Shown here: positions 1 through 64,000 of the stretch, piece by piece
How positions within the stretch are numbered: position 1 is the stretch's first letter
Layout of the letters: each line of letters starts with the position of its first letter
Origin: Hahella sp. KA22
GTDB taxonomy: Bacteria > Pseudomonadota > Gammaproteobacteria > Pseudomonadales > Oleiphilaceae
Length of the DNA stretch: 64,000 nucleotides
Assembly (NCBI RefSeq): GCF_004135205.1
Contig: NZ_CP035490.1
Location: 3,055,501-3,119,500, forward strand
Direction: 5' to 3'
Program-made: the position numbers and the translations under genes
Notes under the pieces: generated by a model
Database searches by the model: none
Told to the model about the DNA's origin: nothing
What the model saw: only the letters and a program-made list of their open reading frames with translations

Positions 1-233
1 CCGTGCATTTACGCAATGCGCCGACCAAGTTGATGAAGGAAATGGGCTACGGCAAAGAATACCGTTATGCTCATGACGAACCCGGAGCCTATGCAGCCGG
101 CGAGACGTATTTGCCCGAAGAGTTGGACGGCCTGCGTCTGTACCATCCGGTGGAGCGGGGTCTGGAAAGCAAAGTTAAGGAAAAGCTGGAATACCTGCGG
201 CGTCTGGACGAAGAGTATCAGAGCCGCTCCTGA
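1..233 (+). CDS. rarA: Replication-associated recombination protein A, C-terminal end (partial)
   Basis: This is the last ~77 codons of a gene entering from the left edge in frame 3. The tail has the run [20 protein letters not shown] followed by YAHDEP and a YLPEEL block, which is characteristic of the C-terminal domain of RarA/MgsA (YcaJ), an AAA+ ATPase related to clamp-loader subunits that acts at stalled replication forks. The ATPase core lies outside the window. The stop TGA is at 231-233. The next gene, crcB, starts within about 30 bases on the same strand, and serS follows, so the three probably form one housekeeping transcript. Family assignment is from motif recognition; no full-length check is possible here. 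Confidence 0.85.
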
Positions 234-260
234 ATCACCTGAAATCTGTCCGTGATCATT

Positions 261-1953
<1,693 letters not shown>

Positions 1954-1961
1954 GGTAATTG

Positions 1962-3371
1962 ATGTCCACACAACTACAGACCTGGGACTTCCTGCCCATA
2001 TCCATGAATCTACAGGGCAGGGAATGTCTTGTAGTTGGGGACACTGAGCAGGCGGTGCGCAAAACCGACCTGCTGTTGCGCGCAGGGGCCAAAGTCCGGC
2101 TCCTGGGCGATGCGAATGCACCGGCGCTCGTTGAGAGCGCTGCCGTGCTCGAGGCCATTACCCTTACTTCTGAACCCTTTCATCCTGAACTGCTGCAATC
2201 GTGTGCGATGGTCGTCGCGGCATCCGATTCCACGGACTTGAATCAACAAGTGGCGCAAGCCGCCCAGGCGCGCGGGATTCCGGTCAATGTTGTAGAACAG
2301 CCGGAACTTAGCAGTTTTATCTTTCCCTCTATTATCGATCGTCACCCGGTGTTGGTGTCCGTCACCAGTTCCGGCGGCGCGCCTGTATTGACCCGCTTGC
2401 TGCGTAACCGTCTGGAGTCGCTGATCCCCCATGGTTTCGGCAGGCTGGCGGATTTGGCGATGGAGTTCCGGGATAAAGTCCGGGCCCGTTTTGGCCATAT
2501 CAACCAGCGGCGTCGCTTTTGGGAGTCTGTACTGGAAGGCGTCGTTTCCGATCTGGTGTTTTGCGGGCGTACGGACAAAGCCAGGGCGATGCTGGATGAC
2601 ATGTTAAGCGGCGAGCAGGCGGATGCCATTACTGATGCGGGTGAAGTGTATCTGGTGGGCGCCGGGCCGGGCGATCCTGACTTGCTGACGTTTCGCGCGC
2701 TGCGCTTGATGCGTCAGGCCGACGTGGTGCTATACGACCGTCTGGTGTCGCCGCAGATTCTGGATCTGGTGCGTCGCGACGCCAAGCGCATCAACGTAGG
2801 CAAAGCCCGCTCCAACCATACTTTGCCGCAGCAGGAAATCAACGCCATGTTGGTGGAGTTGGCTAAGGAAGGAAAACGGGTGTTGCGCCTTAAAGGCGGC
2901 GATCCCTTTATCTTTGGGCGCGGCGGAGAGGAGATCGATCAACTGGCGGATGCGGGCATCCCGTTCCAGGTTGTGCCCGGAATTACCGCCGCTTCAGGAT
3001 GCGCAGCCTATTCCGGAATTCCATTGACCCACCGAGATCACTCGCAATCGGTGCGTTTTGTGACTGGCCACCTGAAGTCCGACACATGCGACCTGCCGTG
3101 GCATGAGTTTGTGCAGGACAATCAGACCCTGGTGTTCTATATGGGATTGGTGGGACTGCCTGTTATCAGTCGCGAGCTGATCGCCCATGGCATGAAACCC
3201 TCAACGCCAATCGCTCTGGTATCCAGAGGCACGCTACCGGATCAGCAGGTTCTGGTGGGAGAGCTGGGCAGTATCGCCAGGAAGGTCGAGGAGCAACAGA
3301 TTCCTGGTCCAACCATCATTATTATCGGCGATGTCGTGACCTTGCGTGATCGTTTGCGCTGGATGGATTAA
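1962..3371 (+). CDS. cysG: Sirohaem synthase (precorrin-2 dehydrogenase/ferrochelatase and uroporphyrinogen-III methyltransferase)
   Basis: 469-residue multifunctional enzyme converting uroporphyrinogen III to sirohaem for sulfite and nitrite reductases. Residues ~1-210 are the dehydrogenase/ferrochelatase half (NVVEQPELSSFIFPSIIDR is typical). Residues ~220-465 are the SAM-dependent methyltransferase half, with VYLVGAGPGDPDLLTFRAL, VVLYDRLVS and LRLKGGDPFIFGRGGEE. ATG 1962 is chosen over TTG 1959 because a GAGGTAA sits just upstream. The glycine-rich NAD motif normally written VGGGxVAxRK reads VVGDTEQAVRK here, so two of its glycines are missing. Dehydrogenase activity may therefore be altered. 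The rest of the protein looks intact. Confidence 0.93.
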   Translation: MSTQLQTWDFLPISMNLQGRECLVVGDTEQAVRKTDLLLRAGAKVRLLGDANAPALVESAAVLEAITLTSEPFHPELLQSCAMVVAASDSTDLNQQVAQAAQARGIPVNVVEQPELSSFIFPSIIDRHPVLVSVTSSGGAPVLTRLLRNRLESLIPHGFGRLADLAMEFRDKVRARFGHINQRRRFWESVLEGVVSDLVFCGRTDKARAMLDDMLSGEQADAITDAGEVYLVGAGPGDPDLLTFRALRLMRQADVVLYDRLVSPQILDLVRRDAKRINVGKARSNHTLPQQEINAMLVELAKEGKRVLRLKGGDPFIFGRGGEEIDQLADAGIPFQVVPGITAASGCAAYSGIPLTHRDHSQSVRFVTGHLKSDTCDLPWHEFVQDNQTLVFYMGLVGLPVISRELIAHGMKPSTPIALVSRGTLPDQQVLVGELGSIARKVEEQQIPGPTIIIIGDVVTLRDRLRWMD

Positions 3372-3445
3372 AGATGTCGATCAGGCTCCGCTCTTATGGG
3401 CGGGGCCAATACAACCCTTGTCAGTTCTAGTTCTAATGTAGGCGC

Positions 3446-3904
3446 TCAGAGGCTTTCCCCGTTATCCGGACGCCACAAATACGCCTCAAGTTCCTTGCGT
3501 ACCTCATTTTCCAGTAACCCCACCACCACTTCAGCTCCTGCTTGTTTGAGGATATCAATGCCGGCCCCGCGATTTTTCGGATGAGGGTCGATCATGCCTA
3601 CGTATAGAGTACGTATGCCTCGCTTGACCAGCGCCTGAGCGCAGGATGGCGTGCGGCCGTGGAACGAGCAGGGCTCCAGGGTGACGAACGCGATGACCTC
3701 GGCGCTCGGATCAAGCAGGTTTTGCAACGCCATAGCTTCGGCGTGAGGTTGTCCTGGCGCGCCGGTATAGCCTGATGCGACAACCTGGCCGTTGCGCGCC
3801 AGTACGCAGCCCACAGGCGGGTTGGGACGGCAATGCGCGATGGCTTTGCGGCCTTCGATAATGGCCAGCCGCATGAAACGCTCCAGTTCACTGTTTTCCA
3901 TCAA
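3446..3904 (-). CDS. RibD-type cytidine/pyrimidine deaminase domain protein
   Basis: 152-residue zinc-dependent deaminase of the CDA superfamily, closest by eye to the N-terminal deaminase half of RibD (diaminohydroxyphosphoribosylaminopyrimidine deaminase). Visible motifs are RPNPPVGCVLARNG, the zinc/catalytic HAEAMAL and the second zinc motif EPCSFHGRTPSCAQALV, then GMIDPHPKNRGAGI, all RibD-like. The C-terminal reductase half of RibD is absent, so it is either a stand-alone deaminase or has a different substrate. It follows modC by about 20 bases on the same strand and is probably the last gene of the molybdate operon. ATG 3904 and 3901 are both possible starts. Molecular role beyond deamination is not known. 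Confidence 0.8.
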   Translation of the reverse strand: MMENSELERFMRLAIIEGRKAIAHCRPNPPVGCVLARNGQVVASGYTGAPGQPHAEAMALQNLLDPSAEVIAFVTLEPCSFHGRTPSCAQALVKRGIRTLYVGMIDPHPKNRGAGIDILKQAGAEVVVGLLENEVRKELEAYLWRPDNGESL

Positions 3905-3924
3905 ACTTTATCTCTCCAAGGGGA

Positions 3925-5001
3925 TCAGTCGATTAAGGCTACGCTTTTCACCTGGGCGTAGACCTGCATGCCTCTCTCAATATGCAATTGATCGATGGAG
4001 CGGCGGGTGACGCGGGCGAGAATGGTTTCTTCTCCCAGAGCCAGACGCACCACTACCTGGGACGGCTCCCTGTCCACATTGATATCGATGACTTTCACCG
4101 CAATGCAGTTGGAGATACTGCTCAACTCCGGCGGTTTCAGCGCGAGGCTGACGTCCTTGGCGTGGATGCGCAGTCTGACTTGCTGGCCAATCGGTCCCTG
4201 TTTGTGATGCACCGCCAAAACCCCTCCAGGAACGCCCAGCAGGGTTTGGTGGTACTCCAGGTCATGAGCCTGAATATTGGCGTGCACGACGGCGCTGGCC
4301 TCCTCCAGATGCGCCAGAGGCAGGTCGGGGCGGGTGAGCAGCTCGTTAATGGGGCCGCCGGCGCGGACGCCGCCATGGTCCAGCAGCACCAGATGCGAAG
4401 CCAGGCGCATGACTTCATCGGGCGAGTGGCTCACATAGAAAACGGGAATGTCCAACTGCTGAAACAGCTCATCCAGATAGGGCAGGATTTCTTCTTTGCT
4501 CTGCAAATCCAGGCTGGCCAGAGGCTCGTCCATCAACAGCAGTTTGGGGCTGGTGAGCAAGGCCCGGCCTATGGCCACTCGTTGTCGCTGCCCTCCAGAC
4601 AATGACTGGGTATTGCGTCCGATCAGGGGCTCCAGTTCAAGCCAGCGAATGACCTCTTCCGGCGCCACCCTTCGCTCCCACTGTGGAATGCGATGATAAC
4701 CGTAAAGCAGATTGTCCATGACCGAGAGATGCGCGAACAGGCTGGGTTCCTGAAACACATAACCCAGGGCGCGGCGATGCGGCGGTACGAACAGGGTCGC
4801 ACTCTGCCAGACTTCGTCTTTAATTTGCAAAGCGCCCTTTTCCGCTCGTTCGAGGCCGGCGATAAAGCGTAGCAGCGTGGTTTTGCCTGAGCCGGAACGG
4901 CCAAACAGGGCGGTGACTCCCTGACCCGGCGTGGTGAACGATACGTCCAGAGTGAAGTCGCCTTTGTGAGAGAAAAAAGAGGCGGAAATATCGTCGTTCA
5001 T
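3925..5001 (-). CDS. modC: Molybdate ABC transporter ATP-binding protein
   Basis: 358-residue ABC ATPase that powers molybdate import. Walker A is [11 protein letters not shown] (residues ~34-44), the signature is [16 protein letters not shown], and Walker B is [12 protein letters not shown], followed by the switch His in YVSHSPDEV. The C-terminal ~100 residues form a TOBE/mop molybdate-binding domain, as in ModC rather than a generic ATPase. Its ATG overlaps the modB stop by four bases (ATGA), implying translational coupling. The order modE-modA-modB-modC on the minus strand supports the assignment. Confidence 0.95.
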
Positions 5002-5690
5002 GCGATCACCTTCGCCGGCTTGCGGATAATCTGCAACGCCAGCAGCACCGTAAAGGAAAAAATCAGCATGCCGGCGGAGAGGATGTTGGCCTGGGTGTAT
5101 TCGATGGCCTCCACGTGATCGTAAATGGCCACGGACAGTACTTTGGTCTCACCAGCGATGGCTCCGCCGATCATGAGCACGATGCCAAATTCGCCAATCG
5201 TGTGGGCGAACACCAGCACGGCGGCGGTGATCAGGCCGGAGCGGGAAAGCGGCAGCGCGACGGTCATGAAGCGATCCCAGGGTGACGCGCGCAAGGTGGC
5301 GGCTACCTCCAGCGGGCGGGCGCCGAGGGTCTCAAAGGCGTTCTGAATGGGCTGTACGGCGAAGGGCAGGGAGTAAATGACGGAAGCGACCACCAGACCA
5401 GGAAAAGTGAAGGGCAGCACGCCCAACCCCAGAGCCTGGGTGATCTCGCCAATCGGTCCTTTAGGGCCTAACAGCAGTAACAGATAGAAGCCCAGCACTG
5501 TGGGCGGCAGCACCAAAGGCAGGGAGATGATCGCCTCCAGCGGACGTTTGCTCCAGTGTCGGCTCTGCGCCAGTCCCCAGGCGATAGCCGTGCCCAGCGC
5601 CATCAGAATCAGGGTGGTCAGCCCCGCCAGTTTCAGCGTGATCCACACCGCCTGCCAGTCGACCAGCCCCTGGACGCCCACTGCATTCAT
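4998..5690 (-). CDS. modB: Molybdate ABC transporter permease
   Basis: 230-residue inner-membrane permease with about five or six hydrophobic helices, the usual size for ModB. The EAA loop that docks on the ATPase is visible as [22 protein letters not shown]. The preceding [20 protein letters not shown] stretch is strongly conserved in ModB proteins. It lies between modA and modC, overlapping modC by four bases. It forms the membrane channel through which molybdate delivered by ModA passes. Confidence 0.95.
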
Positions 5691-5752
5691 CTAATCAAGT
5701 TCCTTATGCCGGATATCGGGATGAAATAGGGCGTCATTATCGGCATTTCTCC

Positions 5753-6520
5753 TTATTCTTCAACATCGTAACCAAAGGATTCGATGATTGAGCGGGCGCG
5801 GGGGGATTTCAGATAGTCGATAAACGCCACCGCAGCTGGATTATCCTGACCTTTGGTCAACAGGACGCCTTCCTGCCGGATCGGCGCATACAATGATTGA
5901 GGAACCAGCCAGTAAGCGCCGCGTTCGGATTCATCCATGGCGATCACCTGCGACAGCGCGACGAATCCCAGCGTCGCGGCGCCGCTATAGACGAACTGAT
6001 AGGTCTGCGAAATGTTTTCTCCAAAAACCAACTGGGGGCGCAGCTGTTCGTGTAACTTGAGCGATTGCATGGTTTTGATCGCGGCGGCCCCGTAAGGAGC
6101 GGTCTTGGGGTTGGCGACAGCCAGTTTGCCTTTGTTGATTTCCAGCCACTGACGGCCGTCTTCGCTCGGAACGGGGTCTTTGCTCCATAACGCCAGACGT
6201 CCGCTGGCGTAAACGAAGTCGCTTCCCTCAACCGCCACTCCGGCGTCTATGGCTTTTTTGCTACGTACGTCGTCCGCCGCTAGAAATACCTCAAAAGGCG
6301 CGCCATTAGTAATTTGCGCGTAAAGCTTGCCGGTGGAGCCGAAACTGGGTTTGAGGCGGTGTCCGGTCTGCGCCTCGAAGTCCGGGGCCAGCGCTTGAAT
6401 GGTGGACGTGAAATTGGCGGATACCGCGGCCAATACTTCACCGGCATTGGCCAACGGCGCCAGAAACAAGGCGATGAACGTCGTCGCGATTGCGCGAGCG
6501 ATAGTAAAGCGTGTCAACAT
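5753..6520 (-). CDS. modA: Molybdate-binding periplasmic protein
   Basis: 255-residue secreted solute-binding protein. Residues 1-26 are a signal peptide with a hydrophobic core ending in ANA, then the mature protein begins with GEVLAAVSANF. Family landmarks are the oxyanion-binding region FGSTGKLYAQITNGAPFEVFLAADD and the later AKTAPYGAAA-type segment (NPKTAPYGAAA). It captures molybdate (possibly tungstate) for ModBC. It lies 62 bases after modE and 62 bases before modB on the minus strand. A plus-strand hairpin between modE and modA was not treated as a terminator of this operon. Confidence 0.94.
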   Translation of the reverse strand: MLTRFTIARAIATTFIALFLAPLANAGEVLAAVSANFTSTIQALAPDFEAQTGHRLKPSFGSTGKLYAQITNGAPFEVFLAADDVRSKKAIDAGVAVEGSDFVYASGRLALWSKDPVPSEDGRQWLEINKGKLAVANPKTAPYGAAAIKTMQSLKLHEQLRPQLVFGENISQTYQFVYSGAATLGFVALSQVIAMDESERGAYWLVPQSLYAPIRQEGVLLTKGQDNPAAVAFIDYLKSPRARSIIESFGYDVEE

Positions 6521-6582
6521 GTACAGATCCTTTTCCTGTTGATAAGCCCTGCTTTACAGGGCGGCGTTTTTGGCGGCGCGCC

Positions 6583-7401
6583 TCATTGATTGACCGCCAG
6601 AATGATATGGGACGCTTTAACGTAAGCCTGACAGGGCGCGCCTTCTGTGAGACCGAGCTCCTCCAGACTTTGTTCCGTAATGACGGCGGTCAGCGTCCGG
6701 TCACCGCTCAAACGCACGCGCACCTCCGCGTTCACCTGACCGTGTCGAATATCGCTGACGACGCCGCATAGCCGATTGCGTGCGCTGAGCCTGAGAGTGT
6801 CGTCCGTCGCCAGAATGACAAAGCTGGATTTGATGATCGCGGTTGCTGTGCGTCCTGGCGCCAGCCCCAGATCCTGAACCGAATCCTGGGTCACCACCGC
6901 CACCAGTTCCAGCCCGTCTCCCAGGTCCAGAGCGACTTCTGCATTCACCGCGCCGGACTGCACGCGACTGATTACTCCGCGAAACTGATTGCGTGCGCTG
7001 GTTTTCATCGCCATGGCCTGAAGCACTCCGTGAATATCGTCAAAATCGTCAATGTCCCGCTGTAATCGGCTTAATAAAGCGGAGTAGTGCGCCTCCATCG
7101 CCCGATAGGCGGAGACCAGTTTGCGGCCCTGGGGCGTCAGGCGCGCTCCGCCGCCATGCTTGCCGCCCGTGGCGCGTTCCACCACTGGACGCGGTGACAG
7201 ATTATTCATGGCGTCCACCGCGTCCCAGGCGGTTTTGTAGCTGATTCCGGTCAACTTGGCCGCTTTGGTGATGGAGCCGGCGCTGCCGATATGCTCCAGC
7301 AAGGCGATGCGGGAGCCCCCTTGCACGCCCCGCACATTCTGGTTTAGCCAGAACTCACCGGCCAACTCCAAAACTTTGGCGCTGTCGCTATTTTCATTCA
7401 T
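6583..7401 (-). CDS. modE: Molybdate-responsive transcriptional regulator ModE
   Basis: 272-residue regulator with the classic ModE layout: an N-terminal winged helix-turn-helix (GSITKAAKLTGISYKTAWDAVDAMNNL, with the GGKHGGGARLTPQG wing) followed by two mop/TOBE molybdate-binding repeats (SARNQFRGVISRVQSG and SARNRLCGVVSDIRHG mark their starts). Molybdate-bound ModE dimers repress molybdate uptake genes. It is the first gene of the minus-strand mod operon, and a ModE-box palindrome lies about 175 bases upstream of its start, so the operon is probably autoregulated. Confidence 0.94.
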   Translation of the reverse strand: MNENSDSAKVLELAGEFWLNQNVRGVQGGSRIALLEHIGSAGSITKAAKLTGISYKTAWDAVDAMNNLSPRPVVERATGGKHGGGARLTPQGRKLVSAYRAMEAHYSALLSRLQRDIDDFDDIHGVLQAMAMKTSARNQFRGVISRVQSGAVNAEVALDLGDGLELVAVVTQDSVQDLGLAPGRTATAIIKSSFVILATDDTLRLSARNRLCGVVSDIRHGQVNAEVRVRLSGDRTLTAVITEQSLEELGLTEGAPCQAYVKASHIILAVNQ

Positions 7402-7773
7402 GATTTTTCATCTTTCGCTCATGGCTTTTCATCCATCGGACAAACTTTGTCCTGTTATCTATCGCGACAGGCTTAGAACCTGCCTCTCGCTGCTCGCCAC
7501 TTGGCGGATGCATCCTGGCGTTTGGTTATAACTGCTGGCGTTGGTGGAAAGCAGGCGATCCTGATCTCAAAAAAGCGTTATATAGTATTCTATATAGCGT
7601 CGATGCGATCAACTGTCTTGTAAGCGGCGGCGCGGCATAGCGGGGAGGATAAACATTGCATGACCCTCTGACGACGCCGTAAACTTTGTGAAAAAAGAAT
7701 GACTGATTTCACCATCGTTTGGCGCTTATACGCCTGATGTTTTGTCTAAAATTTAAGAACAGTGAAAAAGTAA
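7402..7773. other. Intergenic region upstream of the mod operon and the FHA gene
   Basis: Divergent spacer of 372 bases between modE (minus) and the FHA gene (plus). It holds the ModE-box at 7576-7599 and presumably promoters for both directions. I see no convincing gene in it. Confidence 0.6.
7576..7599. promoter_or_regulatory. ModE-box operator
   Basis: Inverted repeat with arms CGTTATATAG and CTATATAGCG separated by TATT, with one mismatch between arms. This matches the known ModE operator pattern (CGxTATAT arms around a short spacer). It sits in the promoter region of modE-modABC, the expected place for molybdate-dependent repression. Binding itself is inferred. Confidence 0.8.
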
Positions 7774-9120
7774 ATGGAACTCATCCTCAAAGTGACTAAA
7801 TGTCCCCCCGGAAGCGACATGTCTGGGGTGACTGTTACCGTCGGCAAAGACGGCGCAACCATCGGGAGAGCGACCACGAACTCCCTGGTGCTGCCGGACG
7901 CCAACCGGTATGTATCCTCGGACCACGGACGGATCGAGTTCGACGGAAGTCGATACAGCTTTATCGATATCAGCACTAACGGCAGTTATCTGAATCATCT
8001 GGGGCATCCGCTTATCAAAGGCCACCCGGAGCCGCTTAAGAACGGCGACCGCCTGATGCTGGGGCAGTATGAGCTGAAGGTGGAACTGGCTGAACCCAGT
8101 GACGATCGTACGCAAATGTTTGCGCCTGACTCGGATATCGAGGCGACCCGGATTTCGTCGGATATTGCCTCTCAAACCGCCATGTCGGATTTGGATGACT
8201 GGATCGGTTCCGGCGAGGAGCCCTGGCCGGTCTACCAGCATGCGGCGAATACCACCGCCGTGCCTGTAGAACAGGTGGAGGCGGAGATGCAGGATGACCT
8301 GGAGCCGCAGAGCGAAGCGGGCATGGATGACGGCATCCTGGACGCGGAAATCATTGAAGACGTGGAAGCGCCGACGCTGGTGAATAACGCTGCGTCGCGA
8401 GATGCGGAGGCGGCGCCTGAAGACGAATTTGAACCCGCAGCGGAGCCAGCCGCAGAAGAAGCGGCCACGGCCCACGAACAGGATGAGCAGACCACGCAAT
8501 TCAGCAAAAAGGACATGACTCCGGATTGGCTGACCCAGGCCCTCGGGATGATGACCCTGACGGAGGAAGCCCATAAGCAGGTGGTGGATAAATCCATGGA
8601 CCTGCTGAGAGAGGCGGTGGAAGGCGTGCTCTCCACCTTGCGTGAAAAGCAGTCGTTGAAGAATGAATTGCGCATCAACCAGACCCAGATTCGCGTGGCG
8701 GAAAACAATCCTCTGAAGTTTTCACCGACTCCTGAGGTGGCGTTGGAAAATCTGTTGCTGAAGCAGGGGACTACTTATCTGTCCGCCGATGAAGCGATGA
8801 AAGAAGCGTTCGCCGATATTCGCGATCACCAGCGCGCGCTGTACAAATCCGTGCGCGGACTGTATACCCGGATCATCAAATCTCTCGATCCGGAGCAGAT
8901 CGTCAAGCATATCGACAACAAGCATGGGCAGCCCTGGATTGGCGGCAATCATCGCAAATACTGGGATGAATACCTGAAAGCCTATAACAAGCTGCGCAAA
9001 GACGAAGAGCAGGCGTTTCAAGGTAAGTTCTCGGAAGACTTCGCCAACAGCTACGAGTTCTATTTCAACCAACTCAAGGCCCAGCGCAAAAACAACAAAG
9101 CGGACGATGACGACCTGTAA
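7774..9120 (+). CDS. FHA-domain protein, type VI secretion TagH-like
   Basis: 448 residues. The N-terminal ~100 residues are a forkhead-associated phosphothreonine-binding domain (IGRATTNSLVLPD, then SSDHGRIEF, IDISTNGSYLN and NGDRLMLGQYEL). A long acidic, low-complexity linker follows (~110-240). The C-terminal ~190 residues carry NPLKFSPTPEVALENLL and YLSADEAMKEAFADIRDHQ, the hallmark of type VI secretion FHA proteins (TagH/ImpI class). In known systems such proteins are phosphorylation-dependent regulators of T6SS assembly. No other T6SS gene is in this window, so it is an orphan or the system lies elsewhere. The ATG start fits the domain boundary. Confidence 0.85.
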   Translation: MELILKVTKCPPGSDMSGVTVTVGKDGATIGRATTNSLVLPDANRYVSSDHGRIEFDGSRYSFIDISTNGSYLNHLGHPLIKGHPEPLKNGDRLMLGQYELKVELAEPSDDRTQMFAPDSDIEATRISSDIASQTAMSDLDDWIGSGEEPWPVYQHAANTTAVPVEQVEAEMQDDLEPQSEAGMDDGILDAEIIEDVEAPTLVNNAASRDAEAAPEDEFEPAAEPAAEEAATAHEQDEQTTQFSKKDMTPDWLTQALGMMTLTEEAHKQVVDKSMDLLREAVEGVLSTLREKQSLKNELRINQTQIRVAENNPLKFSPTPEVALENLLLKQGTTYLSADEAMKEAFADIRDHQRALYKSVRGLYTRIIKSLDPEQIVKHIDNKHGQPWIGGNHRKYWDEYLKAYNKLRKDEEQAFQGKFSEDFANSYEFYFNQLKAQRKNNKADDDDL

Positions 9121-9361
9121 GGCGTCATTCCTCTATTTATCTCAAGGCGCTCGCAGTTGGGGCGCCGCCGTTCCGACAGGGTGGTCGGACGCACTCCCGC
9201 CTTCGTCTCTCTCTTAACTGTTCTATACTTCTTCAACATGAAGCGACCCCAAAGGGGCAATCACTCTCTCCTGCGGTATGCGCGGTATCGCAGTGCGTTG
9301 ATCATACGAACTGTATGTGTTCCCCGGGGCGAGACCTTTAAAAAGAGAGGGAGAACACATC

Positions 9362-11059
9362 GTGAAGATTCGTCCGCTATTTCTGACCATTTTCGGCGTG
9401 ATCATCGCCAGCACCTTGGCCAACTTTCTACTGGCGTTCTATTTGCGTTCGGAAGTGACCTCGTTGAAGCAGACGACGGAAACCCGGTACGCGTCCTACC
9501 AGCGGGCGGATGAATTACGGCAGAGTTCGGACGACCTGACCCGACTGGCGCGCACCTATGTAGTGACTGGTGATTCTAAATATAAGGAGATGTATCAAAC
9601 GGTTCTCGATATTCGCAATGGCGTCAAACCCCGTCCAGAGGAATATCATCGTATTTACTGGGATCTGGTGTTGAATGCGGGGGATAAACCCAAGCCGGAT
9701 GGCGATGTGATTTCTCTGCAAAAGATGATGGAGAATCTCGGCTTCTCGAAAAAAGAATTTGATCTGCTCAAACAGGCGCAGAAAAACTCAGACGGACTGG
9801 TGAATCTGGAAGTCGAGGCGATGAAGGCGGTGGAAAGCGGGAATCCGAAGCGGGCCATAGAGCTGATGCATGGTCAGGACTACCACAGTGAAAAAGCCAA
9901 AATCATGCGTCCTATCGATGAGTTTTTTAAAGCGCTGGAGGCGCGAACCAGTCAGCAGCTTTCCGGCATCCAGAATACGGTATCGGATATCATCCTGGCG
10001 CTGATCTGTTTTCTGATATTGCTGACCGTCGCCGCCATAATCGGTTATCTGGTTGTGCTCAAGAAGATCGAAAGGCCTGTGTTGAATCTGTACCGGTTAA
10101 TTGGCGATGTAGAGAAAAACGCGGACTTAACCCTGCGCTCCGATTATGGCAGTCAGGATGAGATTGGCATGATGGCGAAGGGTTTTAACAGTCTCGTCGG
10201 GCGCTTTAGAGATATTCTCGGCGACGCGCGTTCGTTGATCAGCCACGTGGCGGACGATTCCTCCATCGTCGCACGCCTGACCGCCGATTCCAACGCCAGA
10301 ATAGAGAGGCAGGCGAACGAAACGGATATGGTGGCCACGGCGATTACCGAAATGACCGCCGCCATGGAGGAGGTCGCCGCGTCCACCAATGAAGCCAAGA
10401 CGTCCGTTGCGGAAGCGACGGAATATGCATCCACCGCCAACGGAGTGGGGCGGCAGTCCATCAACAATATGAAACGTTTGAAAACCTGCTTTGACGATGC
10501 TTCCGGGCAGGTCAATGCGCTGTCGCAAGAGTTTTCCCAGATTGAAAATGTCCTTCAGGTTATCAAAAGCATCGCCGAGCAGACTAATCTCCTGGCGCTT
10601 AATGCGGCGATTGAGGCGGCCCGCGCCGGTGAGCAGGGGCGCGGCTTCGCCGTGGTGGCGGACGAAGTGAGAACGCTGGCCAAACGTACACAGGAATCGA
10701 CGGGAGAAATCGAATCCAACATCGCCAAACTGAGAGAAGGCATGGACAACACGGTGACCTCTATGAGTAACGGCATCGGAGAGGTGACCCGCAGCAGTGA
10801 ATCAGTGGCGCAAACCATGACGTCGTTGGAGCAGATCGCCTCCAGCATAGACGCCATCAACAATCTGAGCCTGCAAATCGCTTCCGCGACGGAACAACAG
10901 TCGGCGACCATTGGCTCCATTGATCAAAGCGTTGGGGCGGTCAGAGACTTGGCGGAAGAAACCACTCAGGATCTGCGCGCCTTGGAGGAAAAGGCGAAAT
11001 CATTAAGCCAGCTGACCCGTGGACTGCAGAGTAAGATTCAGGTCTTCAAGTTGCCTTGA
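9362..11059 (+). CDS. Methyl-accepting chemotaxis protein
   Basis: 565 residues from GTG 9362, chosen because GAGGGAGA lies just upstream; an in-frame codon at 9317 has no such site. Domains in order: N-terminal membrane helix, ~190-residue periplasmic sensor segment rich in helices, second membrane helix ([19 protein letters not shown]), HAMP, then a long cytoplasmic coiled coil with the conserved hairpin tip [20 protein letters not shown] and [18 protein letters not shown], which binds CheA/CheW. The sensed ligand is unknown. There are no che genes nearby, so it feeds an array encoded elsewhere. Its 3' end overlaps the convergent diguanylate cyclase gene by 14 bases. Confidence 0.95.
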
Positions 11060-13154
11060 GGGAGTTCATCGCCAATATCACAAAAGCATTGCGGCCCTGG
11101 CGTTTGGCCTGATACATCGCTTCATCCGCGCGTGCGACCAGCTTCTCCGGCGTTAAACTGCGGTTGCCCATCGCCACGGCGACGCCAATACTGGCGGTTA
11201 CATGGATGTGTCGGCCGTCACTCAGTAAAACCGGTTCCTGCAGGGCCGTGTGAATTTTGTTAGCGATATAAGCCGCATCCTGCTTTGGGTGAGTGATGGT
11301 CTCCAGCACCGCCACGAATTCGTCGCCGGCGATGCGCGCGATACTATCGGTTTTACGCACAGTCATCATGAGTCGGTCCGCCGTGGCGCGGAGCAGGACG
11401 TCCCCCGCGTCGTGGCCATAGGTGTCGTTGATCGACTTGAAGTGGTCCAGGTCCAGAAACATGACCGCAATGCCGGTGCGGCTGCGTCCGGCTCGATCCA
11501 CCGCCAGCTCCAGCAACGTTTTGAGACCTTGTCGGTTGAGGGCTCCCGTCAGATGGTCATGCTGCAGTTGCCAGCGTAGTCCTTTCTCATGCTCCTTATG
11601 CTCGGTGATGTCAGCAATCATGATGAAAAAGCCGCAGATGTCGCCATGGGTGTTGCTGTCCGGGATATAGTTGACTTCGTAGTGGCGCTGACGGTCGTCC
11701 ACTACCTGGTGGATCTCGAAACTGACATATTGTCCCGCCAGCGCTTTCTGGATATGCGGATAGGCCTCTGAGTATCTGGCTGCTCCCAGAATCTCTGCGA
11801 TTGTTCGACCATGCAAATCCTGGGGCTCCAGGCTAAGCCACTTTTTATAAACGGCGTTATTAAACTGATAGCGTTCCTGTCTGTCCGCATAGGCCACCAG
11901 CACGGGAAGGTTGTCAGTGATGGTTTTCAGCTTGCGCTCACTGGCCTCCAACACCTTCAGGGAGTCGCTGAGCTCCTGGGTGCGTTGATGAACCCGCTGC
12001 TCCAGCGATTGGTTCAAGCGCGTCAGCTCCTGCTCATGGGACGCGATGTCGTTCATCATGGCGCCCAAGGACGCGGCGAGGTTGACGCCTTCTCGATAAA
12101 ATGCCTGTGGCGGCGGCGTCAACGCGCGTTCCTTGGCGAAACGCGCGGCGGATTGAGACAACAGGGACAGTGGCCTGGTGATCCATATCGAAGCGCGCCA
12201 CACCAAGGCGATAAATACGACGCCGAACAGCAGCCCCCAAAGTAGTATCTCGCCCTGCAGACGCTGAATTTCCCCAAACGCTTCGTCTACACTCTGCCGG
12301 ATCAGAATACGCCACTGAAAGTTTTTCAAATGTTCAAAGCCGCCGCTGACTATCAGGGCATTGAGAAATTCGCCTTCCCCGGGCCATGCGCTTACAAATG
12401 ACGTTGGCTCTGTGCTATGAGTTGACGGCAGTTTGATGGGGAGCGAGGCTTGCGCCAGGGATGGCGGTCCCATAAGAACGGTTCCTTCGTCGTCAATAAT
12501 CAACGCCTCTGCGGGACGCTGTTTTAAATGCGGCTGTAACGCCTGCAGACTGAGCTGCTCGGCCCAGTCCCAACTCAAATGAGCCCCCAGAACGCCCTGG
12601 ACCTGTCCGTCAGCGGATTTGATAGGAATAGAAACATCCACAAACCGCCAGGGTTCTTCCCGGGTGGGCATCAGATTGGCGAGCAGCAATGCTTTGTGCA
12701 CATCGCCGAAGTAAGGCGCGATTAGCCCATGCTGAAACCAGGGACGCGCGGATACATCCGCTCCCTCCAGCATTCCGCCTGCGCTTACCTGAACCTTGCC
12801 TTCCATATTGGCGTAACCAATCCATGCGTAAAGGGGAAATCTTTGCTTTAACTCGCTGAGCCAGACCCGCGCCAGTTTTTTGTTTTGCAGTAGTGGACCG
12901 TCAGGTGTGGTGATGGAGGCGGCGGTGGAAAGATCACGGTAGCGCTCGTAGAGACTGCGATCCAGCTTATCCGCCACTTGCTGGGCGAGAGCTTCGATTG
13001 CTGCGGACTGCTCCCGCACTTGTGTTTCCCGCGCCAGGCTACCTATGACCCCGGTAAGCAGAGCGGTGAGCGCGAGCATCAAACAGCCAAAAACCAGCGT
13101 TAAGCTTGCTTTTAGCGGCAGCGCCTTGATTTTGGTGCGGCCATTGCCAAGCAT
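11046..13154 (-). CDS. Membrane diguanylate cyclase (dCache-HAMP-PAS-GGDEF)
   Basis: 702 residues. N-terminal membrane helix (~15-38), a large periplasmic dCache-type sensor (~40-310), a second membrane helix (~318-338), a HAMP-like segment ([18 protein letters not shown]), a coiled coil, a PAS domain (~420-530) and a C-terminal GGDEF domain. The active-site loop reads RIAGDEF (A in place of the first G, a common functional variant). The autoinhibitory I-site RKTD lies five residues before it. [11 protein letters not shown] and [20 protein letters not shown] are the other conserved motifs. It should make c-di-GMP in response to an extracytoplasmic signal. It is convergent with the MCP gene and precedes an HD-GYP gene on the other strand. 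Confidence 0.95.
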
Positions 13155-13655
13155 GTGATGGTGTCAGCAGTACTTTGTTTAAGCAAACTTTCTCATATGT
13201 CTTTGCTTTTCACCTCATGGAAGAGCGTTAAAAAATGCTCATATAACGCCGGCGACCAGCGCTCATTAGGTAAGCGGTGTTGTTTATAGCCTAGCCGCTA
13301 GTGGACTAAATACAACTATTAATCCGGCAGACAAATAGCCTCCTTCTATTTGTCTGCAACGACAGGGCCTGCACATGTCAGGCCCTGTCTTCCAAGGCTC
13401 GTAGCCGCGCTGGCGCAGCCTTGCGCCTGATTATTAGCATGCCAGGATCATTGTTATGTGAATAATCTGGTCGGCTATTGCGAGCATTCGCAGGACAGCC
13501 CGACAGACGGCTTTTTCTTATTCTCATAGGTCTTCGGTTCACTAGAATGGCCGGTTTTTCGCTTGTTGGCGTTTAGCGAGTCTGGGAGTATCTTTTGCTA
13601 GACTGAAATAAAGGGCAGCGCCGCGAAAAACCTTAATGAAGCCTATGAGAATCCC
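13155..13655. other. Intergenic region carrying structured repeat copy 1
   Basis: Divergent spacer of 501 bases between the diguanylate cyclase (minus) and the HD-GYP gene (plus). No gene is seen. It contains repeat copy 1 (13317-13466) and must hold promoters for both flanking genes. Confidence 0.6.
13317..13466 (+). repeat. Multi-hairpin interspersed repeat, copy 1
   Basis: About 150 bases. Stem 1 is GCAGACAAATAG paired with CTATTTGTCTGC over a 7-base loop. Stem 2 is GACAGGGCCTG paired with CAGGCCCTGTC. Stem 3 is GGCGCA/TGCGCC. The 3' part is a weaker arm pair, ATTATT...AATAAT. The first ~73 bases differ from copy 3 at only two positions by eye. Intergenic and not coding. It may be a mobile palindromic unit or the remnant of a transcribed structured RNA. 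Confidence 0.8.
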
Positions 13656-14921
13656 GTGTCATTGATGCCGCAGAGTAGCCGATCCCTCGTCAAAATTCCT
13701 GTGTCCGAACTTCAGGTGGGCATGTATGTGGCTCAACTGGACCGTCCCTGGGAGGAAACCCGGTTCGTTTACCAGGGATTCTTCATTTACGACTGGCGTG
13801 ATATTCAGGAGCTGCAAACGCAGTGTGAATTCGTCTACGTGCAGTCGGAGACGGAAGTGGTGGAGGAAGAGAAAACCGTCACCGCGCCCAGCGGCAAGAA
13901 AATCCGCACCCGGGTGAAGAAAGAAAGGACCCGTTTGGTGCACAAAGTGCCCGCCTACCGTGAGCTGACCAAAGCGGCCAATTCCATGGGGCAGGCCAGG
14001 CAGACGATCCATGATGTGTTCCGCGCCGTGAAGCTGGGGCGGGATATCGATATGGAGGCGGTGACCGTCGCCGTGACGGATATCGTCGACAGCATCATGC
14101 GTAATCCTAACGCGCTGCAATGGCTGTCCCTGATCAAGGATAAGGATGATTACACCGCTGAGCATTGCCTGCGGGTCTGCGTGTTATCCATCATCATCGG
14201 ACGGGAGATGGGGTTCAACGAGCCCGAAATGGTGGACATTGGCGTTTGCGGTATGTTGCACGACGTGGGCAAGGTCAAGGTGCCGGATGAAATCCTCAAT
14301 AAGCCGGGCAGTCTGGACAAGGATGAGTTTGAGATCATGAAGCAGCACTCCCAGTACGGCCGGGATATTCTTATTTCGCTGTCTTCAGCGCCCAAGAGCG
14401 CCGTGGATGTCGCTTACAGCCACCATGAAAAAGTGGATGGAACCGGCTACCCGCGAGGTCTGTCGGCGCATCAGATCCCACTTAAGGCGAAAATCGTCGG
14501 CGTGGTGGACGCCTATGACGCGATGACTTCCGCCAGGGTCTATAAAGATCCCATGTCGGCGCTGGAGTCTTTACGCATTATTTATGACGTCAGAGGTAGG
14601 CACTTCGACCTGGAAGTGGCGGAGTTCTTCATCAAGACCATGGGAGTGTATCCGGCGGGACATATTGCGGAGCTCAACAGCGGCGAAGTGGGAATCATCG
14701 TGCGTTCTAACAATGAATATCGTCTTAAGCCGAAGATATTGCTGGTGCTGGATGAGAAAAAGCAACTGCGTAAAGAAACCATCCTCGACCTTTCCATTAA
14801 CTGCCTGACCGATGCAGGCAAGCCGCTGCGCATCAAGGAAATTCATCCTAACGGAACCTTTGGCGTGCGGCTGGAAAATTACGTGAAGAAAGGATTGCGA
14901 CTCGCCGAGTATGACGACTGA
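13656..14921 (+). CDS. HD-GYP c-di-GMP phosphodiesterase with DUF3391 domain
   Basis: 421 residues. The N-terminal ~130 residues (VKIPVSELQVGMYVAQLDRPW start) match the DUF3391 module often found before HD-GYP. The HD-GYP domain follows: EHCLRVCVLS, the metal-binding LHDVGKVKVPDEILNKPG, QHSQYGRDIL, and HHEKVDGTGYPRGL, with the family GYP element intact, then VDAYDAMTSARVYK. It should hydrolyse c-di-GMP and is predicted soluble. GTG 13656 is used; ATG 13665 three codons later is an alternative. It lies next to a c-di-GMP synthase transcribed away from it, so the pair may set local c-di-GMP in opposite directions. Confidence 0.94.
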   Translation: MSLMPQSSRSLVKIPVSELQVGMYVAQLDRPWEETRFVYQGFFIYDWRDIQELQTQCEFVYVQSETEVVEEEKTVTAPSGKKIRTRVKKERTRLVHKVPAYRELTKAANSMGQARQTIHDVFRAVKLGRDIDMEAVTVAVTDIVDSIMRNPNALQWLSLIKDKDDYTAEHCLRVCVLSIIIGREMGFNEPEMVDIGVCGMLHDVGKVKVPDEILNKPGSLDKDEFEIMKQHSQYGRDILISLSSAPKSAVDVAYSHHEKVDGTGYPRGLSAHQIPLKAKIVGVVDAYDAMTSARVYKDPMSALESLRIIYDVRGRHFDLEVAEFFIKTMGVYPAGHIAELNSGEVGIIVRSNNEYRLKPKILLVLDEKKQLRKETILDLSINCLTDAGKPLRIKEIHPNGTFGVRLENYVKKGLRLAEYDD

Positions 14922-14933
14922 GCCGCATTGAGT

Positions 14934-15335
14934 TCAGGCGTTCTCCGCCTCGACTGTTTTCGCCTTCTTGAACTCCGCCGTCATCTGATGCCCTTTGAGC
15001 GCCGGGCCCGACAGCGCGCTCAACGCCAGTTTACCAATGAGAATGAGCGTCGCCGTCGCCAGGGCGTCGAGAAACCATATCATTGGCGTTGTCAGCCACG
15101 CTGTTTCAAATGCGGGCCTGTAAGCCTCGCCCAGCGTCGTCATTCCCACCAAGCCATGCAGCGCCAGTGCGATCCAGAACCCTGAACAGTAAGGGCAGCG
15201 CCAATCTTCGTAGAGTTTCGCCAGAGGGCCAGGCAGGCTCGCAATCATGCGATTAAACCAGGTTCCCCATTCCGGCAGCTTTTCCCATATCAGCAAATAA
15301 ATACCTAATCCGACCAATGCAGCTGAAAAATCCAT
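14934..15335 (-). CDS. DUF1360-like small membrane protein
   Basis: About 133 residues from ATG 15335, preceded by GAGGACG; an in-frame TTG at 15377 would add 14 residues. Two or three hydrophobic segments flank a CPYCSGFWIALALHG motif, which is characteristic of DUF1360-type membrane proteins of unknown function. The pair of cysteines could bind a metal or form a disulfide; this is inference. It is convergent with the HD-GYP gene, 12 bases away. No functional assignment can be made. Confidence 0.65.
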   Translation of the reverse strand: MDFSAALVGLGIYLLIWEKLPEWGTWFNRMIASLPGPLAKLYEDWRCPYCSGFWIALALHGLVGMTTLGEAYRPAFETAWLTTPMIWFLDALATATLILIGKLALSALSGPALKGHQMTAEFKKAKTVEAENA

Positions 15336-15838
15336 GACTTCACGTCCTCGATACTTCTCTGAAAGATGAATCAACAAATACAGGGCTTATGATGCGGGAG
15401 ACACAGAAGGCCAGGTAGAGCGTCCCTTGGGGGAAAATCGGCTTATTTTTAGATTTTCAATAGCGAAACCTGAAATCCACGTCGATTCATCTGATTATAT
15501 TAATGACAGGAATGCGATAGTTTTTCATCTGCATCAGTTTGCTGTTTGTAATATTTAAATGGCAGTTTACTTGAAATATATAAGTGGGGATTAATCCTCT
15601 CAATAATTAGGTAATTACCGGAATAAGTTCGTGGAAGATATGTTGAGAAATTCGCTTTTCATTCCTTCAACTGCATGAAAAATATGGTTTTTATGAAATA
15701 TTGTTTTATCGGAAAGGTTTAACTTATTAATAAATAGTAATATCGTGAATTTATTGCTGGGAAGCGGGGTTGAGGCATAATCAGGAAATTGCCGATTAAA
15801 CAAGCTGTTAATATAAATTAGAACATACAGGACTGCTT
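15336..15838. other. AT-rich intergenic stretch
   Basis: Clearly more AT-rich by eye than the surrounding genes, especially 15450-15830, with many A/T runs. An open frame at 15615-15803 (minus) has no recognisable motif and no ribosome binding site, so I do not call it. The region may be a promoter zone or acquired DNA. Confidence 0.5.
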
Positions 15839-16021
15839 ATGCCAGCTAACTTTACCTCAAGAGATTTACACTATAACGGCATAGATCGCCGGTCTGGGCC
15901 TCGGCGCACTAACGCCGATCGACGCAACAGCGTGCGTTTTGAACCGGGAAATCCGGACCGTCGCCAGATCGCTGGACGTCGCGCAGGCGAAATAGGCGGT
16001 TGGGCGAGGACCACGCTGTAA
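15839..16021 (+). CDS. Small DRR-motif protein, function unknown
   Basis: 60 residues, strongly basic. It contains the repeated pattern DRRSGPRRTNADRRNS and then PDRRQIAGRR, so three DRR units in a row. An AGGACT element lies 7 bases before the ATG. Short proteins rich in DRR or RRxxDRR units are common hypotheticals in gammaproteobacteria, but I know of no established role. The arginine-rich composition suggests binding to nucleic acid or membrane surfaces; this is inference. Between it and the convergent KdpE-like gene are only about 40 bases. Confidence 0.55.
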   Translation: MPANFTSRDLHYNGIDRRSGPRRTNADRRNSVRFEPGNPDRRQIAGRRAGEIGGWARTTL

Positions 16022-16063
16022 TCATTCAGCATCAATCATCTTCACTGAGATTCCAGTGGCGGC

Positions 16064-16771
16064 TTATTGCGCCTCGTAGGTGATCAGCCGGTAGCCGACG
16101 CCCTGTTCCGTCACCAGAAAGCGGGGAGAGGAGGGGGCGTCGCCCAGTTTGTTTCTCAGTTTGGCCACCACGATGCGCAGGTAGTGCGTATCGTCTTTGT
16201 GCGTCGGCCCCCAGATTTCCGCCAGCAGTTGCTGTTGCGTCACCACATGGTCGGGCGTGGCGGCCAGTCGCGCCAATAAAGCATATTCTTTCTTGGACAG
16301 GTGAATGTCTTCACTGTTCAGAGTCACTGAACGCTTCACAAAATCGATGATCAGACCGGCGGAACGGTAGACGTTGACGGCAGGACGCAACGCAGCGGGT
16401 TCACGATCGCGCAGCAGCACTCTGATACGGGCGACGAACTCGCGAATGCCGAATGGCTTGGTGACATAGTCGTTGGCGCCGTTATCCAGCGCTTCTACTT
16501 TTTCCGTCTCCGAGGAACGTACGGACAGCACGAGCACGGGTATCCGACTGCTGCGTCGGAGCTGCTTCAGCGCCTCCTGGCCGTCCATGTCCGGCAGTCC
16601 CAGGTCGAGCACGATCGCGTCCGGCGCTTCTGTGGACGCCAGCATTAATCCTTCCGTGGCGTTGCCCGCCTGCAATACCTCATAGCCCTCCGAACGCAGA
16701 CTGATGCGCAGGAAGCGCAGTATCTGCGGTTCATCGTCGATAACAAGAATACGCGGCTTGGTGGCGGTCAA
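16064..16771 (-). CDS. KdpE-like OmpR-family response regulator
   Basis: 235 residues. The N-terminal receiver domain has VIDDEPQILRFLRISL, the phosphoacceptor Asp in VLDLGLPDMDG, the Thr/Ser position in LVLSVR and the Lys in YVTKPFG. The C-terminal OmpR-type winged helix has the typical TKKEY-like start (LSKKEYALLARLA), QQLLAEIWGP, THYLRIVVAKLRNKLG and ten more residues to GVGYRL. Closest by eye to KdpE, the potassium-limitation regulator, but no kdpD kinase or kdpFABC genes are present here, so it is an orphan in this window and its partner kinase is unknown. Confidence 0.85.
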   Translation of the reverse strand: MTATKPRILVIDDEPQILRFLRISLRSEGYEVLQAGNATEGLMLASTEAPDAIVLDLGLPDMDGQEALKQLRRSSRIPVLVLSVRSSETEKVEALDNGANDYVTKPFGIREFVARIRVLLRDREPAALRPAVNVYRSAGLIIDFVKRSVTLNSEDIHLSKKEYALLARLAATPDHVVTQQQLLAEIWGPTHKDDTHYLRIVVAKLRNKLGDAPSSPRFLVTEQGVGYRLITYEAQ

Positions 16772-17313
16772 TGAAATGGGTCTCGTTGTTCAGTAAGAGT
16801 GTGAAAAATCGCAGGAGGATATAGTCCCGGATGCAAAAGCTCAACAAGCGTCAGTGTACCGGGCGGGCGCATTCACTCAAAGGACATAGTCTGACTTGCC
16901 TATGTTTTTTCCAGTATAGCTTTGCATAATGCAGTTAACTGGAAAACGATTTCATAAATTTAAGATCATCGCCGGATCATGTGAGCGATCTGGATAATTT
17001 GACGAGGGACGTCACCGGGTTGTCGTGGAGTGCGTCCAGGCGGCGCTGTGAAAAGGACGTCTGTATAGAAAAAGTGGCGATTCAGGTCTAGACCCAAAAA
17101 CCGATACTTATTTAGGTGATTTCATATCATGATTGCCGGAAATGGAGACAAATAGCGCGACTTAGCACAGCGACGCCGGCTCTGATTGCCTCAAAAAAGA
17201 GCGTATTTCAGGTCATTTTTTACAAACCGGGTTTCGCAAACTAGACTGCTTTTATCATATAAGCCCACGCGAGCGCACAGCTTGCCGGCGCAGGTAAAAG
17301 AGTCGAATCAAAG

Positions 17314-17330
17314 CGTAAAAAAATTTTACG
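17314..17330. promoter_or_regulatory. Inverted repeat next to the cellulase operator
   Basis: Arms CGTAAAA and TTTTACG separated by AAA, a perfect match, five bases from the LacI-type palindrome. It could be a second regulator site or a promoter-proximal bent segment. No known regulator is matched. Confidence 0.4.
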
Positions 17331-17335
17331 AATGA

Positions 17336-17351
17336 TTGAAAACGTTTTCAA
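17336..17351. promoter_or_regulatory. LacI-family-type operator upstream of the cellulase genes
   Basis: TTGAAAACGTTTTCAA, a perfect 16-base palindrome with the central CG typical of LacI/GalR-family operators. It lies 135 bases before the GH9 start codon. It differs from the AATGTTAACGTTAACATT sites near the LacI gene at 23.4 kb, so a different LacI-family repressor is the more likely ligand. Confidence 0.65.
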
Positions 17352-17486
17352 AAGTGATCAAAAAGAGATCAAAAAATAACCCTGGCTCTGTCAGGGGGAT
17401 CATAAAAATAAAACGCGACCAACGTCCTGCCTGCGGTGAGCGATGCGACTGACGTGAATCGGAATGGCGAAGTAAGGAGAAAGCAT

Positions 17487-20300
17487 ATGAAAAAATTATC
17501 GGTATGGACCCTGTTAAGCGGATGCGCGCTGATGTCCGCTCAGGGGATGGCGCAGGAAAACTACGGCGAAGCCCTGCAGAAATCCATTTACTTCTATGAA
17601 GCCCAGCAGTCTGGCGCATTACCGTACTGGAATCGCGTTGAATGGCGGGATAATTCGGCGGTACAGGACGGCGCCGATGTTGGGCATGATCTCAGCGGCG
17701 GTTGGTATGACGCCGGCGATCACGTCAAATTCGGCTTTCCCATGGCGGCGTCGGCGACACTGCTGGCCTGGGGCGCGGTGGAGTACCGGGATGCATACGA
17801 GCAATCAGGGCAGTTGCAGCATATCCTTAATAACCTGCGTTTTGTCGCCGACTATTTCGTAAAAGCTCATACCGCGTCCAATGAGTTGTGGGGACAGGTC
17901 GGCAACGGCGGCGCGGATCACGCCTGGTGGGGCTCCGCCGAAGTCATGCCGATGGCGCGCCCATCCTATAAAATCGACGCCAGTTGTCCGGGCTCGGATC
18001 TGGCGGGGGAAACCGCCGCAGCGTTGGCGGCGATCGCCATGGTTTTCAAGCCGGTGGACAGCGCATACGCCAATACACTGCTGACCCACGCCAGCCAGTT
18101 GTACGAGTTCGCCAACACCTACCGCGGCAAATATTCCGATTGCATCACTGACGCCGGCAGTTACTACAAATCCTGGAGCGGTTATCAGGATGAGCTGGTC
18201 TGGTCCGCGCTCTGGTTATATCGCGCCACCGGCGAAGCCAGCTACCTGCAGCAGGCGAAACAGGAATATCAAAAGCTGGGCGGAGAAGGGCAACAAGACG
18301 TCAAAGCCTATAAATGGGGACACGCCTGGGACAACAAAGCCTACGGCTCCTATGTCCTGATGGCCCAGATCACCGGAGAAGCGGTCTATCAGGCGGATGC
18401 GGAGCGTTGGCTGGATTACTGGACGACCGGCTACAACGGCGAGCGGGTGAACTATACCCCGGGCGGACTGGCTTATCTGGATGTGTGGGGCGCCAACCGT
18501 TACGCCGCCAACACTGCCTTTATCGCCCTGGTTTACGCGGACTATCTGAACAACGCCGGCGTTAAGGCGGAGAAAGCGCAAGCCTATTACGATTTTGGCC
18601 GCAGTCAGATTGAATACCTGCTGGGAAACAATCCGGCGGGCGTCAGTTATCAAATTGGTTATGGCGCCAATTACCCCACCAACCCCCATCATCGTACGGC
18701 CCACGGAACCTGGACCAACAATCTGCGTACGCCGGAGCAGTCCCGTCATTTGCTGATTGGCGCCCTGGTGGGCGGTCCTGATAGCAACGACAACTACGCG
18801 GACGACCGTGGCGATTATGTCAAAAATGAGGTGGCCACGGACTACAATGCGGGCTTTACATCCGCCCTGGCGCGTCTCTATCTGGATTTTGGCGGCGACC
18901 CTATTCCCGACACTGCATTCCCTCCGGCGGAAGCAAAAGACGAAGAGTTTTATGTCGAAGCCAAGTTGAATTCCAGTGGTCCCCGTTATGTGGAGATCGC
19001 CGCGCAGGTGCATAACCACAGCGCATGGCCGGCGCGGGGCAGCGAACAGTTGCGCTTCCGCTATTGGGTCGACCTTTCCGACGAATTCGCCGCCGGTTAT
19101 GGGCTGCAGGATATCAAAGTCACCACCGCCTATAGTCAGGCGACGGAAGTGAGCGGCCTGCAATCCTGGGGCGATCCAGGCGATCATATTTACTACGTCG
19201 ACGCTTCTTTCCAGGGCGTGAATATCTATCCTGGCGGTCAGTCCGAGTCCCGCAGGGAAGTGCAGTTCAGAATTTCCCTGCCGACCAATAGCAACGCCAG
19301 TGAGTGGGGCAACGAAGGCGATCCGTCCTGGGACGGCTATGACGGCGCTTACAAAAAGGCGAGCAAAATCGCTCTGTATGACGGCGCGGAACTGGTCTGG
19401 GGCGAAGAGCCCGGCGCAGGCTGCGGCGGCGACTCTGGCGTCAATTGCCTGCCGCAGGCGCAATCATTAAGCGTGAATACGAACAAGGACGAGGGGGTTG
19501 ACATCGTCTTACATGGCGAAGACAGCGACGGCTCCATCGTCGCCTATGAATACACGCAACCCGCGCATGGCGCCGTGACGGGAGCGGGTCCAGCGGTCAC
19601 TTACATGCCTCATGCCGGATATCACGGCCTGGACGCCTTCACCTACACCGTGCTGGACAATGACGGCGGACGCTCGCCGCAGGCGCAGGTCGACATTAAT
19701 GTCGAAGCGCCGGACCTGCCAGCGTTAGAGATCACTGATCCTGCTGACGGATTCGAAGTGAGTCCGGGTCAATCCTTCACCGTGCGCTATCGCCTGGATA
19801 ACGCCGCGGGCGTGCGCTTGTATCTCAATGACGTAGTCGCCGGGGCAGGGGGCGCGTCAGGTGTAATTGAGGTCGCAGCGCCAACAGCGGAAGGAGATTA
19901 CACCCTGAAGCTGATCGCGCTGTCCTCCGATGGCCAGGAAATCGACGACGCTTCTGACGCGATCCTCATTAAGGTCGCCGAGCCGGACGCAGGCGGGGAT
20001 ATTTCCTGCAGCGTCGGCGGGCTGAATGTCTGGAATACCGGTTATGTGCTGGGCGACGTTAAAGTCGTCAATAACGGATCGTCTTCTATCAACGGGTGGG
20101 AAGCCGTTCTCACCTTTGATGAACCCACTTCCATCGTGAACCTGTGGAACGGGGCCTACACGCTGTCTGCGGACGGTAAAACCCTTACCGTGAAAAATAT
20201 GCCTTACAACGGTTCATTAGGGCCCGGCGCAGCGACCAGCTTCGGCCTGCAGGGCGTTCATGACGGAAGTTTCTCACCGCCAACCTGCACCGCCAGATAA
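17487..20300 (+). CDS. Secreted GH9 endoglucanase with CBM3, Ig-like and CBM2 modules
   Basis: 937 residues from ATG 17487, with AAGGAGA upstream; an in-frame GTG at 17436 is rejected. Signal peptide of ~23 residues ending MAQ. GH9 catalytic domain ~25-470, with the catalytic Asp motif WYDAGDHVKFGFPM, the HHRTAHGTW segment and the acid Glu near NEVATDYNAGFTSAL. A CBM3c-like module follows (~485-645), the arrangement that makes GH9 enzymes processive. Then two Ig/cadherin-like modules (~650-740 and ~745-835) and a C-terminal CBM2 (~840-937; NVWNTGY, NGWEA and NGSLGPGAATSFG). It hydrolyses crystalline cellulose outside the cell. The first gene of an operon with GH48; the two are a known synergistic pair. 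Confidence 0.95.
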   Translation: MKKLSVWTLLSGCALMSAQGMAQENYGEALQKSIYFYEAQQSGALPYWNRVEWRDNSAVQDGADVGHDLSGGWYDAGDHVKFGFPMAASATLLAWGAVEYRDAYEQSGQLQHILNNLRFVADYFVKAHTASNELWGQVGNGGADHAWWGSAEVMPMARPSYKIDASCPGSDLAGETAAALAAIAMVFKPVDSAYANTLLTHASQLYEFANTYRGKYSDCITDAGSYYKSWSGYQDELVWSALWLYRATGEASYLQQAKQEYQKLGGEGQQDVKAYKWGHAWDNKAYGSYVLMAQITGEAVYQADAERWLDYWTTGYNGERVNYTPGGLAYLDVWGANRYAANTAFIALVYADYLNNAGVKAEKAQAYYDFGRSQIEYLLGNNPAGVSYQIGYGANYPTNPHHRTAHGTWTNNLRTPEQSRHLLIGALVGGPDSNDNYADDRGDYVKNEVATDYNAGFTSALARLYLDFGGDPIPDTAFPPAEAKDEEFYVEAKLNSSGPRYVEIAAQVHNHSAWPARGSEQLRFRYWVDLSDEFAAGYGLQDIKVTTAYSQATEVSGLQSWGDPGDHIYYVDASFQGVNIYPGGQSESRREVQFRISLPTNSNASEWGNEGDPSWDGYDGAYKKASKIALYDGAELVWGEEPGAGCGGDSGVNCLPQAQSLSVNTNKDEGVDIVLHGEDSDGSIVAYEYTQPAHGAVTGAGPAVTYMPHAGYHGLDAFTYTVLDNDGGRSPQAQVDINVEAPDLPALEITDPADGFEVSPGQSFTVRYRLDNAAGVRLYLNDVVAGAGGASGVIEVAAPTAEGDYTLKLIALSSDGQEIDDASDAILIKVAEPDAGGDISCSVGGLNVWNTGYVLGDVKVVNNGSSSINGWEAVLTFDEPTSIVNLWNGAYTLSADGKTLTVKNMPYNGSLGPGAATSFGLQGVHDGSFSPPTCTAR

Positions 20301-20412
20301 CTTGGCAAATTCGCCAAACTCCGACCGGAAGCGGTTCCAGCCTGCTGGATTCCGGTTGGTGGCCAGCGACATCTGAGCGAGTGTGAATTAATAAAATCTA
20401 TGGAGTCAAAAC

Positions 20413-23271
20413 ATGGACTTAACGTTCAAGAAAAGACCATTGAAGGGGATGCTGCTGCCTATCGCCGCAGCGGTCAGTTTCGCCACTTTCTGTTCTCACG
20501 CCCAGGCCAGCGCGGAAGAATATAATGAGCGCTTTATGGAGATGTGGAACAAAATCCACGATCCGGCCAACGGCTACTTCAGCGCTGACGGCGGTCCCTA
20601 CCATTCGGTAGAGACGCTTATCGTCGAGGCGCCGGACCATGGCCATGAGTCCACCAGTGAAGCCTATTCTTACTTTCTGTTGCTGGAAGCCTACTACGGT
20701 AAAGTGACTGGCGACTGGAGCAAGCTGCGCAACGCCTGGGAAAAAATGGAAGAGCAGATCATTCCCACCCATGACATGCAGCCGACCAACAATTTTTATA
20801 ATCCGTCCAAGCCCGCGGCCTATGCGGCGGAACATCCGCTGCCCTCCGGTTATCCGAGCCAGCTGGAGTTCGGCGTTCCCGTCGGCGAAGACCCGATCTC
20901 CGCCAAACTGGCGCAAACCTACGGCACCTGGGATGTCTACGGCATGCACTGGCTGTTGGATATGGACAATATCTACGGCTACGGCAACCTGGGCGATGGC
21001 GTCAGCACGCCTTCCTACATCAACACCTTCCAGCGCGGCGAACAGGAGTCCGTGTGGGAAACCGTCACTCATCCTTCCTGGGAGAGCTTCAAGTGGGGCG
21101 GTCCTAACGGTTTCCTGCCGTTGTTCACCAAGGATAACAACTACTCCAAACAATGGCGTTACACCAACGCTCCGGACGCCGACGCCCGCGCGGTGCAGGT
21201 GATGTACTGGGCGTATCAGTGGATCAAGGAGCAGGGCAAAGATCCAGAACAGGAAATTCCCGGTCTGGTGGCGAAAGCGGCCAAAATGGGGGATTACTTG
21301 CGTCTCGCCATGTTCGATAAATACTTCAAGAAAATGGGAACCCAGGACAAGAACGCCCAAGGCGGTCGTGGCTACGAGAGCGCGCACTATCTGATGTCCT
21401 GGTATTACGCCTGGGGCGGAGCGGCGGACCCTAACGCGGGCTGGGCGTTCCGCATCGGCAGCAGTCATGTGCACTTCGGTTATCAGAATCCCATCGCCGC
21501 CATGGCGCTGTCGGAATTCGACCCAATGAAACCGAAAACCCCTGGCGCCACGGATGACTGGGCCACTGGCCTGAAGCGCTCCATGGAGTTCTATACCTGG
21601 CTGCAATCCGCAGAGGGCGGCATCGCCGGCGGCGCCACCAACAGCTGGGACGGCTCCTACAATCCCCATCCTCAGGATCGCGCCGACGCTACGTTTTACG
21701 GCATGGTGTACGACGAAAACCCGGTGTATCACGATCCAGGCAGCGGTACCTGGTTTGGCTGGCAGGCGTGGTCCATGCAGCGCGTGGCGGAATACTATTA
21801 CCTGAAAGGAGATGCGCAGGCCAAGCAGTTGATGGACAAATGGGTTCCCTGGGTGCTGAGCAACATCAACTGGCTGGAAGACGGCTCCTTTGAAATTCCC
21901 GCCACATTGGAGTGGACTGGTAAACCGGAAAAATGGGACCCGGCCAACCCGAAAGCCAACGCCAATCTTCACGTGAGCGTGGTGGATCATGGTCAGGACC
22001 TGGGCGTCGCGGCGGGCGTAGCCAAGGCGTTAATGTTCTATGCGGCGGCGGCGGATAAATACGATACGCCTCAGAGCGAGGCCAAAGAGGCGTCCAAAAA
22101 ATTACTCGACGCCATGTGGACGCACTTCCAGACGTCAAAAGGACTGGCGGCGCCGGAAAAACGCGGCGATTACGCGCGTTTCTTTGACAAAGTCTACGTG
22201 CCTGGCGAGTTCAACGGCTCCATGGCTAACGGCGACGCCATCAACAGTGAATCCACCTTCCTGAGCATGCGCTCGTTCTATCTGAACGATCCTATGTTCA
22301 AGCAGGTGGAGGATGCGCTGAACTCCGGTGAAGATCCCGTGTTCACCTATCATCGGTTCTGGGCGCAAACGGAAGCGGCGACCGCCTACGCCAATTATGC
22401 GTCCCTGTTCGAAGCGGACAATCCCTGTGATGACGGCTGCGCGCCGACGGCCCAACCGCTGTCAGTCTCCACCCGCATCAACAAGGCGGTTTCCATCACG
22501 CTGAAAGGAACGGATAGCGACGGAACCATCGTCGGTTACTCCGTCAGCAAGCCGCCTCAGCATGGAACCCTGTCCGGCTCGGGCGCCAATCTGACCTATC
22601 AGCCCGAAGCAGGTTTCAGCGGAAGCGATGCATTCGAGTACACCGTCACCGACAACAGTGGAGACGTCTCCGCTCCGGCCAAGGTCAGCATCGATGTCGC
22701 GGAAGCTTCTATCAGTCTGACTTCTCCGGCAGACGGTTCTGAGTTTGAAACCGGCGCTATCGTCACGATCAAAGTCAACAAGGAAGCGGGCCTGCAGGCG
22801 CAGGTCATACTGAACGGGGAAGTCGCGGCGACTATCTCTGGCGACAGCGATTCCGCCCCGGTGACTTTGCCGGGCGGCGAAGGCTCACACAGTCTGTTGG
22901 CGAAACTGTTGGATGAAGACGGCGCAGTCATCGCCACCTCCAACAGCGTCAGCGTGAAAACCAAGAAAGCCCCGTCCGGCGATGGCCTGACCTGCTCCGT
23001 GCGCGAAGACGTGTGGAACAGTGGATTTGTCGCCCACATAACACTGACCAATAACACCAGTGAAGTGATCAACGGATGGACAGTGAACATCCCGCTGGGC
23101 GCCACGGATCAATACACCAACGGCTGGAGCGCGCAATACAGCGTCAACGGTTCGGTGCTGAAAGCCTCCAACATGAGCTGGAACGGGACATTGCAGCCTG
23201 GCGCCTCCACCAGCATCGGCTTTCAGGGAACCCATGGCGGCGATCATGCGCCGATTAAGTGCACAGAGTAA
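20413..23271 (+). CDS. Secreted GH48 cellobiohydrolase with Ig-like modules and CBM2
   Basis: 952 residues. Signal peptide of ~32 residues ending AQA. The GH48 catalytic domain spans ~35-670, beginning [20 protein letters not shown], with the catalytic acid Glu in [14 protein letters not shown] and the family segments [10 protein letters not shown] and [20 protein letters not shown]48 acts from reducing ends and is the dominant exo-cellulase of many cellulolytic bacteria. Two Ig-like modules follow (~685-850), homologous in layout to those of the GH9 gene (the DSDG pattern is shared), then a CBM2 (~860-952). From memory, a Hahella chejuensis GH48 has been studied structurally and interpreted as horizontally acquired. 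It begins 112 bases after the GH9 stop. Confidence 0.95.
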
Positions 23272-23341
23272 TCAGGGAATATTAGAGCGACCTATTACGC
23301 CTATCGCGTCGACTGACCATTAGGTGTTGATAGCCCTTTTG

Positions 23342-23366
23342 GGGGACGGCAACGTCCCCTTTTTTT
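23342..23366 (+). terminator. Rho-independent terminator of the cellulase operon
   Basis: Stem GGGGACG / CGTCCCC with loop gcaa, followed by seven T. It lies 70 bases after the GH48 stop and before the convergent LacI gene. Confidence 0.9.
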
Positions 23367-23413
23367 GGCTTCGATCTGGCGCTATATGTCTTTTGGCAGC
23401 GAGCCGGTTTGTT

Positions 23414-24421
23414 TCAGACCGCCCCCCGCAAATCACCATCGATAATAATATCGCTGCCTTCAAAACCAGGATTCTCAATACTATCCAGCAGCATGTTGAT
23501 GGCGGAATGGCCCATCTGATAAGTGTCGTGATGTACGCAGGGAATATTGAAATCGAAAATGTCCGCATAGGGCGCCTCATCGATGCTGAACACGGCGGGA
23601 TTGTGGCGCTTGTTCCCCAGTTTACGCAGCGCTTTAAGCGCGCCCAGAGTAATCAGGATGTTGAGACCGAACACCGCATCGGGAGCCTGCTTATGTTGCT
23701 TGAAGTAGGCGGTGGCGTTTTCAAACGCGGGCTGCATAGTGTAGTCGCCGTATAGCACTTCCAGCCGGGTAGGCTCTTTGCATTCAGCCAGGGCTTTTTT
23801 CAGGCCTTCAAGACGCAGTTTGGAGATATTGGACTGCTCTGGACCCGCCAGCGCGAGGATATGGCGATGACCCTGTTCCAATACATAACGGCCGCCTTTA
23901 TAGCCGCTCGCAAGATTATCCAGATACACGCCAGGGAAGGGCGCTCCCGGTAAACGACGGTCCACCTGCACCACCGGAATATTGGCGTGAATCAGTTGCT
24001 CCAGGTATTGCGGATGGTATTCGTCATAGTCGGACACGACGGACAGGATGATGCCGTCCACCTGGTAGCTGAGCATGGTCTCCATGGCTTTGTTCTCCAG
24101 CTCGGGAGAACCGTCAGTATCGAACAGCATGATGGAATAGTTGCGCTTTTTGGCGGCGCGGGAGATGGCCTTGATCATCTCGCTGTAGAACGGGTTGTCC
24201 AGGCTGGCGGTGATGATGCCGATCAGCCGGCTTTTGCTGCCTTTCAGATTGCGGGCGAAGGCGTTGGGGACGTAATTCAGCTCCCGCGCGACCTCCAGAA
24301 TCCGGTCCAGGGTCTCTTTCTTCACCAGCTCCGGCTTATTTAACGCCCGGGATACGGTGATGGTGGTCATGTTCACCCGGCGGGCGATATCGGTGATCGT
24401 TACTTTACTCTTTTTGGGCAT
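23414..24421 (-). CDS. LacI-family transcriptional regulator of the polyol/sugar locus
   Basis: 335 residues from ATG 24421, supported by GAGAGGC upstream; ATG 24433 is an alternative. The N-terminal HTH is KVTITDIARRVNMTTITVSRALN with the hinge NYVPNAFARNLKG. The rest is a periplasmic-binding-protein-like sugar-sensing domain (IGIITASLDNPFYSEMIKAI, DGIILSVVSD, PVVQVDRRL, AVFSIDEAP). It is divergent from a ribose-type ABC transporter operon, and two perfect and one imperfect palindromes fill the 300 bases between them, so it most likely represses both itself and that operon until a sugar or polyol binds. It is convergent with the cellulase operon, and cross-control of cellulases is possible but unsupported. 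Confidence 0.92.
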   Translation of the reverse strand: MPKKSKVTITDIARRVNMTTITVSRALNKPELVKKETLDRILEVARELNYVPNAFARNLKGSKSRLIGIITASLDNPFYSEMIKAISRAAKKRNYSIMLFDTDGSPELENKAMETMLSYQVDGIILSVVSDYDEYHPQYLEQLIHANIPVVQVDRRLPGAPFPGVYLDNLASGYKGGRYVLEQGHRHILALAGPEQSNISKLRLEGLKKALAECKEPTRLEVLYGDYTMQPAFENATAYFKQHKQAPDAVFGLNILITLGALKALRKLGNKRHNPAVFSIDEAPYADIFDFNIPCVHHDTYQMGHSAINMLLDSIENPGFEGSDIIIDGDLRGAV

Positions 24422-24517
24422 GATGCCTCTCAAACGCCTTGTCGGTAGGGGATTCGACGGTCCCGGAATGTGTGTCGCGACGTGCTTGTTGCAATGGAAA
24501 ATTCGCTATGATAGCTT

Positions 24518-24535
24518 AATGTTAACGTTAACATT
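24518..24535. promoter_or_regulatory. LacI-family operator O1
   Basis: AATGTTAACGTTAACATT, a perfect 18-base palindrome, closest of the three to the divergent LacI gene. Sequence identical to O3 (24654-24671). Confidence 0.85.
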
Positions 24536-24582
24536 CTCTCAATGCGAGGGATTGTTGCAAAAGATGATATTTATTCTATATA

Positions 24583-24600
24583 GATGTCAACGTTAGCGTT
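24583..24600. promoter_or_regulatory. LacI-family operator O2 (imperfect)
   Basis: GATGTCAACGTTAGCGTT matches O1/O3 at 14 of 18 positions and keeps the central AACGTT. Spacing to O3 is 71 bases centre to centre and to O1 65 bases, compatible with looping. Confidence 0.6.
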
Positions 24601-24638
24601 CCCGTAGACGGAGGCTGGCTCCGGCTCCCATCTACGGG
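24601..24638 (+). promoter_or_regulatory. Hairpin between operators O2 and O3
   Basis: Stem CCCGTAGA / TCTACGGG with a 22-base GC-rich loop that can extend the pairing, immediately after O2. It is followed by TTTGTTCG, a weak T-run, so it could act as an attenuator or a terminator for transcripts starting upstream. Confidence 0.45.
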
Positions 24639-24653
24639 TTTGTTCGACGTGAA

Positions 24654-24671
24654 AATGTTAACGTTAACATT
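24654..24671. promoter_or_regulatory. LacI-family operator O3
   Basis: Identical to O1 and 49 bases before the ABC-binding-protein start at 24720, a position typical for repression of that promoter. Confidence 0.85.
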
Positions 24672-24719
24672 TGGCGTAGAAGCCGCTTCTAACCACTAAA
24701 AATAACTAAAGGTTGAGTC

Positions 24720-25640
24720 ATGTTGAAAATAAGTAAAACCCTTAAGTCCCTAGTCGCCGGTATCGCTTGCAGTTTGGGCCTGGCATCGCCAGCCGGAGCT
24801 GAACAATTGAAGATCGGCATGTCTTTTCAGGAACTGAACAACGCATACTTCGTCACCATGAAGAATGCGTTGGAAGAAGCGGCCAAGGATATTGGCGCAG
24901 AAGTCTACATCACCGACGCCCATCACGACGTTTCCAAACAAATTAATGACGTAGAAGACATGCTGCAGAAAGGCGTGGACATTCTATTGCTTAACCCCAC
25001 TGACTCCGTCGGCGTGCAATCCGCTGTGGTGTCCGCCAAGAAAGCGGGCGTCATTACCGTCGCTATCGACGCTGAAGCGGAAGGCCCCATCGATTCTTTC
25101 GTCGGCTCCAAGAACTACACCGCCGGCTACATGGCCGGTAAATACCTTGGCGAACAATTGGGCGGCAAAGGCGAGGTGGCTATTCTCGACGGCATTCCCG
25201 TCGTGCCTATCCTTGAGCGCGTACGCGGATTCAGCGACGCCATGCTGGAGTTCCCCGACATCAAAGTGGTCGGCAAACAAAACGGCAAGCAGGAGCGCGA
25301 CGTCGCCATGAATGTGACGGAGAATATGCTGCAGGCCAATCCCGGCCTGGACGGCGTATTCAGCGTTAATGACACCGGCGCTTTGGGCGCGTTGACCGCC
25401 ATCGAAGCCAGCGGTATGGACGTCAAGCTGGTCAGCGTGGACGGTCACCCTGAAGCCATCAAAGCCATGCTGAAACCTAACTCCAAATTTATCGCCACCT
25501 CGGCGCAATTCCCCCGCGACCAGATTCGTCTGGGACTGGCTATCGCACTGGTTAAGCACTGGGGCTCGGAAATCCCCGCCTCTATGCCGGTGGACGTGAA
25601 GCTGATCGACAAAGCCGCCGCCGCTAATTTCAGCTGGTAG
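24720..25640 (+). CDS. Ribose-type sugar/polyol ABC transporter substrate-binding protein
   Basis: 306 residues. Signal peptide ~1-27 ending AGA. The mature domain is a type I periplasmic binding protein of the RbsB class (LKIGMSFQELNNAYFVTMKNALEEAAKDIGAEV, DILLLNPTDSVGVQSAVVSAKKAGV, DSFVGSKNYTAGYMAGKYL, VDGHPEAIKAML). The Asp in LLNPTDS and the sugar-binding Asn/Arg positions are present, but the ligand cannot be read from sequence. First gene of the operon with its ATPase, permease, dehydrogenase, kinase and transaldolase, so the ligand is probably a pentitol or tetritol or a related polyol. Repression by the adjacent LacI regulator is implied by operator O3. Confidence 0.93.
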   Translation: MLKISKTLKSLVAGIACSLGLASPAGAEQLKIGMSFQELNNAYFVTMKNALEEAAKDIGAEVYITDAHHDVSKQINDVEDMLQKGVDILLLNPTDSVGVQSAVVSAKKAGVITVAIDAEAEGPIDSFVGSKNYTAGYMAGKYLGEQLGGKGEVAILDGIPVVPILERVRGFSDAMLEFPDIKVVGKQNGKQERDVAMNVTENMLQANPGLDGVFSVNDTGALGALTAIEASGMDVKLVSVDGHPEAIKAMLKPNSKFIATSAQFPRDQIRLGLAIALVKHWGSEIPASMPVDVKLIDKAAAANFSW

Positions 25641-25708
25641 GCGTTAATCCGTTTTCTGTATCTGGGAGTCTGTCGACGCGGGCCTGCCGCCGACACAAGG
25701 CGGATAGC

Positions 25709-25737
25709 GCCCTTCGACAGGCTCAGGGTGAACGGAG
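25709..25737 (+). repeat. REP-like element, copy A
   Basis: Contains CCCTTCGACAGGCTCAGGG followed by TGAACGGAG. The same sequence, with AAGCTCAGGGCGAACGG, occurs as an inverted pair at 45.3-45.5 kb. This motif is widespread in many bacterial genomes as a dispersed intergenic repeat. It lies in the 278-base gap between the binding-protein and ATPase genes. Nothing else is seen in that gap. Confidence 0.75.
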
Positions 25738-25918
25738 TGTGGTTGTTTCGCGTCTTCTTTGCATAGGCGTACGGCGTGAGCGTTTTTGCGTCGCCATACG
25801 AGGTTTCGGAAGTAACGCAGATCATATCGGTTTCTTGGGCGCAATCATGGCGTAACGCCATGCAGACGCGTTGGACGATGCGATTGGAAGTTAGGTCGTA
25901 ATACTGGGTGTAAGAGTC

Positions 25919-27424
25919 ATGAACAGTCTTCTTTCCCTTGAACATATCAGCAAAGGATTTCCCGGCGTACGCGCGCTCAACGATATCAGCTTTGAGCTGC
26001 AATCCGGGGAGATTCACGCTCTGTTGGGTGAAAACGGGGCAGGTAAATCCACCCTGATGAAAATTTTGTGCGGCGTCTACAAGCAGGACGCCGGACGTAT
26101 TCTGATCGACGGCGCGCCAGTGGATTTCCGTCACTATCACGACGCCACTAACGCCGGCGTGGGCGTTATCTTTCAGGAATTCAGTCTGATTCCTTATCTC
26201 AATGCGGTGGAGAATATTTTTCTTGGCCGCGAACTGCGTAACTCTCTGGGCATGTTGCGTAAAAAGGACATGCGTCTTCAGGCGGAAAAAATCTGTCAGC
26301 GCCTGGATGTGGACATTGATCTGGACGCGCCGGTGGATCACCTGAGCGTGGCGGAACAACAGTTTGTAGAGATCGCAAAAGCCTTGTCCCTGGACGCCCG
26401 CATTCTGGTGCTGGACGAGCCCACCGCCACCCTGACGCCCAACGAGGCGGAGCATCTGTTTCGGGTGATGCGGGAGTTGAAGGCGCAAGGGGTGGGGATG
26501 GTGTTTATCTCCCATCACATGGAGGAGATTTACGAGATTTGCGACCGTATTACCGTGCTGCGCGATGGCGAAAAAATCGGTGATCGCGATGTCAGCGAAG
26601 TGGCGGTGGATGAGCTGCTGGAAATGATGGTGGGACGCAAAATCAGCAATAGCTTTCCAGAGAAAACGCCGTTGCAGGATAGCGGCGACATTGTCATCGA
26701 CGCCCGCGCGATTCAACTGCATAAAAACGGTCCAGTGAACCGTTTTCAGGTGCGCAAGGGCGAGATTCTGGGCTTCGCCGGACTGGTGGGCTCCGGACGT
26801 ACGGAGACGGCGCTTGCCATGATCGGCGCGCTGCCAACTTGTCGCAAAGATGTCAGCGTGGATGGTGAGCCCGTCGCCATGAAAACGCCGGCGGAAGCCC
26901 TGCGGCGCGGTATTGGTCTGTTGCCGGAAAGCCGTAAAAAAGAAGGGCTGATATTGCCGTTTTCCATTCGTGAGAACATCACCTTGAACAATCTCGCCAA
27001 AGTCGCTGGGGCAGGTTCTTTGATCGACCGCAAACGGGAGAGTGAAGTGGCGGAGACGCTGTCAGCGAAAGTGCGGGTGAAGGCGCCGGACTGCGAAACG
27101 CCGGTAGGCAACCTGAGCGGCGGCAATCAGCAGAAAGTGGTGATCGCGCGTTGGCTGAACAATGACTGCAAGGTGCTTATCTTCGACGAGCCGACGCGGG
27201 GCATCGATGTTGGCGCGAAAGCGGAAATCTATCGCCTGATGAAGCAACTGACCGCCCAGGGCGTCTCAATCATCATGATTTCTTCCGAATTGCCGGAAGT
27301 GGTGGGCGTGAGCGATCGCGTCGCAGTTTTTCGGCAGGGAAGCATCGTCAAGATTCTGGAAGGGGATGCGGTGAACTCCAATGAAATTATGCGCTATGCA
27401 ACCGGAGGCGTAAAAGATGAATAA
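25919..27424 (+). CDS. Ribose-type ABC transporter ATP-binding protein
   Basis: 501 residues, the fused two-domain form seen in RbsA/XylG/MglA. N-domain: Walker [15 protein letters not shown], signature-like [15 protein letters not shown], Walker [12 protein letters not shown], switch ISHHMEEI. C-domain: degenerate P-loop region [31 protein letters not shown], signature [15 protein letters not shown], Walker [20 protein letters not shown]. It energises import through the adjacent permease and overlaps its start by 8 bases. Confidence 0.95.
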
Positions 27425-28403
27425 ACTGACTGGTAGCGCCACGGCGAATGTAGAGGTGAATCTGATGCAAGGCTGGTTGAAAAAGTGGAGGAAGTCCCCC
27501 GCGTTCTATCCGTTGCTCGGCTTTATCGTGATATTCGTCGCGATGGCGCTGGCGAACGAGAACTTTTTGACTACCGCCAACCTGAGCAATGTGGCGCGGC
27601 AGGTGTCCATCAATGCGATTATCGCGGTAGGCATGACCTGCGCCATCCTGACTGGCGGCATCGACTTGTCTGTGGGACCGGTGATGGCGCTGTCCGGCAC
27701 CATTACCGCCGGCTTGATCCTGGCGGGCTTTCCTCCGGAAGTCGCCGTGGTGGGCGGCTTGCTGGTAGGCGCGTTGTTTGGCGCGGGCAATGGCGCTTTC
27801 GTCGCCTACGCCAAGATGCCGCCAATTATTGTGACGCTGGCCACCATGGGCATCGCACGCGGATTGGCGTTGATCTATACCGGCGGATATCCGATTTCCG
27901 GCCTGCCTGACTCTTTCGCGGTGCTGGGGCGCGGCGAGGTTTTCGGCATTCAGGCGCCGATTCTGGTGATGGCGGCGGTGTATCTGGTCGCCTATGTTCT
28001 CCTCAACCACATGCCTTTTGGCCGCTACGTTTACGCGATAGGAGGCAACGAAGAAGCCGCGCGTCTGAGTGGGGTGAGGGTGCGGCGCTATAAGCTGGCG
28101 GTCTACACCATCAGCGGGTTTACTGCGGCGCTGGCGGGAATCGTGCTGACTTCTCGTCTGATGAGCGGACAACCCAATGCGGGCATCGGCTTTGAACTGG
28201 ACGCCATTGCTGCGGTGGTGCTCGGCGGCGCGGCCATCGCCGGCGGCCGCGGGGCCATCATGGGGACGCTGATTGGCGCCATGATGCTGGGCGTGCTCAA
28301 CAACGGACTCAATCTGATGGGCGTCTCGCCGTACATTCAAAACATCATCAAGGGCGGCATTATTCTGCTCGCCATATTTATCAGCAGAAGCCGGGACAAG
28401 TAG
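27417..28403 (+). CDS. Ribose-type ABC transporter permease
   Basis: 328 residues with about eight to ten hydrophobic helices, RbsC-like. The typical [15 protein letters not shown] segment, [25 protein letters not shown] and the [23 protein letters not shown] cytoplasmic loop are present. Start ATG 27417 overlaps the ATPase stop by 8 bases, a normal coupled arrangement. Transport substrate is inferred to be a sugar or polyol from context. Confidence 0.94.
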
Positions 28404-28451
28404 TTCCGGCCCGCTCTCGAAACTCGAAATCTTACAACACGAACAACAGCC

Positions 28452-28603
28452 ATTATCAGCATGGCGATGATAGGAGCATGCTGATAATCAGGGGCATGGA
28501 TGCGCCTGCGCGGCGGCAAGCCGCGGGAGACAGGGCCTGACACGTGCAGGCACTGTCGTTTCAGACAAATGGAAGGAAGCCATTTTTCTGCCAGATTAAT
28601 AAT
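28452..28603 (-). repeat. Multi-hairpin interspersed repeat, copy 2 (inverted)
   Basis: Reverse-complement copy of the repeat at 13317-13466 and 32268-32418. Read on the minus strand it starts ATTATTAATCTGGCAGA and contains the stem GACAGTGCCTG/CAGGCCCTGTC (one mismatch relative to the others) and the CCGCGGCTTGCCGCCGCG segment, ending in a CATGCTGATAAT arm that pairs with ATTATCAGCATG. It lies between the permease and the dehydrogenase of one operon, so it is probably transcribed within the mRNA. Confidence 0.8.
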
Positions 28604-28617
28604 ATGGAGAATTCCGC

Positions 28618-29694
28618 ATGTCTGCTTTACCTGAAATGATGACCGCGGTGGTCTGTCACGCTCCCAACGATTACCGCCTGGAACAACGCGCCCGCCCGAT
28701 TGCGGGCCATGGTGAGCTGGTAATCAAAATCGAGGCCTGCGGTATTTGCGGCAGCGACTGCAAGGCCAGCTCCGGCGCGGATATGTTCTGGTGCGGCGAT
28801 AACCCCTGGCTGAAAGCGCCGGTGATTCCCGGCCATGAATTCTATGGTCGCGTCGTCGAAATGGGGCCCGGCGCGGCGGAGCGCTTCAACGTCAAGCTCG
28901 GGGAGAAAGTGATCGCCGAGCAGATCGCGCCCTGTGAGCGTTGCCGTTTCTGCCGTTCCGGCAAGTACTGGATGTGTGAAGTGCACAATATCTTCGGCTT
29001 CCAGAAAGATGTCGCCGAGGGCGGCATGGCGGAATACATGCGCGTGCCCGCCAACGCCATCGTGCACAGTATTCCTGAGTCCGTCTCACTGGAGGATGCG
29101 GCGCTGATCGAGCCCATGGCCTGCGCGATTCACACCGTCAACCGGGCGGACATTCAGCTCGACGACGTGGTGGTGCTGGCGGGCGCGGGTCCGTTGGGGC
29201 TGTGCATGATCCAGGTCGCGCGATTGAAAACGCCGAAAAAACTGGTGGTCATCGACATGGTGGATGAGCGTCTGGAACTGGCGAAGGACTTTGGCGCGGA
29301 CGTGGTATTGAATCCTTCCCGCGACGATATCGACGCGGCGATCAAAGGCATGACGGACGGCTATGGTTGTGATGTCTATATCGAAGCCACCGGCGCGCCG
29401 GCGGCGGTCACCCAGGGCTTGCGCATCATCCGTAAGCTGGGGCGTTTCGTTGAGTTCAGCGTCTTCGGCGCAGAAACCACCACCGACTGGTCCGTTATCG
29501 GCGACCGCAAGGAACTGGATATTCGCGGCGCGCATCTGGGGCCATACACCTATCCAGTGGCCATTGATCTGTTCGAGCGTGGACTGGTGACATCCCGAGG
29601 CATCGTCACGCATCAGCGCAAACTGGATGATTGGGAGAACGCCTTCAAACTGGCGTCTACCGCAGATTCCATCAAAGTGCTGTTGGTACCCTGA
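28618..29694 (+). CDS. Zinc-dependent polyol dehydrogenase (MDR family)
   Basis: 358 residues of the medium-chain dehydrogenase family. Catalytic zinc ligands are visible in CGICGSDCKA (Cys) and GHEFYGRV (His-Glu). The structural zinc motif is CERCRFCRSGKYWMC. The coenzyme site is VVLAGAGPLGLCMIQVARL with the Asp after VVID that prefers NAD(H). Closest by eye to sorbitol/xylitol/erythritol-threitol type dehydrogenases; I cannot choose among them. It would oxidise the imported polyol to a ketose that the next gene's kinase should phosphorylate. It shares an operon with the ABC transporter upstream and kinase downstream. Confidence 0.9.
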   Translation: MSALPEMMTAVVCHAPNDYRLEQRARPIAGHGELVIKIEACGICGSDCKASSGADMFWCGDNPWLKAPVIPGHEFYGRVVEMGPGAAERFNVKLGEKVIAEQIAPCERCRFCRSGKYWMCEVHNIFGFQKDVAEGGMAEYMRVPANAIVHSIPESVSLEDAALIEPMACAIHTVNRADIQLDDVVVLAGAGPLGLCMIQVARLKTPKKLVVIDMVDERLELAKDFGADVVLNPSRDDIDAAIKGMTDGYGCDVYIEATGAPAAVTQGLRIIRKLGRFVEFSVFGAETTTDWSVIGDRKELDIRGAHLGPYTYPVAIDLFERGLVTSRGIVTHQRKLDDWENAFKLASTADSIKVLLVP

Positions 29695-29705
29695 GGAGAG
29701 TCGTC

Positions 29706-31256
29706 ATGAATTACGTCATCGGCGTCGATATCGGCACGCAGAGCGCCAAGGCGCTGTTGGTGGCGGCGGACGGCGCCATCATCGCCAAAGCGTCGCAGAG
29801 CTATCAAGTGGACACGCCGCGCCCCTTGTGGGCGGAGCAATGGCCGGATGTGTGGTTGCGGGCGGTGTACAAAACCGTAGCTGAATGCGTGGCGACTTCT
29901 GGAGTCGATCCCGCCAGCGTTCGCGGCATCTGCGTGAGCAGTCTTTATGGCGGCTCCGGCATTCCTGTGGATGCGGATATTAAACCGCTGCACCCCTGTC
30001 TGATCTGGATGGATCGTCGGGCCACCGCCGAGACGGAATGGGTTCGGGAGCATGTGGATGTGGCGCGATTGCAGGAGATTACCGGCAACGGCGTGGACAG
30101 CTACTACGGCTACACCAAAATATTGTGGCTGAAGGCCAACAAGCCGGCGGTCTGGCGTCAAACCCGCTATCTGCTGCCGCCCAACAGCTACGTCAATTAC
30201 CATCTTACTGGCGAGCTGGCGGTGGATCACAGCTCCGCCGGCAATATTGGCGGCGTGTACGACCTGCAGCGTCGCCAATGATCGCAAGAAACGATGGATA
30301 TGCTGGGCGTCGAGGCGGACAAAATGCCTGCACGATTGGTAGCGTCCGGGGACATTGTTGGGCGTCTCACGGCGGAAGCGGGAGCGCGGCTGGGTCTGCC
30401 CGCCGACATTCCGGTGGTGGCGGGCGGCGTCGACGCGGCCATGGCGACCTTGGCGGCGGGGGTGGTGGAGCCGGGTAACCATGTCGCCATGATCGGCACC
30501 AGCATGTGCTGGGGCTTTGTAAATCGGGAGACGGATGCGCGCAATGGCTTAATCAGCATGCCTTATGTAGCCAACAGCGAGCAGGACATCTACATTTTTG
30601 GAGGCGCTATCACCGCGGGCGCCTCCATCAGTTGGTTTCGGGAGCAGTTTTGCGAACAGGACCGGCAGGCGGCGCAAGCCCAGGGCGAAGTGGACGTTCA
30701 TCAGTTAATGGAAAGAGACGCGGCGAAGACGCCTCCCGGCGCCAATGGACTGGTATTTCTGCCCTATCTGATGGGAGAGCGCAGTCCGATCTGGGACCCC
30801 AACGCTTCCGGCTCCTTCGTCGGGCTGACCTTGTATCACACCCGCGCGCATTTATATCGCTCCATTCTGGAAGGCTTGGCGTTTGCGCTGCGGCACAACA
30901 TCGAATGCGGCAGGCAAGGGGCGGCGCGGCTGGACCCTGAGCTGATTGTCGTCGGCGGCGCGGCGCGCTCGGATTTATGGATGCAGATCATCGCAGACGT
31001 CACTGGATATCCGGTGCTCACGATCGAGCAGGATGTAGAAGCGCCGATTGGCGCCGCACTGCTGGCCGCGTTGGCGGGTGGATTAGTCGAGGACGTCGCC
31101 GCCATTCGCAACTGGATCAGCCTTACGCCCAGAGCCAAGCCTATTGCTGCTAATTCGGCGGTCTACGAGCGTATGTTCCAACAATACTGCGGGCTTTATC
31201 CAAAGCTGCGCGACGCCATGCACGACTTGAGAGCGGTAGCCCAAGAGAGAGAATAA
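29706..31256 (+). pseudogene. FGGY-family carbohydrate kinase interrupted by an in-frame TGA
   Basis: Start ATG 29706 has GAGGAGAG upstream. The first 191 codons encode a normal N-terminal FGGY domain (VIGVDIGTQSAKALL, WAEQWPDVW, SSLYGGSGIPVD). Codon 192 is TGA at 30279-30281, and the same frame continues without further stops to 31256, restoring the C-terminal half (AGGVDAAMATLAAGVVEPG, IGTSMCWGFVNRE, AGASISWFREQF, VVGGAARSDLWMQIIAD). The aligned position is usually Trp in this family, so a TGG-to-TGA change is the simplest explanation. The remaining halves total ~516 codons, the usual length. Either a nonsense mutation, an assembly error, or read-through. No good start lies before the second half; ATG 30294 has no ribosome binding site. 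Substrate would be a ketopentose or tetrulose. Confidence 0.9.
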
Positions 31257-31260
31257 AACG

Positions 31261-32229
31261 ATGAAGAGCTTGTTGAATCAATTGCGCGATTACACCAAGG
31301 TCGTGGCCGACACGGGCGACCTGGAGGCGATTCGTCGCTTCGCGCCGGAAGACGCCACCACCAACCCTTCACTGGTGTTGAAAGCGGTGCAGTCCGGCGA
31401 TTATGACGCCTCAGTGCGGCAAAGCGTGGCGCTGGCGCGCAGACTGAATCCTCATGACGAAGCAAGAGCCATTGAAACCGCTCAGGACAATCTGGTTGTG
31501 GCGATGGCGCAACGTATCCTGGATGCGACGCCGGGCAAAGTCTCCATTGAGGTCAGCGCCCGCTATTCCTACGACATCGACGCTACTGTCACCAAGGCGC
31601 GGGAGCTACGACGCCTGCTGAGTCAGGCGGGCGCGCCGGTGGAGCGGGTGTTGATAAAAATCGCCGCCACCTGGGAGGGCGCTCAGGCCGCGCGCATTCT
31701 TGAACGCGAAGGCGTCAACTGCAACCTGACGCTCATCTATAATCTGGCGCAGGCGCGGGCCTGTGCAGAGGCGGGGGCGTTTCTGGTGTCTCCCTTCGTT
31801 GGGCGCATTCTGGACTGGTACAAGCGCGCTGACCCCAACATGGATTATGCACCTGAGCAAGAGCCGGGGGTGCTGTCGGTGAAAGACATTTATCGCTACT
31901 ACCGACGCTATGGTTACGCCACAGTCGTAATGGGCGCCAGTTTTCGCAATATCGGTGAAATAATCGCGCTGGCCGGATGTGATCGCCTCACTATCAGCCC
32001 CGCGTTACTGGAACAGCTGGCGGAAACGCATGGGACACTGCTGCCGGCGTTGTGTGACGATGGCGTGCGCGCCGCGCCTCCGGAGCCGCTGACGGAAAAA
32101 GAATTCCGCTGGTTGATGAGTGAAGACGCCATGGCGACGGAAAAACTGGCGGAGGGAATTCGTGGGTTTTATCAGGATCAACTAAAGCTGGAAGCGATGA
32201 TTCGCGATCAATTGCGTGCAGAAGATTGA
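31261..32229 (+). CDS. Transaldolase (TalA/TalB class)
   Basis: 322 residues of the class I transaldolase family. N-terminal signature DATTNPSLVLKA (here EDATTNPSL), the Schiff-base Lys in RVLIKIAATWEGAQAA, and SPFVGRILDWYK. It moves a dihydroxyacetone unit between sugar phosphates in the non-oxidative pentose phosphate pathway. Start 5 bases after the kinase stop. Its presence beside a polyol dehydrogenase and kinase implies the operon product enters as a pentose (or related) phosphate. Confidence 0.95.
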   Translation: MKSLLNQLRDYTKVVADTGDLEAIRRFAPEDATTNPSLVLKAVQSGDYDASVRQSVALARRLNPHDEARAIETAQDNLVVAMAQRILDATPGKVSIEVSARYSYDIDATVTKARELRRLLSQAGAPVERVLIKIAATWEGAQAARILEREGVNCNLTLIYNLAQARACAEAGAFLVSPFVGRILDWYKRADPNMDYAPEQEPGVLSVKDIYRYYRRYGYATVVMGASFRNIGEIIALAGCDRLTISPALLEQLAETHGTLLPALCDDGVRAAPPEPLTEKEFRWLMSEDAMATEKLAEGIRGFYQDQLKLEAMIRDQLRAED

Positions 32230-32267
32230 TAACGCCCTGACAGTCTGTTGAGCCTGTGATACGTCAG

Positions 32268-32418
32268 TTATTAATCCGGCAGACAAATAGCTTCCTTCTA
32301 TTTGTCTGCAACGACAGGGCCTGCACAGGTCAGGCCCTGTCTCCCGCGGCTTGTCGCCGCGCAGGCGCGTCCATGCGCCTGGTGATTAACATGCCAATAT
32401 CATTGCCATGTTAATAAC
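32268..32418 (+). repeat. Multi-hairpin interspersed repeat, copy 3
   Basis: Same family as copies 1 and 2. Stems: GCAGACAAATAG/CTATTTGTCTGC, GACAGGGCCTG/CAGGCCCTGTC, a GC-rich CCGCGG...CCGCG element, GGCGCG/TGCGCC, and TTAACATG/CATGTTAA at the 3' end. Copies 2 and 3 face each other across the dehydrogenase-kinase-transaldolase block. The copy follows the transaldolase stop by about 38 bases. Confidence 0.82.
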
Positions 32419-32453
32419 TTCTTAGTTGTCTGTATAGAAGGCTAACAAATGCC

Positions 32454-32498
32454 CTAAAAAAGCCGGATTACCGTATGGCGCGCTCGGTGAATCCGGCT
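32454..32498 (-). terminator. Terminator of the peroxidase operon
   Basis: Stem AGCCGGATT / AATCCGGCT with an inner ACCG/CGGT extension and one bulge. Read on the minus strand it is followed by six or more T. It lies 36 bases beyond the peroxidase stop. Confidence 0.75.
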
Positions 32499-32533
32499 CA
32501 GGCCTGAGCCGTTAAGGCCTGACTCTGGTCAGG

Positions 32534-33865
32534 CTATTTATTCGTAGAGGCCAGTCCGCTGGAGTCTCCGTTGGCTTCCAGGTTCGGGTCTCGCCACCAT
32601 TTATCGTCCTTGGGCAAGGGCGAGGTCAACGACTCCAGAAACGCCACCAGTTGCGCCAGCTCTTCTTCCGTCAGGCCTAAGGGAATGATGTCGAAGTGCG
32701 GACGGCTGGGATGTTGTTCGCGGTCGTAATAGGGTGGTTTAGGCTTGTTGTAGTGCTGCACCACATCCAGCAGCGTCGCGAACTGTCCCGCCTGCATGTA
32801 AGGCGCGGTCGCCGCTACGTTACGCAGACTGGGCGTCTTGAATGCGCCGACCAGCTCCGGCCCCTGTTTCTTCAGAAACGCCATTTCCTCGCACTGTTCC
32901 AGCTCAGCGTCGCTGACGGGAGACAGACAGGTGAACTCGTTCTTGGTGAGGTCGTTGACGCCTTGAAAGCGACCCAGGTCGACCTGTTTTACGTCCGGCT
33001 CGGGCGCACCGATATTGTGAAACTCAAAGTTGGTGAACAACGGGCCGTTATGGCAACTGGCGCAGTTCGCCTTGCCCATGAAAAGACGCATGCCCTGAAT
33101 TTCATCTGCGCTCATGACGGTCTTGAGTTTATCCTCGCCGGCTTTTTTCTCCAGCAGGTCAATAAACTGGTCGAAGCGGGCAGGGGGCAGCTTGAGCTTG
33201 CGCTCGTAGGCCATGATGGCTTTGCCCATGTTGGCGAACACCCGGTTGACCGCTTCCTGCTGGGCGGCGCTGAGTTGCGACCAGTTCTTCTCCGCGTCCC
33301 CGGCGACTTTAGGGCTGGCGGGAAGAGTCAGGCCGGAGACAGCGTCCAGATCATTGGCGTCGCCGAACAGTTTGACGTATTCCTCACGGTATTCCGTGGC
33401 CATGGCTTTGGCGGCGCTGGTGCGATCAAGACCGTGTTCGTTCTGATCCTCCATTGGCGACAGCGCCTGCGCCCACAGGCTGTCCGTGCGACCGTCCCAG
33501 AACTGCCAGGGGCCGTAGATGGCGCCGGGAATGGAGGGCGCGCTGCGACGGGTGGTTCCGATGGCTTGAGACTGCGGCAGGCCATCAGTGAAATACAGCT
33601 GCGGGTTATGGCACTGCGCACAGGAAACCTGTCCGTTTCCACTCAGGCTGCGGTCAAAGAAAAGCTTGCGGCCCAGCTCAGCGGCTTCTTCATTGTCCGC
33701 ATATTTATTGCTGGGCGCGGTGGGCAGCTCGGGAAGAGCTGACAGGGAGAATCTGGCGATAAAGTCCCGGTCCGCATCAGTAAACTGGTAGACGTCCGAG
33801 GCGGCGACAGCGACGCTGGATATCGCCGCCAGCACGCCTGCCGCGATATGTTTGATCCTCAACAT
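32534..33865 (-). CDS. Di-haem cytochrome c peroxidase family protein (MauG/CCP)
   Basis: 443 residues with a signal peptide of ~22 residues. Two c-type haem motifs, CAQCH (residue ~80) and CASCH (~270), are separated as in bacterial cytochrome c peroxidase, with the typical RRSAPSIPG..WDGRTDSLWAQAL segment between them and FKTPSLRNVAATAPYMQAG near the C terminus. It is periplasmic and either reduces peroxide with electrons from cytochrome c or acts as a MauG-like oxidase. It starts 8 bases after the FixH-like gene and shares its operon. The extra TCLSPVSDAELEQCEEM segment with two Cys is unusual. Confidence 0.92.
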   Translation of the reverse strand: MLRIKHIAAGVLAAISSVAVAASDVYQFTDADRDFIARFSLSALPELPTAPSNKYADNEEAAELGRKLFFDRSLSGNGQVSCAQCHNPQLYFTDGLPQSQAIGTTRRSAPSIPGAIYGPWQFWDGRTDSLWAQALSPMEDQNEHGLDRTSAAKAMATEYREEYVKLFGDANDLDAVSGLTLPASPKVAGDAEKNWSQLSAAQQEAVNRVFANMGKAIMAYERKLKLPPARFDQFIDLLEKKAGEDKLKTVMSADEIQGMRLFMGKANCASCHNGPLFTNFEFHNIGAPEPDVKQVDLGRFQGVNDLTKNEFTCLSPVSDAELEQCEEMAFLKKQGPELVGAFKTPSLRNVAATAPYMQAGQFATLLDVVQHYNKPKPPYYDREQHPSRPHFDIIPLGLTEEELAQLVAFLESLTSPLPKDDKWWRDPNLEANGDSSGLASTNK

Positions 33866-33873
33866 ACAGCCCT

Positions 33874-34815
33874 CTAGAGTACGAGATTGAACACGATAGT
33901 GTCGGATTTGCCATGGGCGGTGATGTCAAACTGAATGACCCACCAGCCCGCCATCTGGAACTTGACGCCGTCCACTTTATACACGCCGGGAGCGGACTCC
34001 GCGGTAATGCGGGGTTGCGTCGGCAGACCGTGAACGTGGCCGGGCATATGGCCGGAGAATTCAATCTTGGCGTCGGTGATGGGTTCGCCGTTCATGTCCG
34101 ACAGCAGGAAGTTCCACTTATGAATCTCGTTCAGTGGCGTCAGCGGCTCAGGCGAGCCTTCAGTGATAGGCTCAATATGCGCAAAGAAGTTGAGGTCACG
34201 GGACGCCTGGAAAGTGCGAATATCCAGGTCCGCCGGGGCCTGCTGTCCAGTCATCGCCGGGATTTCCAGGCTCATGGAGTCCGGCTTCACGGTTTCCGGC
34301 GTAGCGGTCATGCGGTTCAACATGGAGGGATGAACGCTGCGAATCTGTGTGTTGTGGGCGAGCATCTGGTTGTGAGAGCTCTGCAGGCGCATGGGGCCGG
34401 TCAGTTTCACCCAGTCGCTCCACTGCAGAATGAAGCCCTCTTCAATCAGCGCCAGGGCGTAATTCTTCAGATTGGAGCTGCTTTCACGCAGGTCTGCGCC
34501 CTGTTTCTGCCAAAGCTCCAACTGGCTGTTCAGCATATCGATTGACTGGCCAAAGGATTCTTTCTGCTTCTTATCTTTCAACGATCTTTCCACCACCCGC
34601 ATTTCATTCACCTGTTTGCGGATGTGGCTGGCGTTGCGAAGAACGTTGACCGAGTTTTGCTCCAGGTCTTGCGCTTCGGTAAGCAGGCGACTGGCGACCT
34701 GCATGGATAAATTGGAGGTTTCAGTTTCGGGGGCGGGCGCCTGCGCGACGTCTTCAGCGGCGGCGATACCCGGCATTAGGGTGAGCAACAAAAAAACTTG
34801 GGCAATGTGTTTCAT
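33874..34815 (-). CDS. Periplasmic protein with C-terminal FixH/YtkA-like domain
   Basis: 313 residues. Signal peptide ~1-20 (AAAEDV). Central ~40-130 is helical coiled-coil-like. The C-terminal ~95 residues carry KWNFLLSDMNGEPITDAKIEFSGHMPGH and HGLPTQPRITAES, and AGWWVIQFDITAHG, the pattern of FixH/YtkA-like domains that are linked to copper handling or cytochrome oxidase assembly. Function is unproven. It is the first gene of the two-gene operon with the di-haem peroxidase, so it may deliver a ligand to, or act with, that protein. Confidence 0.65.
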   Translation of the reverse strand: MKHIAQVFLLLTLMPGIAAAEDVAQAPAPETETSNLSMQVASRLLTEAQDLEQNSVNVLRNASHIRKQVNEMRVVERSLKDKKQKESFGQSIDMLNSQLELWQKQGADLRESSSNLKNYALALIEEGFILQWSDWVKLTGPMRLQSSHNQMLAHNTQIRSVHPSMLNRMTATPETVKPDSMSLEIPAMTGQQAPADLDIRTFQASRDLNFFAHIEPITEGSPEPLTPLNEIHKWNFLLSDMNGEPITDAKIEFSGHMPGHVHGLPTQPRITAESAPGVYKVDGVKFQMAGWWVIQFDITAHGKSDTIVFNLVL

Positions 34816-34976
34816 GAACAGTCCATCTTTATATATTCCCTTCAGTTCCCCTTTCTTGCTCTGCGGGGGCGATCTGCGTCGCCTTGGGGAAACTTCTCTG
34901 AAGAGCTTTTTATTTTAATTTAGGGTTCGGGGCTGGCGACGTCATTGCGCCGTCAAGTCCCGATATAAACGAAAAC

Positions 34977-35003
34977 AGGGGCAAGTCTCCCCAACTTGCC
35001 CCT
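34977..35003 (-). terminator. Terminator of the LVIVD/P-domain gene
   Basis: Stem AGGGGCAAGT / ACTTGCCCCT with a 7-base loop, followed on the minus strand by a TGTTTT-rich tail. It is 20 bases past the stop at 35024. Confidence 0.8.
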
Positions 35004-35023
35004 TTATCCGATCAGCCAATCAG

Positions 35024-37162
35024 TTAGAACTTGACGCCCCAACTGTTCAGCGTGCCCGTATCGCGTCTGGCCTGGTCCTTGACCCGAAGCTTCCACTGTC
35101 CTGCGGAGTCTTTAGCGCCGACGTCGACGCTGAAGGTCTGCTGGATGTTGTCAGCGGAGCCGCCAGTGCGGTTATGCAGGTTGAACACGGTTCCGTCCGG
35201 ATGCAGCAGGTCCACCACCAGGTCGCCTTTATAGGTGTGGGTGATGTCCACAGTGACGCTGACTGTACCGGAAGCGCCGGAGCGGGTCACGTCAATCGGG
35301 CTGCTGATGCCGGTTCCGTTGTTATCCGGAATGGCGAATGGAGTGGTGTTCTCGTAGCTGTCTGGATCAGTAGGCGGCTCGCCGCCACTGCCGATTTCAA
35401 CAGTGTAGTCTTCCACTTCACCGTAGTTGAAGGTTCCGCAAGGGCTGGGCGCTGCGTTGTAACGCATGGCCACGCGCATACGGGTTTTGCCTTCAGGCGC
35501 AGAAGCTGGAATGTTCAGAGAACCCGTCACCGGAGACGAGGAAGCGCTGCCGGAGCTGAACACTTCTTCACCGCTGTCTTCGAAGTCGCCATCGCCATTC
35601 AGGTCAACCCAGATCTTCCAGGACTCTTTGTAGGAGCTGCCGCTGAAAGAAGGAGTCAGAGTGACGCTGGTTTCACCGGCGGCCAGCGCCACAGTCATGT
35701 CAGTGAAGTCGCTGTACTTGGACGAACCGGAAGCATTGGCGAATTCGCCGACTTCCACTTTACCGATCCACTCTTCGCTGGCGTTGTTACCGGCGGCTTC
35801 ACAGTAATCGCTTGGATCGGGATCTGGATCGGGGTTTCCAATCGCGTCCCAATCTGGTTTCACTGTGAACAGACCGTTACCAATGTCGCTCAGGATGATG
35901 TTGCCGCTGGCGAAGTAGGCGTAGTTACTCCATGTGCCGGAGAACTGCGCTGCGTTGGAGTTGGGGATCGTATCGAAGTACGCCACTTCCTCCAGGTTGC
36001 CGTTGGCGATATCGTCTGCGTTAAGAATGCGCAGACCCGCGCGGTAGTTGGTTTCGAACACATAACCGTCTTTGGTGTAAAGGTTGTGGTCGATCGCTTC
36101 GGTTGGGCCGACGTAACGTCCAAGCTCTACCGGATGCTGAAGGTCGCTCACGTCCCAGATATAAGACGTGGTGTTGATGCCGGAGTTTTGCTCATCCAGT
36201 TCATCGTTCATGATCAACACAGAGTGGTTGTCATCGATGAACCAGCCCTGGTGCGTATACTGCGAGCCCTGGTAAGGCGTACGCGAGATCTGCTGAGGGT
36301 TGCTCTTGTTGGAGACGTCTACGATGGTGATGGTGTCTTCGTTGTAGCCAACGCAGATTTCCTTACCGAAGTAGCGCGAATCCGGACCGTTGTACACCAC
36401 GCACTGAGTGTCATGGGTATAACCGTCAGCTGAGAAACAGCCGGAGTAGGAAGGTGCAGTCGGGTTGGACACGTCCACCATGTACAGACCGCCGCTACAC
36501 TGGTTGCTGCCCACGATGTAGGCGTAACCGGTTTCTTCGTTGATGGCGATGTTGTGCGCGTTGCCGAAACCGCCCAAATGCGCCGTTTCCGTCAGGGTGG
36601 AGCCTGGCGTCACGTTGCGCAGGGTGGTCAGGTCGAACACCTGCAGGCCATGAGTGCGGTTGCCGCTGCCGTCAGCGACGATGAACGCATGGTCATTGTA
36701 GGTCTTGATATCCCGCCAGGAGTCGGAGCCATTGTTGTGTGAAGGCAGGAAGCCCAGGTAAACCGGATTTTCCGCGTCTGTCACGTCAACAAAGGAGGTG
36801 CCGTTCTCGCGGCCGACAATAGCGATTTCCTTGCCGGTCTGCGGGTCGGTGTAACCCCAGATATCGTTCAGATTGGCGGAGCCGCCGCCCATATCGCCTT
36901 TTGGCAAAAACGACATCAGGTCAACGTTTTTGCAGGGGTAACCTGCAGCGCCGCCATTCTGGCATTCTGTGCTGGCGGTGAAGCTTGCGACCGGCGCCGA
37001 CCCCTCATCGGCCATCATCGCACTCATCATTGGGCTTGGCGCGCCCTCGTTCGAATTGTCGTACTTAAAGCCGTCAGGAAACATGGCGCTGTGCCCCCAG
37101 GAATGGGAAGAGAGCAAGAGAGCGCTAGTCGCCGCTACAGCCTTTAAAGGAAGATTTTTCAT
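35024..37162 (-). CDS. Secreted LVIVD-repeat protein with GEVED and P/Homo-B domains
   Basis: 712 residues. Signal peptide ~1-23. Residues ~60-440 are LVIVD beta-propeller-type repeats (GTSFVDVTDAENPVYLGFLPSH, GLYMVDVSNPTAPSYSGCF, TITIVDVSNKSNPQQISR), as in the 'choice-of-anchor B' family. Then a GEVED domain (~470-590; WIGKVEVGEFANASG, FNYGEVEDYTVEIG) and a C-terminal proprotein-convertase P domain (~605-712; AIPDNNGTGISSPI, GDLVVDLLHPDGT, NSWGVKF). The enzymatic role is unknown; these are usually surface or secreted adhesive modules. It shares its P domain with the adjacent M4 protease, so both are probably secreted by the same route. Confidence 0.82.
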   Translation of the reverse strand: MKNLPLKAVAATSALLLSSHSWGHSAMFPDGFKYDNSNEGAPSPMMSAMMADEGSAPVASFTASTECQNGGAAGYPCKNVDLMSFLPKGDMGGGSANLNDIWGYTDPQTGKEIAIVGRENGTSFVDVTDAENPVYLGFLPSHNNGSDSWRDIKTYNDHAFIVADGSGNRTHGLQVFDLTTLRNVTPGSTLTETAHLGGFGNAHNIAINEETGYAYIVGSNQCSGGLYMVDVSNPTAPSYSGCFSADGYTHDTQCVVYNGPDSRYFGKEICVGYNEDTITIVDVSNKSNPQQISRTPYQGSQYTHQGWFIDDNHSVLIMNDELDEQNSGINTTSYIWDVSDLQHPVELGRYVGPTEAIDHNLYTKDGYVFETNYRAGLRILNADDIANGNLEEVAYFDTIPNSNAAQFSGTWSNYAYFASGNIILSDIGNGLFTVKPDWDAIGNPDPDPDPSDYCEAAGNNASEEWIGKVEVGEFANASGSSKYSDFTDMTVALAAGETSVTLTPSFSGSSYKESWKIWVDLNGDGDFEDSGEEVFSSGSASSSPVTGSLNIPASAPEGKTRMRVAMRYNAAPSPCGTFNYGEVEDYTVEIGSGGEPPTDPDSYENTTPFAIPDNNGTGISSPIDVTRSGASGTVSVTVDITHTYKGDLVVDLLHPDGTVFNLHNRTGGSADNIQQTFSVDVGAKDSAGQWKLRVKDQARRDTGTLNSWGVKF

Positions 37163-37699
37163 CTTTATATTTCCTTATAACTCTGCGGTTTGAGTTTTAT
37201 TAGTTCCGCTGAATTCCACTACCGACGAAGAAATGGTCATCGGGGAGAACATGACGTTATCCTTGTCTGTCGAGTACTGCGACTGGAGGCCCCAAACCCC
37301 TGTTCGGTCATCCACGTCACTCGCGTGAAATCACGCAATCTTCGCCACTACGGAAACGCCCTGTTATTGAATACGATCATTGGCTTCTGGCCTATATGTC
37401 GTTCGTCCTAATTCATCTCGGGCGTTCGTTCTAGCCGTGGCGAACCGGCTATTCAGCAATAATCGCACCATGCGCCGTTTCCCTGGAATCTGGCCTTGCG
37501 GTCAGCATCCGGACCGTGGCGGCGCTAAAACAGTGCGTTAATGCACCTTTTCGTAACACATTGATGTCACAATAGGTAACTTGAATTTACCAGTGTTAAA
37601 TAAAATCGAAAATATCCGACGACTTGCGTCGCCGGATATTTACGCAGTCCGAGACTGCGGTCACATTTAAGGAATCAGATCAGACCTTGGGGGTCTGTC
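37163..37699. other. Intergenic region between the LVIVD gene and the M4 protease
   Basis: 537 bases. Holds a hairpin at 37611-37640 (terminator of the protease) and a further CGCAGTC/GACTGCG pair just after it. A GAGTGACGTGGATG-like sequence on the minus strand partly resembles part of the protease leader. No gene is seen. Confidence 0.5.
37611..37640 (-). terminator. Terminator downstream of the M4 protease
   Basis: Stem AATATCCG-A-CGAC / GTCG-C-CGGATATT with loop ttgc. On the minus strand it is followed by TTCGATTTTATTT. It lies about 60 bases past the protease stop. Confidence 0.7.
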
Positions 37700-41063
<3,364 letters not shown>

Positions 41064-41381
41064 ATGGGAACGATAAACGTGAAGGATCTGCAAGGCGCGG
41101 AAGTAAAAATCCAGGCGGTTGAGGGATACTCTCTCATGGAGCTGTTGCGAGACAACGGCTTTGAGATGGCCGCCATTTGCGGAGGCGCCTGCATTTGCGG
41201 CACCTGTCATGTTCATGTGCGCGGGGAGAACGCACGCCACTTGCCCGAACCTGCTTATGATGAAGCCGAACTGCTGGAAACCAAGCCTGATTACATTGAA
41301 GGAGTGTCGCGGTTGGCGTGCCAGATAAACTATGCGGAAGACCTGGATGGTCTGATGTTGGAGTTAACGGAAGATAACTGA
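41064..41381 (+). CDS. Adrenodoxin-type [2Fe-2S] ferredoxin
   Basis: 105 residues. The cluster ligands are Cys in CGGACICGTCHVHV (three Cys) and a fourth near RLACQI, the spacing of vertebrate-type/adrenodoxin ferredoxins. It carries single electrons to a monooxygenase or other oxidoreductase. The partner reductase is not adjacent. The start ATG 41064 has TGGAG just upstream. It lies alone between long spacers, so cotranscription with a neighbour is unlikely. A link to the diiron oxygenase at 54.2 kb is possible but unproven. Confidence 0.92.
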   Translation: MGTINVKDLQGAEVKIQAVEGYSLMELLRDNGFEMAAICGGACICGTCHVHVRGENARHLPEPAYDEAELLETKPDYIEGVSRLACQINYAEDLDGLMLELTEDN

Positions 41382-42101
41382 TAGACGCATTAATTTCTCC
41401 TGCAGGGAAGTCAAAAGGCGGGAGACACGCAAGCGGTTAAGGCCTGTTTATCCGGCGCGGCGACTTAATCGTTTTATTTTTCGCGACGACGTGTCTGCGG
41501 AACAAAACCCGCCGCCGCGCATCCAATCCTCTAAATCTCTTCACGTATAAATGTCCTCATCTGGATGCACTGAATGTGGGCGTTTCATCTAAGTCGAAAC
41601 TTGTAGGACAATAGGGTTAAGTTATGGTGACGGAAGCACTTTTTAAAAAAATATCCCGGTTTAGGCTAAAGGTTTATTTAAAGCTTCATCGAATCAGTTT
41701 ACATTCTGTTCTCAGGATGAATGCTCACTCCACAAAACATCAAAAAATACTGAATAACTATTACAATCCCTGGAACTAATAAGAACCGGGTTTGCCGGTT
41801 CATGACACCCTGAATTTCCGTGCGCGAACGTGATGCGTTCTCAGCCGGAGGCGGCGCTCTTTGCGGTTCAGCGGTAAGGCGTTGCGACTGAGAGGGTTCA
41901 CCAAATGTGAATATTTAACAGCACAGACGGTAGAACCTGTTTATAACTAAGAAGATGGATCATCAGCTGTTGGAATAGGTTGCAGTTTAGTTGAAAAGAC
42001 GTTGGTCGCAGGACCGACTGACCGGTAGCTGGAGGCCAGACGCCGGGCGTTAATAAAACTAAGAAAATAAGCTTTTCATTATAGTTAGGGATGAATGCAC
42101 T
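41382..42101. other. Intergenic region before the LysR gene
   Basis: 720 bases. I see no gene, repeat or strong palindrome. A frame at 41898-42215 (minus) overlaps the LysR start and has no family features. Confidence 0.5.
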
Positions 42102-43067
42102 ATGGATCTTAACAGTATGTGTATTTTTACCAAGGTCGCGGAAACTAAGAGCATTACTTCCGCAAGTCAGATGCTTGGTATAAGTAAACAAACCATCAGT
42201 CGTAAAATTATTCAATTGGAGGAATCTTTAGGCGTTTGCCTGATAAGGAGAACCACTCGTAACTTTGAATTGACCACCGCCGGTCAAGCGTATTTCCAAT
42301 ATTGCACCTGTATAGTGCAGCAGGCGGAGGAGGCCAATGCGATGGTCAAATCCCTGCAAAGCACTCCGGTAGGTGAAATTAAAGTCAGTATGCCCCTGGC
42401 GTTTAATAACAATAACGCCATGTCGAAATTGTTCACCAATTTCCTCAAGAAAACCCCGCAAGTAAAAATCGATATTCATCTGAGCAATCGTCGCACCTGT
42501 CTGATCAGTGAAGGAATAGACATGGCGTTCCGGCTGGGGCCATTGGTGGATTCGACCATGATTGCGCGCGGACTTGGCGTATTGACCTTTACTTATGTGG
42601 CGAGCCCGGAATATGTGGAAATGAACGGACTGCCTGATAATCCCAATGAGGTCATCAATCACACCATTATCGCCATGCATGACTGCAAGCTTCTGGATGA
42701 TTTCCGGATCAATGAGAAGATTGGCGATCGCGTGCAGATAAATGACTTTTCATTGGCGAAACAAATGGCGATGGACGGCTTTGGTATTGCCGTGCTGCCG
42801 GTGTTTATGTGCGTGGATGAAATTAGAGAAGGCATTCTGATCCCCATTCAGAAAGAATGCTTCCAACCCACGCGGCATCTCAACCTGGTGTACACCCAAT
42901 CCCGTCACCAGCCCGCCCACGTCAGGAAGTTCATTAACCACGTTGTAGAGGAAACCCGCCCAATACCTCCCTGGGAAATATATGTCGACGATGTTTTCCC
43001 ATCCCCCCATACCATGATTCCCCCGCATAAGAATGTCGACAGAGAACCGTTGCTGATGCAGAAATAG
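42102..43067 (+). CDS. LysR-family transcriptional regulator
   Basis: 321 residues. N-terminal HTH (residues ~1-60): ETKSITSASQMLGISKQTISRKIIQLEESLG with the RRTTRNFELTTAGQ wing. The rest is an effector domain (GEIKVSMPLAF, IDIHLSNRRTCLISEGIDMAFRLGPL, GFGIAVLPVFMC), typical of the CrgA/AaeR-like LysR group. The effector and target genes are not clear from context; it may act on the divergent region or autoregulate. Terminated by a strong hairpin 20 bases downstream. Confidence 0.92.
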   Translation: MDLNSMCIFTKVAETKSITSASQMLGISKQTISRKIIQLEESLGVCLIRRTTRNFELTTAGQAYFQYCTCIVQQAEEANAMVKSLQSTPVGEIKVSMPLAFNNNNAMSKLFTNFLKKTPQVKIDIHLSNRRTCLISEGIDMAFRLGPLVDSTMIARGLGVLTFTYVASPEYVEMNGLPDNPNEVINHTIIAMHDCKLLDDFRINEKIGDRVQINDFSLAKQMAMDGFGIAVLPVFMCVDEIREGILIPIQKECFQPTRHLNLVYTQSRHQPAHVRKFINHVVEETRPIPPWEIYVDDVFPSPHTMIPPHKNVDREPLLMQK

Positions 43068-43089
43068 TCAAAAGTAAGTAGCGCGCCCG

Positions 43090-43138
43090 GAGCTTTCCGA
43101 TATTGTCCCCTTTGGAGATATCGGAAAGCTCGCTCTTT
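43090..43138 (+). terminator. Terminator of the LysR gene
   Basis: Stem GAGCTTTCCGATAT / ATATCGGAAAGCTC, 14 perfect pairs with a 14-base loop, followed by a short T-run. It lies between the convergent LysR and EamA genes and may act on both strands. Confidence 0.8.
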
Positions 43139-43200
43139 TGAATTGTTTTGTCTGCGTCGGATTTTTCACAGCGTTGGAATTAGCGGATGGAGGGCTCTGT

Positions 43201-44124
43201 TTAAGAGCCTGTCGTTATAATTCTGGACGCTCTCCGCCAGTTGAATAACCCTAATGACGTCAGCAATCCCAATATGACCAGAGAGACGCCGATATATTCG
43301 GCGGAGCTTGGCGTTTCGCCGAGTATTAGGTCGCCGAAAAGTACTGCCAGGCCGGGCGCCAGAGACGTGAAGACGGCGGCTTGCGCAGCGCCCAGGATGG
43401 AGATGGATTTGGTATAGCACACCAGAGCGATGGCGGCGGCGAGGACGCCCTGGAATACGCCTTGAACCAGTAATTCCTGACCGCTTGCCTGAAGAAGGTG
43501 AGGCTCACCGAACGCCAGATAGGCGGGGACATATATCAGCATGGATAGAACGGATACGATGGCCGCTCCGGATACTGGCGCAACATTGTAGCGCTTGCTA
43601 TTAAGCGTGTAGGAGGCCCACAGGAAACCGGACAGGACGAACACCAAGTCGCCAATCCAGGCGTTAGCGAGTGCGTCCGATGAGGTAGTGACGCTCCGAT
43701 AGCCAATACTCATGATGCCCAAGCCGATCAGCAAAAAACCGATCCAGCGCTGGGAAGAGGGGCGATCGCCCAATAACAGCACGCTGCCCACTGTGGCGAA
43801 CAAAAAGGCGCAACCGGAAATAATGACTCCGCCATGACTTGCGGGCGCTAAAGTGAGACCGCCAACGCTGATCAAAACATAGGGCGCGCCGGCGCCGGTG
43901 GTGAGGATCAGCGCCTGTCTCCAGGTCAGGCCACCCAAACCCGACTTGATGACCCAAGGCAGAAAAATCACGCCAGCTACAATAAAGCGAATGGCGGCCA
44001 CATCGTAGGCGGTTAAAGTCTGCTGTACGCCCAAGCGGGAAATAACCGGCCAGATACCCCAAATCAATGCCGCCAGGACGCCCATGGCGATGCCTTGTCC
44101 AATACGAGCCCGCTCAACTGTCAC
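43201..44124 (-). CDS. EamA/DMT-family transporter
   Basis: 307 residues with about ten hydrophobic helices in two EamA repeats (GVLAALIWGIWPVISRLGVQQTLTAYDVAAIRF and GDLVFVLSGFLWASYTLNSKRYN). DMT permeases export metabolites such as amino acids or drugs. It is divergent from an Lrp-type regulator with a 147-base promoter region between, the usual arrangement for amino-acid-responsive export. Substrate is inferred, not read from sequence. Confidence 0.9.
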   Translation of the reverse strand: MTVERARIGQGIAMGVLAALIWGIWPVISRLGVQQTLTAYDVAAIRFIVAGVIFLPWVIKSGLGGLTWRQALILTTGAGAPYVLISVGGLTLAPASHGGVIISGCAFLFATVGSVLLLGDRPSSQRWIGFLLIGLGIMSIGYRSVTTSSDALANAWIGDLVFVLSGFLWASYTLNSKRYNVAPVSGAAIVSVLSMLIYVPAYLAFGEPHLLQASGQELLVQGVFQGVLAAAIALVCYTKSISILGAAQAAVFTSLAPGLAVLFGDLILGETPSSAEYIGVSLVILGLLTSLGLFNWRRASRIITTGS

Positions 44125-44271
44125 GATTCACCTACTGCTATTTGAAACTTTTAATTGCTGAATGCCAGAGCGACATTTTAGGAGTAGGAGGATGAAGAAT
44201 TTCTGCGTATTTATGATTTAGAATGTCGGAAATCTGCTTATTTTCATAATAAACGCATAAAAGAGGCGAAA

Positions 44272-44733
44272 ATGAACGCACTGGACTCGTTTGACGTCGT
44301 ATTACTCAAAGCACTGCAGGAAGACTGCCAGCAAACCTCCCAACAACTGGCGGAGACGATCGGCCTATCGCCCACGGCGATCCAGCGTCGCATTAAGAGA
44401 TTGAGAGAGCAGGGGATTATTCACAAGGAAGTGGCGATTCTGAACTCGCAACTGCTGGGTGACAGAATGACCGTTATCATTCAGGTAATTCTGGAAAAAG
44501 GCGGACCACGGATCGTCGACGCCTTCAAACGTCGCGTCATCAAATTCCCGGAAGTGCAGCAATGCTACTACGTAGCAGGGGAATTCGACTTCGTATTAAT
44601 CGTCAATGTGGCCAACATCACCGAATACGATCTACTCACCCGCAAACTGTTTCCGGACGACATGAAGATCAGTAAGTTCTACACCATCATCGCCATCGAA
44701 GCGGTAAAAGCCGACTTGAGTTTGCCGTTGTGA
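44272..44733 (+). CDS. Lrp/AsnC-family regulator
   Basis: 153 residues. N-terminal HTH (DSFDVVLLKALQEDCQQTSQQLAETIGLSPTAIQRRIKRLREQGII is the classic Lrp start; parts quoted here are DVVLLKALQED and LSPTAIQRRIKRL) and a C-terminal RAM/ligand-binding domain (VQQCYYVAGEFDFVLIV, TYIIAIE-like FYTIIAIEAVK). Senses an amino acid and probably controls the divergent EamA exporter. It reads away from that gene. Confidence 0.93.
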   Translation: MNALDSFDVVLLKALQEDCQQTSQQLAETIGLSPTAIQRRIKRLREQGIIHKEVAILNSQLLGDRMTVIIQVILEKGGPRIVDAFKRRVIKFPEVQQCYYVAGEFDFVLIVNVANITEYDLLTRKLFPDDMKISKFYTIIAIEAVKADLSLPL

Positions 44734-44846
44734 GTTTTTGTTGGGTTTGGCGCAGAGGGTTCTCAAAATGCAGTCACTGAGAAAATGCATGTAAGCAAAC
44801 TTGTAGCTCACCGGATGTCAGTAATCCGAAATGAAGGGGATGTATT

Positions 44847-45152
44847 ATGATCACTTTCAAATTTCCTGAAGAAAAAGAATATGTTTCTCATTACGCTAAG
44901 AAAATGAACGATTCTAGAGCGTTAAATATACTGGAGGCGGGAGAGATAGGTTCTGAAGATGAAGCTGAATATTTAAGTCGTTTCTTTTGGCGAATGGTGG
45001 ATAAATCTATTGAAGATGAAGAACAAGGAACGCCATCTTTGTTTGTTGAATCCAACGAATTCTGGAATGAGAAATTAATGTATTCAATATCTGGATATCT
45101 TGAAAGACAGGGGTATGAAAATATCTGGGAGAAAGTATCCGATGAGCAATGA
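44847..45152 (+). CDS. Small acidic hypothetical protein
   Basis: 101 residues from ATG 44847, with AAGGGGATG upstream. It is acidic and rich in Glu and aromatic residues (FPEEKEYVSHYAKKMN, EDEAEYLSRFFWRMVDKSIEDEEQG) and its codons are more AT-rich than its neighbours. No domain is recognised and no partner is obvious. The good ribosome binding site supports translation. Confidence 0.6.
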   Translation: MITFKFPEEKEYVSHYAKKMNDSRALNILEAGEIGSEDEAEYLSRFFWRMVDKSIEDEEQGTPSLFVESNEFWNEKLMYSISGYLERQGYENIWEKVSDEQ

Positions 45153-45325
45153 TATCTATTGGCGGACGTATGCGCTTATGATTTTGGGCAAAAAATTCAG
45201 AAAATCACTTGAATCAGCAGAGGGCATACAACTCTACTGATACTGAGGCGCCCTAAGTCTCATCCTCTTTTTCGGCGGCCAACCTGGCAAATATTGAACA
45301 TGCTGGGCGATTTCCCCGCGACTCC

Positions 45326-45354
45326 CTCCGTTCGCCCTGAGCTTGTCGAAGGGC
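45326..45354 (-). repeat. REP-like element, copy B (minus orientation)
   Basis: CTCCGTTCGCCCTGAGCTTG and then TCGAAGGGC. Reverse complement of copy C at 45472-45500, 117 bases apart, forming an inverted REP doublet. Confidence 0.75.
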
Positions 45355-45471
45355 TCTTAATGACTCGTTTCTTGTTCGGCAGGCGAACTCTGGAACTAGT
45401 GGATCACTAATTTGAAATCTAGCTGTTTTTTCCACCCAGACTGGTCAGTGTTTAGATTAGCGCTCTGGGAG

Positions 45472-45500
45472 GCCCTTCGACAAGCTCAGGGCGAACGGGG
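45472..45500 (+). repeat. REP-like element, copy C (plus orientation)
   Basis: GCCCTTCGACAAGCTCAGGG followed by CGAACGGGG. Same motif as copy A at 25709-25737. With copy B it could form a long hairpin in RNA or a BIME-like unit. Confidence 0.75.
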
Positions 45501-45583
45501 TGTGTAGATCAGGGAACTCTCTCTGTTGCGTATCCTCTCAACCCACCGCACTAGGCGGTGGGCGCCAACCACTCCAAAATTCT

Positions 45584-47914
45584 TCAAGCCGTCACTGTAT
45601 TCTTCAGTGGTTCTGCGGCGGGTTTCGGTTTGGGGCCGAAGGCCAGGAGGAGGAGGGGGAGCATGATGAAGTCGAAGATGAGGGCGATGAGGAAGGTGAG
45701 GGAGGACATGATGCCCAGGGTCACGTTCATGTGAAAGTGGCTGAGGGAGAAGGCCAGGAAGCCGACGGACAGGACGACGGTGGATATCAGCAGGGCGGGG
45801 CCGATGCTGCGGAAGGTTTCCACGACGGCTTCGTTGGGGGACATGCCCTGATCGCGGGTCAGGCGCAGGTATTTGCTGATGAAATGCACGGTGTCGTCCA
45901 CCACCACGCCCAGGGTCATGGCGAAAATCAGTACGGCGGCGAAGTCCAGGGAGCCTCCGCACAGGGACCAGACGCCAAACGCCACCAGAATGGGCGCCAG
46001 ATTGGGGGCCATGGAGATCAACCCCAGGCGCACGCTGCCCAAGGTCAGCGTCAACACCAGGCCAATTAATACGGTGGCCAGGGCGGCGTTGATGATCATA
46101 TTGTCCGCCAGACGCTCAATCATGTAAGAGAACATCACCAGCACCGACACGCCACGGCTTTTAAAACTGTGTACATTGTCCTGCAGCCATTGATGGGTGC
46201 GGTCCACCAGACTAATGATTTCACTGGAGCTGGAGGAAGAGATAGTGGCGATCACGCGGGTGGAGGACTTGGCGATATTGATCTCATTGTTGATCTCCTG
46301 ACCGAAGGGCAGGTTAGCTTCATAGAACAGCAGCGCCTGGGCGTTGGCTTCTTGAGAGTCCGCCGTTTTATAGAACGCCTTATCGCCGTTGTGCAGAGAC
46401 TTGTTGACCCGCTTCAGCGTATCCGTCAACGACGCCACATGATTGATCATGGGGTCATCGAGCAAATGCTGTTTGAAGGCTTCTGCGTCTTGCAGGAAAA
46501 CCGGATCGGAAATGCCTTGTTCAACGCCGGTGTCGAGACTGAAATGGATAGTTGTGGTGCCGGCCAGGCGCTGATCGATAAAGTCCGCATCGTCCCGGAA
46601 TTCAGTGCCTTTCTCGAACATCTTCACCGGATGATCGTCGATCGTGAAATAGCGTAATCCATATAGCGGCGCCGACATCAAACCCAGAAAAACTACCGCC
46701 ACCAGCGCCTTTCTACGCACCAGAAATTCCCCCAGCGCCTTGCAAAGCTGACTGATCACGGAAGTGGCGGACTGGTCGCGCTGAATGTTCATTAACATCA
46801 TGGACGCAGGAATCAAAATCATGGAGTTGATGTAGGCGAACAGTACGCCCAGCGCGCACATGACGCCGAGATGTTGAAACGGCGGCACATCGCTGTACAG
46901 CATGGACAAGAAGCCGATGCCAGTGGTGAGGCTGGTCAGGGTGACGGGATAAATATTCTGTTGCAGCGTATGTTTGACCGCGTCGTCCCGGTTTGGATAG
47001 CGGGCGCGACCGAACAGGAAACTGAGCGCAACGTGAATGCCCACCGCCACGCTGATGGTGAGAATGACGTGAGGCGCAATGGAGCTGTGTGGGCTGAACT
47101 CGATACCCAGAAAACCGGTGACGCCAAAGGCGGAGAAAACCGTGAGAATGGTTGAGAACACGATGCACAGGGTGACTTTCCAGGAACGGAACAGCAGCGC
47201 CATGATGATCATGAAAATCAGAAACATCAATGGAAACAACGTCGCCATATCGGCGCGGGCGTACTCGTCGAAAGCGGCGTTGAGCATGACGATGCCGCCT
47301 AAACGAATATCGATGTTGGCGTAGCGTTGTTCATAGTCATCACGAATGGAGCGCACTTTGGCGGCGGCTTCGGCGATGGCGTTTTCCTTGTCGGGAATCA
47401 TCAACTGCAGATAAATGGCGGTGACCTTGCCATCGGAAGACAGCATTCTGTCCTTGATGCGCGGCTCGCTCTCGGCGATGGCGCGGCGAGAACTGAGATA
47501 ACCCGGATTACGCAGTTTCTCCGGTAGAACCAGATCCTCCACCAGGATTTCTTCGGCGTCCGCCTCGATGTGCTGGAAGTTGGTGATCGAGTCCACCCGG
47601 GTGACGAAATCCACTTGCCATAACTCTTCCGTGAGCTTTTGCACGGCTTCCATGATTTCCGGGGAGAACAAGTCCGCGCCCTGGGTCGCCTCCACCGTCA
47701 CGATGAGCGGATCGGTGCGGGAGTAGGTGTCCAACAGATTTTCCCAGGCCACCAGATCCACATTGTCCTTGGAAAAATACACCCGATAATCGTCATTGAA
47801 TTTGATGTGTTGTAGACCCGGCGACAGAAGCACGGGAATTAACAGCAGAAACGCAATCACCCGTTTCGGGGCGGCGATGATCAGATGGGCGAGAGTGAGA
47901 GCGAGCCTGTTCAT
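45584..47914 (-). CDS. MMPL/RND-family exporter
   Basis: 776 residues with about twelve hydrophobic helices in two repeated blocks, each with a large periplasmic loop. The first block has FPLMFLIFMIIMALLFRSWKVT and the second FAAVLIFAMTLGVVVDDTVHF, where the conserved acidic VVDD element of the proton relay is visible. RND/MMPL proteins move hydrophobic molecules from the inner membrane outward. It is the third gene of a minus-strand set: LolA-like, barrel, then this. The set is typical of envelope export of lipids, polyenes or similar products. Linked here to the divergent biosynthetic genes. Confidence 0.9.
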   Translation of the reverse strand: MNRLALTLAHLIIAAPKRVIAFLLLIPVLLSPGLQHIKFNDDYRVYFSKDNVDLVAWENLLDTYSRTDPLIVTVEATQGADLFSPEIMEAVQKLTEELWQVDFVTRVDSITNFQHIEADAEEILVEDLVLPEKLRNPGYLSSRRAIAESEPRIKDRMLSSDGKVTAIYLQLMIPDKENAIAEAAAKVRSIRDDYEQRYANIDIRLGGIVMLNAAFDEYARADMATLFPLMFLIFMIIMALLFRSWKVTLCIVFSTILTVFSAFGVTGFLGIEFSPHSSIAPHVILTISVAVGIHVALSFLFGRARYPNRDDAVKHTLQQNIYPVTLTSLTTGIGFLSMLYSDVPPFQHLGVMCALGVLFAYINSMILIPASMMLMNIQRDQSATSVISQLCKALGEFLVRRKALVAVVFLGLMSAPLYGLRYFTIDDHPVKMFEKGTEFRDDADFIDQRLAGTTTIHFSLDTGVEQGISDPVFLQDAEAFKQHLLDDPMINHVASLTDTLKRVNKSLHNGDKAFYKTADSQEANAQALLFYEANLPFGQEINNEINIAKSSTRVIATISSSSSSEIISLVDRTHQWLQDNVHSFKSRGVSVLVMFSYMIERLADNMIINAALATVLIGLVLTLTLGSVRLGLISMAPNLAPILVAFGVWSLCGGSLDFAAVLIFAMTLGVVVDDTVHFISKYLRLTRDQGMSPNEAVVETFRSIGPALLISTVVLSVGFLAFSLSHFHMNVTLGIMSSLTFLIALIFDFIMLPLLLLAFGPKPKPAAEPLKNTVTA

Positions 47915-47928
47915 AGTGAATCACCGGA

Positions 47929-49191
47929 TCAGTCGAAATAGTAAGTGAATGAAGCGTTGATCAATTGGTCGTCGCGCAGGGGATACAACGGATCGCTGTC
48001 GTCAGGGTCGTAACCGCGCAAAGTCAGTTCCATGGCGATATTGGGAGTCAGACGACGTTTGAAGTTGAGGTGGTAGACCGCCGCACTGTGATTGAGGTCG
48101 GCAATGGCCCCAACGATCAGCGTGCTGTCGTTGTAATCGTTGGAGGCCCAGCGCACGCCGACGAAGAGATCCTGATCGAAAGGCGTCCCCAGCGCGTCAT
48201 CGCCGCGAGAGTCATAGATATACTCGGCGAAGACGCTGAGGTCCGCTTGTTCTTCGGGGCGGATAAAGGTGTATTCCGCTCCCGCCACGGCGGCGAGAAA
48301 ATCCGTCGGCAATGCATAGCGCGAACTGGATTCTTCCGTGTTGTTGTAGGCGAATTCGCCTTTATATAACCAGCTTCCCGCTGTGCCTTGCACCGTAAAA
48401 CCGGTAGTTCTTACTTTGTAATACAGCGGACGCAGATGTCCGGGCTCGGCGCCGGGAACAAATAGCGGGTCCTGGCGATAACCGTCGTAATGAAAGGCGG
48501 CCAGATTCACCTCTCCGGTCACTTTCTCCACTCGCAGTGCGTAACCCAGGCGATGATTGTCCCGATCATCGGTGAACAGGGCGTCGTCTTCGTCGAACTC
48601 CAGTTGTCCGCGGGTGGGATTCTCCCGCGCTTCGCGACTGGGCAGGGTGCGTTCGCGAAACCAGGGCAAAGCGTAAAACTCATACTGCATGGATTCCGCC
48701 TGATAGGCGTAGCGCACGCTGGGAGCGCCGAGTTTGTCCTGGCCCGCCGGATCGCCGGCGATGTCGCGCTGGTTGATCACATCCGCCACCTGCAACGGCA
48801 GTACGTTCACCGCTTCCACGGTGCTCCAGGACACATGACGCAGTCCGATATTGACGATATGGCTGTTGTGGAAATATTCGAAATCCAGTTCCTTGAAGTC
48901 GACGCGGTGACGATTATCGTCAACAAAATCCACGCGACCATAAGGTGTGGCCTTCAGGCTCCAGTTGTGCGGGAGGTAGGTGAACAGCTCCGCAGAGCCC
49001 GCCAGCGCTGCATTGCCGTGATCCTGAATCGGCGCGCCGTTCTGCGGATACCAGTAAATCTCAGGGCTGAGGTAGGCGCTGGTGACGGAGATGTCCGCAG
49101 CGCCGGCGCCGAGGGGCAGGGCGATGGCTAACGCCAGAGTCGCCGCGCCCGCTCGCTGTGACGCAAATCGCAAGTGTGAGTGCCTGGGCAT
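47929..49191 (-). CDS. Outer-membrane beta-barrel protein of the export set
   Basis: About 420 residues from ATG 49191, six bases after AAAGGGA; the in-frame ATG 49197 has no spacing for a ribosome binding site. A signal peptide of ~30 residues ends in GAGA. The protein has alternating aromatic beta strands, and the last residues INASFTYYFD end in the aromatic pattern of outer-membrane barrels. Of the size and type often found next to MMPL exporters (DUF1302-like in layout, not certain). Probably the outer-membrane partner of the RND protein. Confidence 0.7.
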   Translation of the reverse strand: MPRHSHLRFASQRAGAATLALAIALPLGAGAADISVTSAYLSPEIYWYPQNGAPIQDHGNAALAGSAELFTYLPHNWSLKATPYGRVDFVDDNRHRVDFKELDFEYFHNSHIVNIGLRHVSWSTVEAVNVLPLQVADVINQRDIAGDPAGQDKLGAPSVRYAYQAESMQYEFYALPWFRERTLPSREARENPTRGQLEFDEDDALFTDDRDNHRLGYALRVEKVTGEVNLAAFHYDGYRQDPLFVPGAEPGHLRPLYYKVRTTGFTVQGTAGSWLYKGEFAYNNTEESSSRYALPTDFLAAVAGAEYTFIRPEEQADLSVFAEYIYDSRGDDALGTPFDQDLFVGVRWASNDYNDSTLIVGAIADLNHSAAVYHLNFKRRLTPNIAMELTLRGYDPDDSDPLYPLRDDQLINASFTYYFD

Positions 49192-49214
49192 GAGCATCCC
49201 TTTCGCCGCCGGAG

Positions 49215-50069
49215 TTAAAAGCGGCGCAGGGTGTCGTTGCTCACCCGGCTCAGGTTGAAGCTGTTGAACTCGCCGCCGTCAGCGGCGCCAAACACATAGT
49301 CGCTGAGCTGCAAAATGGTTTTCTTCTTGTTCTGCAGGTTCACCATCTCAAAGTGTTTGGGACGCCAGAAGCGGTTCTCGTACTTATTCCATTCGCTCAG
49401 CGTCAGGGTTTTCAGCATGTCGCCCTTGGCGTCGTAAAACTCGATATAACTGGTCTGATAGTTACTCTTGTCCACATGGGTGACCTGCTTGCTGTAACCG
49501 GAATAGCCATACACAGGCGTGCGTTCCACCACCCAGTAATCCGGCGTTTCGCTCAGCAGGTTGTATGTGTACTTGGACAGCTCTGTCGTAGAGATATCTT
49601 CCCAGCTGAACTCCGAACCCACGAAAGAGCCCGACTTGTTCTGGGCGTTGATTTTCTTGGTGCGTTTGATGGTGGGCATGAACAGCCACTGATTGTCCGC
49701 GCCTTCGGACTGTTCAAAGGTAAGCATCACCGTACCTTTGATGTCGTTGGGCTCGACGAAGATGCCGATGGTTTTATCAGGCACCCCGGCTTCCTCCATC
49801 ATTTTTTTGATCACCAGGCGCTTGCTGGTGCGGCCCTGGGCGTCCACCAGAGTCATTTCCATGCGCGCTTCAGTAGATGTCCAGCCCTCGTCAATCAGGT
49901 ATTGGTGGGTGTAAATCTCCAGGCCTTTTTTCTGGGACTCGGACTGATGCCGCGCGGCGATCGGGTCCAGATACCCATTGATGTTTTTCTCGTCGTAATT
50001 GCCCGCCTGAACCGCGCCGGCCGTCAGCGCCGCCGTGAGAAATGCGATGGAAAGTGCTCCTCTTTGCAT
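49215..50069 (-). CDS. LolA-like outer-membrane lipoprotein-sorting family protein
   Basis: 284 residues. Signal peptide ~1-22 (ending VQAG). Family landmarks are LVIKKMMEEAGVPDKTIGIFVEPNDIKGTVMLTFEQ and LFMPTIKRTKKI, FVGSEFSWEDIS and NRFWRPKHFEMVNLQNKKKTIL, which characterise the periplasmic LolA-like group found with MMPL exporters (DUF1329-like group). It probably carries a lipophilic cargo across the periplasm between the RND pump and the outer membrane. It begins 18 bases after the barrel gene's start region and is oriented with it. Confidence 0.75.
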   Translation of the reverse strand: MQRGALSIAFLTAALTAGAVQAGNYDEKNINGYLDPIAARHQSESQKKGLEIYTHQYLIDEGWTSTEARMEMTLVDAQGRTSKRLVIKKMMEEAGVPDKTIGIFVEPNDIKGTVMLTFEQSEGADNQWLFMPTIKRTKKINAQNKSGSFVGSEFSWEDISTTELSKYTYNLLSETPDYWVVERTPVYGYSGYSKQVTHVDKSNYQTSYIEFYDAKGDMLKTLTLSEWNKYENRFWRPKHFEMVNLQNKKKTILQLSDYVFGAADGGEFNSFNLSRVSNDTLRRF

Positions 50070-50118
50070 GATGAATCTCCGCTGATTCCTGTGTGACCGC
50101 CGCCGGTTGTCCCGCGAC

Positions 50119-50733
50119 TCAAGCGTCGTGGGGCCGGGACAGGTGATTGATGACGTATCGGTTGGACACTACGGGTTTGAAATAACGCGCAGCGATCTTT
50201 TTGTGCTCGGGATTGTCGATGAAGCGTTGCAGGTAGTGCTCCGACTTGAAGGTCCAGATGGAAATGAAATCTCCATAACTGACATCGGGCGACACCGCCG
50301 ATAAGGATTCCTCTCCCTGCAGCCGATGAATGGGGCCGCAATCCATGCTCAACAGACCTTCGGACAGGGCGGCGAGGCGATTGAGCGCCTGCTGAAAACT
50401 GTCGATATCCGCGGCGGAGGCGTCGTCCTTGAACTTCACCATGACAATGCGCTTGTAGGCGCCGTTTTCCCGGTGAGCCCGGAACAGCCGGCTGCGCAAC
50501 GAGCGCAATGCGGCGGCGGGGGCGAACTTGCGTTCTTTTTCGGTGGGAGCGGAAGCGTTTTCCGTCGCCTGAATGAGAAACCGCTCGGCGGCTTCGGCGA
50601 ATTCCTCCGCTGTCTGACGCATGAGTCGCCAGAGAAAGCCGTCGTTTTCCGTCCAGGTCGCCGCGCCTTGGGTAAATAACCGGGACAATCCTGTCTCCGT
50701 TCTGAATTTACCCGTCTCTGGTTTGAATCTCAT
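50119..50733 (-). CDS. Dabb-domain protein (dimeric alpha/beta barrel)
   Basis: About 204 residues from ATG 50733, with GGAG six bases upstream; a GTG at 50793 has no such site. The N-terminal ~90 residues are helical and unassigned. The C-terminal ~110 residues form a Dabb/stress-responsive barrel: RIVMVKFKDDASAADIDSFQ, LLSMDCGP, DFISIWTFKSEHYLQRFIDNPEHKKIA. Dabb-fold proteins include olivetolic-acid-cyclase-type enzymes and detoxification proteins. A cyclisation role in the adjacent pathway is a guess. First gene of the minus-strand export set. Confidence 0.6.
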   Translation of the reverse strand: MRFKPETGKFRTETGLSRLFTQGAATWTENDGFLWRLMRQTAEEFAEAAERFLIQATENASAPTEKERKFAPAAALRSLRSRLFRAHRENGAYKRIVMVKFKDDASAADIDSFQQALNRLAALSEGLLSMDCGPIHRLQGEESLSAVSPDVSYGDFISIWTFKSEHYLQRFIDNPEHKKIAARYFKPVVSNRYVINHLSRPHDA

Positions 50734-50957
50734 ACTGGGCTCCACTTCCGAAATGCGCCTGCTGCATTCCTTATCTCTCGTTAATTCAAACACTTAAATA
50801 AAGCGTTCCAACTTTGCTATCGGCCAAATTCTTAATGAGCAGGGCGCCTCTGAGCAACCGTTAATGGTGAGACATTGTGTCCCGATTTTGGTTGTAGCCA
50901 ACGAGAAGGGGAGTCAATTAAGGTTTTTCAAACAGCGAAATCACGGATTGCAGGCTC
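50734..50957. promoter_or_regulatory. Divergent promoter region of the export and biosynthesis genes
   Basis: 224 bases between the minus-strand export genes and the plus-strand biosynthetic genes. It must hold both promoters and is where a shared regulator would bind. No clear palindrome was found by eye. Confidence 0.5.
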
Positions 50958-51674
50958 ATGTTATTCATCGAAGGCGAATACGAAACCATAGAAGACTGGG
51001 TAGCCGATGCGGATACCGGATACTTCAAACGCACCAGGCCGGGCTCGCAACGTCAGGACGCCGCGGTGCTTTCGAAACTGCTGCGTAAACGCAAGGCGTA
51101 CAAACGCTTCCATGCGGACTGCGTCATTCCGGAAACGGATGTGGAGTACATCCTGCAGCAGGCCAGTCTGTCGCCTTCGGCCTTCAACATACAGCATTGG
51201 CGCGTGATTCGGGTGCGGCGCCAGGCGCTCAGAAACGAGATTCTGAAAGCGGCCTGGAATCAAAAGCAGATCAGCGAAGCGGCGGAGATCCTGGTGGTGT
51301 GCGCCGACAAGAAAGCCTGGGCCACTCCCGGCATGCCGTTCTGCCACAGCCGTAATCCCCAGGACCGTGCGGCGTTCGCCAACATGCTGCGTTCCATTTA
51401 CGCAAATAATCCTGCGCTGGAAAGAGATGAGGCCATGCGCTCCGCGAATCTGTTCGCCATGTCGGTGATGTTGATTGCGGAATCGCTGGACTATCAGAGC
51501 TGCCCCATGTCCGGGTTCAACTACAAACGGGTTTCCGAGCTTCTGCATCTGGATGAAGACAGAGTGGAGATCGCCATGATTCTGACCATAGGCAAAGGCG
51601 TCAGCCAGCCGGGGACAGGCAAAAGGCGCATTCCGGCGGCCCGTTTCACCCATGAGGACAAGTACCGGGATTGA
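50958..51674 (+). CDS. Nitroreductase-family FMN oxidoreductase
   Basis: 238 residues. The nitroreductase pattern is seen in RKRKAYKRFHADCVIPETDVEYILQQASLSPSAFNIQHWRVIRV (the first half of the flavin site; motif core SPSAFNIQHWR) and ANLFAMSVMLIAESLDYQSCPMSGFN. Such enzymes use NAD(P)H to reduce nitro groups, quinones or enones. As the first plus-strand gene of the cluster it may supply a reductive tailoring step or remove a reactive quinone. Confidence 0.88.
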   Translation: MLFIEGEYETIEDWVADADTGYFKRTRPGSQRQDAAVLSKLLRKRKAYKRFHADCVIPETDVEYILQQASLSPSAFNIQHWRVIRVRRQALRNEILKAAWNQKQISEAAEILVVCADKKAWATPGMPFCHSRNPQDRAAFANMLRSIYANNPALERDEAMRSANLFAMSVMLIAESLDYQSCPMSGFNYKRVSELLHLDEDRVEIAMILTIGKGVSQPGTGKRRIPAARFTHEDKYRD

Positions 51675-51762
51675 ACGGCGGGCGCAGGGACGCTTCGGCG
51701 GACTCCACTGCGACAACAATTAAAAGCACGCGAAACGAAGACTGTCTTTAGAAGGAGGCACT

Positions 51763-52743
51763 GTGGACACCATATTCATTATGGGCGCAACCGGATTCAT
51801 CGGCGAGGAAACCGCCAGAAGCCATATCGCCAAAGGCAATAAAGTACTGGGACTGGCGCGTAGTGAAGCCAGCGCCGCTAAGTTGAGATCCATCGGCGTC
51901 ACGCCCGTCATGGGCGATGTCTACCGCCCCGAAGAGTGGCTGTCAAAGCTGCCCAAGATCGATTACGCCATCAATGTGCTGGGCTTTTTCACTGACGGCA
52001 TGCCGGCGCGCTTCAGCGTCAGCCACGCGGAAAAGTGCTGCGAGAAATACACCCGCTGGATCAAAGTCACCATCGATCTGGCGCGCAGAAAAGGCATCAA
52101 AGCGGTGGTCAACGTCACCGGCACCACCATCTTCGAAGACATGGGCGTGGACTGGGTGACGGAAGAAACCCCCATTCGCTACACCCCCTCCGGTTTCAAC
52201 CGGGTCGCGACGCCCGCCACCAAGCTGTGCCAGCAGGCGATTGCCGAAGGATTGCCGTTGATCATCGCCGTGGCCCCCAGCGTGGTGTACGGCGACAAGC
52301 CCACGTCCTCTTTTGACGAAGTCTTCGTCAAGCCGCTGGAAAAAGGGCAGATGGGCGTGGTCGGTGACGGTAAGAACTACATCACCACGGGGCATGTGGA
52401 AGATGTCGGCCGCGCCATCGCCCATATCACTGACGTCAAATACGCAGGCGAATTCTTTCACATCGCCGACGACCAGCCGGTCACTCAGCGCGAATTCGTC
52501 ACGTCCATCGCCAGAGCGCTGGGCAAGACGCGGGTGATGACCATGCCGAGATGGCTGGTGGCGATCCTGGGCGGCAAGTGCGCGGTGGAGTTCATGACCT
52601 TATCCCAGCGCATCAGCAACGCCAAATTGAAGAGCACCGGCTTCACCCTGAAACACCCGCGTTTTCTCGATGAAGTCGGCGATGTGGTGCGCAGCATGAG
52701 ACGCGCCCGCGCAGGTCAAAAACTGCAGGCGTCGCCCGCCTGA
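51763..52743 (+). CDS. NAD(P)-dependent epimerase/dehydratase-type extended SDR
   Basis: 326 residues from GTG 51763 with AAGGAGG upstream. Rossmann motif GATGFIGEE near the N terminus. The canonical Tyr-x-x-x-Lys catalytic pair is not evident; FNRVATPATKLCQQAIAEGLPLIIA is the equivalent region, so the enzyme may act as an atypical reductase or dehydratase. VAPSVVYGDKPTSSF and GDGKNYITTGHVEDVGRAIAHI are family features. Possible ketone or enone reduction step. It precedes the crotonase by 28 bases. Confidence 0.8.
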   Translation: MDTIFIMGATGFIGEETARSHIAKGNKVLGLARSEASAAKLRSIGVTPVMGDVYRPEEWLSKLPKIDYAINVLGFFTDGMPARFSVSHAEKCCEKYTRWIKVTIDLARRKGIKAVVNVTGTTIFEDMGVDWVTEETPIRYTPSGFNRVATPATKLCQQAIAEGLPLIIAVAPSVVYGDKPTSSFDEVFVKPLEKGQMGVVGDGKNYITTGHVEDVGRAIAHITDVKYAGEFFHIADDQPVTQREFVTSIARALGKTRVMTMPRWLVAILGGKCAVEFMTLSQRISNAKLKSTGFTLKHPRFLDEVGDVVRSMRRARAGQKLQASPA

Positions 52744-52771
52744 TTCCCGCAACGCCAGCAAGGAGACAAAC

Positions 52772-54172
52772 ATGGATTTTCGCTTTATCAACAATCGCCT
52801 GGATGAGTCCATCGCCATTCTGGAACTGGACGATCCGTCCGCCAACACACTGACTTACGACCTGCTGCATGAACTGGAATACAAGTTCCTGGCGCTGGAG
52901 GCGGACCCGCAGGTGCAGGCGATCATCATCACGGGCAAGGGCGCGCGCTTTTTTTCCGGCGGAGTGAACATCGGCATGCTGCTGACCGCGGGCAAGAAGT
53001 TCAACTCCAACTTCATTCTGTACGCGGCGGAAGTGCTGGAGGCGATCACTCATTCCAGGAAGCTGATCGTCGCCGCCATCAACGGCAACATTACTGGCGG
53101 CGGACTGGAGTTGGCGTTGGTGGCGCACAAGCGTGTGGCGGTGGAAGGCGAGTACAACATCGGTTTCCCTGAAGTGCGCCTGGGCGTTATCCCTGGCATG
53201 GGCGGCACGCAACGTCTGACGCGTCTGGTGGGACCGCAGACCGCGCTGGAAATGATCACCCAGGGGCAGTTCATCAGTGCGGAGCGGGCGAAAGAAATCG
53301 GTCTGGTGGATGAGATTTATCCCCAGGAAGGCTTCCTCAATCGCGCCATCGCGTTCACCCGCGAGCAACTGAACGCACTGAAACCGGCTCCGACGCTCTC
53401 CGGCGAAACCGGCGCAGCGCTGGCGCAGAGCCTGAGCACGCCGTTCCCTGAAGGATTGGCGACCTTGCGCAAAGAGAACGGGCTGGCGGTGATTACGCTG
53501 ACCGAAGCCAGCGCCTCGGCGGATGCGTTCTCCACCTTGCGCGCGCTCAACGAACGGCTGCTGGAGGCCCGCATCGACGAAGACGTATACGCCTTGGCGA
53601 TCGACCTGTCTGCGGGCCTCCTGCGAGCCGACGAGCTGATAGATAACGATGACTTCGTGGTCGAGTACGGACGCAGGGTGTTCTCCCGCATCGACGGCTT
53701 CGCCCGCCTGTGCGTGCTGTATTGCGACCGCGCCATGTCGGAGCTGGAAATGGAGCTGGCGCTGGCTTGCGACTTCCGCTTCTGCGACCAGGCCGGCCTG
53801 AGTGCGGAGGTGGCGCTGCCCACCGGCGAGCTGCCGATTCTGCAGCGCTATCCCAGCCAGCTTCCCGCGGCGCTCGCCGGCAAGCAAGTGACGCTGGCGC
53901 GACTGGTTGAAACCGGCCTGTTCCGCTGCATCGACGAGGAAGAACCCCTGGCCTGGGTGGCGCGTTACATGACCCGGTTTCTGCCTCCCAACGGCGCCAG
54001 CACCGCCATCGGCTACGCCAAGCTGGCCATCAGCAAAGGCTATGCGGAGAGCATTCCCTCAGCGCTGCTGCTGGAGCGCCACCTGCAGGAGCAACTATTC
54101 ATCGGCGCGGACAGTCAGGAAGGCATGAGCGCGTACATCGAAAAACGCACACCCAACTTTAAAGGGGCATAG
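52772..54172 (+). CDS. Tandem crotonase-domain protein, BoxC-like
   Basis: 466 residues. First crotonase domain (~1-260) is complete, with the oxyanion hole at GARFFSGGVNIGML and NGNITGGGLELALVAHKRV, and both catalytic Glu positions (GGGLEL and FPEVRLGVIPGMGG). A second crotonase-like domain follows (~290-460; MSELEMELALACDFRFCD, LPTGELPIL), with looser motifs. Tandem crotonases of this kind include BoxC, the ring-opening dihydrodiol-lyase of aerobic benzoyl-CoA metabolism, but BoxC is longer (~550). The neighbouring BoxB-like oxygenase strengthens the parallel. Here it may open or rearrange an epoxidised aromatic CoA. AAGGAGA precedes the ATG. Confidence 0.8.
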   Translation: MDFRFINNRLDESIAILELDDPSANTLTYDLLHELEYKFLALEADPQVQAIIITGKGARFFSGGVNIGMLLTAGKKFNSNFILYAAEVLEAITHSRKLIVAAINGNITGGGLELALVAHKRVAVEGEYNIGFPEVRLGVIPGMGGTQRLTRLVGPQTALEMITQGQFISAERAKEIGLVDEIYPQEGFLNRAIAFTREQLNALKPAPTLSGETGAALAQSLSTPFPEGLATLRKENGLAVITLTEASASADAFSTLRALNERLLEARIDEDVYALAIDLSAGLLRADELIDNDDFVVEYGRRVFSRIDGFARLCVLYCDRAMSELEMELALACDFRFCDQAGLSAEVALPTGELPILQRYPSQLPAALAGKQVTLARLVETGLFRCIDEEEPLAWVARYMTRFLPPNGASTAIGYAKLAISKGYAESIPSALLLERHLQEQLFIGADSQEGMSAYIEKRTPNFKGA

Positions 54173-54176
54173 GAAA

Positions 54177-55364
54177 ATGGCCGCCATTAACGAATACACC
54201 ATTGACAAGAAGTATCACGACGCGTTGATCGAATGGCAGCGCAAGAACTTCCCGGACATCGGTCTGCTGGAGAAGTATTGGGATGTCTACTTCCCGAATG
54301 ATCCGGCCTGGCGTTTGACCGCCAAACTCTCCGAAGTGAAAGTGGATGTCATCAATCAGGGCAAGTATCAGGGCGTGAAGAAATACGCCACCGCCCGCGA
54401 GATGAAAGGCTCCATGCTGTATCAGGCGCTGCGCATCATCAAGGCCCAGTGCAGCACTGAACTGGGCTCTATCCAGCAGCATATGGACACGGTGAACACC
54501 TGCTACACGGATAAGGCGAAGTTCAGCGTGTTGCGCATCATGGCGGAAGAATTTCGTCACGCCTATCAGATGTTCTGGGTGTTGTCTCACGACCCCAGCT
54601 GGTCCACCACCGGGTCCAGCCGTATTGCGGAAAACACCCTGGACGAGCTGCTGTCCATGAACACCGGCTCCCACGTGTTGGACGCCTTCAACATTCCGTT
54701 CACGGACTCGCTGGATAACGTCACTTTCGCCTGCTTTATCGACCGGGTGGGGCGCTTCCAGCTCACCATGCAGGAAGAGTTCGCCTACGCGCCCATGGCC
54801 GCCAGCATGCGTCCCATGCTGAAAGAAGAAGCCTTCCACCTGAAAACAGGTTGGGAAGTGCTGAAGGAAATCTGCGAAATGGCGGCGGTGGGCGAAGGTC
54901 CCTGGACCCTGGCTGACATCCAGAAAAAGATCAATCTCTGGTATCCCCGCGCGCTGGAGATGTTCGGCAGCGAGGAGGGCGGCGAGTCCAATCTCGAATT
55001 CAGTTTCAAAACCATGTCCAACAAAGAGGCGATTGGCGGCTACATCAAAGAGATCGAGTGGCTGCTCAACTCTCTCAACGCGGCCATCCTGCAGCGTCGA
55101 CACCCTGAACTGAGCAAGGAGCAGGTGCGTCTGATGGCGAAAGAAACCGCGATTCTGAGGCTGCCTTCCACTCGCTTCCTGCGCTTCCGCAGCGGCGAGG
55201 CGATACATGAATCCACTTTCGATGTGGATGGCAATCGCATCAGCCCCTTTGAATACATCAATTACCTGACCCGTGTGCTACCGGAGAAACTGTGTAGCAC
55301 GGAGTACTTCAGAAGCTACACGGACAGGATTCGTCAGGCGCTGCCGACCATGACGGCGGCGTAG
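54177..55364 (+). CDS. Diiron oxygenase of the BoxB/PaaA type
   Basis: 395 residues. Two ferritin-like ExxH motifs are visible: EEFRH (E125, H128) and EEAFH (E218, H221). Further acidic residues at E95 and E200/E201 complete a likely diiron site. The surrounding sequence parallels BoxB (ID-R-G-FQL with a following acidic residue, and MLxEEAxHL), the benzoyl-CoA 2,3-epoxidase. PaaA works in a similar way on phenylacetyl-CoA. It would insert one oxygen into an aromatic acyl-CoA to give an epoxide. No BoxA-type reductase lies nearby, so electrons must come from elsewhere. It starts 4 bases after the crotonase stop. Confidence 0.82.
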   Translation: MAAINEYTIDKKYHDALIEWQRKNFPDIGLLEKYWDVYFPNDPAWRLTAKLSEVKVDVINQGKYQGVKKYATAREMKGSMLYQALRIIKAQCSTELGSIQQHMDTVNTCYTDKAKFSVLRIMAEEFRHAYQMFWVLSHDPSWSTTGSSRIAENTLDELLSMNTGSHVLDAFNIPFTDSLDNVTFACFIDRVGRFQLTMQEEFAYAPMAASMRPMLKEEAFHLKTGWEVLKEICEMAAVGEGPWTLADIQKKINLWYPRALEMFGSEEGGESNLEFSFKTMSNKEAIGGYIKEIEWLLNSLNAAILQRRHPELSKEQVRLMAKETAILRLPSTRFLRFRSGEAIHESTFDVDGNRISPFEYINYLTRVLPEKLCSTEYFRSYTDRIRQALPTMTAA

Positions 55365-55401
55365 ACGAGGACACTGGATAGAAACGGTCACATTAATACG
55401 G

Positions 55402-56934
55402 ATGGATAAAGTTATGTACGACGTTGCAATCATCGGATCAGGATTCGGAGGCGCCGCAAGCGCCATCATGCTGGCGAAACTGGGCCACACTGTGGCGCTG
55501 ATTGAAAAGGGCAAGCACCCGCGTTTCGCTTTGGGCGAATCGACTACGCCCATTATGAGCAAGACGATTCGGCACCTGGGTCAGAAATACGACATTCCCG
55601 AGTTCGTCAATCTGGCCAGTTACGACACCATCATGAACGCGCACATGCCGATCACCTGCGGACCCAAAGAGTTGTTCCACTACTTCTGGCATGAACCTGG
55701 ACTGTCCTCCGCCAAACTGAGCAATGGCGCCGTGCCCGAAATCATCGTGCAGACGCCGGAAGTGGACACCCAGTTGTACCGTGCGGAGAGCGACAAATAT
55801 CTGGTGGACGTGGCGATCAGCTACGGCGCGGATTATTTCGAGGAAACCACCGTTGAAGACATTGAATTCAATGACGACGGCGCGGTGATCAAGTGCTCCC
55901 GTCCAGACGGTAGCGCCAGCGAAATCAAGACCCGATTCATCATCGACGGCACCGGCCATCGTTCGCTGATTTCCCAGCGTTACGACCTGATTGTGCCGCA
56001 GGAAGAGCTGGATACCCCGCTGAAAAGTCGCAGCATTTTCACTCACTTCAAGGATATCGGCGATTTTGAAAGCAGTCTGGAATGCGACGAGGCCTTTATC
56101 GGACGCACCCCGGTTCCGCGTATTCGCGGCACCCAGCACCACTGCTTCGACGGCGGCTGGATCTGGTTCATCCCGTTCGACAACGGCGTCACCAGCGTGG
56201 GACTGAACCTGGATATCGACACCTATCCAATCAATGACAAAACCGGGGAAGAAGAATTCTGGGAGATCATCGGACGTTATCCGATTGTCGAAAAGATGTT
56301 GAAGGGACGCGAAACCTTGATGCCGTTTATCAAGACCAAACGCATTCAGTTTCGCACAAAACAAGCGGTCGGCGATCGTTGGGCCATGTTGCCGGGTTCG
56401 GCGGTAGGAGGTGATGGTTGGTTTAGCACCGGACTCGGCTTTACCTTACTTTGCGCACATCGCATCGTAGACATGCTGCATACCAAGATGCTCAAGGACG
56501 ACGACTTTTCCCGTCAATATCTGGAGAACTACGAAACCGCGCTGTTCAAGGAGTGGAAGTACGTCTGCCGCATGGTGGACGGCATCTACAAGAGCATGCG
56601 CCACTTCGAGGTGTTCAAGTACTACTGCTTCTTCTGCTTCATGGGCGCAGAGAGCTTCGTGCACCGCGGCGGCATCAAACGTCCGCACGATCTCAACTAC
56701 CTGCTGCTCAACGTCGGCGACGACAACTTTGTCGCCAAGTTCGAAGAGTTCTACACCATGGTGAAAGACCTGCACGAACGCGATGAAGTGACCCAGGAAC
56801 AGCTCGACTACCTGCGCGATTTCGTGCGCTTCGAAATGAAAGACTACAACTACCGGGATTACGGCAACCCCATATACGGCGGCGTGCACCGCCGGTTGGA
56901 CAAGTCATCCAGATTTTTCGCGGAACTGGCCTGA
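55402..56934 (+). CDS. FAD-dependent oxidoreductase of the flavin-halogenase family
   Basis: 510 residues. N-terminal FAD site IIGSGFGGAASAI. The GEST motif (ALGESTTPIMS, residues ~44-53) and the diagnostic halogenase WxWxIP motif (W253, W255, I257, P258) are both present, as in tryptophan- and phenol/pyrrole-type flavin halogenases. The second FAD element is IIDGTGHRSLI. Whether it halogenates a free ring or carrier-bound aromatic, or acts as an ordinary hydroxylase, cannot be told from sequence. The catalytic Lys expected in halogenases is not securely aligned. It reads in series with the BoxB-like gene. Confidence 0.82.
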   Translation: MDKVMYDVAIIGSGFGGAASAIMLAKLGHTVALIEKGKHPRFALGESTTPIMSKTIRHLGQKYDIPEFVNLASYDTIMNAHMPITCGPKELFHYFWHEPGLSSAKLSNGAVPEIIVQTPEVDTQLYRAESDKYLVDVAISYGADYFEETTVEDIEFNDDGAVIKCSRPDGSASEIKTRFIIDGTGHRSLISQRYDLIVPQEELDTPLKSRSIFTHFKDIGDFESSLECDEAFIGRTPVPRIRGTQHHCFDGGWIWFIPFDNGVTSVGLNLDIDTYPINDKTGEEEFWEIIGRYPIVEKMLKGRETLMPFIKTKRIQFRTKQAVGDRWAMLPGSAVGGDGWFSTGLGFTLLCAHRIVDMLHTKMLKDDDFSRQYLENYETALFKEWKYVCRMVDGIYKSMRHFEVFKYYCFFCFMGAESFVHRGGIKRPHDLNYLLLNVGDDNFVAKFEEFYTMVKDLHERDEVTQEQLDYLRDFVRFEMKDYNYRDYGNPIYGGVHRRLDKSSRFFAELA

Positions 56935-56965
56935 TCAACTGAGAAACGACCACGGAGAGGACAAC

Positions 56966-59900
56966 ATGGTTGCGAGTAATCTTGATCCTATAAGCGTTGA
57001 TGTCGTCGTAGTGGGCGGAGGCATCGCGGGGTGCTGGACGGCGCTGAAGCTGTTGCGCAAGGGCATCCCCACCGCCATCGCCTTCTACAGTGATAGCGAT
57101 CGGGGCGGCAAGCTGGGCGCTTCCGCCTTGTCAGTGGGCGCCATCAACACCTCTCCGTTGACGCGGGGGGATTATCTGGAATGGTTGACTGACCTGGGGC
57201 GCGGACAAGAGCACTCCGACGTCGGCGCCATCACCAGAAATCACCTGGCGTCGGAACTGGACGCGCTGCTGGAGTTCGACGCGCTCAAGAACATCCAACT
57301 GGGTGTGGCGCTGAAATCCGGTTCCGGTCGTCATCTGTTGGCGCGGCTGCTGCAGGAAATCCGTTATCTGGGCGGCGTCGTTTTAGACAACGCCTGGGTG
57401 ACCCGCATCGTCGCCGACGCCAAGCGCTGTCATGGCGTGCAGTATCAAAGCGGCGATCAGATCGGCGCGGTGTACGCTGGCGCGGTGGTGCTTGCTTCTG
57501 GCGGCTACTCAGGCCTGTTCCATGGTTCGGTGAAAACCGGCACTTACGGGTCCGTGCACGGTCGTCATCTCGCCGCCGGCGGCTGGTTGAGCAATCTGGA
57601 ATTCGTATTCAAACATGGGTACGGGCAACCAGATCTGGGCACTCTGACGCCGACGGAAGAACTGCCCGGCGCGGAAATCTATGACGAAAACGGCGAACAC
57701 GTAGACTGGCTGGAGCAGGAGCTGTTCTACGGACGCGGCACCAGCAACCACTTCCAGGCGTTCATGACCTGGCGTAAAGGCGGCGACCTTAAATACTACG
57801 TGGACTTCCGCTATCGCGAACTGCACCGCAGCGTCAAACGCATCGCGATAGTCGGTTCCGACGATATCGAAGACATCTGCGCGGACAAAGAAGCATTGAT
57901 CGCCGGTCTGGTGGAGCGCTGCCCGGAAGCCAATCAAGAAGCTTTGAGAGAGATTCTTGCAGCGGTGAACCAGCACGAACGGGAATACAACTTTGAGACG
58001 TTCAGCGAGATCAAGGCGCTGGTCGCGGACGCCTATCCGGTGGATCGCAGCCGTATCCGTCAGATCTCCTATTTCTCCATGGGCGGCGTGGCTCACCACA
58101 AATTCAAAACCAACCTGAAGAACGTATTCGTGTGCGGCGAAGCCATGCACGATTACGGCGCTCATCGGGTGGGAGGGTTGCCGTGGGCGCTGTATCTCTG
58201 CGCCGCCAAAGTGATTTCAGAAAAGATCGATTTGCTCAAGCGGCAGGGACATTTGCTGTCCACGCCGTTCGAGCTGGATGACAAAGCGTCCGCCTATGAC
58301 AAGAAGTTGGTGGCGGAGTTGCAGCAGGGATTGCAGCGCTATCAGGAAAGCGGCGTGGATGTTGAAGGCGCGGCAGCCTTCGCCGACTGGATTCGGGATC
58401 AACGACGCACGCTGACGGCGCAACACCGGGAACTGGATGACGTGGTGGCCTATCTGCTGGTGGGCGAGGCCATTATGCGCTCCTCCCTGGCCCGGCAGGA
58501 AAGCCGCGGCTGTTTCTTCCGGGACGATTTCGGGGATGAAAATCCCGCCCTGAGCTCACAACGGACGCTGACCCGCTATGACTCAGAATCCGATGAAGTA
58601 CACGCGGAGCTGATCAGCGCCGAACAACTCTCCGCAATGATAGACAGAGGGCGATTAGCGATGGACGACAAATCTTTGATAAGCAGCGCGGCCACAAAAA
58701 ACGCGGCTTACTTTCTGTTGAAAAAGCATGTTGAAACCGGACTTGGCGGCAAAGCGGCGGTGGAGACGCTGGACGTTTCATACACTTACGACGAACTGTG
58801 GAGCCTGACCAGTCGATACGCCGGTTTCCTGAAAGCCAGCCGTATCGACGAGGGCGACCGCGTGGCGCTGCTGCTGAACGATCGTCCCGAATATCTGGCG
58901 ATGTTCCTGGCGACGCAGCAAATCGGCGCTATTGCGATCCCGCTCAATACCTTCTCGAAAGAGCAGGAATTGACCCATTATCTGGAGGATTCCGGGGCCA
59001 AGCTGCTGATCACCGAGGCGGAACTGGTGGCTCGTTACTCCGTAGAGCAGATCAACGAGCAGACTCATGTGGAAGTGGTCAGCTATGAAGATATTCCTAC
59101 CGCGCGCATGGAGCCGGTGGAGGATATCCTGCCGGTGAGCGATGAAACCATCGGCTTCATTCTCTACACCTCCGGCAGCACCGGCAAACCCAAAGGCGCG
59201 ATTCATCGCCAGGTGAGCATGGGCTTCAGCGCGGAGAACTTTGCGCGCAAAACCCTGAAGATCAACGACCGCGACCGTATTTTCTCTTCCTCCAAGTTGT
59301 TCTTCGCCTATGGACTGGGGAACTCGCTGTACTTCCCATTGTACTTCGGCGCCACCGCGCTGTTGTGCAGCACCAAGGCGGCGCCGGAAGTAATTCGCGA
59401 TATTTTGGGACAACTCAAGCCGACGGTGTTCTTTGCTGTGCCGGCGGTGTATCGGGGCATCCTGGAGGGCGGTGGCGCAACGGAAGACAATTTCCGCTCC
59501 GTACGCTTGTGCGTCAGCGCCGGCGAAGCGCTGCCGATCAAGCTGGCGCAACAGTGGTGCGCCGCCACCGGTGTGGAAGTGCTGGATGGCATCGGCAGCA
59601 CTGAGGCGTTGCATATCTTCTGCGTTTCCAACCATTCCTCCGCCAAGGAGAGCTATTACGGCCGCGCCGTGCCTGGCTATGAACTGTGCGTGTGCGATGA
59701 GAACGGCAAAGTCCTGACGGAAAACGCCATCGGCGAGCTGCGGGTGAAAGGGCCCACCCTGGCGCAGGGCTATTGGAACAATCCGGCCAAAACGGCGGAA
59801 ACCTTCTACGACGGATCGCTGTTGACCGGCGACCGCTACTTCGCCAACGACAAAGGCGAATATGTGTTTGTCGGCAGACATGGCGACACCTACAAATCGT

Positions 59901-60265
59901 CCGGCCTGTGGGTCTCCACTCTGGAGATCGAAGCAGTGCTCGGCGAGCTGGCGGCGGTGGCGGAGTCTTCCGTGGTGGTGTTTCAGGGCAACGACGGGCT
60001 GTTGAAATCCAAAGCCTATGTGGTGGCCCGGGAAGCGGAAAGCTTCGAGGACAAACAGCGGGTGGAGACGGATACGCACCGCTTCCTGCGTGAACGTCTG
60101 CCCAAATACAAAACCCCTCATTGCGTGGAGGCGCTGGACGAACTGCCCCGCACCGCCACCGGCAAAATCGCCAAGGCGATCCTGCGGGATATGGCTCAGG
60201 AAGTCATCTGGGCCAGACCTGTGAGAGAAAGCGCTCCAGAACGGGAGCTGAACATGGCGCAGTAG
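56966..60265 (+). CDS. Fused FAD dehydrogenase (aspartate-oxidase-like) and benzoate-CoA-ligase-like protein
   Basis: 1099 residues. N-terminal half (~1-560) is a fumarate-reductase/L-aspartate-oxidase-type flavoprotein: VVVVGGGIAGCWTALKL, SGGYSGLFHG, FSMGGVAHHKFKTNLKNVFVCGEAMHDYGAHRVGGL (the core GEAMHDYGAHRVGG). The C-terminal half (~590-1099) is an ANL-superfamily acyl-CoA ligase of the benzoate-CoA-ligase group: ATP loop LYTSGSTGKPKGA (~733), IGSTEALHIF and the hinge/Lys region TGKIAKAIL near the end. An internal ATG at 58661 with a modest GAGGG site marks the likely ancestral ligase start. The fusion is not one I know. It would couple ring activation by CoA with an oxidation step. Starts after CGGAGAGGA. 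Confidence 0.85.
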   Translation: MVASNLDPISVDVVVVGGGIAGCWTALKLLRKGIPTAIAFYSDSDRGGKLGASALSVGAINTSPLTRGDYLEWLTDLGRGQEHSDVGAITRNHLASELDALLEFDALKNIQLGVALKSGSGRHLLARLLQEIRYLGGVVLDNAWVTRIVADAKRCHGVQYQSGDQIGAVYAGAVVLASGGYSGLFHGSVKTGTYGSVHGRHLAAGGWLSNLEFVFKHGYGQPDLGTLTPTEELPGAEIYDENGEHVDWLEQELFYGRGTSNHFQAFMTWRKGGDLKYYVDFRYRELHRSVKRIAIVGSDDIEDICADKEALIAGLVERCPEANQEALREILAAVNQHEREYNFETFSEIKALVADAYPVDRSRIRQISYFSMGGVAHHKFKTNLKNVFVCGEAMHDYGAHRVGGLPWALYLCAAKVISEKIDLLKRQGHLLSTPFELDDKASAYDKKLVAELQQGLQRYQESGVDVEGAAAFADWIRDQRRTLTAQHRELDDVVAYLLVGEAIMRSSLARQESRGCFFRDDFGDENPALSSQRTLTRYDSESDEVHAELISAEQLSAMIDRGRLAMDDKSLISSAATKNAAYFLLKKHVETGLGGKAAVETLDVSYTYDELWSLTSRYAGFLKASRIDEGDRVALLLNDRPEYLAMFLATQQIGAIAIPLNTFSKEQELTHYLEDSGAKLLITEAELVARYSVEQINEQTHVEVVSYEDIPTARMEPVEDILPVSDETIGFILYTSGSTGKPKGAIHRQVSMGFSAENFARKTLKINDRDRIFSSSKLFFAYGLGNSLYFPLYFGATALLCSTKAAPEVIRDILGQLKPTVFFAVPAVYRGILEGGGATEDNFRSVRLCVSAGEALPIKLAQQWCAATGVEVLDGIGSTEALHIFCVSNHSSAKESYYGRAVPGYELCVCDENGKVLTENAIGELRVKGPTLAQGYWNNPAKTAETFYDGSLLTGDRYFANDKGEYVFVGRHGDTYKSSGLWVSTLEIEAVLGELAAVAESSVVVFQGNDGLLKSKAYVVAREAESFEDKQRVETDTHRFLRERLPKYKTPHCVEALDELPRTATGKIAKAILRDMAQEVIWARPVRESAPERELNMAQ

Positions 60266-60324
60266 CGCCGCACTCTAAACGCCGGCGTTGGGATGGGCCC
60301 GGCGCGGCGGACTAATAAAAAAAC

Positions 60325-60372
60325 TTCCCCCAAAGAAACTGATTCCGCCTGCGGGCGGAGGAGGTGGGGGGC
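60325..60372. other. GC-rich hairpin between ligase and methyltransferase genes
   Basis: An outer CCCCC/GGGGG pair encloses TCCGCC tgcg GGCGGA. Found in the 138-base gap before the methyltransferase. On the minus strand it would be followed by a run of T. No minus-strand gene ends here. Could modulate downstream translation. Confidence 0.35.
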
Positions 60373-60403
60373 TCTAAACAATACTCTTACGGAGAGAAGT
60401 AGA

Positions 60404-61171
60404 ATGAGCTTCAGTAACCCAAAGTACTATTCAAACACGGCCACACTTTACAGCGCGGCTTTGGATGAGGGTGACTACCACGATTGGAAAGACTCCATCA
60501 TTACAGGCCTGATGGGATTCATCACCCCGTTCCCGGAGAAAATGCGCATCAACCGCGCGTTTGTCCGGCAGATGTACGAGGGCTACCAGCAGGAAGGCTT
60601 CAACAATATTCTGGATATCGGCGCGGGCCCGATCCCCAGAGGTCATGAGTGGGCCACCGAAGCCAATATCATGTATGTCGATCACAACCCGGATATCGTT
60701 GAGCACGCCCGTAGAAAACTGCCCGCCGGCGCCAGCGCAAGATACGAAACCTCCAGCGTCGGCGCGTTGCCAGGGCTGCTGGAAAAAGGTCTGGTGGACG
60801 GCTTCTTCGACGACTCCAGAAAAGTGGCCTTCGGTTCCAACGCCGTGTTGATGTTCGTGGACGACGCGGAGATCAAAAGCACCTTCCAGTACCTGTACGA
60901 GTGGTGCGCGCCAGGCTCAGTACTCAAGATCAGCACCACCGGCATCACCGGATCGGAGAGCGACCTGCGCGCCAAGTTCATTCGCACCTTCTTCAAGAAG
61001 GTGAATGCGCCCATGCACGTTCGCAACGTGGATAAGTTCTGCGAACTGTTTGCGCCCTGGAAAGTCACGCGTCGTCCCATGCCCTTGTGGGAGTGGGTGA
61101 ACTGGCCGCCTTCCAAAATGACGGCGGGCATCGGTTTCGATATCTACGGTATTGAACTGCGTAAAGAGTGA
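60404..61171 (+). CDS. SAM-dependent methyltransferase
   Basis: 255 residues from ATG 60404, with GGAGAGAAG upstream; a start at 60293 would give an unrelated tail and is rejected. SAM motif I is NILDIGAGPIPRGHEWA (core DIGAGPIP), and the acidic ribose-binding position is MYVDHNPDIVEHAR, a pattern of the PF04672-type methyltransferase family. C-terminal LWEWVNWPPSKMT is typical as well. Likely O-, N- or C-methylation of the pathway product. Confidence 0.85.
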   Translation: MSFSNPKYYSNTATLYSAALDEGDYHDWKDSIITGLMGFITPFPEKMRINRAFVRQMYEGYQQEGFNNILDIGAGPIPRGHEWATEANIMYVDHNPDIVEHARRKLPAGASARYETSSVGALPGLLEKGLVDGFFDDSRKVAFGSNAVLMFVDDAEIKSTFQYLYEWCAPGSVLKISTTGITGSESDLRAKFIRTFFKKVNAPMHVRNVDKFCELFAPWKVTRRPMPLWEWVNWPPSKMTAGIGFDIYGIELRKE

Positions 61172-61242
61172 TTCGCGTCAGGCATGCCGGGCGGTTCGCC
61201 CGCTCTTCCCATGGATCGCGGTTAACGCACGAGGAATAAGAT

Positions 61243-62289
61243 ATGGATAACATACACAAGGACATCCCTTTCGGGAGTCCGGTTCAGGTGGGGCAGGGCG
61301 TTTTCCTGCTGAAAATGCCGCTGCCGTTTCGCCTGGATCATATCAACCTGTATCTGATCGATGATCAGGACGGGTGGATTCTGGTCGATACTGGCCTGAA
61401 TCATCGCGCTGTGCGTGAAACATGGGAAGAGTTGGCGGATACGGTCTTCCAGCAAAAGCCGATCAAGAAGATCCTGATCACCCATCTGCATCCGGATCAT
61501 ATTGGTCAGGCGGCCTGGCTGCAGCGTCGCTTCAAGGCGGACGCCTACATTTCCGAAGGGGACTGGCTGATGGCGCAGCGGCTGTGGTTTTCCCCCGCGG
61601 AAAGCGCGATTCCCCGCTACGCCGCGCACTATCGGGCGTTTGGCGTGGACGGGGAACGCTTCGAACAACTGATCGAAAACCGCGGCAACTATCAGCGTCT
61701 GGTGAAGGAACTGCCTTTACAGGTCAAGTTCCTGCGCACCGGCGATATCATCAGCGCCGCCAGCGGCGACTGGCGTGTCGTCTGCGGCAGCGGTCATTCT
61801 CCAGAGCACCTGTGTCTGTGGAACGAGGCCAGCCGTGAGATGATCACTGGCGACCATGTGTTGCCGAAAATCACCCCGAATATCGGCATCATTGTGGGCG
61901 GTCTGTCTAACCCACTTGAGAACTACCTGTTGTCCCTGGAGGATTTTCTGGCGATTGATTGCGCCAGATATTTTCCTGCTCACGGGTTGCCCTCAGAGAA
62001 CTACCATGAGCGCATCGCCGAGATCAAAATGCATCACCATCGGCAGTTGCAAAAACTCCTGAGCGGTTGCGGCGAACCGACCACTGTTTATGAAGCCGTA
62101 GGCATGTTGTTCAACACGGAGCTGCCGCCTCACCAGTATATGTTCGCGCTGGGAGAAACCGCCGCGCACCTGCGTTATCTTGAAAGCATCGGTTTGATGC
62201 ATCGCGAGGGTGAGAAAACCTGGTCTTTCAAATCCATCTCCCAAGCGGACCAGCAGAGGGAGGAAACCGCCTGCGCGTCTTCGGTGTAA
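61243..62289 (+). CDS. MBL-fold metallo-hydrolase
   Basis: 348 residues. Metallo-beta-lactamase metal motif HLHPDHIGQ (His-x-His-x-Asp-His) plus GSGHSPEHLCLWNE (His) and ITGDHVLP (Asp). The final His region is YFPAHGLPSEN. A C-terminal ~70-residue winged-helix-like extension is present as in LACTB2-type proteins. Possible thioester or lactone hydrolysis releasing the product from CoA; it may also be an RNA-type hydrolase. GAGGAA lies before the ATG. Confidence 0.88.
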   Translation: MDNIHKDIPFGSPVQVGQGVFLLKMPLPFRLDHINLYLIDDQDGWILVDTGLNHRAVRETWEELADTVFQQKPIKKILITHLHPDHIGQAAWLQRRFKADAYISEGDWLMAQRLWFSPAESAIPRYAAHYRAFGVDGERFEQLIENRGNYQRLVKELPLQVKFLRTGDIISAASGDWRVVCGSGHSPEHLCLWNEASREMITGDHVLPKITPNIGIIVGGLSNPLENYLLSLEDFLAIDCARYFPAHGLPSENYHERIAEIKMHHHRQLQKLLSGCGEPTTVYEAVGMLFNTELPPHQYMFALGETAAHLRYLESIGLMHREGEKTWSFKSISQADQQREETACASSV

Positions 62290-62293
62290 GGCC

Positions 62294-63331
62294 ATGACGG
62301 AGAGGAGCGGCGGGGTGTTCAAGATCAGGAAAGTCCTGGTGTCTGGCGCAACGGGATTCGCCGGGAGCCATATTCTGGAAGCGTTGAGCAGAGTGCCAGG
62401 AATCCGGCCTATCGCCGCCTGCCGTCATCCCGGCGCGCTGCCTGTAGAAGTATGCTGCGAAGTGCGCGAGGGCGATTTGCGCGACGCCAATTACATCAAG
62501 GATGTGTGCCGCGGCGTGGATGTGGTGATTCACGCTGCGGCCTGGACGTCTCTATACGGGCATCGCGAAAGTTCGCAACGCCTGTATTTTCAACCGACCT
62601 TGGGATTGATCGAGGCGGCGCGGCAGGCGGGGGTGAAAGTCTTCATTAACACCAGCACCGCTTCCGCCGCCGCGCCGGAGCGTTCCTCCGACCCCTATAG
62701 TCCAGGCGTCGAGCCTCCTTATTGGCCGCATCTGTGCAATCTGGTGCGCATCGAAAATATCCTGCGCGGATACGCCCGCGATTGGTTCAAGGTCATTAAC
62801 CTGCGCATGGGAATTTATGTTGGGCGACGCTATCGCGTAGGTTTTCTGCCGATACTGCTGCCGCGCCTGAAAACACGACTGATTCCCTGGATTCGCGGCG
62901 GTAAAACCAGCCTGCCTCTGATCGACGGTCGCGATATCGGTCAGGCGTTTTCCCTGGCTGCGCAATGGACGCCGGGAGAAAATTTCGCCGCCTTCAATAT
63001 TGTCGGTTCGGGCCCACCGAGTGTGCGTGAGGTGATCGAATACATCGCCGACCGGCATCAGATTCCCAAACCCTGTTACAGCGTGCCGTTTCCCGTCGCC
63101 TATGGCGTGGGCGAACTGATGGAGCTGATTGATCCGTTAATGCCTTTTGATCCCCTGGTCACGCGCAGTCTGATCCACTTGCTGGAGGAGACCGGCGCCG
63201 ACAACAGCCGCGCCACCGCTGTGTTGGGTTATCAGCCACAGATCGACTGGCGACGCTCCATTGACGAACAAATTGAAGAAATATGCCGCCAGAATACCCT
63301 GGCGCCTATGCATAATTTGTTAGAGACCTGA
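62294..63331 (+). CDS. NAD-dependent epimerase/dehydratase (second SDR)
   Basis: 345 residues from ATG 62294; an in-frame GTG at 62315, spaced seven bases after GAGGAG, may be the true start. Rossmann motif SGATGFAGSHILEA. The catalytic YxxxK is not evident; the aligned region HLCNLVRIEN lacks both. Substrate clues: RIEN, GENFAAFNIVGSG. Likely reduces or dehydrates the pathway intermediate, or uses it in sugar-like modification. Confidence 0.8.
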   Translation: MTERSGGVFKIRKVLVSGATGFAGSHILEALSRVPGIRPIAACRHPGALPVEVCCEVREGDLRDANYIKDVCRGVDVVIHAAAWTSLYGHRESSQRLYFQPTLGLIEAARQAGVKVFINTSTASAAAPERSSDPYSPGVEPPYWPHLCNLVRIENILRGYARDWFKVINLRMGIYVGRRYRVGFLPILLPRLKTRLIPWIRGGKTSLPLIDGRDIGQAFSLAAQWTPGENFAAFNIVGSGPPSVREVIEYIADRHQIPKPCYSVPFPVAYGVGELMELIDPLMPFDPLVTRSLIHLLEETGADNSRATAVLGYQPQIDWRRSIDEQIEEICRQNTLAPMHNLLET

Positions 63332-63400
63332 GAGTCTGTTTAAATTGCGGACTTTATTGGTACGTTCTGCGCAGCCTGCGCCGCGCCGTGGATATGGGAA

Positions 63401-63751
63401 ATGGATCGCATAATGGAATCTCTTTTGTCCTTCATCAACAATTCTGTCTTATCGCTGGTCTATAGTGTTCTGGATCTGCCTCGCGAAATCACCGCTCGCA
63501 ATGTTGCGGAGCGCCATCAGCGCAACTTGAGCGCGCTGGAAGCAGCGCTGAAGGAAGGTGGTCAAGCCAGTTCGACCATTATTTCCGATGGCGTGCGCAG
63601 GCAGGCGGTTCTTGACTATGATGGGGAATTCAGGGCGACCCTCACGGGGGAAGAAAAGGAGTCGACAACGATGGGGTTTCAAACCATCGACGCGCTGGAT
63701 GAATACTTAACAAACTCAACGCCTTTCAGGGCGCGTGACTTTATTGCGTAA
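63401..63751 (+). CDS. Hypothetical protein, cluster member
   Basis: 116 residues; ATG 63401 or 63413. The N-terminal segment (MESLLSFINNSVLSLVYSVLD) is hydrophobic and could be membrane-associated. Then mixed charged sequence (RHQRNLSALEAALKEGG, SDGVRRQAVLDYDGEFRATLTGEEKE). No domain recognised. It follows the second SDR by about 70 bases in the same direction, so likely transcribed with the cluster. Confidence 0.55.
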   Translation: MDRIMESLLSFINNSVLSLVYSVLDLPREITARNVAERHQRNLSALEAALKEGGQASSTIISDGVRRQAVLDYDGEFRATLTGEEKESTTMGFQTIDALDEYLTNSTPFRARDFIA

Positions 63752-63789
63752 CACCATGCTTAAAATAAAAAAGACGGAAAGGATTCATT

Positions 63790-64000
63790 ATGAATAAAGA
63801 CATCTGGTTGATTTATCACAAATCCTCACTCAGCCCCCGTTCGTCCATCAATATGGACGGCTCCGATTACATGGTGGGCGTCAGCGCTGTTCCCGCCAGA
63901 GAAATGATGGAAGCGATTGAGCTGTTCAAAGAGCATCTGCGGGAAGACTACATGGCCCCCATGGAGTTGTGGAAGTGCGTGAAATGGGGCTCCGGCGATT
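63790..64000 (+). CDS. Hypothetical protein, 5' end only (partial)
   Basis: Start ATG 63790 with AAAGGATT upstream. It begins MNKDIWLIYHKSSLSPRSS and continues IELFKEHLREDYMAPMEL; the window ends inside the gene. No family recognised from 70 residues. Spaced 38 bases from the previous gene and on the same strand, so the cluster or operon may extend past the edge. Confidence 0.55.
   Translation, partial: MNKDIWLIYHKSSLSPRSSINMDGSDYMVGVSAVPAREMMEAIELFKEHLREDYMAPMELWKCVKWGSGD

Follow-up and report, generated by a model that had tools for sequence, protein, structure and literature searches.

A flavin-dependent halogenase-like protein of a distinct clade beside a BoxB-like gene in a conserved Hahella cluster

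In the window (the whole analysed stretch of DNA, 64,000 nucleotides of a Hahella genome) a gene at 55402-56934 encodes a flavoprotein which, according to its sequence and modelled structure, belongs to the CtcP/PltM/PrnC halogenases and is placed among them in a distinct sister clade. We consider it probable (about 0.7) that this protein is a two-component FADH2-dependent halogenase, taking part in a cluster for the biosynthesis of an aromatic compound through aryl-CoA esters and for its export. Most likely it adds a new branch to an already known family of halogenases, within a conserved and uncharacterised cluster.

The gene cluster and its BoxB-like oxygenase

The following genes were assigned to the cluster:

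45584-47914, minus strand: MMPL/HAE3-type RND exporter (Pfam MMPL over the cut-off, HAE3 model below its cut-off)
47929-49197, minus strand: putative outer-membrane component of the exporter (our own label; it has no Pfam family and is syntenic in the Marinagarivorans MAG, L020)
49215-50069, minus strand: LolA-like/DUF1329 protein
50119-50793, minus strand: Dabb-domain protein, which opens the divergent set
50958-51674, plus strand: nitroreductase-family protein
51763-52743, plus strand: extended SDR of the epimerase family (75% identity to its counterpart in the Marinagarivorans MAG)
52772-54172, plus strand: crotonase (enoyl-CoA hydratase family) of 466 aa, in which about 200 aa are inserted ahead of the C-terminal part
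54177-55364, plus strand: BoxB-like diiron oxygenase, 395 aa (TIGR03225 54 bits; BoxB 3per 2.6e-12 by profile)
55402-56934, plus strand: flavin-dependent halogenase-like protein of the CtcP/PltM/PrnC group (GEST 45-48, K89, F92, D122, WIWFIP 253-258, DGWFSTG 338-344)
56966-60265, plus strand: fusion of FAD_binding_2 and a benzoate-CoA ligase-family domain, 1099 aa (TIGR02262; 2v7b 3.5e-86)
60293-61171, plus strand: SAM methyltransferase (PF04672; 66% identical in L020)
61243-62289, plus strand: metallo-beta-lactamase-fold hydrolase
62210-63331, plus strand: 3-beta-HSD/OleD-like SDR (shared with three other Hahella genomes, unmatched in L020)

In the run of genes that opens with the first SDR and closes with the hydrolase, the gaps are 4 to 71 bases. 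The halogenase-like reading frame begins with ATG and codes for 510 amino acids with no internal stop. The ligase domain of the fusion protein scored 396.7 bits with TIGR02262, over the curated cut-off of 375.25; the FAD_binding_2 domain is weakly similar to L-aspartate oxidase/fumarate reductase and gave no match at 1e-5 when searched alone against the PDB. The hydrolase may act as a thioesterase, and the listed frame of the last SDR overlaps it, the true start of that SDR being probably further in. Residues 12-201 and 406-465 of the crotonase align with the 265-aa hydratase 2ppy, with about 200 residues between them, part of which looks crotonase-like by eye; the homologue in the Marinagarivorans MAG is about as long (468 aa). 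Among the genes of the Hahella cluster none of the flavin reductase family was seen, and two PF01613 genes are located elsewhere in the genome (6,960,771 bases). Scanning for promoters and terminators returned 0 promoter-like sites against 5.8 expected, and 16 terminator-like sites against 14.3 expected.

An earlier note on this DNA had placed the flavoenzyme next to an aromatic-CoA oxygenase. The adjoining gene is indeed BoxB-like and carries the iron ligands, all six of which (E95, E125, H128, D189, E218, H221) were found by sequence alignment; its relationship to BoxB is distant, however, with 54 bits for the protein and 51.2 in the genome search against the curated TIGR03225 cut-off of 499.1 bits. 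The AlphaFold model of this protein, built from three sequences, was of low confidence (pLDDT 41.0, pTM 0.23). Since BoxB residues are kept and the ligase domain lies over the benzoate-CoA ligase cut-off, an aryl-CoA is the likely substrate of the BoxB-like enzyme. The halogenase-like protein beside it does not have to work on the CoA-bound form. Searching the genome itself revealed neither a further boxB match nor a boxA match over the cut-off, which argues against ordinary benzoate catabolism; four weak boxA matches were obtained, of a kind also present in 13 of 14 control genomes, and a divergent partner reductase is possible. At E <= 1e-20 the BoxB-like protein is rare: it was detected in four of 97 relatives, all of them Hahella, and solely in its own genome among 390 genomes of the order and 369 of the class. 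No relative was found in viral contigs.

Diagnostic residues and family placement

GEST and WxWxIP, the motif pair on which the earlier note had based its suggestion, are both in place, and a GxGxxG motif (GSGFGG, residues 12-17) was read from the translation. The catalytic Lys had been left insecure; alignment located it at K89, which aligns with K87 of PltM (counted residue 107 of the PltM chain, after a 20-residue tag), K98 of CtcP and K97 of PrnC. The K87A mutant of PltM is inactive (PMC6424973), and K98 is the catalytic Lys of CtcP (PMC12400496). K89 is kept in all 11 close sequences, and Lys occupies the position in 18 of the 20 rows of a wider alignment; the two exceptions are PltA and an aryl-polyene-cluster flavoprotein of Pseudoalteromonas (L040), whose own Lys was not aligned by the method used. 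The latter was discarded as a Lys-less control, because a Lys stands nearby in the alignment and it proves nothing. F92 aligns with F90 of PltM, which stacks on the substrate, and with F101 of CtcP. D122 aligns with E129 of PrnC, one of three residues proposed as key (PMC10770391). The WxWxI motif is conserved in 11 of the 11 close sequences (its final Pro in 10), likewise the T343-G344 pair; in other enzymes the backbone NH groups of the Thr-Gly site bind halide (PMC7336383).

The tight FxxPxxSxG motif is changed: the protein has GGDGWFSTG there, with the Ser and Gly kept and the Phe and Pro lost. These two residues are missing in all 11 sequences of the clade, while the motif is intact in CtcP, PltM and PltA, and D(G/A)WF(S/A)TG stands where the sister clade has FIDPLFSRG. 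Since the published motif is looser, with any number of residues between its letters (PMC7336383), and since Bmp5 is a phenol brominase lacking both conventional motifs (PMC12871659, preprint), this loss weakens family membership but does not exclude it. The position of PltM E49 and PrnC E60 is Ile, Leu, Val or Ala in all ten clade rows and Gln in CtcP, and a six-residue insertion after WxWxIPF(N/D)N, present in the sister clade, is absent in the query clade and in PltA. We read the changes in the motif, the insertion and the Glu position as signs of an altered tunnel and substrate pocket, which is the main reason why certainty on halogenation is held back.

Comparison of the query with the PDB by phmmer yielded CtcP (1.8e-61) and PltM (2e-47), far beyond chance. 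When the profile of 11 sequences was used, 13 of the 14 best PDB sequences were halogenases (CtcP and PltM twice each, PltA, ChlB4, Mpy16, CmlS, CndH, FasV, Bmp2 twice, RadH), the remaining one, 3nix, being an uncharacterised flavoprotein; the next match, a FixC, had 36 bits against 253 for CtcP. The AlphaFold model of the halogenase-like protein (pLDDT 84.8, pTM 0.88) was compared with known structures: the nine best entries were CtcP or PltM, with Z scores of 40.4-41.2 over 472-477 residues, followed by PltA and ChlB4 (30.9), and the monooxygenases/hydroxylases and tryptophan halogenases stood at about 25. Foldseek gave the same order at the top. The predicted structure has a PltM-like fold including the C-terminal helical region, within a model range of up to 497-500. 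The motifs, K89, the PDB ranking and the predicted fold together bear out membership in the FAD-halogenase superfamily, and the clustering with non-halogenating hydroxylases that the earlier note had allowed for was seen neither in the sequence ranking nor in the fold (Z 41 against about 25). Identity as a tryptophan halogenase was rejected, PrnA and RebH having Z of about 25.

In the phylogenetic tree the query clade (ten rows) was separated from CtcP, PltM, the Azotobacter PrnC-like protein and five others. With two outgroup rows (20 rows) the split had supports of 99/98 and 96/99; the long branches of the outgroups met the query clade in this tree, hence it was rebuilt with 18 rows and without outgroups, giving 100/100. 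Both trees were made without L017 and L026, near-copies of other rows. The query clade stands on a long stem branch.

Conservation and genomic settings

Homologues of the halogenase-like protein were detected at E <= 1e-20 in 6 of 146 relatives, its own genome included (four of the seven Hahella and two others); in one Hahella genome (G005) the gene is located at contig position 193463. At E <= 1e-40 the only one of the 369 class genomes was its own. The cluster recurs in three other Hahella genomes (four of seven with its own), where the exporter runs off the fetched stretch. The Marinagarivorans MAG exhibits the same gene order at 36-75% identity, without the last SDR, and in a third lineage (L019) the contig opens with the last part of the BoxB-like gene, after which come the halogenase-like gene, the fusion and the hydrolase; a match to the methyltransferase was not seen at that locus. 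In 16 comparisons (eight genes against two genomes) dN/dS was 0.010-0.107; the cluster is conserved and under purifying selection. No close DNA copy of 45500-64000 was present in plasmid records. In the three Hahella genomes that lack the halogenase-like gene, a search at 1e-100, which had no positive control, did not find the fusion protein.

The settings of clade members were compared at 10 loci. Three of these (L017, L019, L020) are the box-like cluster, and two (L018, L021) lie on one Cellvibrionaceae MAG contig, JANQJP010000042.1. The other five (L022-L026: Rhodanobacter twice, Dyella and the gammaproteobacterial records 45_16_T64 and DC_out160) represent one recurring set, in which the halogenase-like gene is accompanied by a flavin reductase, a haem-oxygenase-like protein (PF14518) and an acyl-CoA/AMP ligase; the families were checked in one or two loci each and assigned by homology in the others. 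The flavin reductase homologue adjoins the halogenase-like gene in all five (Pfam-checked in two). In the same set the haem-oxygenase-like protein is weakly CADD/BesC-like, and a beta-propeller protein has a weak cytochrome c match. At L021:2287-9925 (gammaproteobacterium) type II polyketide-like genes were observed: two of the ketosynthase family, Polyketide_cyc and a PF04199 Cyclase.

A more distant relative on a Chroococcidiopsis plasmid is located near a benzoate-CoA ligase and a salicylate synthase, so the pairing of ligase and halogenase is not unique to Hahella. The interpretation of the earlier note is upheld in part: a benzoate-CoA ligase domain and a protein with the BoxB iron ligands do adjoin the gene, halogenation and a CoA-thioester substrate are putative, and a CoA-ligase neighbour occurs elsewhere. 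In the sister clade, the Azotobacter PrnC-like copy (27.7% identity over 96% of the query) has PrnB-like, Rieske and tryptophan-halogenase genes around it, a set that we take for pyrrolnitrin genes; the published PrnC numbering (PMC10770391) agrees with its K97, E60 and E129. At another locus (L008, genome G023) homologues of the RND exporter and the LolA-like protein (34% and 40% identity) are placed a few kb away from a CtcP/PltM-type halogenase gene.

Among the open-licence papers listed on benzoyl-CoA, BoxB, halogenases and Hahella, none described this cluster in its title or the start of its abstract. One paper shows Hahella with a different halogenase set, bp608-610 (PMC10579414), another had no bearing on the cluster (PMC5577590), and a genome-mining paper on Hahella lists a PBDE cluster, its main text having no word that begins with 'halogen' (PMC9030710).

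Proposed function and comparison with known enzymes

By analogy with PltM and CtcP, FADH2 supplied by a separate flavin reductase would react with O2 to form a flavin peroxide, which would oxidise a halide held near T343-G344; the resulting HOX would be passed to K89, and an electron-rich aromatic ring near F92 would be halogenated. Chlorination or bromination of an aromatic ring is the likely reaction predicted from sequence and model. The cluster seems to make and export an aromatic compound via coenzyme-A intermediates. The ring would probably be built through CoA esters: the ligase domain would activate an aromatic acid, the BoxB-like enzyme would oxidise the ring, and the crotonase, SDR, nitroreductase and fumarate-reductase-like domain might convert it to a phenol, which could then be halogenated, methylated, released from its thioester and exported by the RND system, in this presumed order and towards this presumed product.

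The halogenase reading is supported by K89, F92, WxWxI, the PDB ranking, the fold and the flavin reductase of the five recurring loci, and also by the member beside type II polyketide genes (L021), as CtcP serves a type II polyketide. The presumed pyrrolnitrin setting of the Azotobacter relative, the synteny of the cluster and its low dN/dS count in its favour too. The loss of the Phe and Pro of FxxPxxSxG, the loss at the E49/E60 position and the fact that no flavin reductase was seen in the cluster count against it. The same losses, shared by the whole clade on its long stem, together with the many oxidoreductases of the cluster, would suit a former halogenase that now oxygenates the same kind of aromatic intermediate as a flavin-dependent monooxygenase would, and uses its Lys otherwise. 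We regard this as unlikely, since WxWxI, proposed to prevent monooxygenation (PMC12871659, preprint), is kept throughout the clade together with K89 and T343-G344, hydroxylases are structurally much more distant, and Bmp5 halogenates in spite of its missing motifs. Box-type benzoate catabolism with a misplaced flavoprotein has in its favour a benzoate-CoA ligase domain, a BoxB-like protein and a crotonase side by side; it was nevertheless rejected as highly improbable, the genome search giving no further boxB match and no boxA over the cut-off, the BoxB-like protein scoring far below the BoxB cut-off, and the methyltransferase and RND exporter being conserved with the cluster.

A version of the preferred halogenase reading, not exclusive of it, is an active enzyme whose substrate is a free phenol, the ligase and BoxB-like genes belonging to another step. 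It has somewhat less than an even chance: PltM acts on free phenols, seven of the ten clade loci have no BoxB-like gene in the fetched flanks, and such a gene was present in one (Marinagarivorans) of five searched whole genomes of clade members, whereas in all three cluster-holding lineages the gene is flanked by the BoxB-like gene on one side and the ligase fusion on the other, the L019 contig starting inside the BoxB-like gene. A bolder proposal, which we find rather doubtful, is that the clade with its rebuilt halide tunnel might halogenate an aryl-CoA or its BoxB-type epoxide/oxepin directly. The box pathway would then be reused for biosynthesis, and the metabolite made would be ring-oxidised, halogenated, methylated and exported.

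To our knowledge, benzoyl-CoA epoxidase chemistry is known only from aromatic breakdown; if the halogenase reading is true, this chemistry would be joined to the making of a halogenated natural product. Homologues with a changed tunnel motif and a kept catalytic Lys would then offer a direct test of the role of FxxPxxSxG. The cluster is also a sign that Hahella and its relatives export a product which is so far uncharacterised.

Among the named halogenases CtcP (tetracycline 7-halogenase; PDB 7xgb, 7v0b) is the best match of the query by both sequence and structure (Z 41.2, 28% identity). It retains FIDPLFSRG and has an extra C-terminal lid of residues 517-555 (PMC12400496), while the query ends at residue 510. 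Chlorination of tetracycline by CtcP itself was absent in one study and weak in another (PMC12400496), consequently the substrate is not readable from homology. PltM (phenol halogenase, PDB 6bza; Z 40.4-41.1) has, like CtcP and unlike PltA, the C-terminal helical region of the query; its E49, able to hydrogen-bond the substrate hydroxyl, aligns with I51, as does E60 of PrnC (monodechloroaminopyrrolnitrin halogenase), and its L111 with T118 where the alignment is loose. The neighbouring protein (395 aa) is shorter than the benzoyl-CoA 2,3-epoxidase BoxB (3per, 481 aa). The six iron ligands of BoxB (E120, E150, H153, D211, E240, H243) and its second-shell residues Q116, T119, S123, F193 and F206 (PMC5489048) are identical in it, and F203 and T210, also named in that paper, align with N181 and I188.
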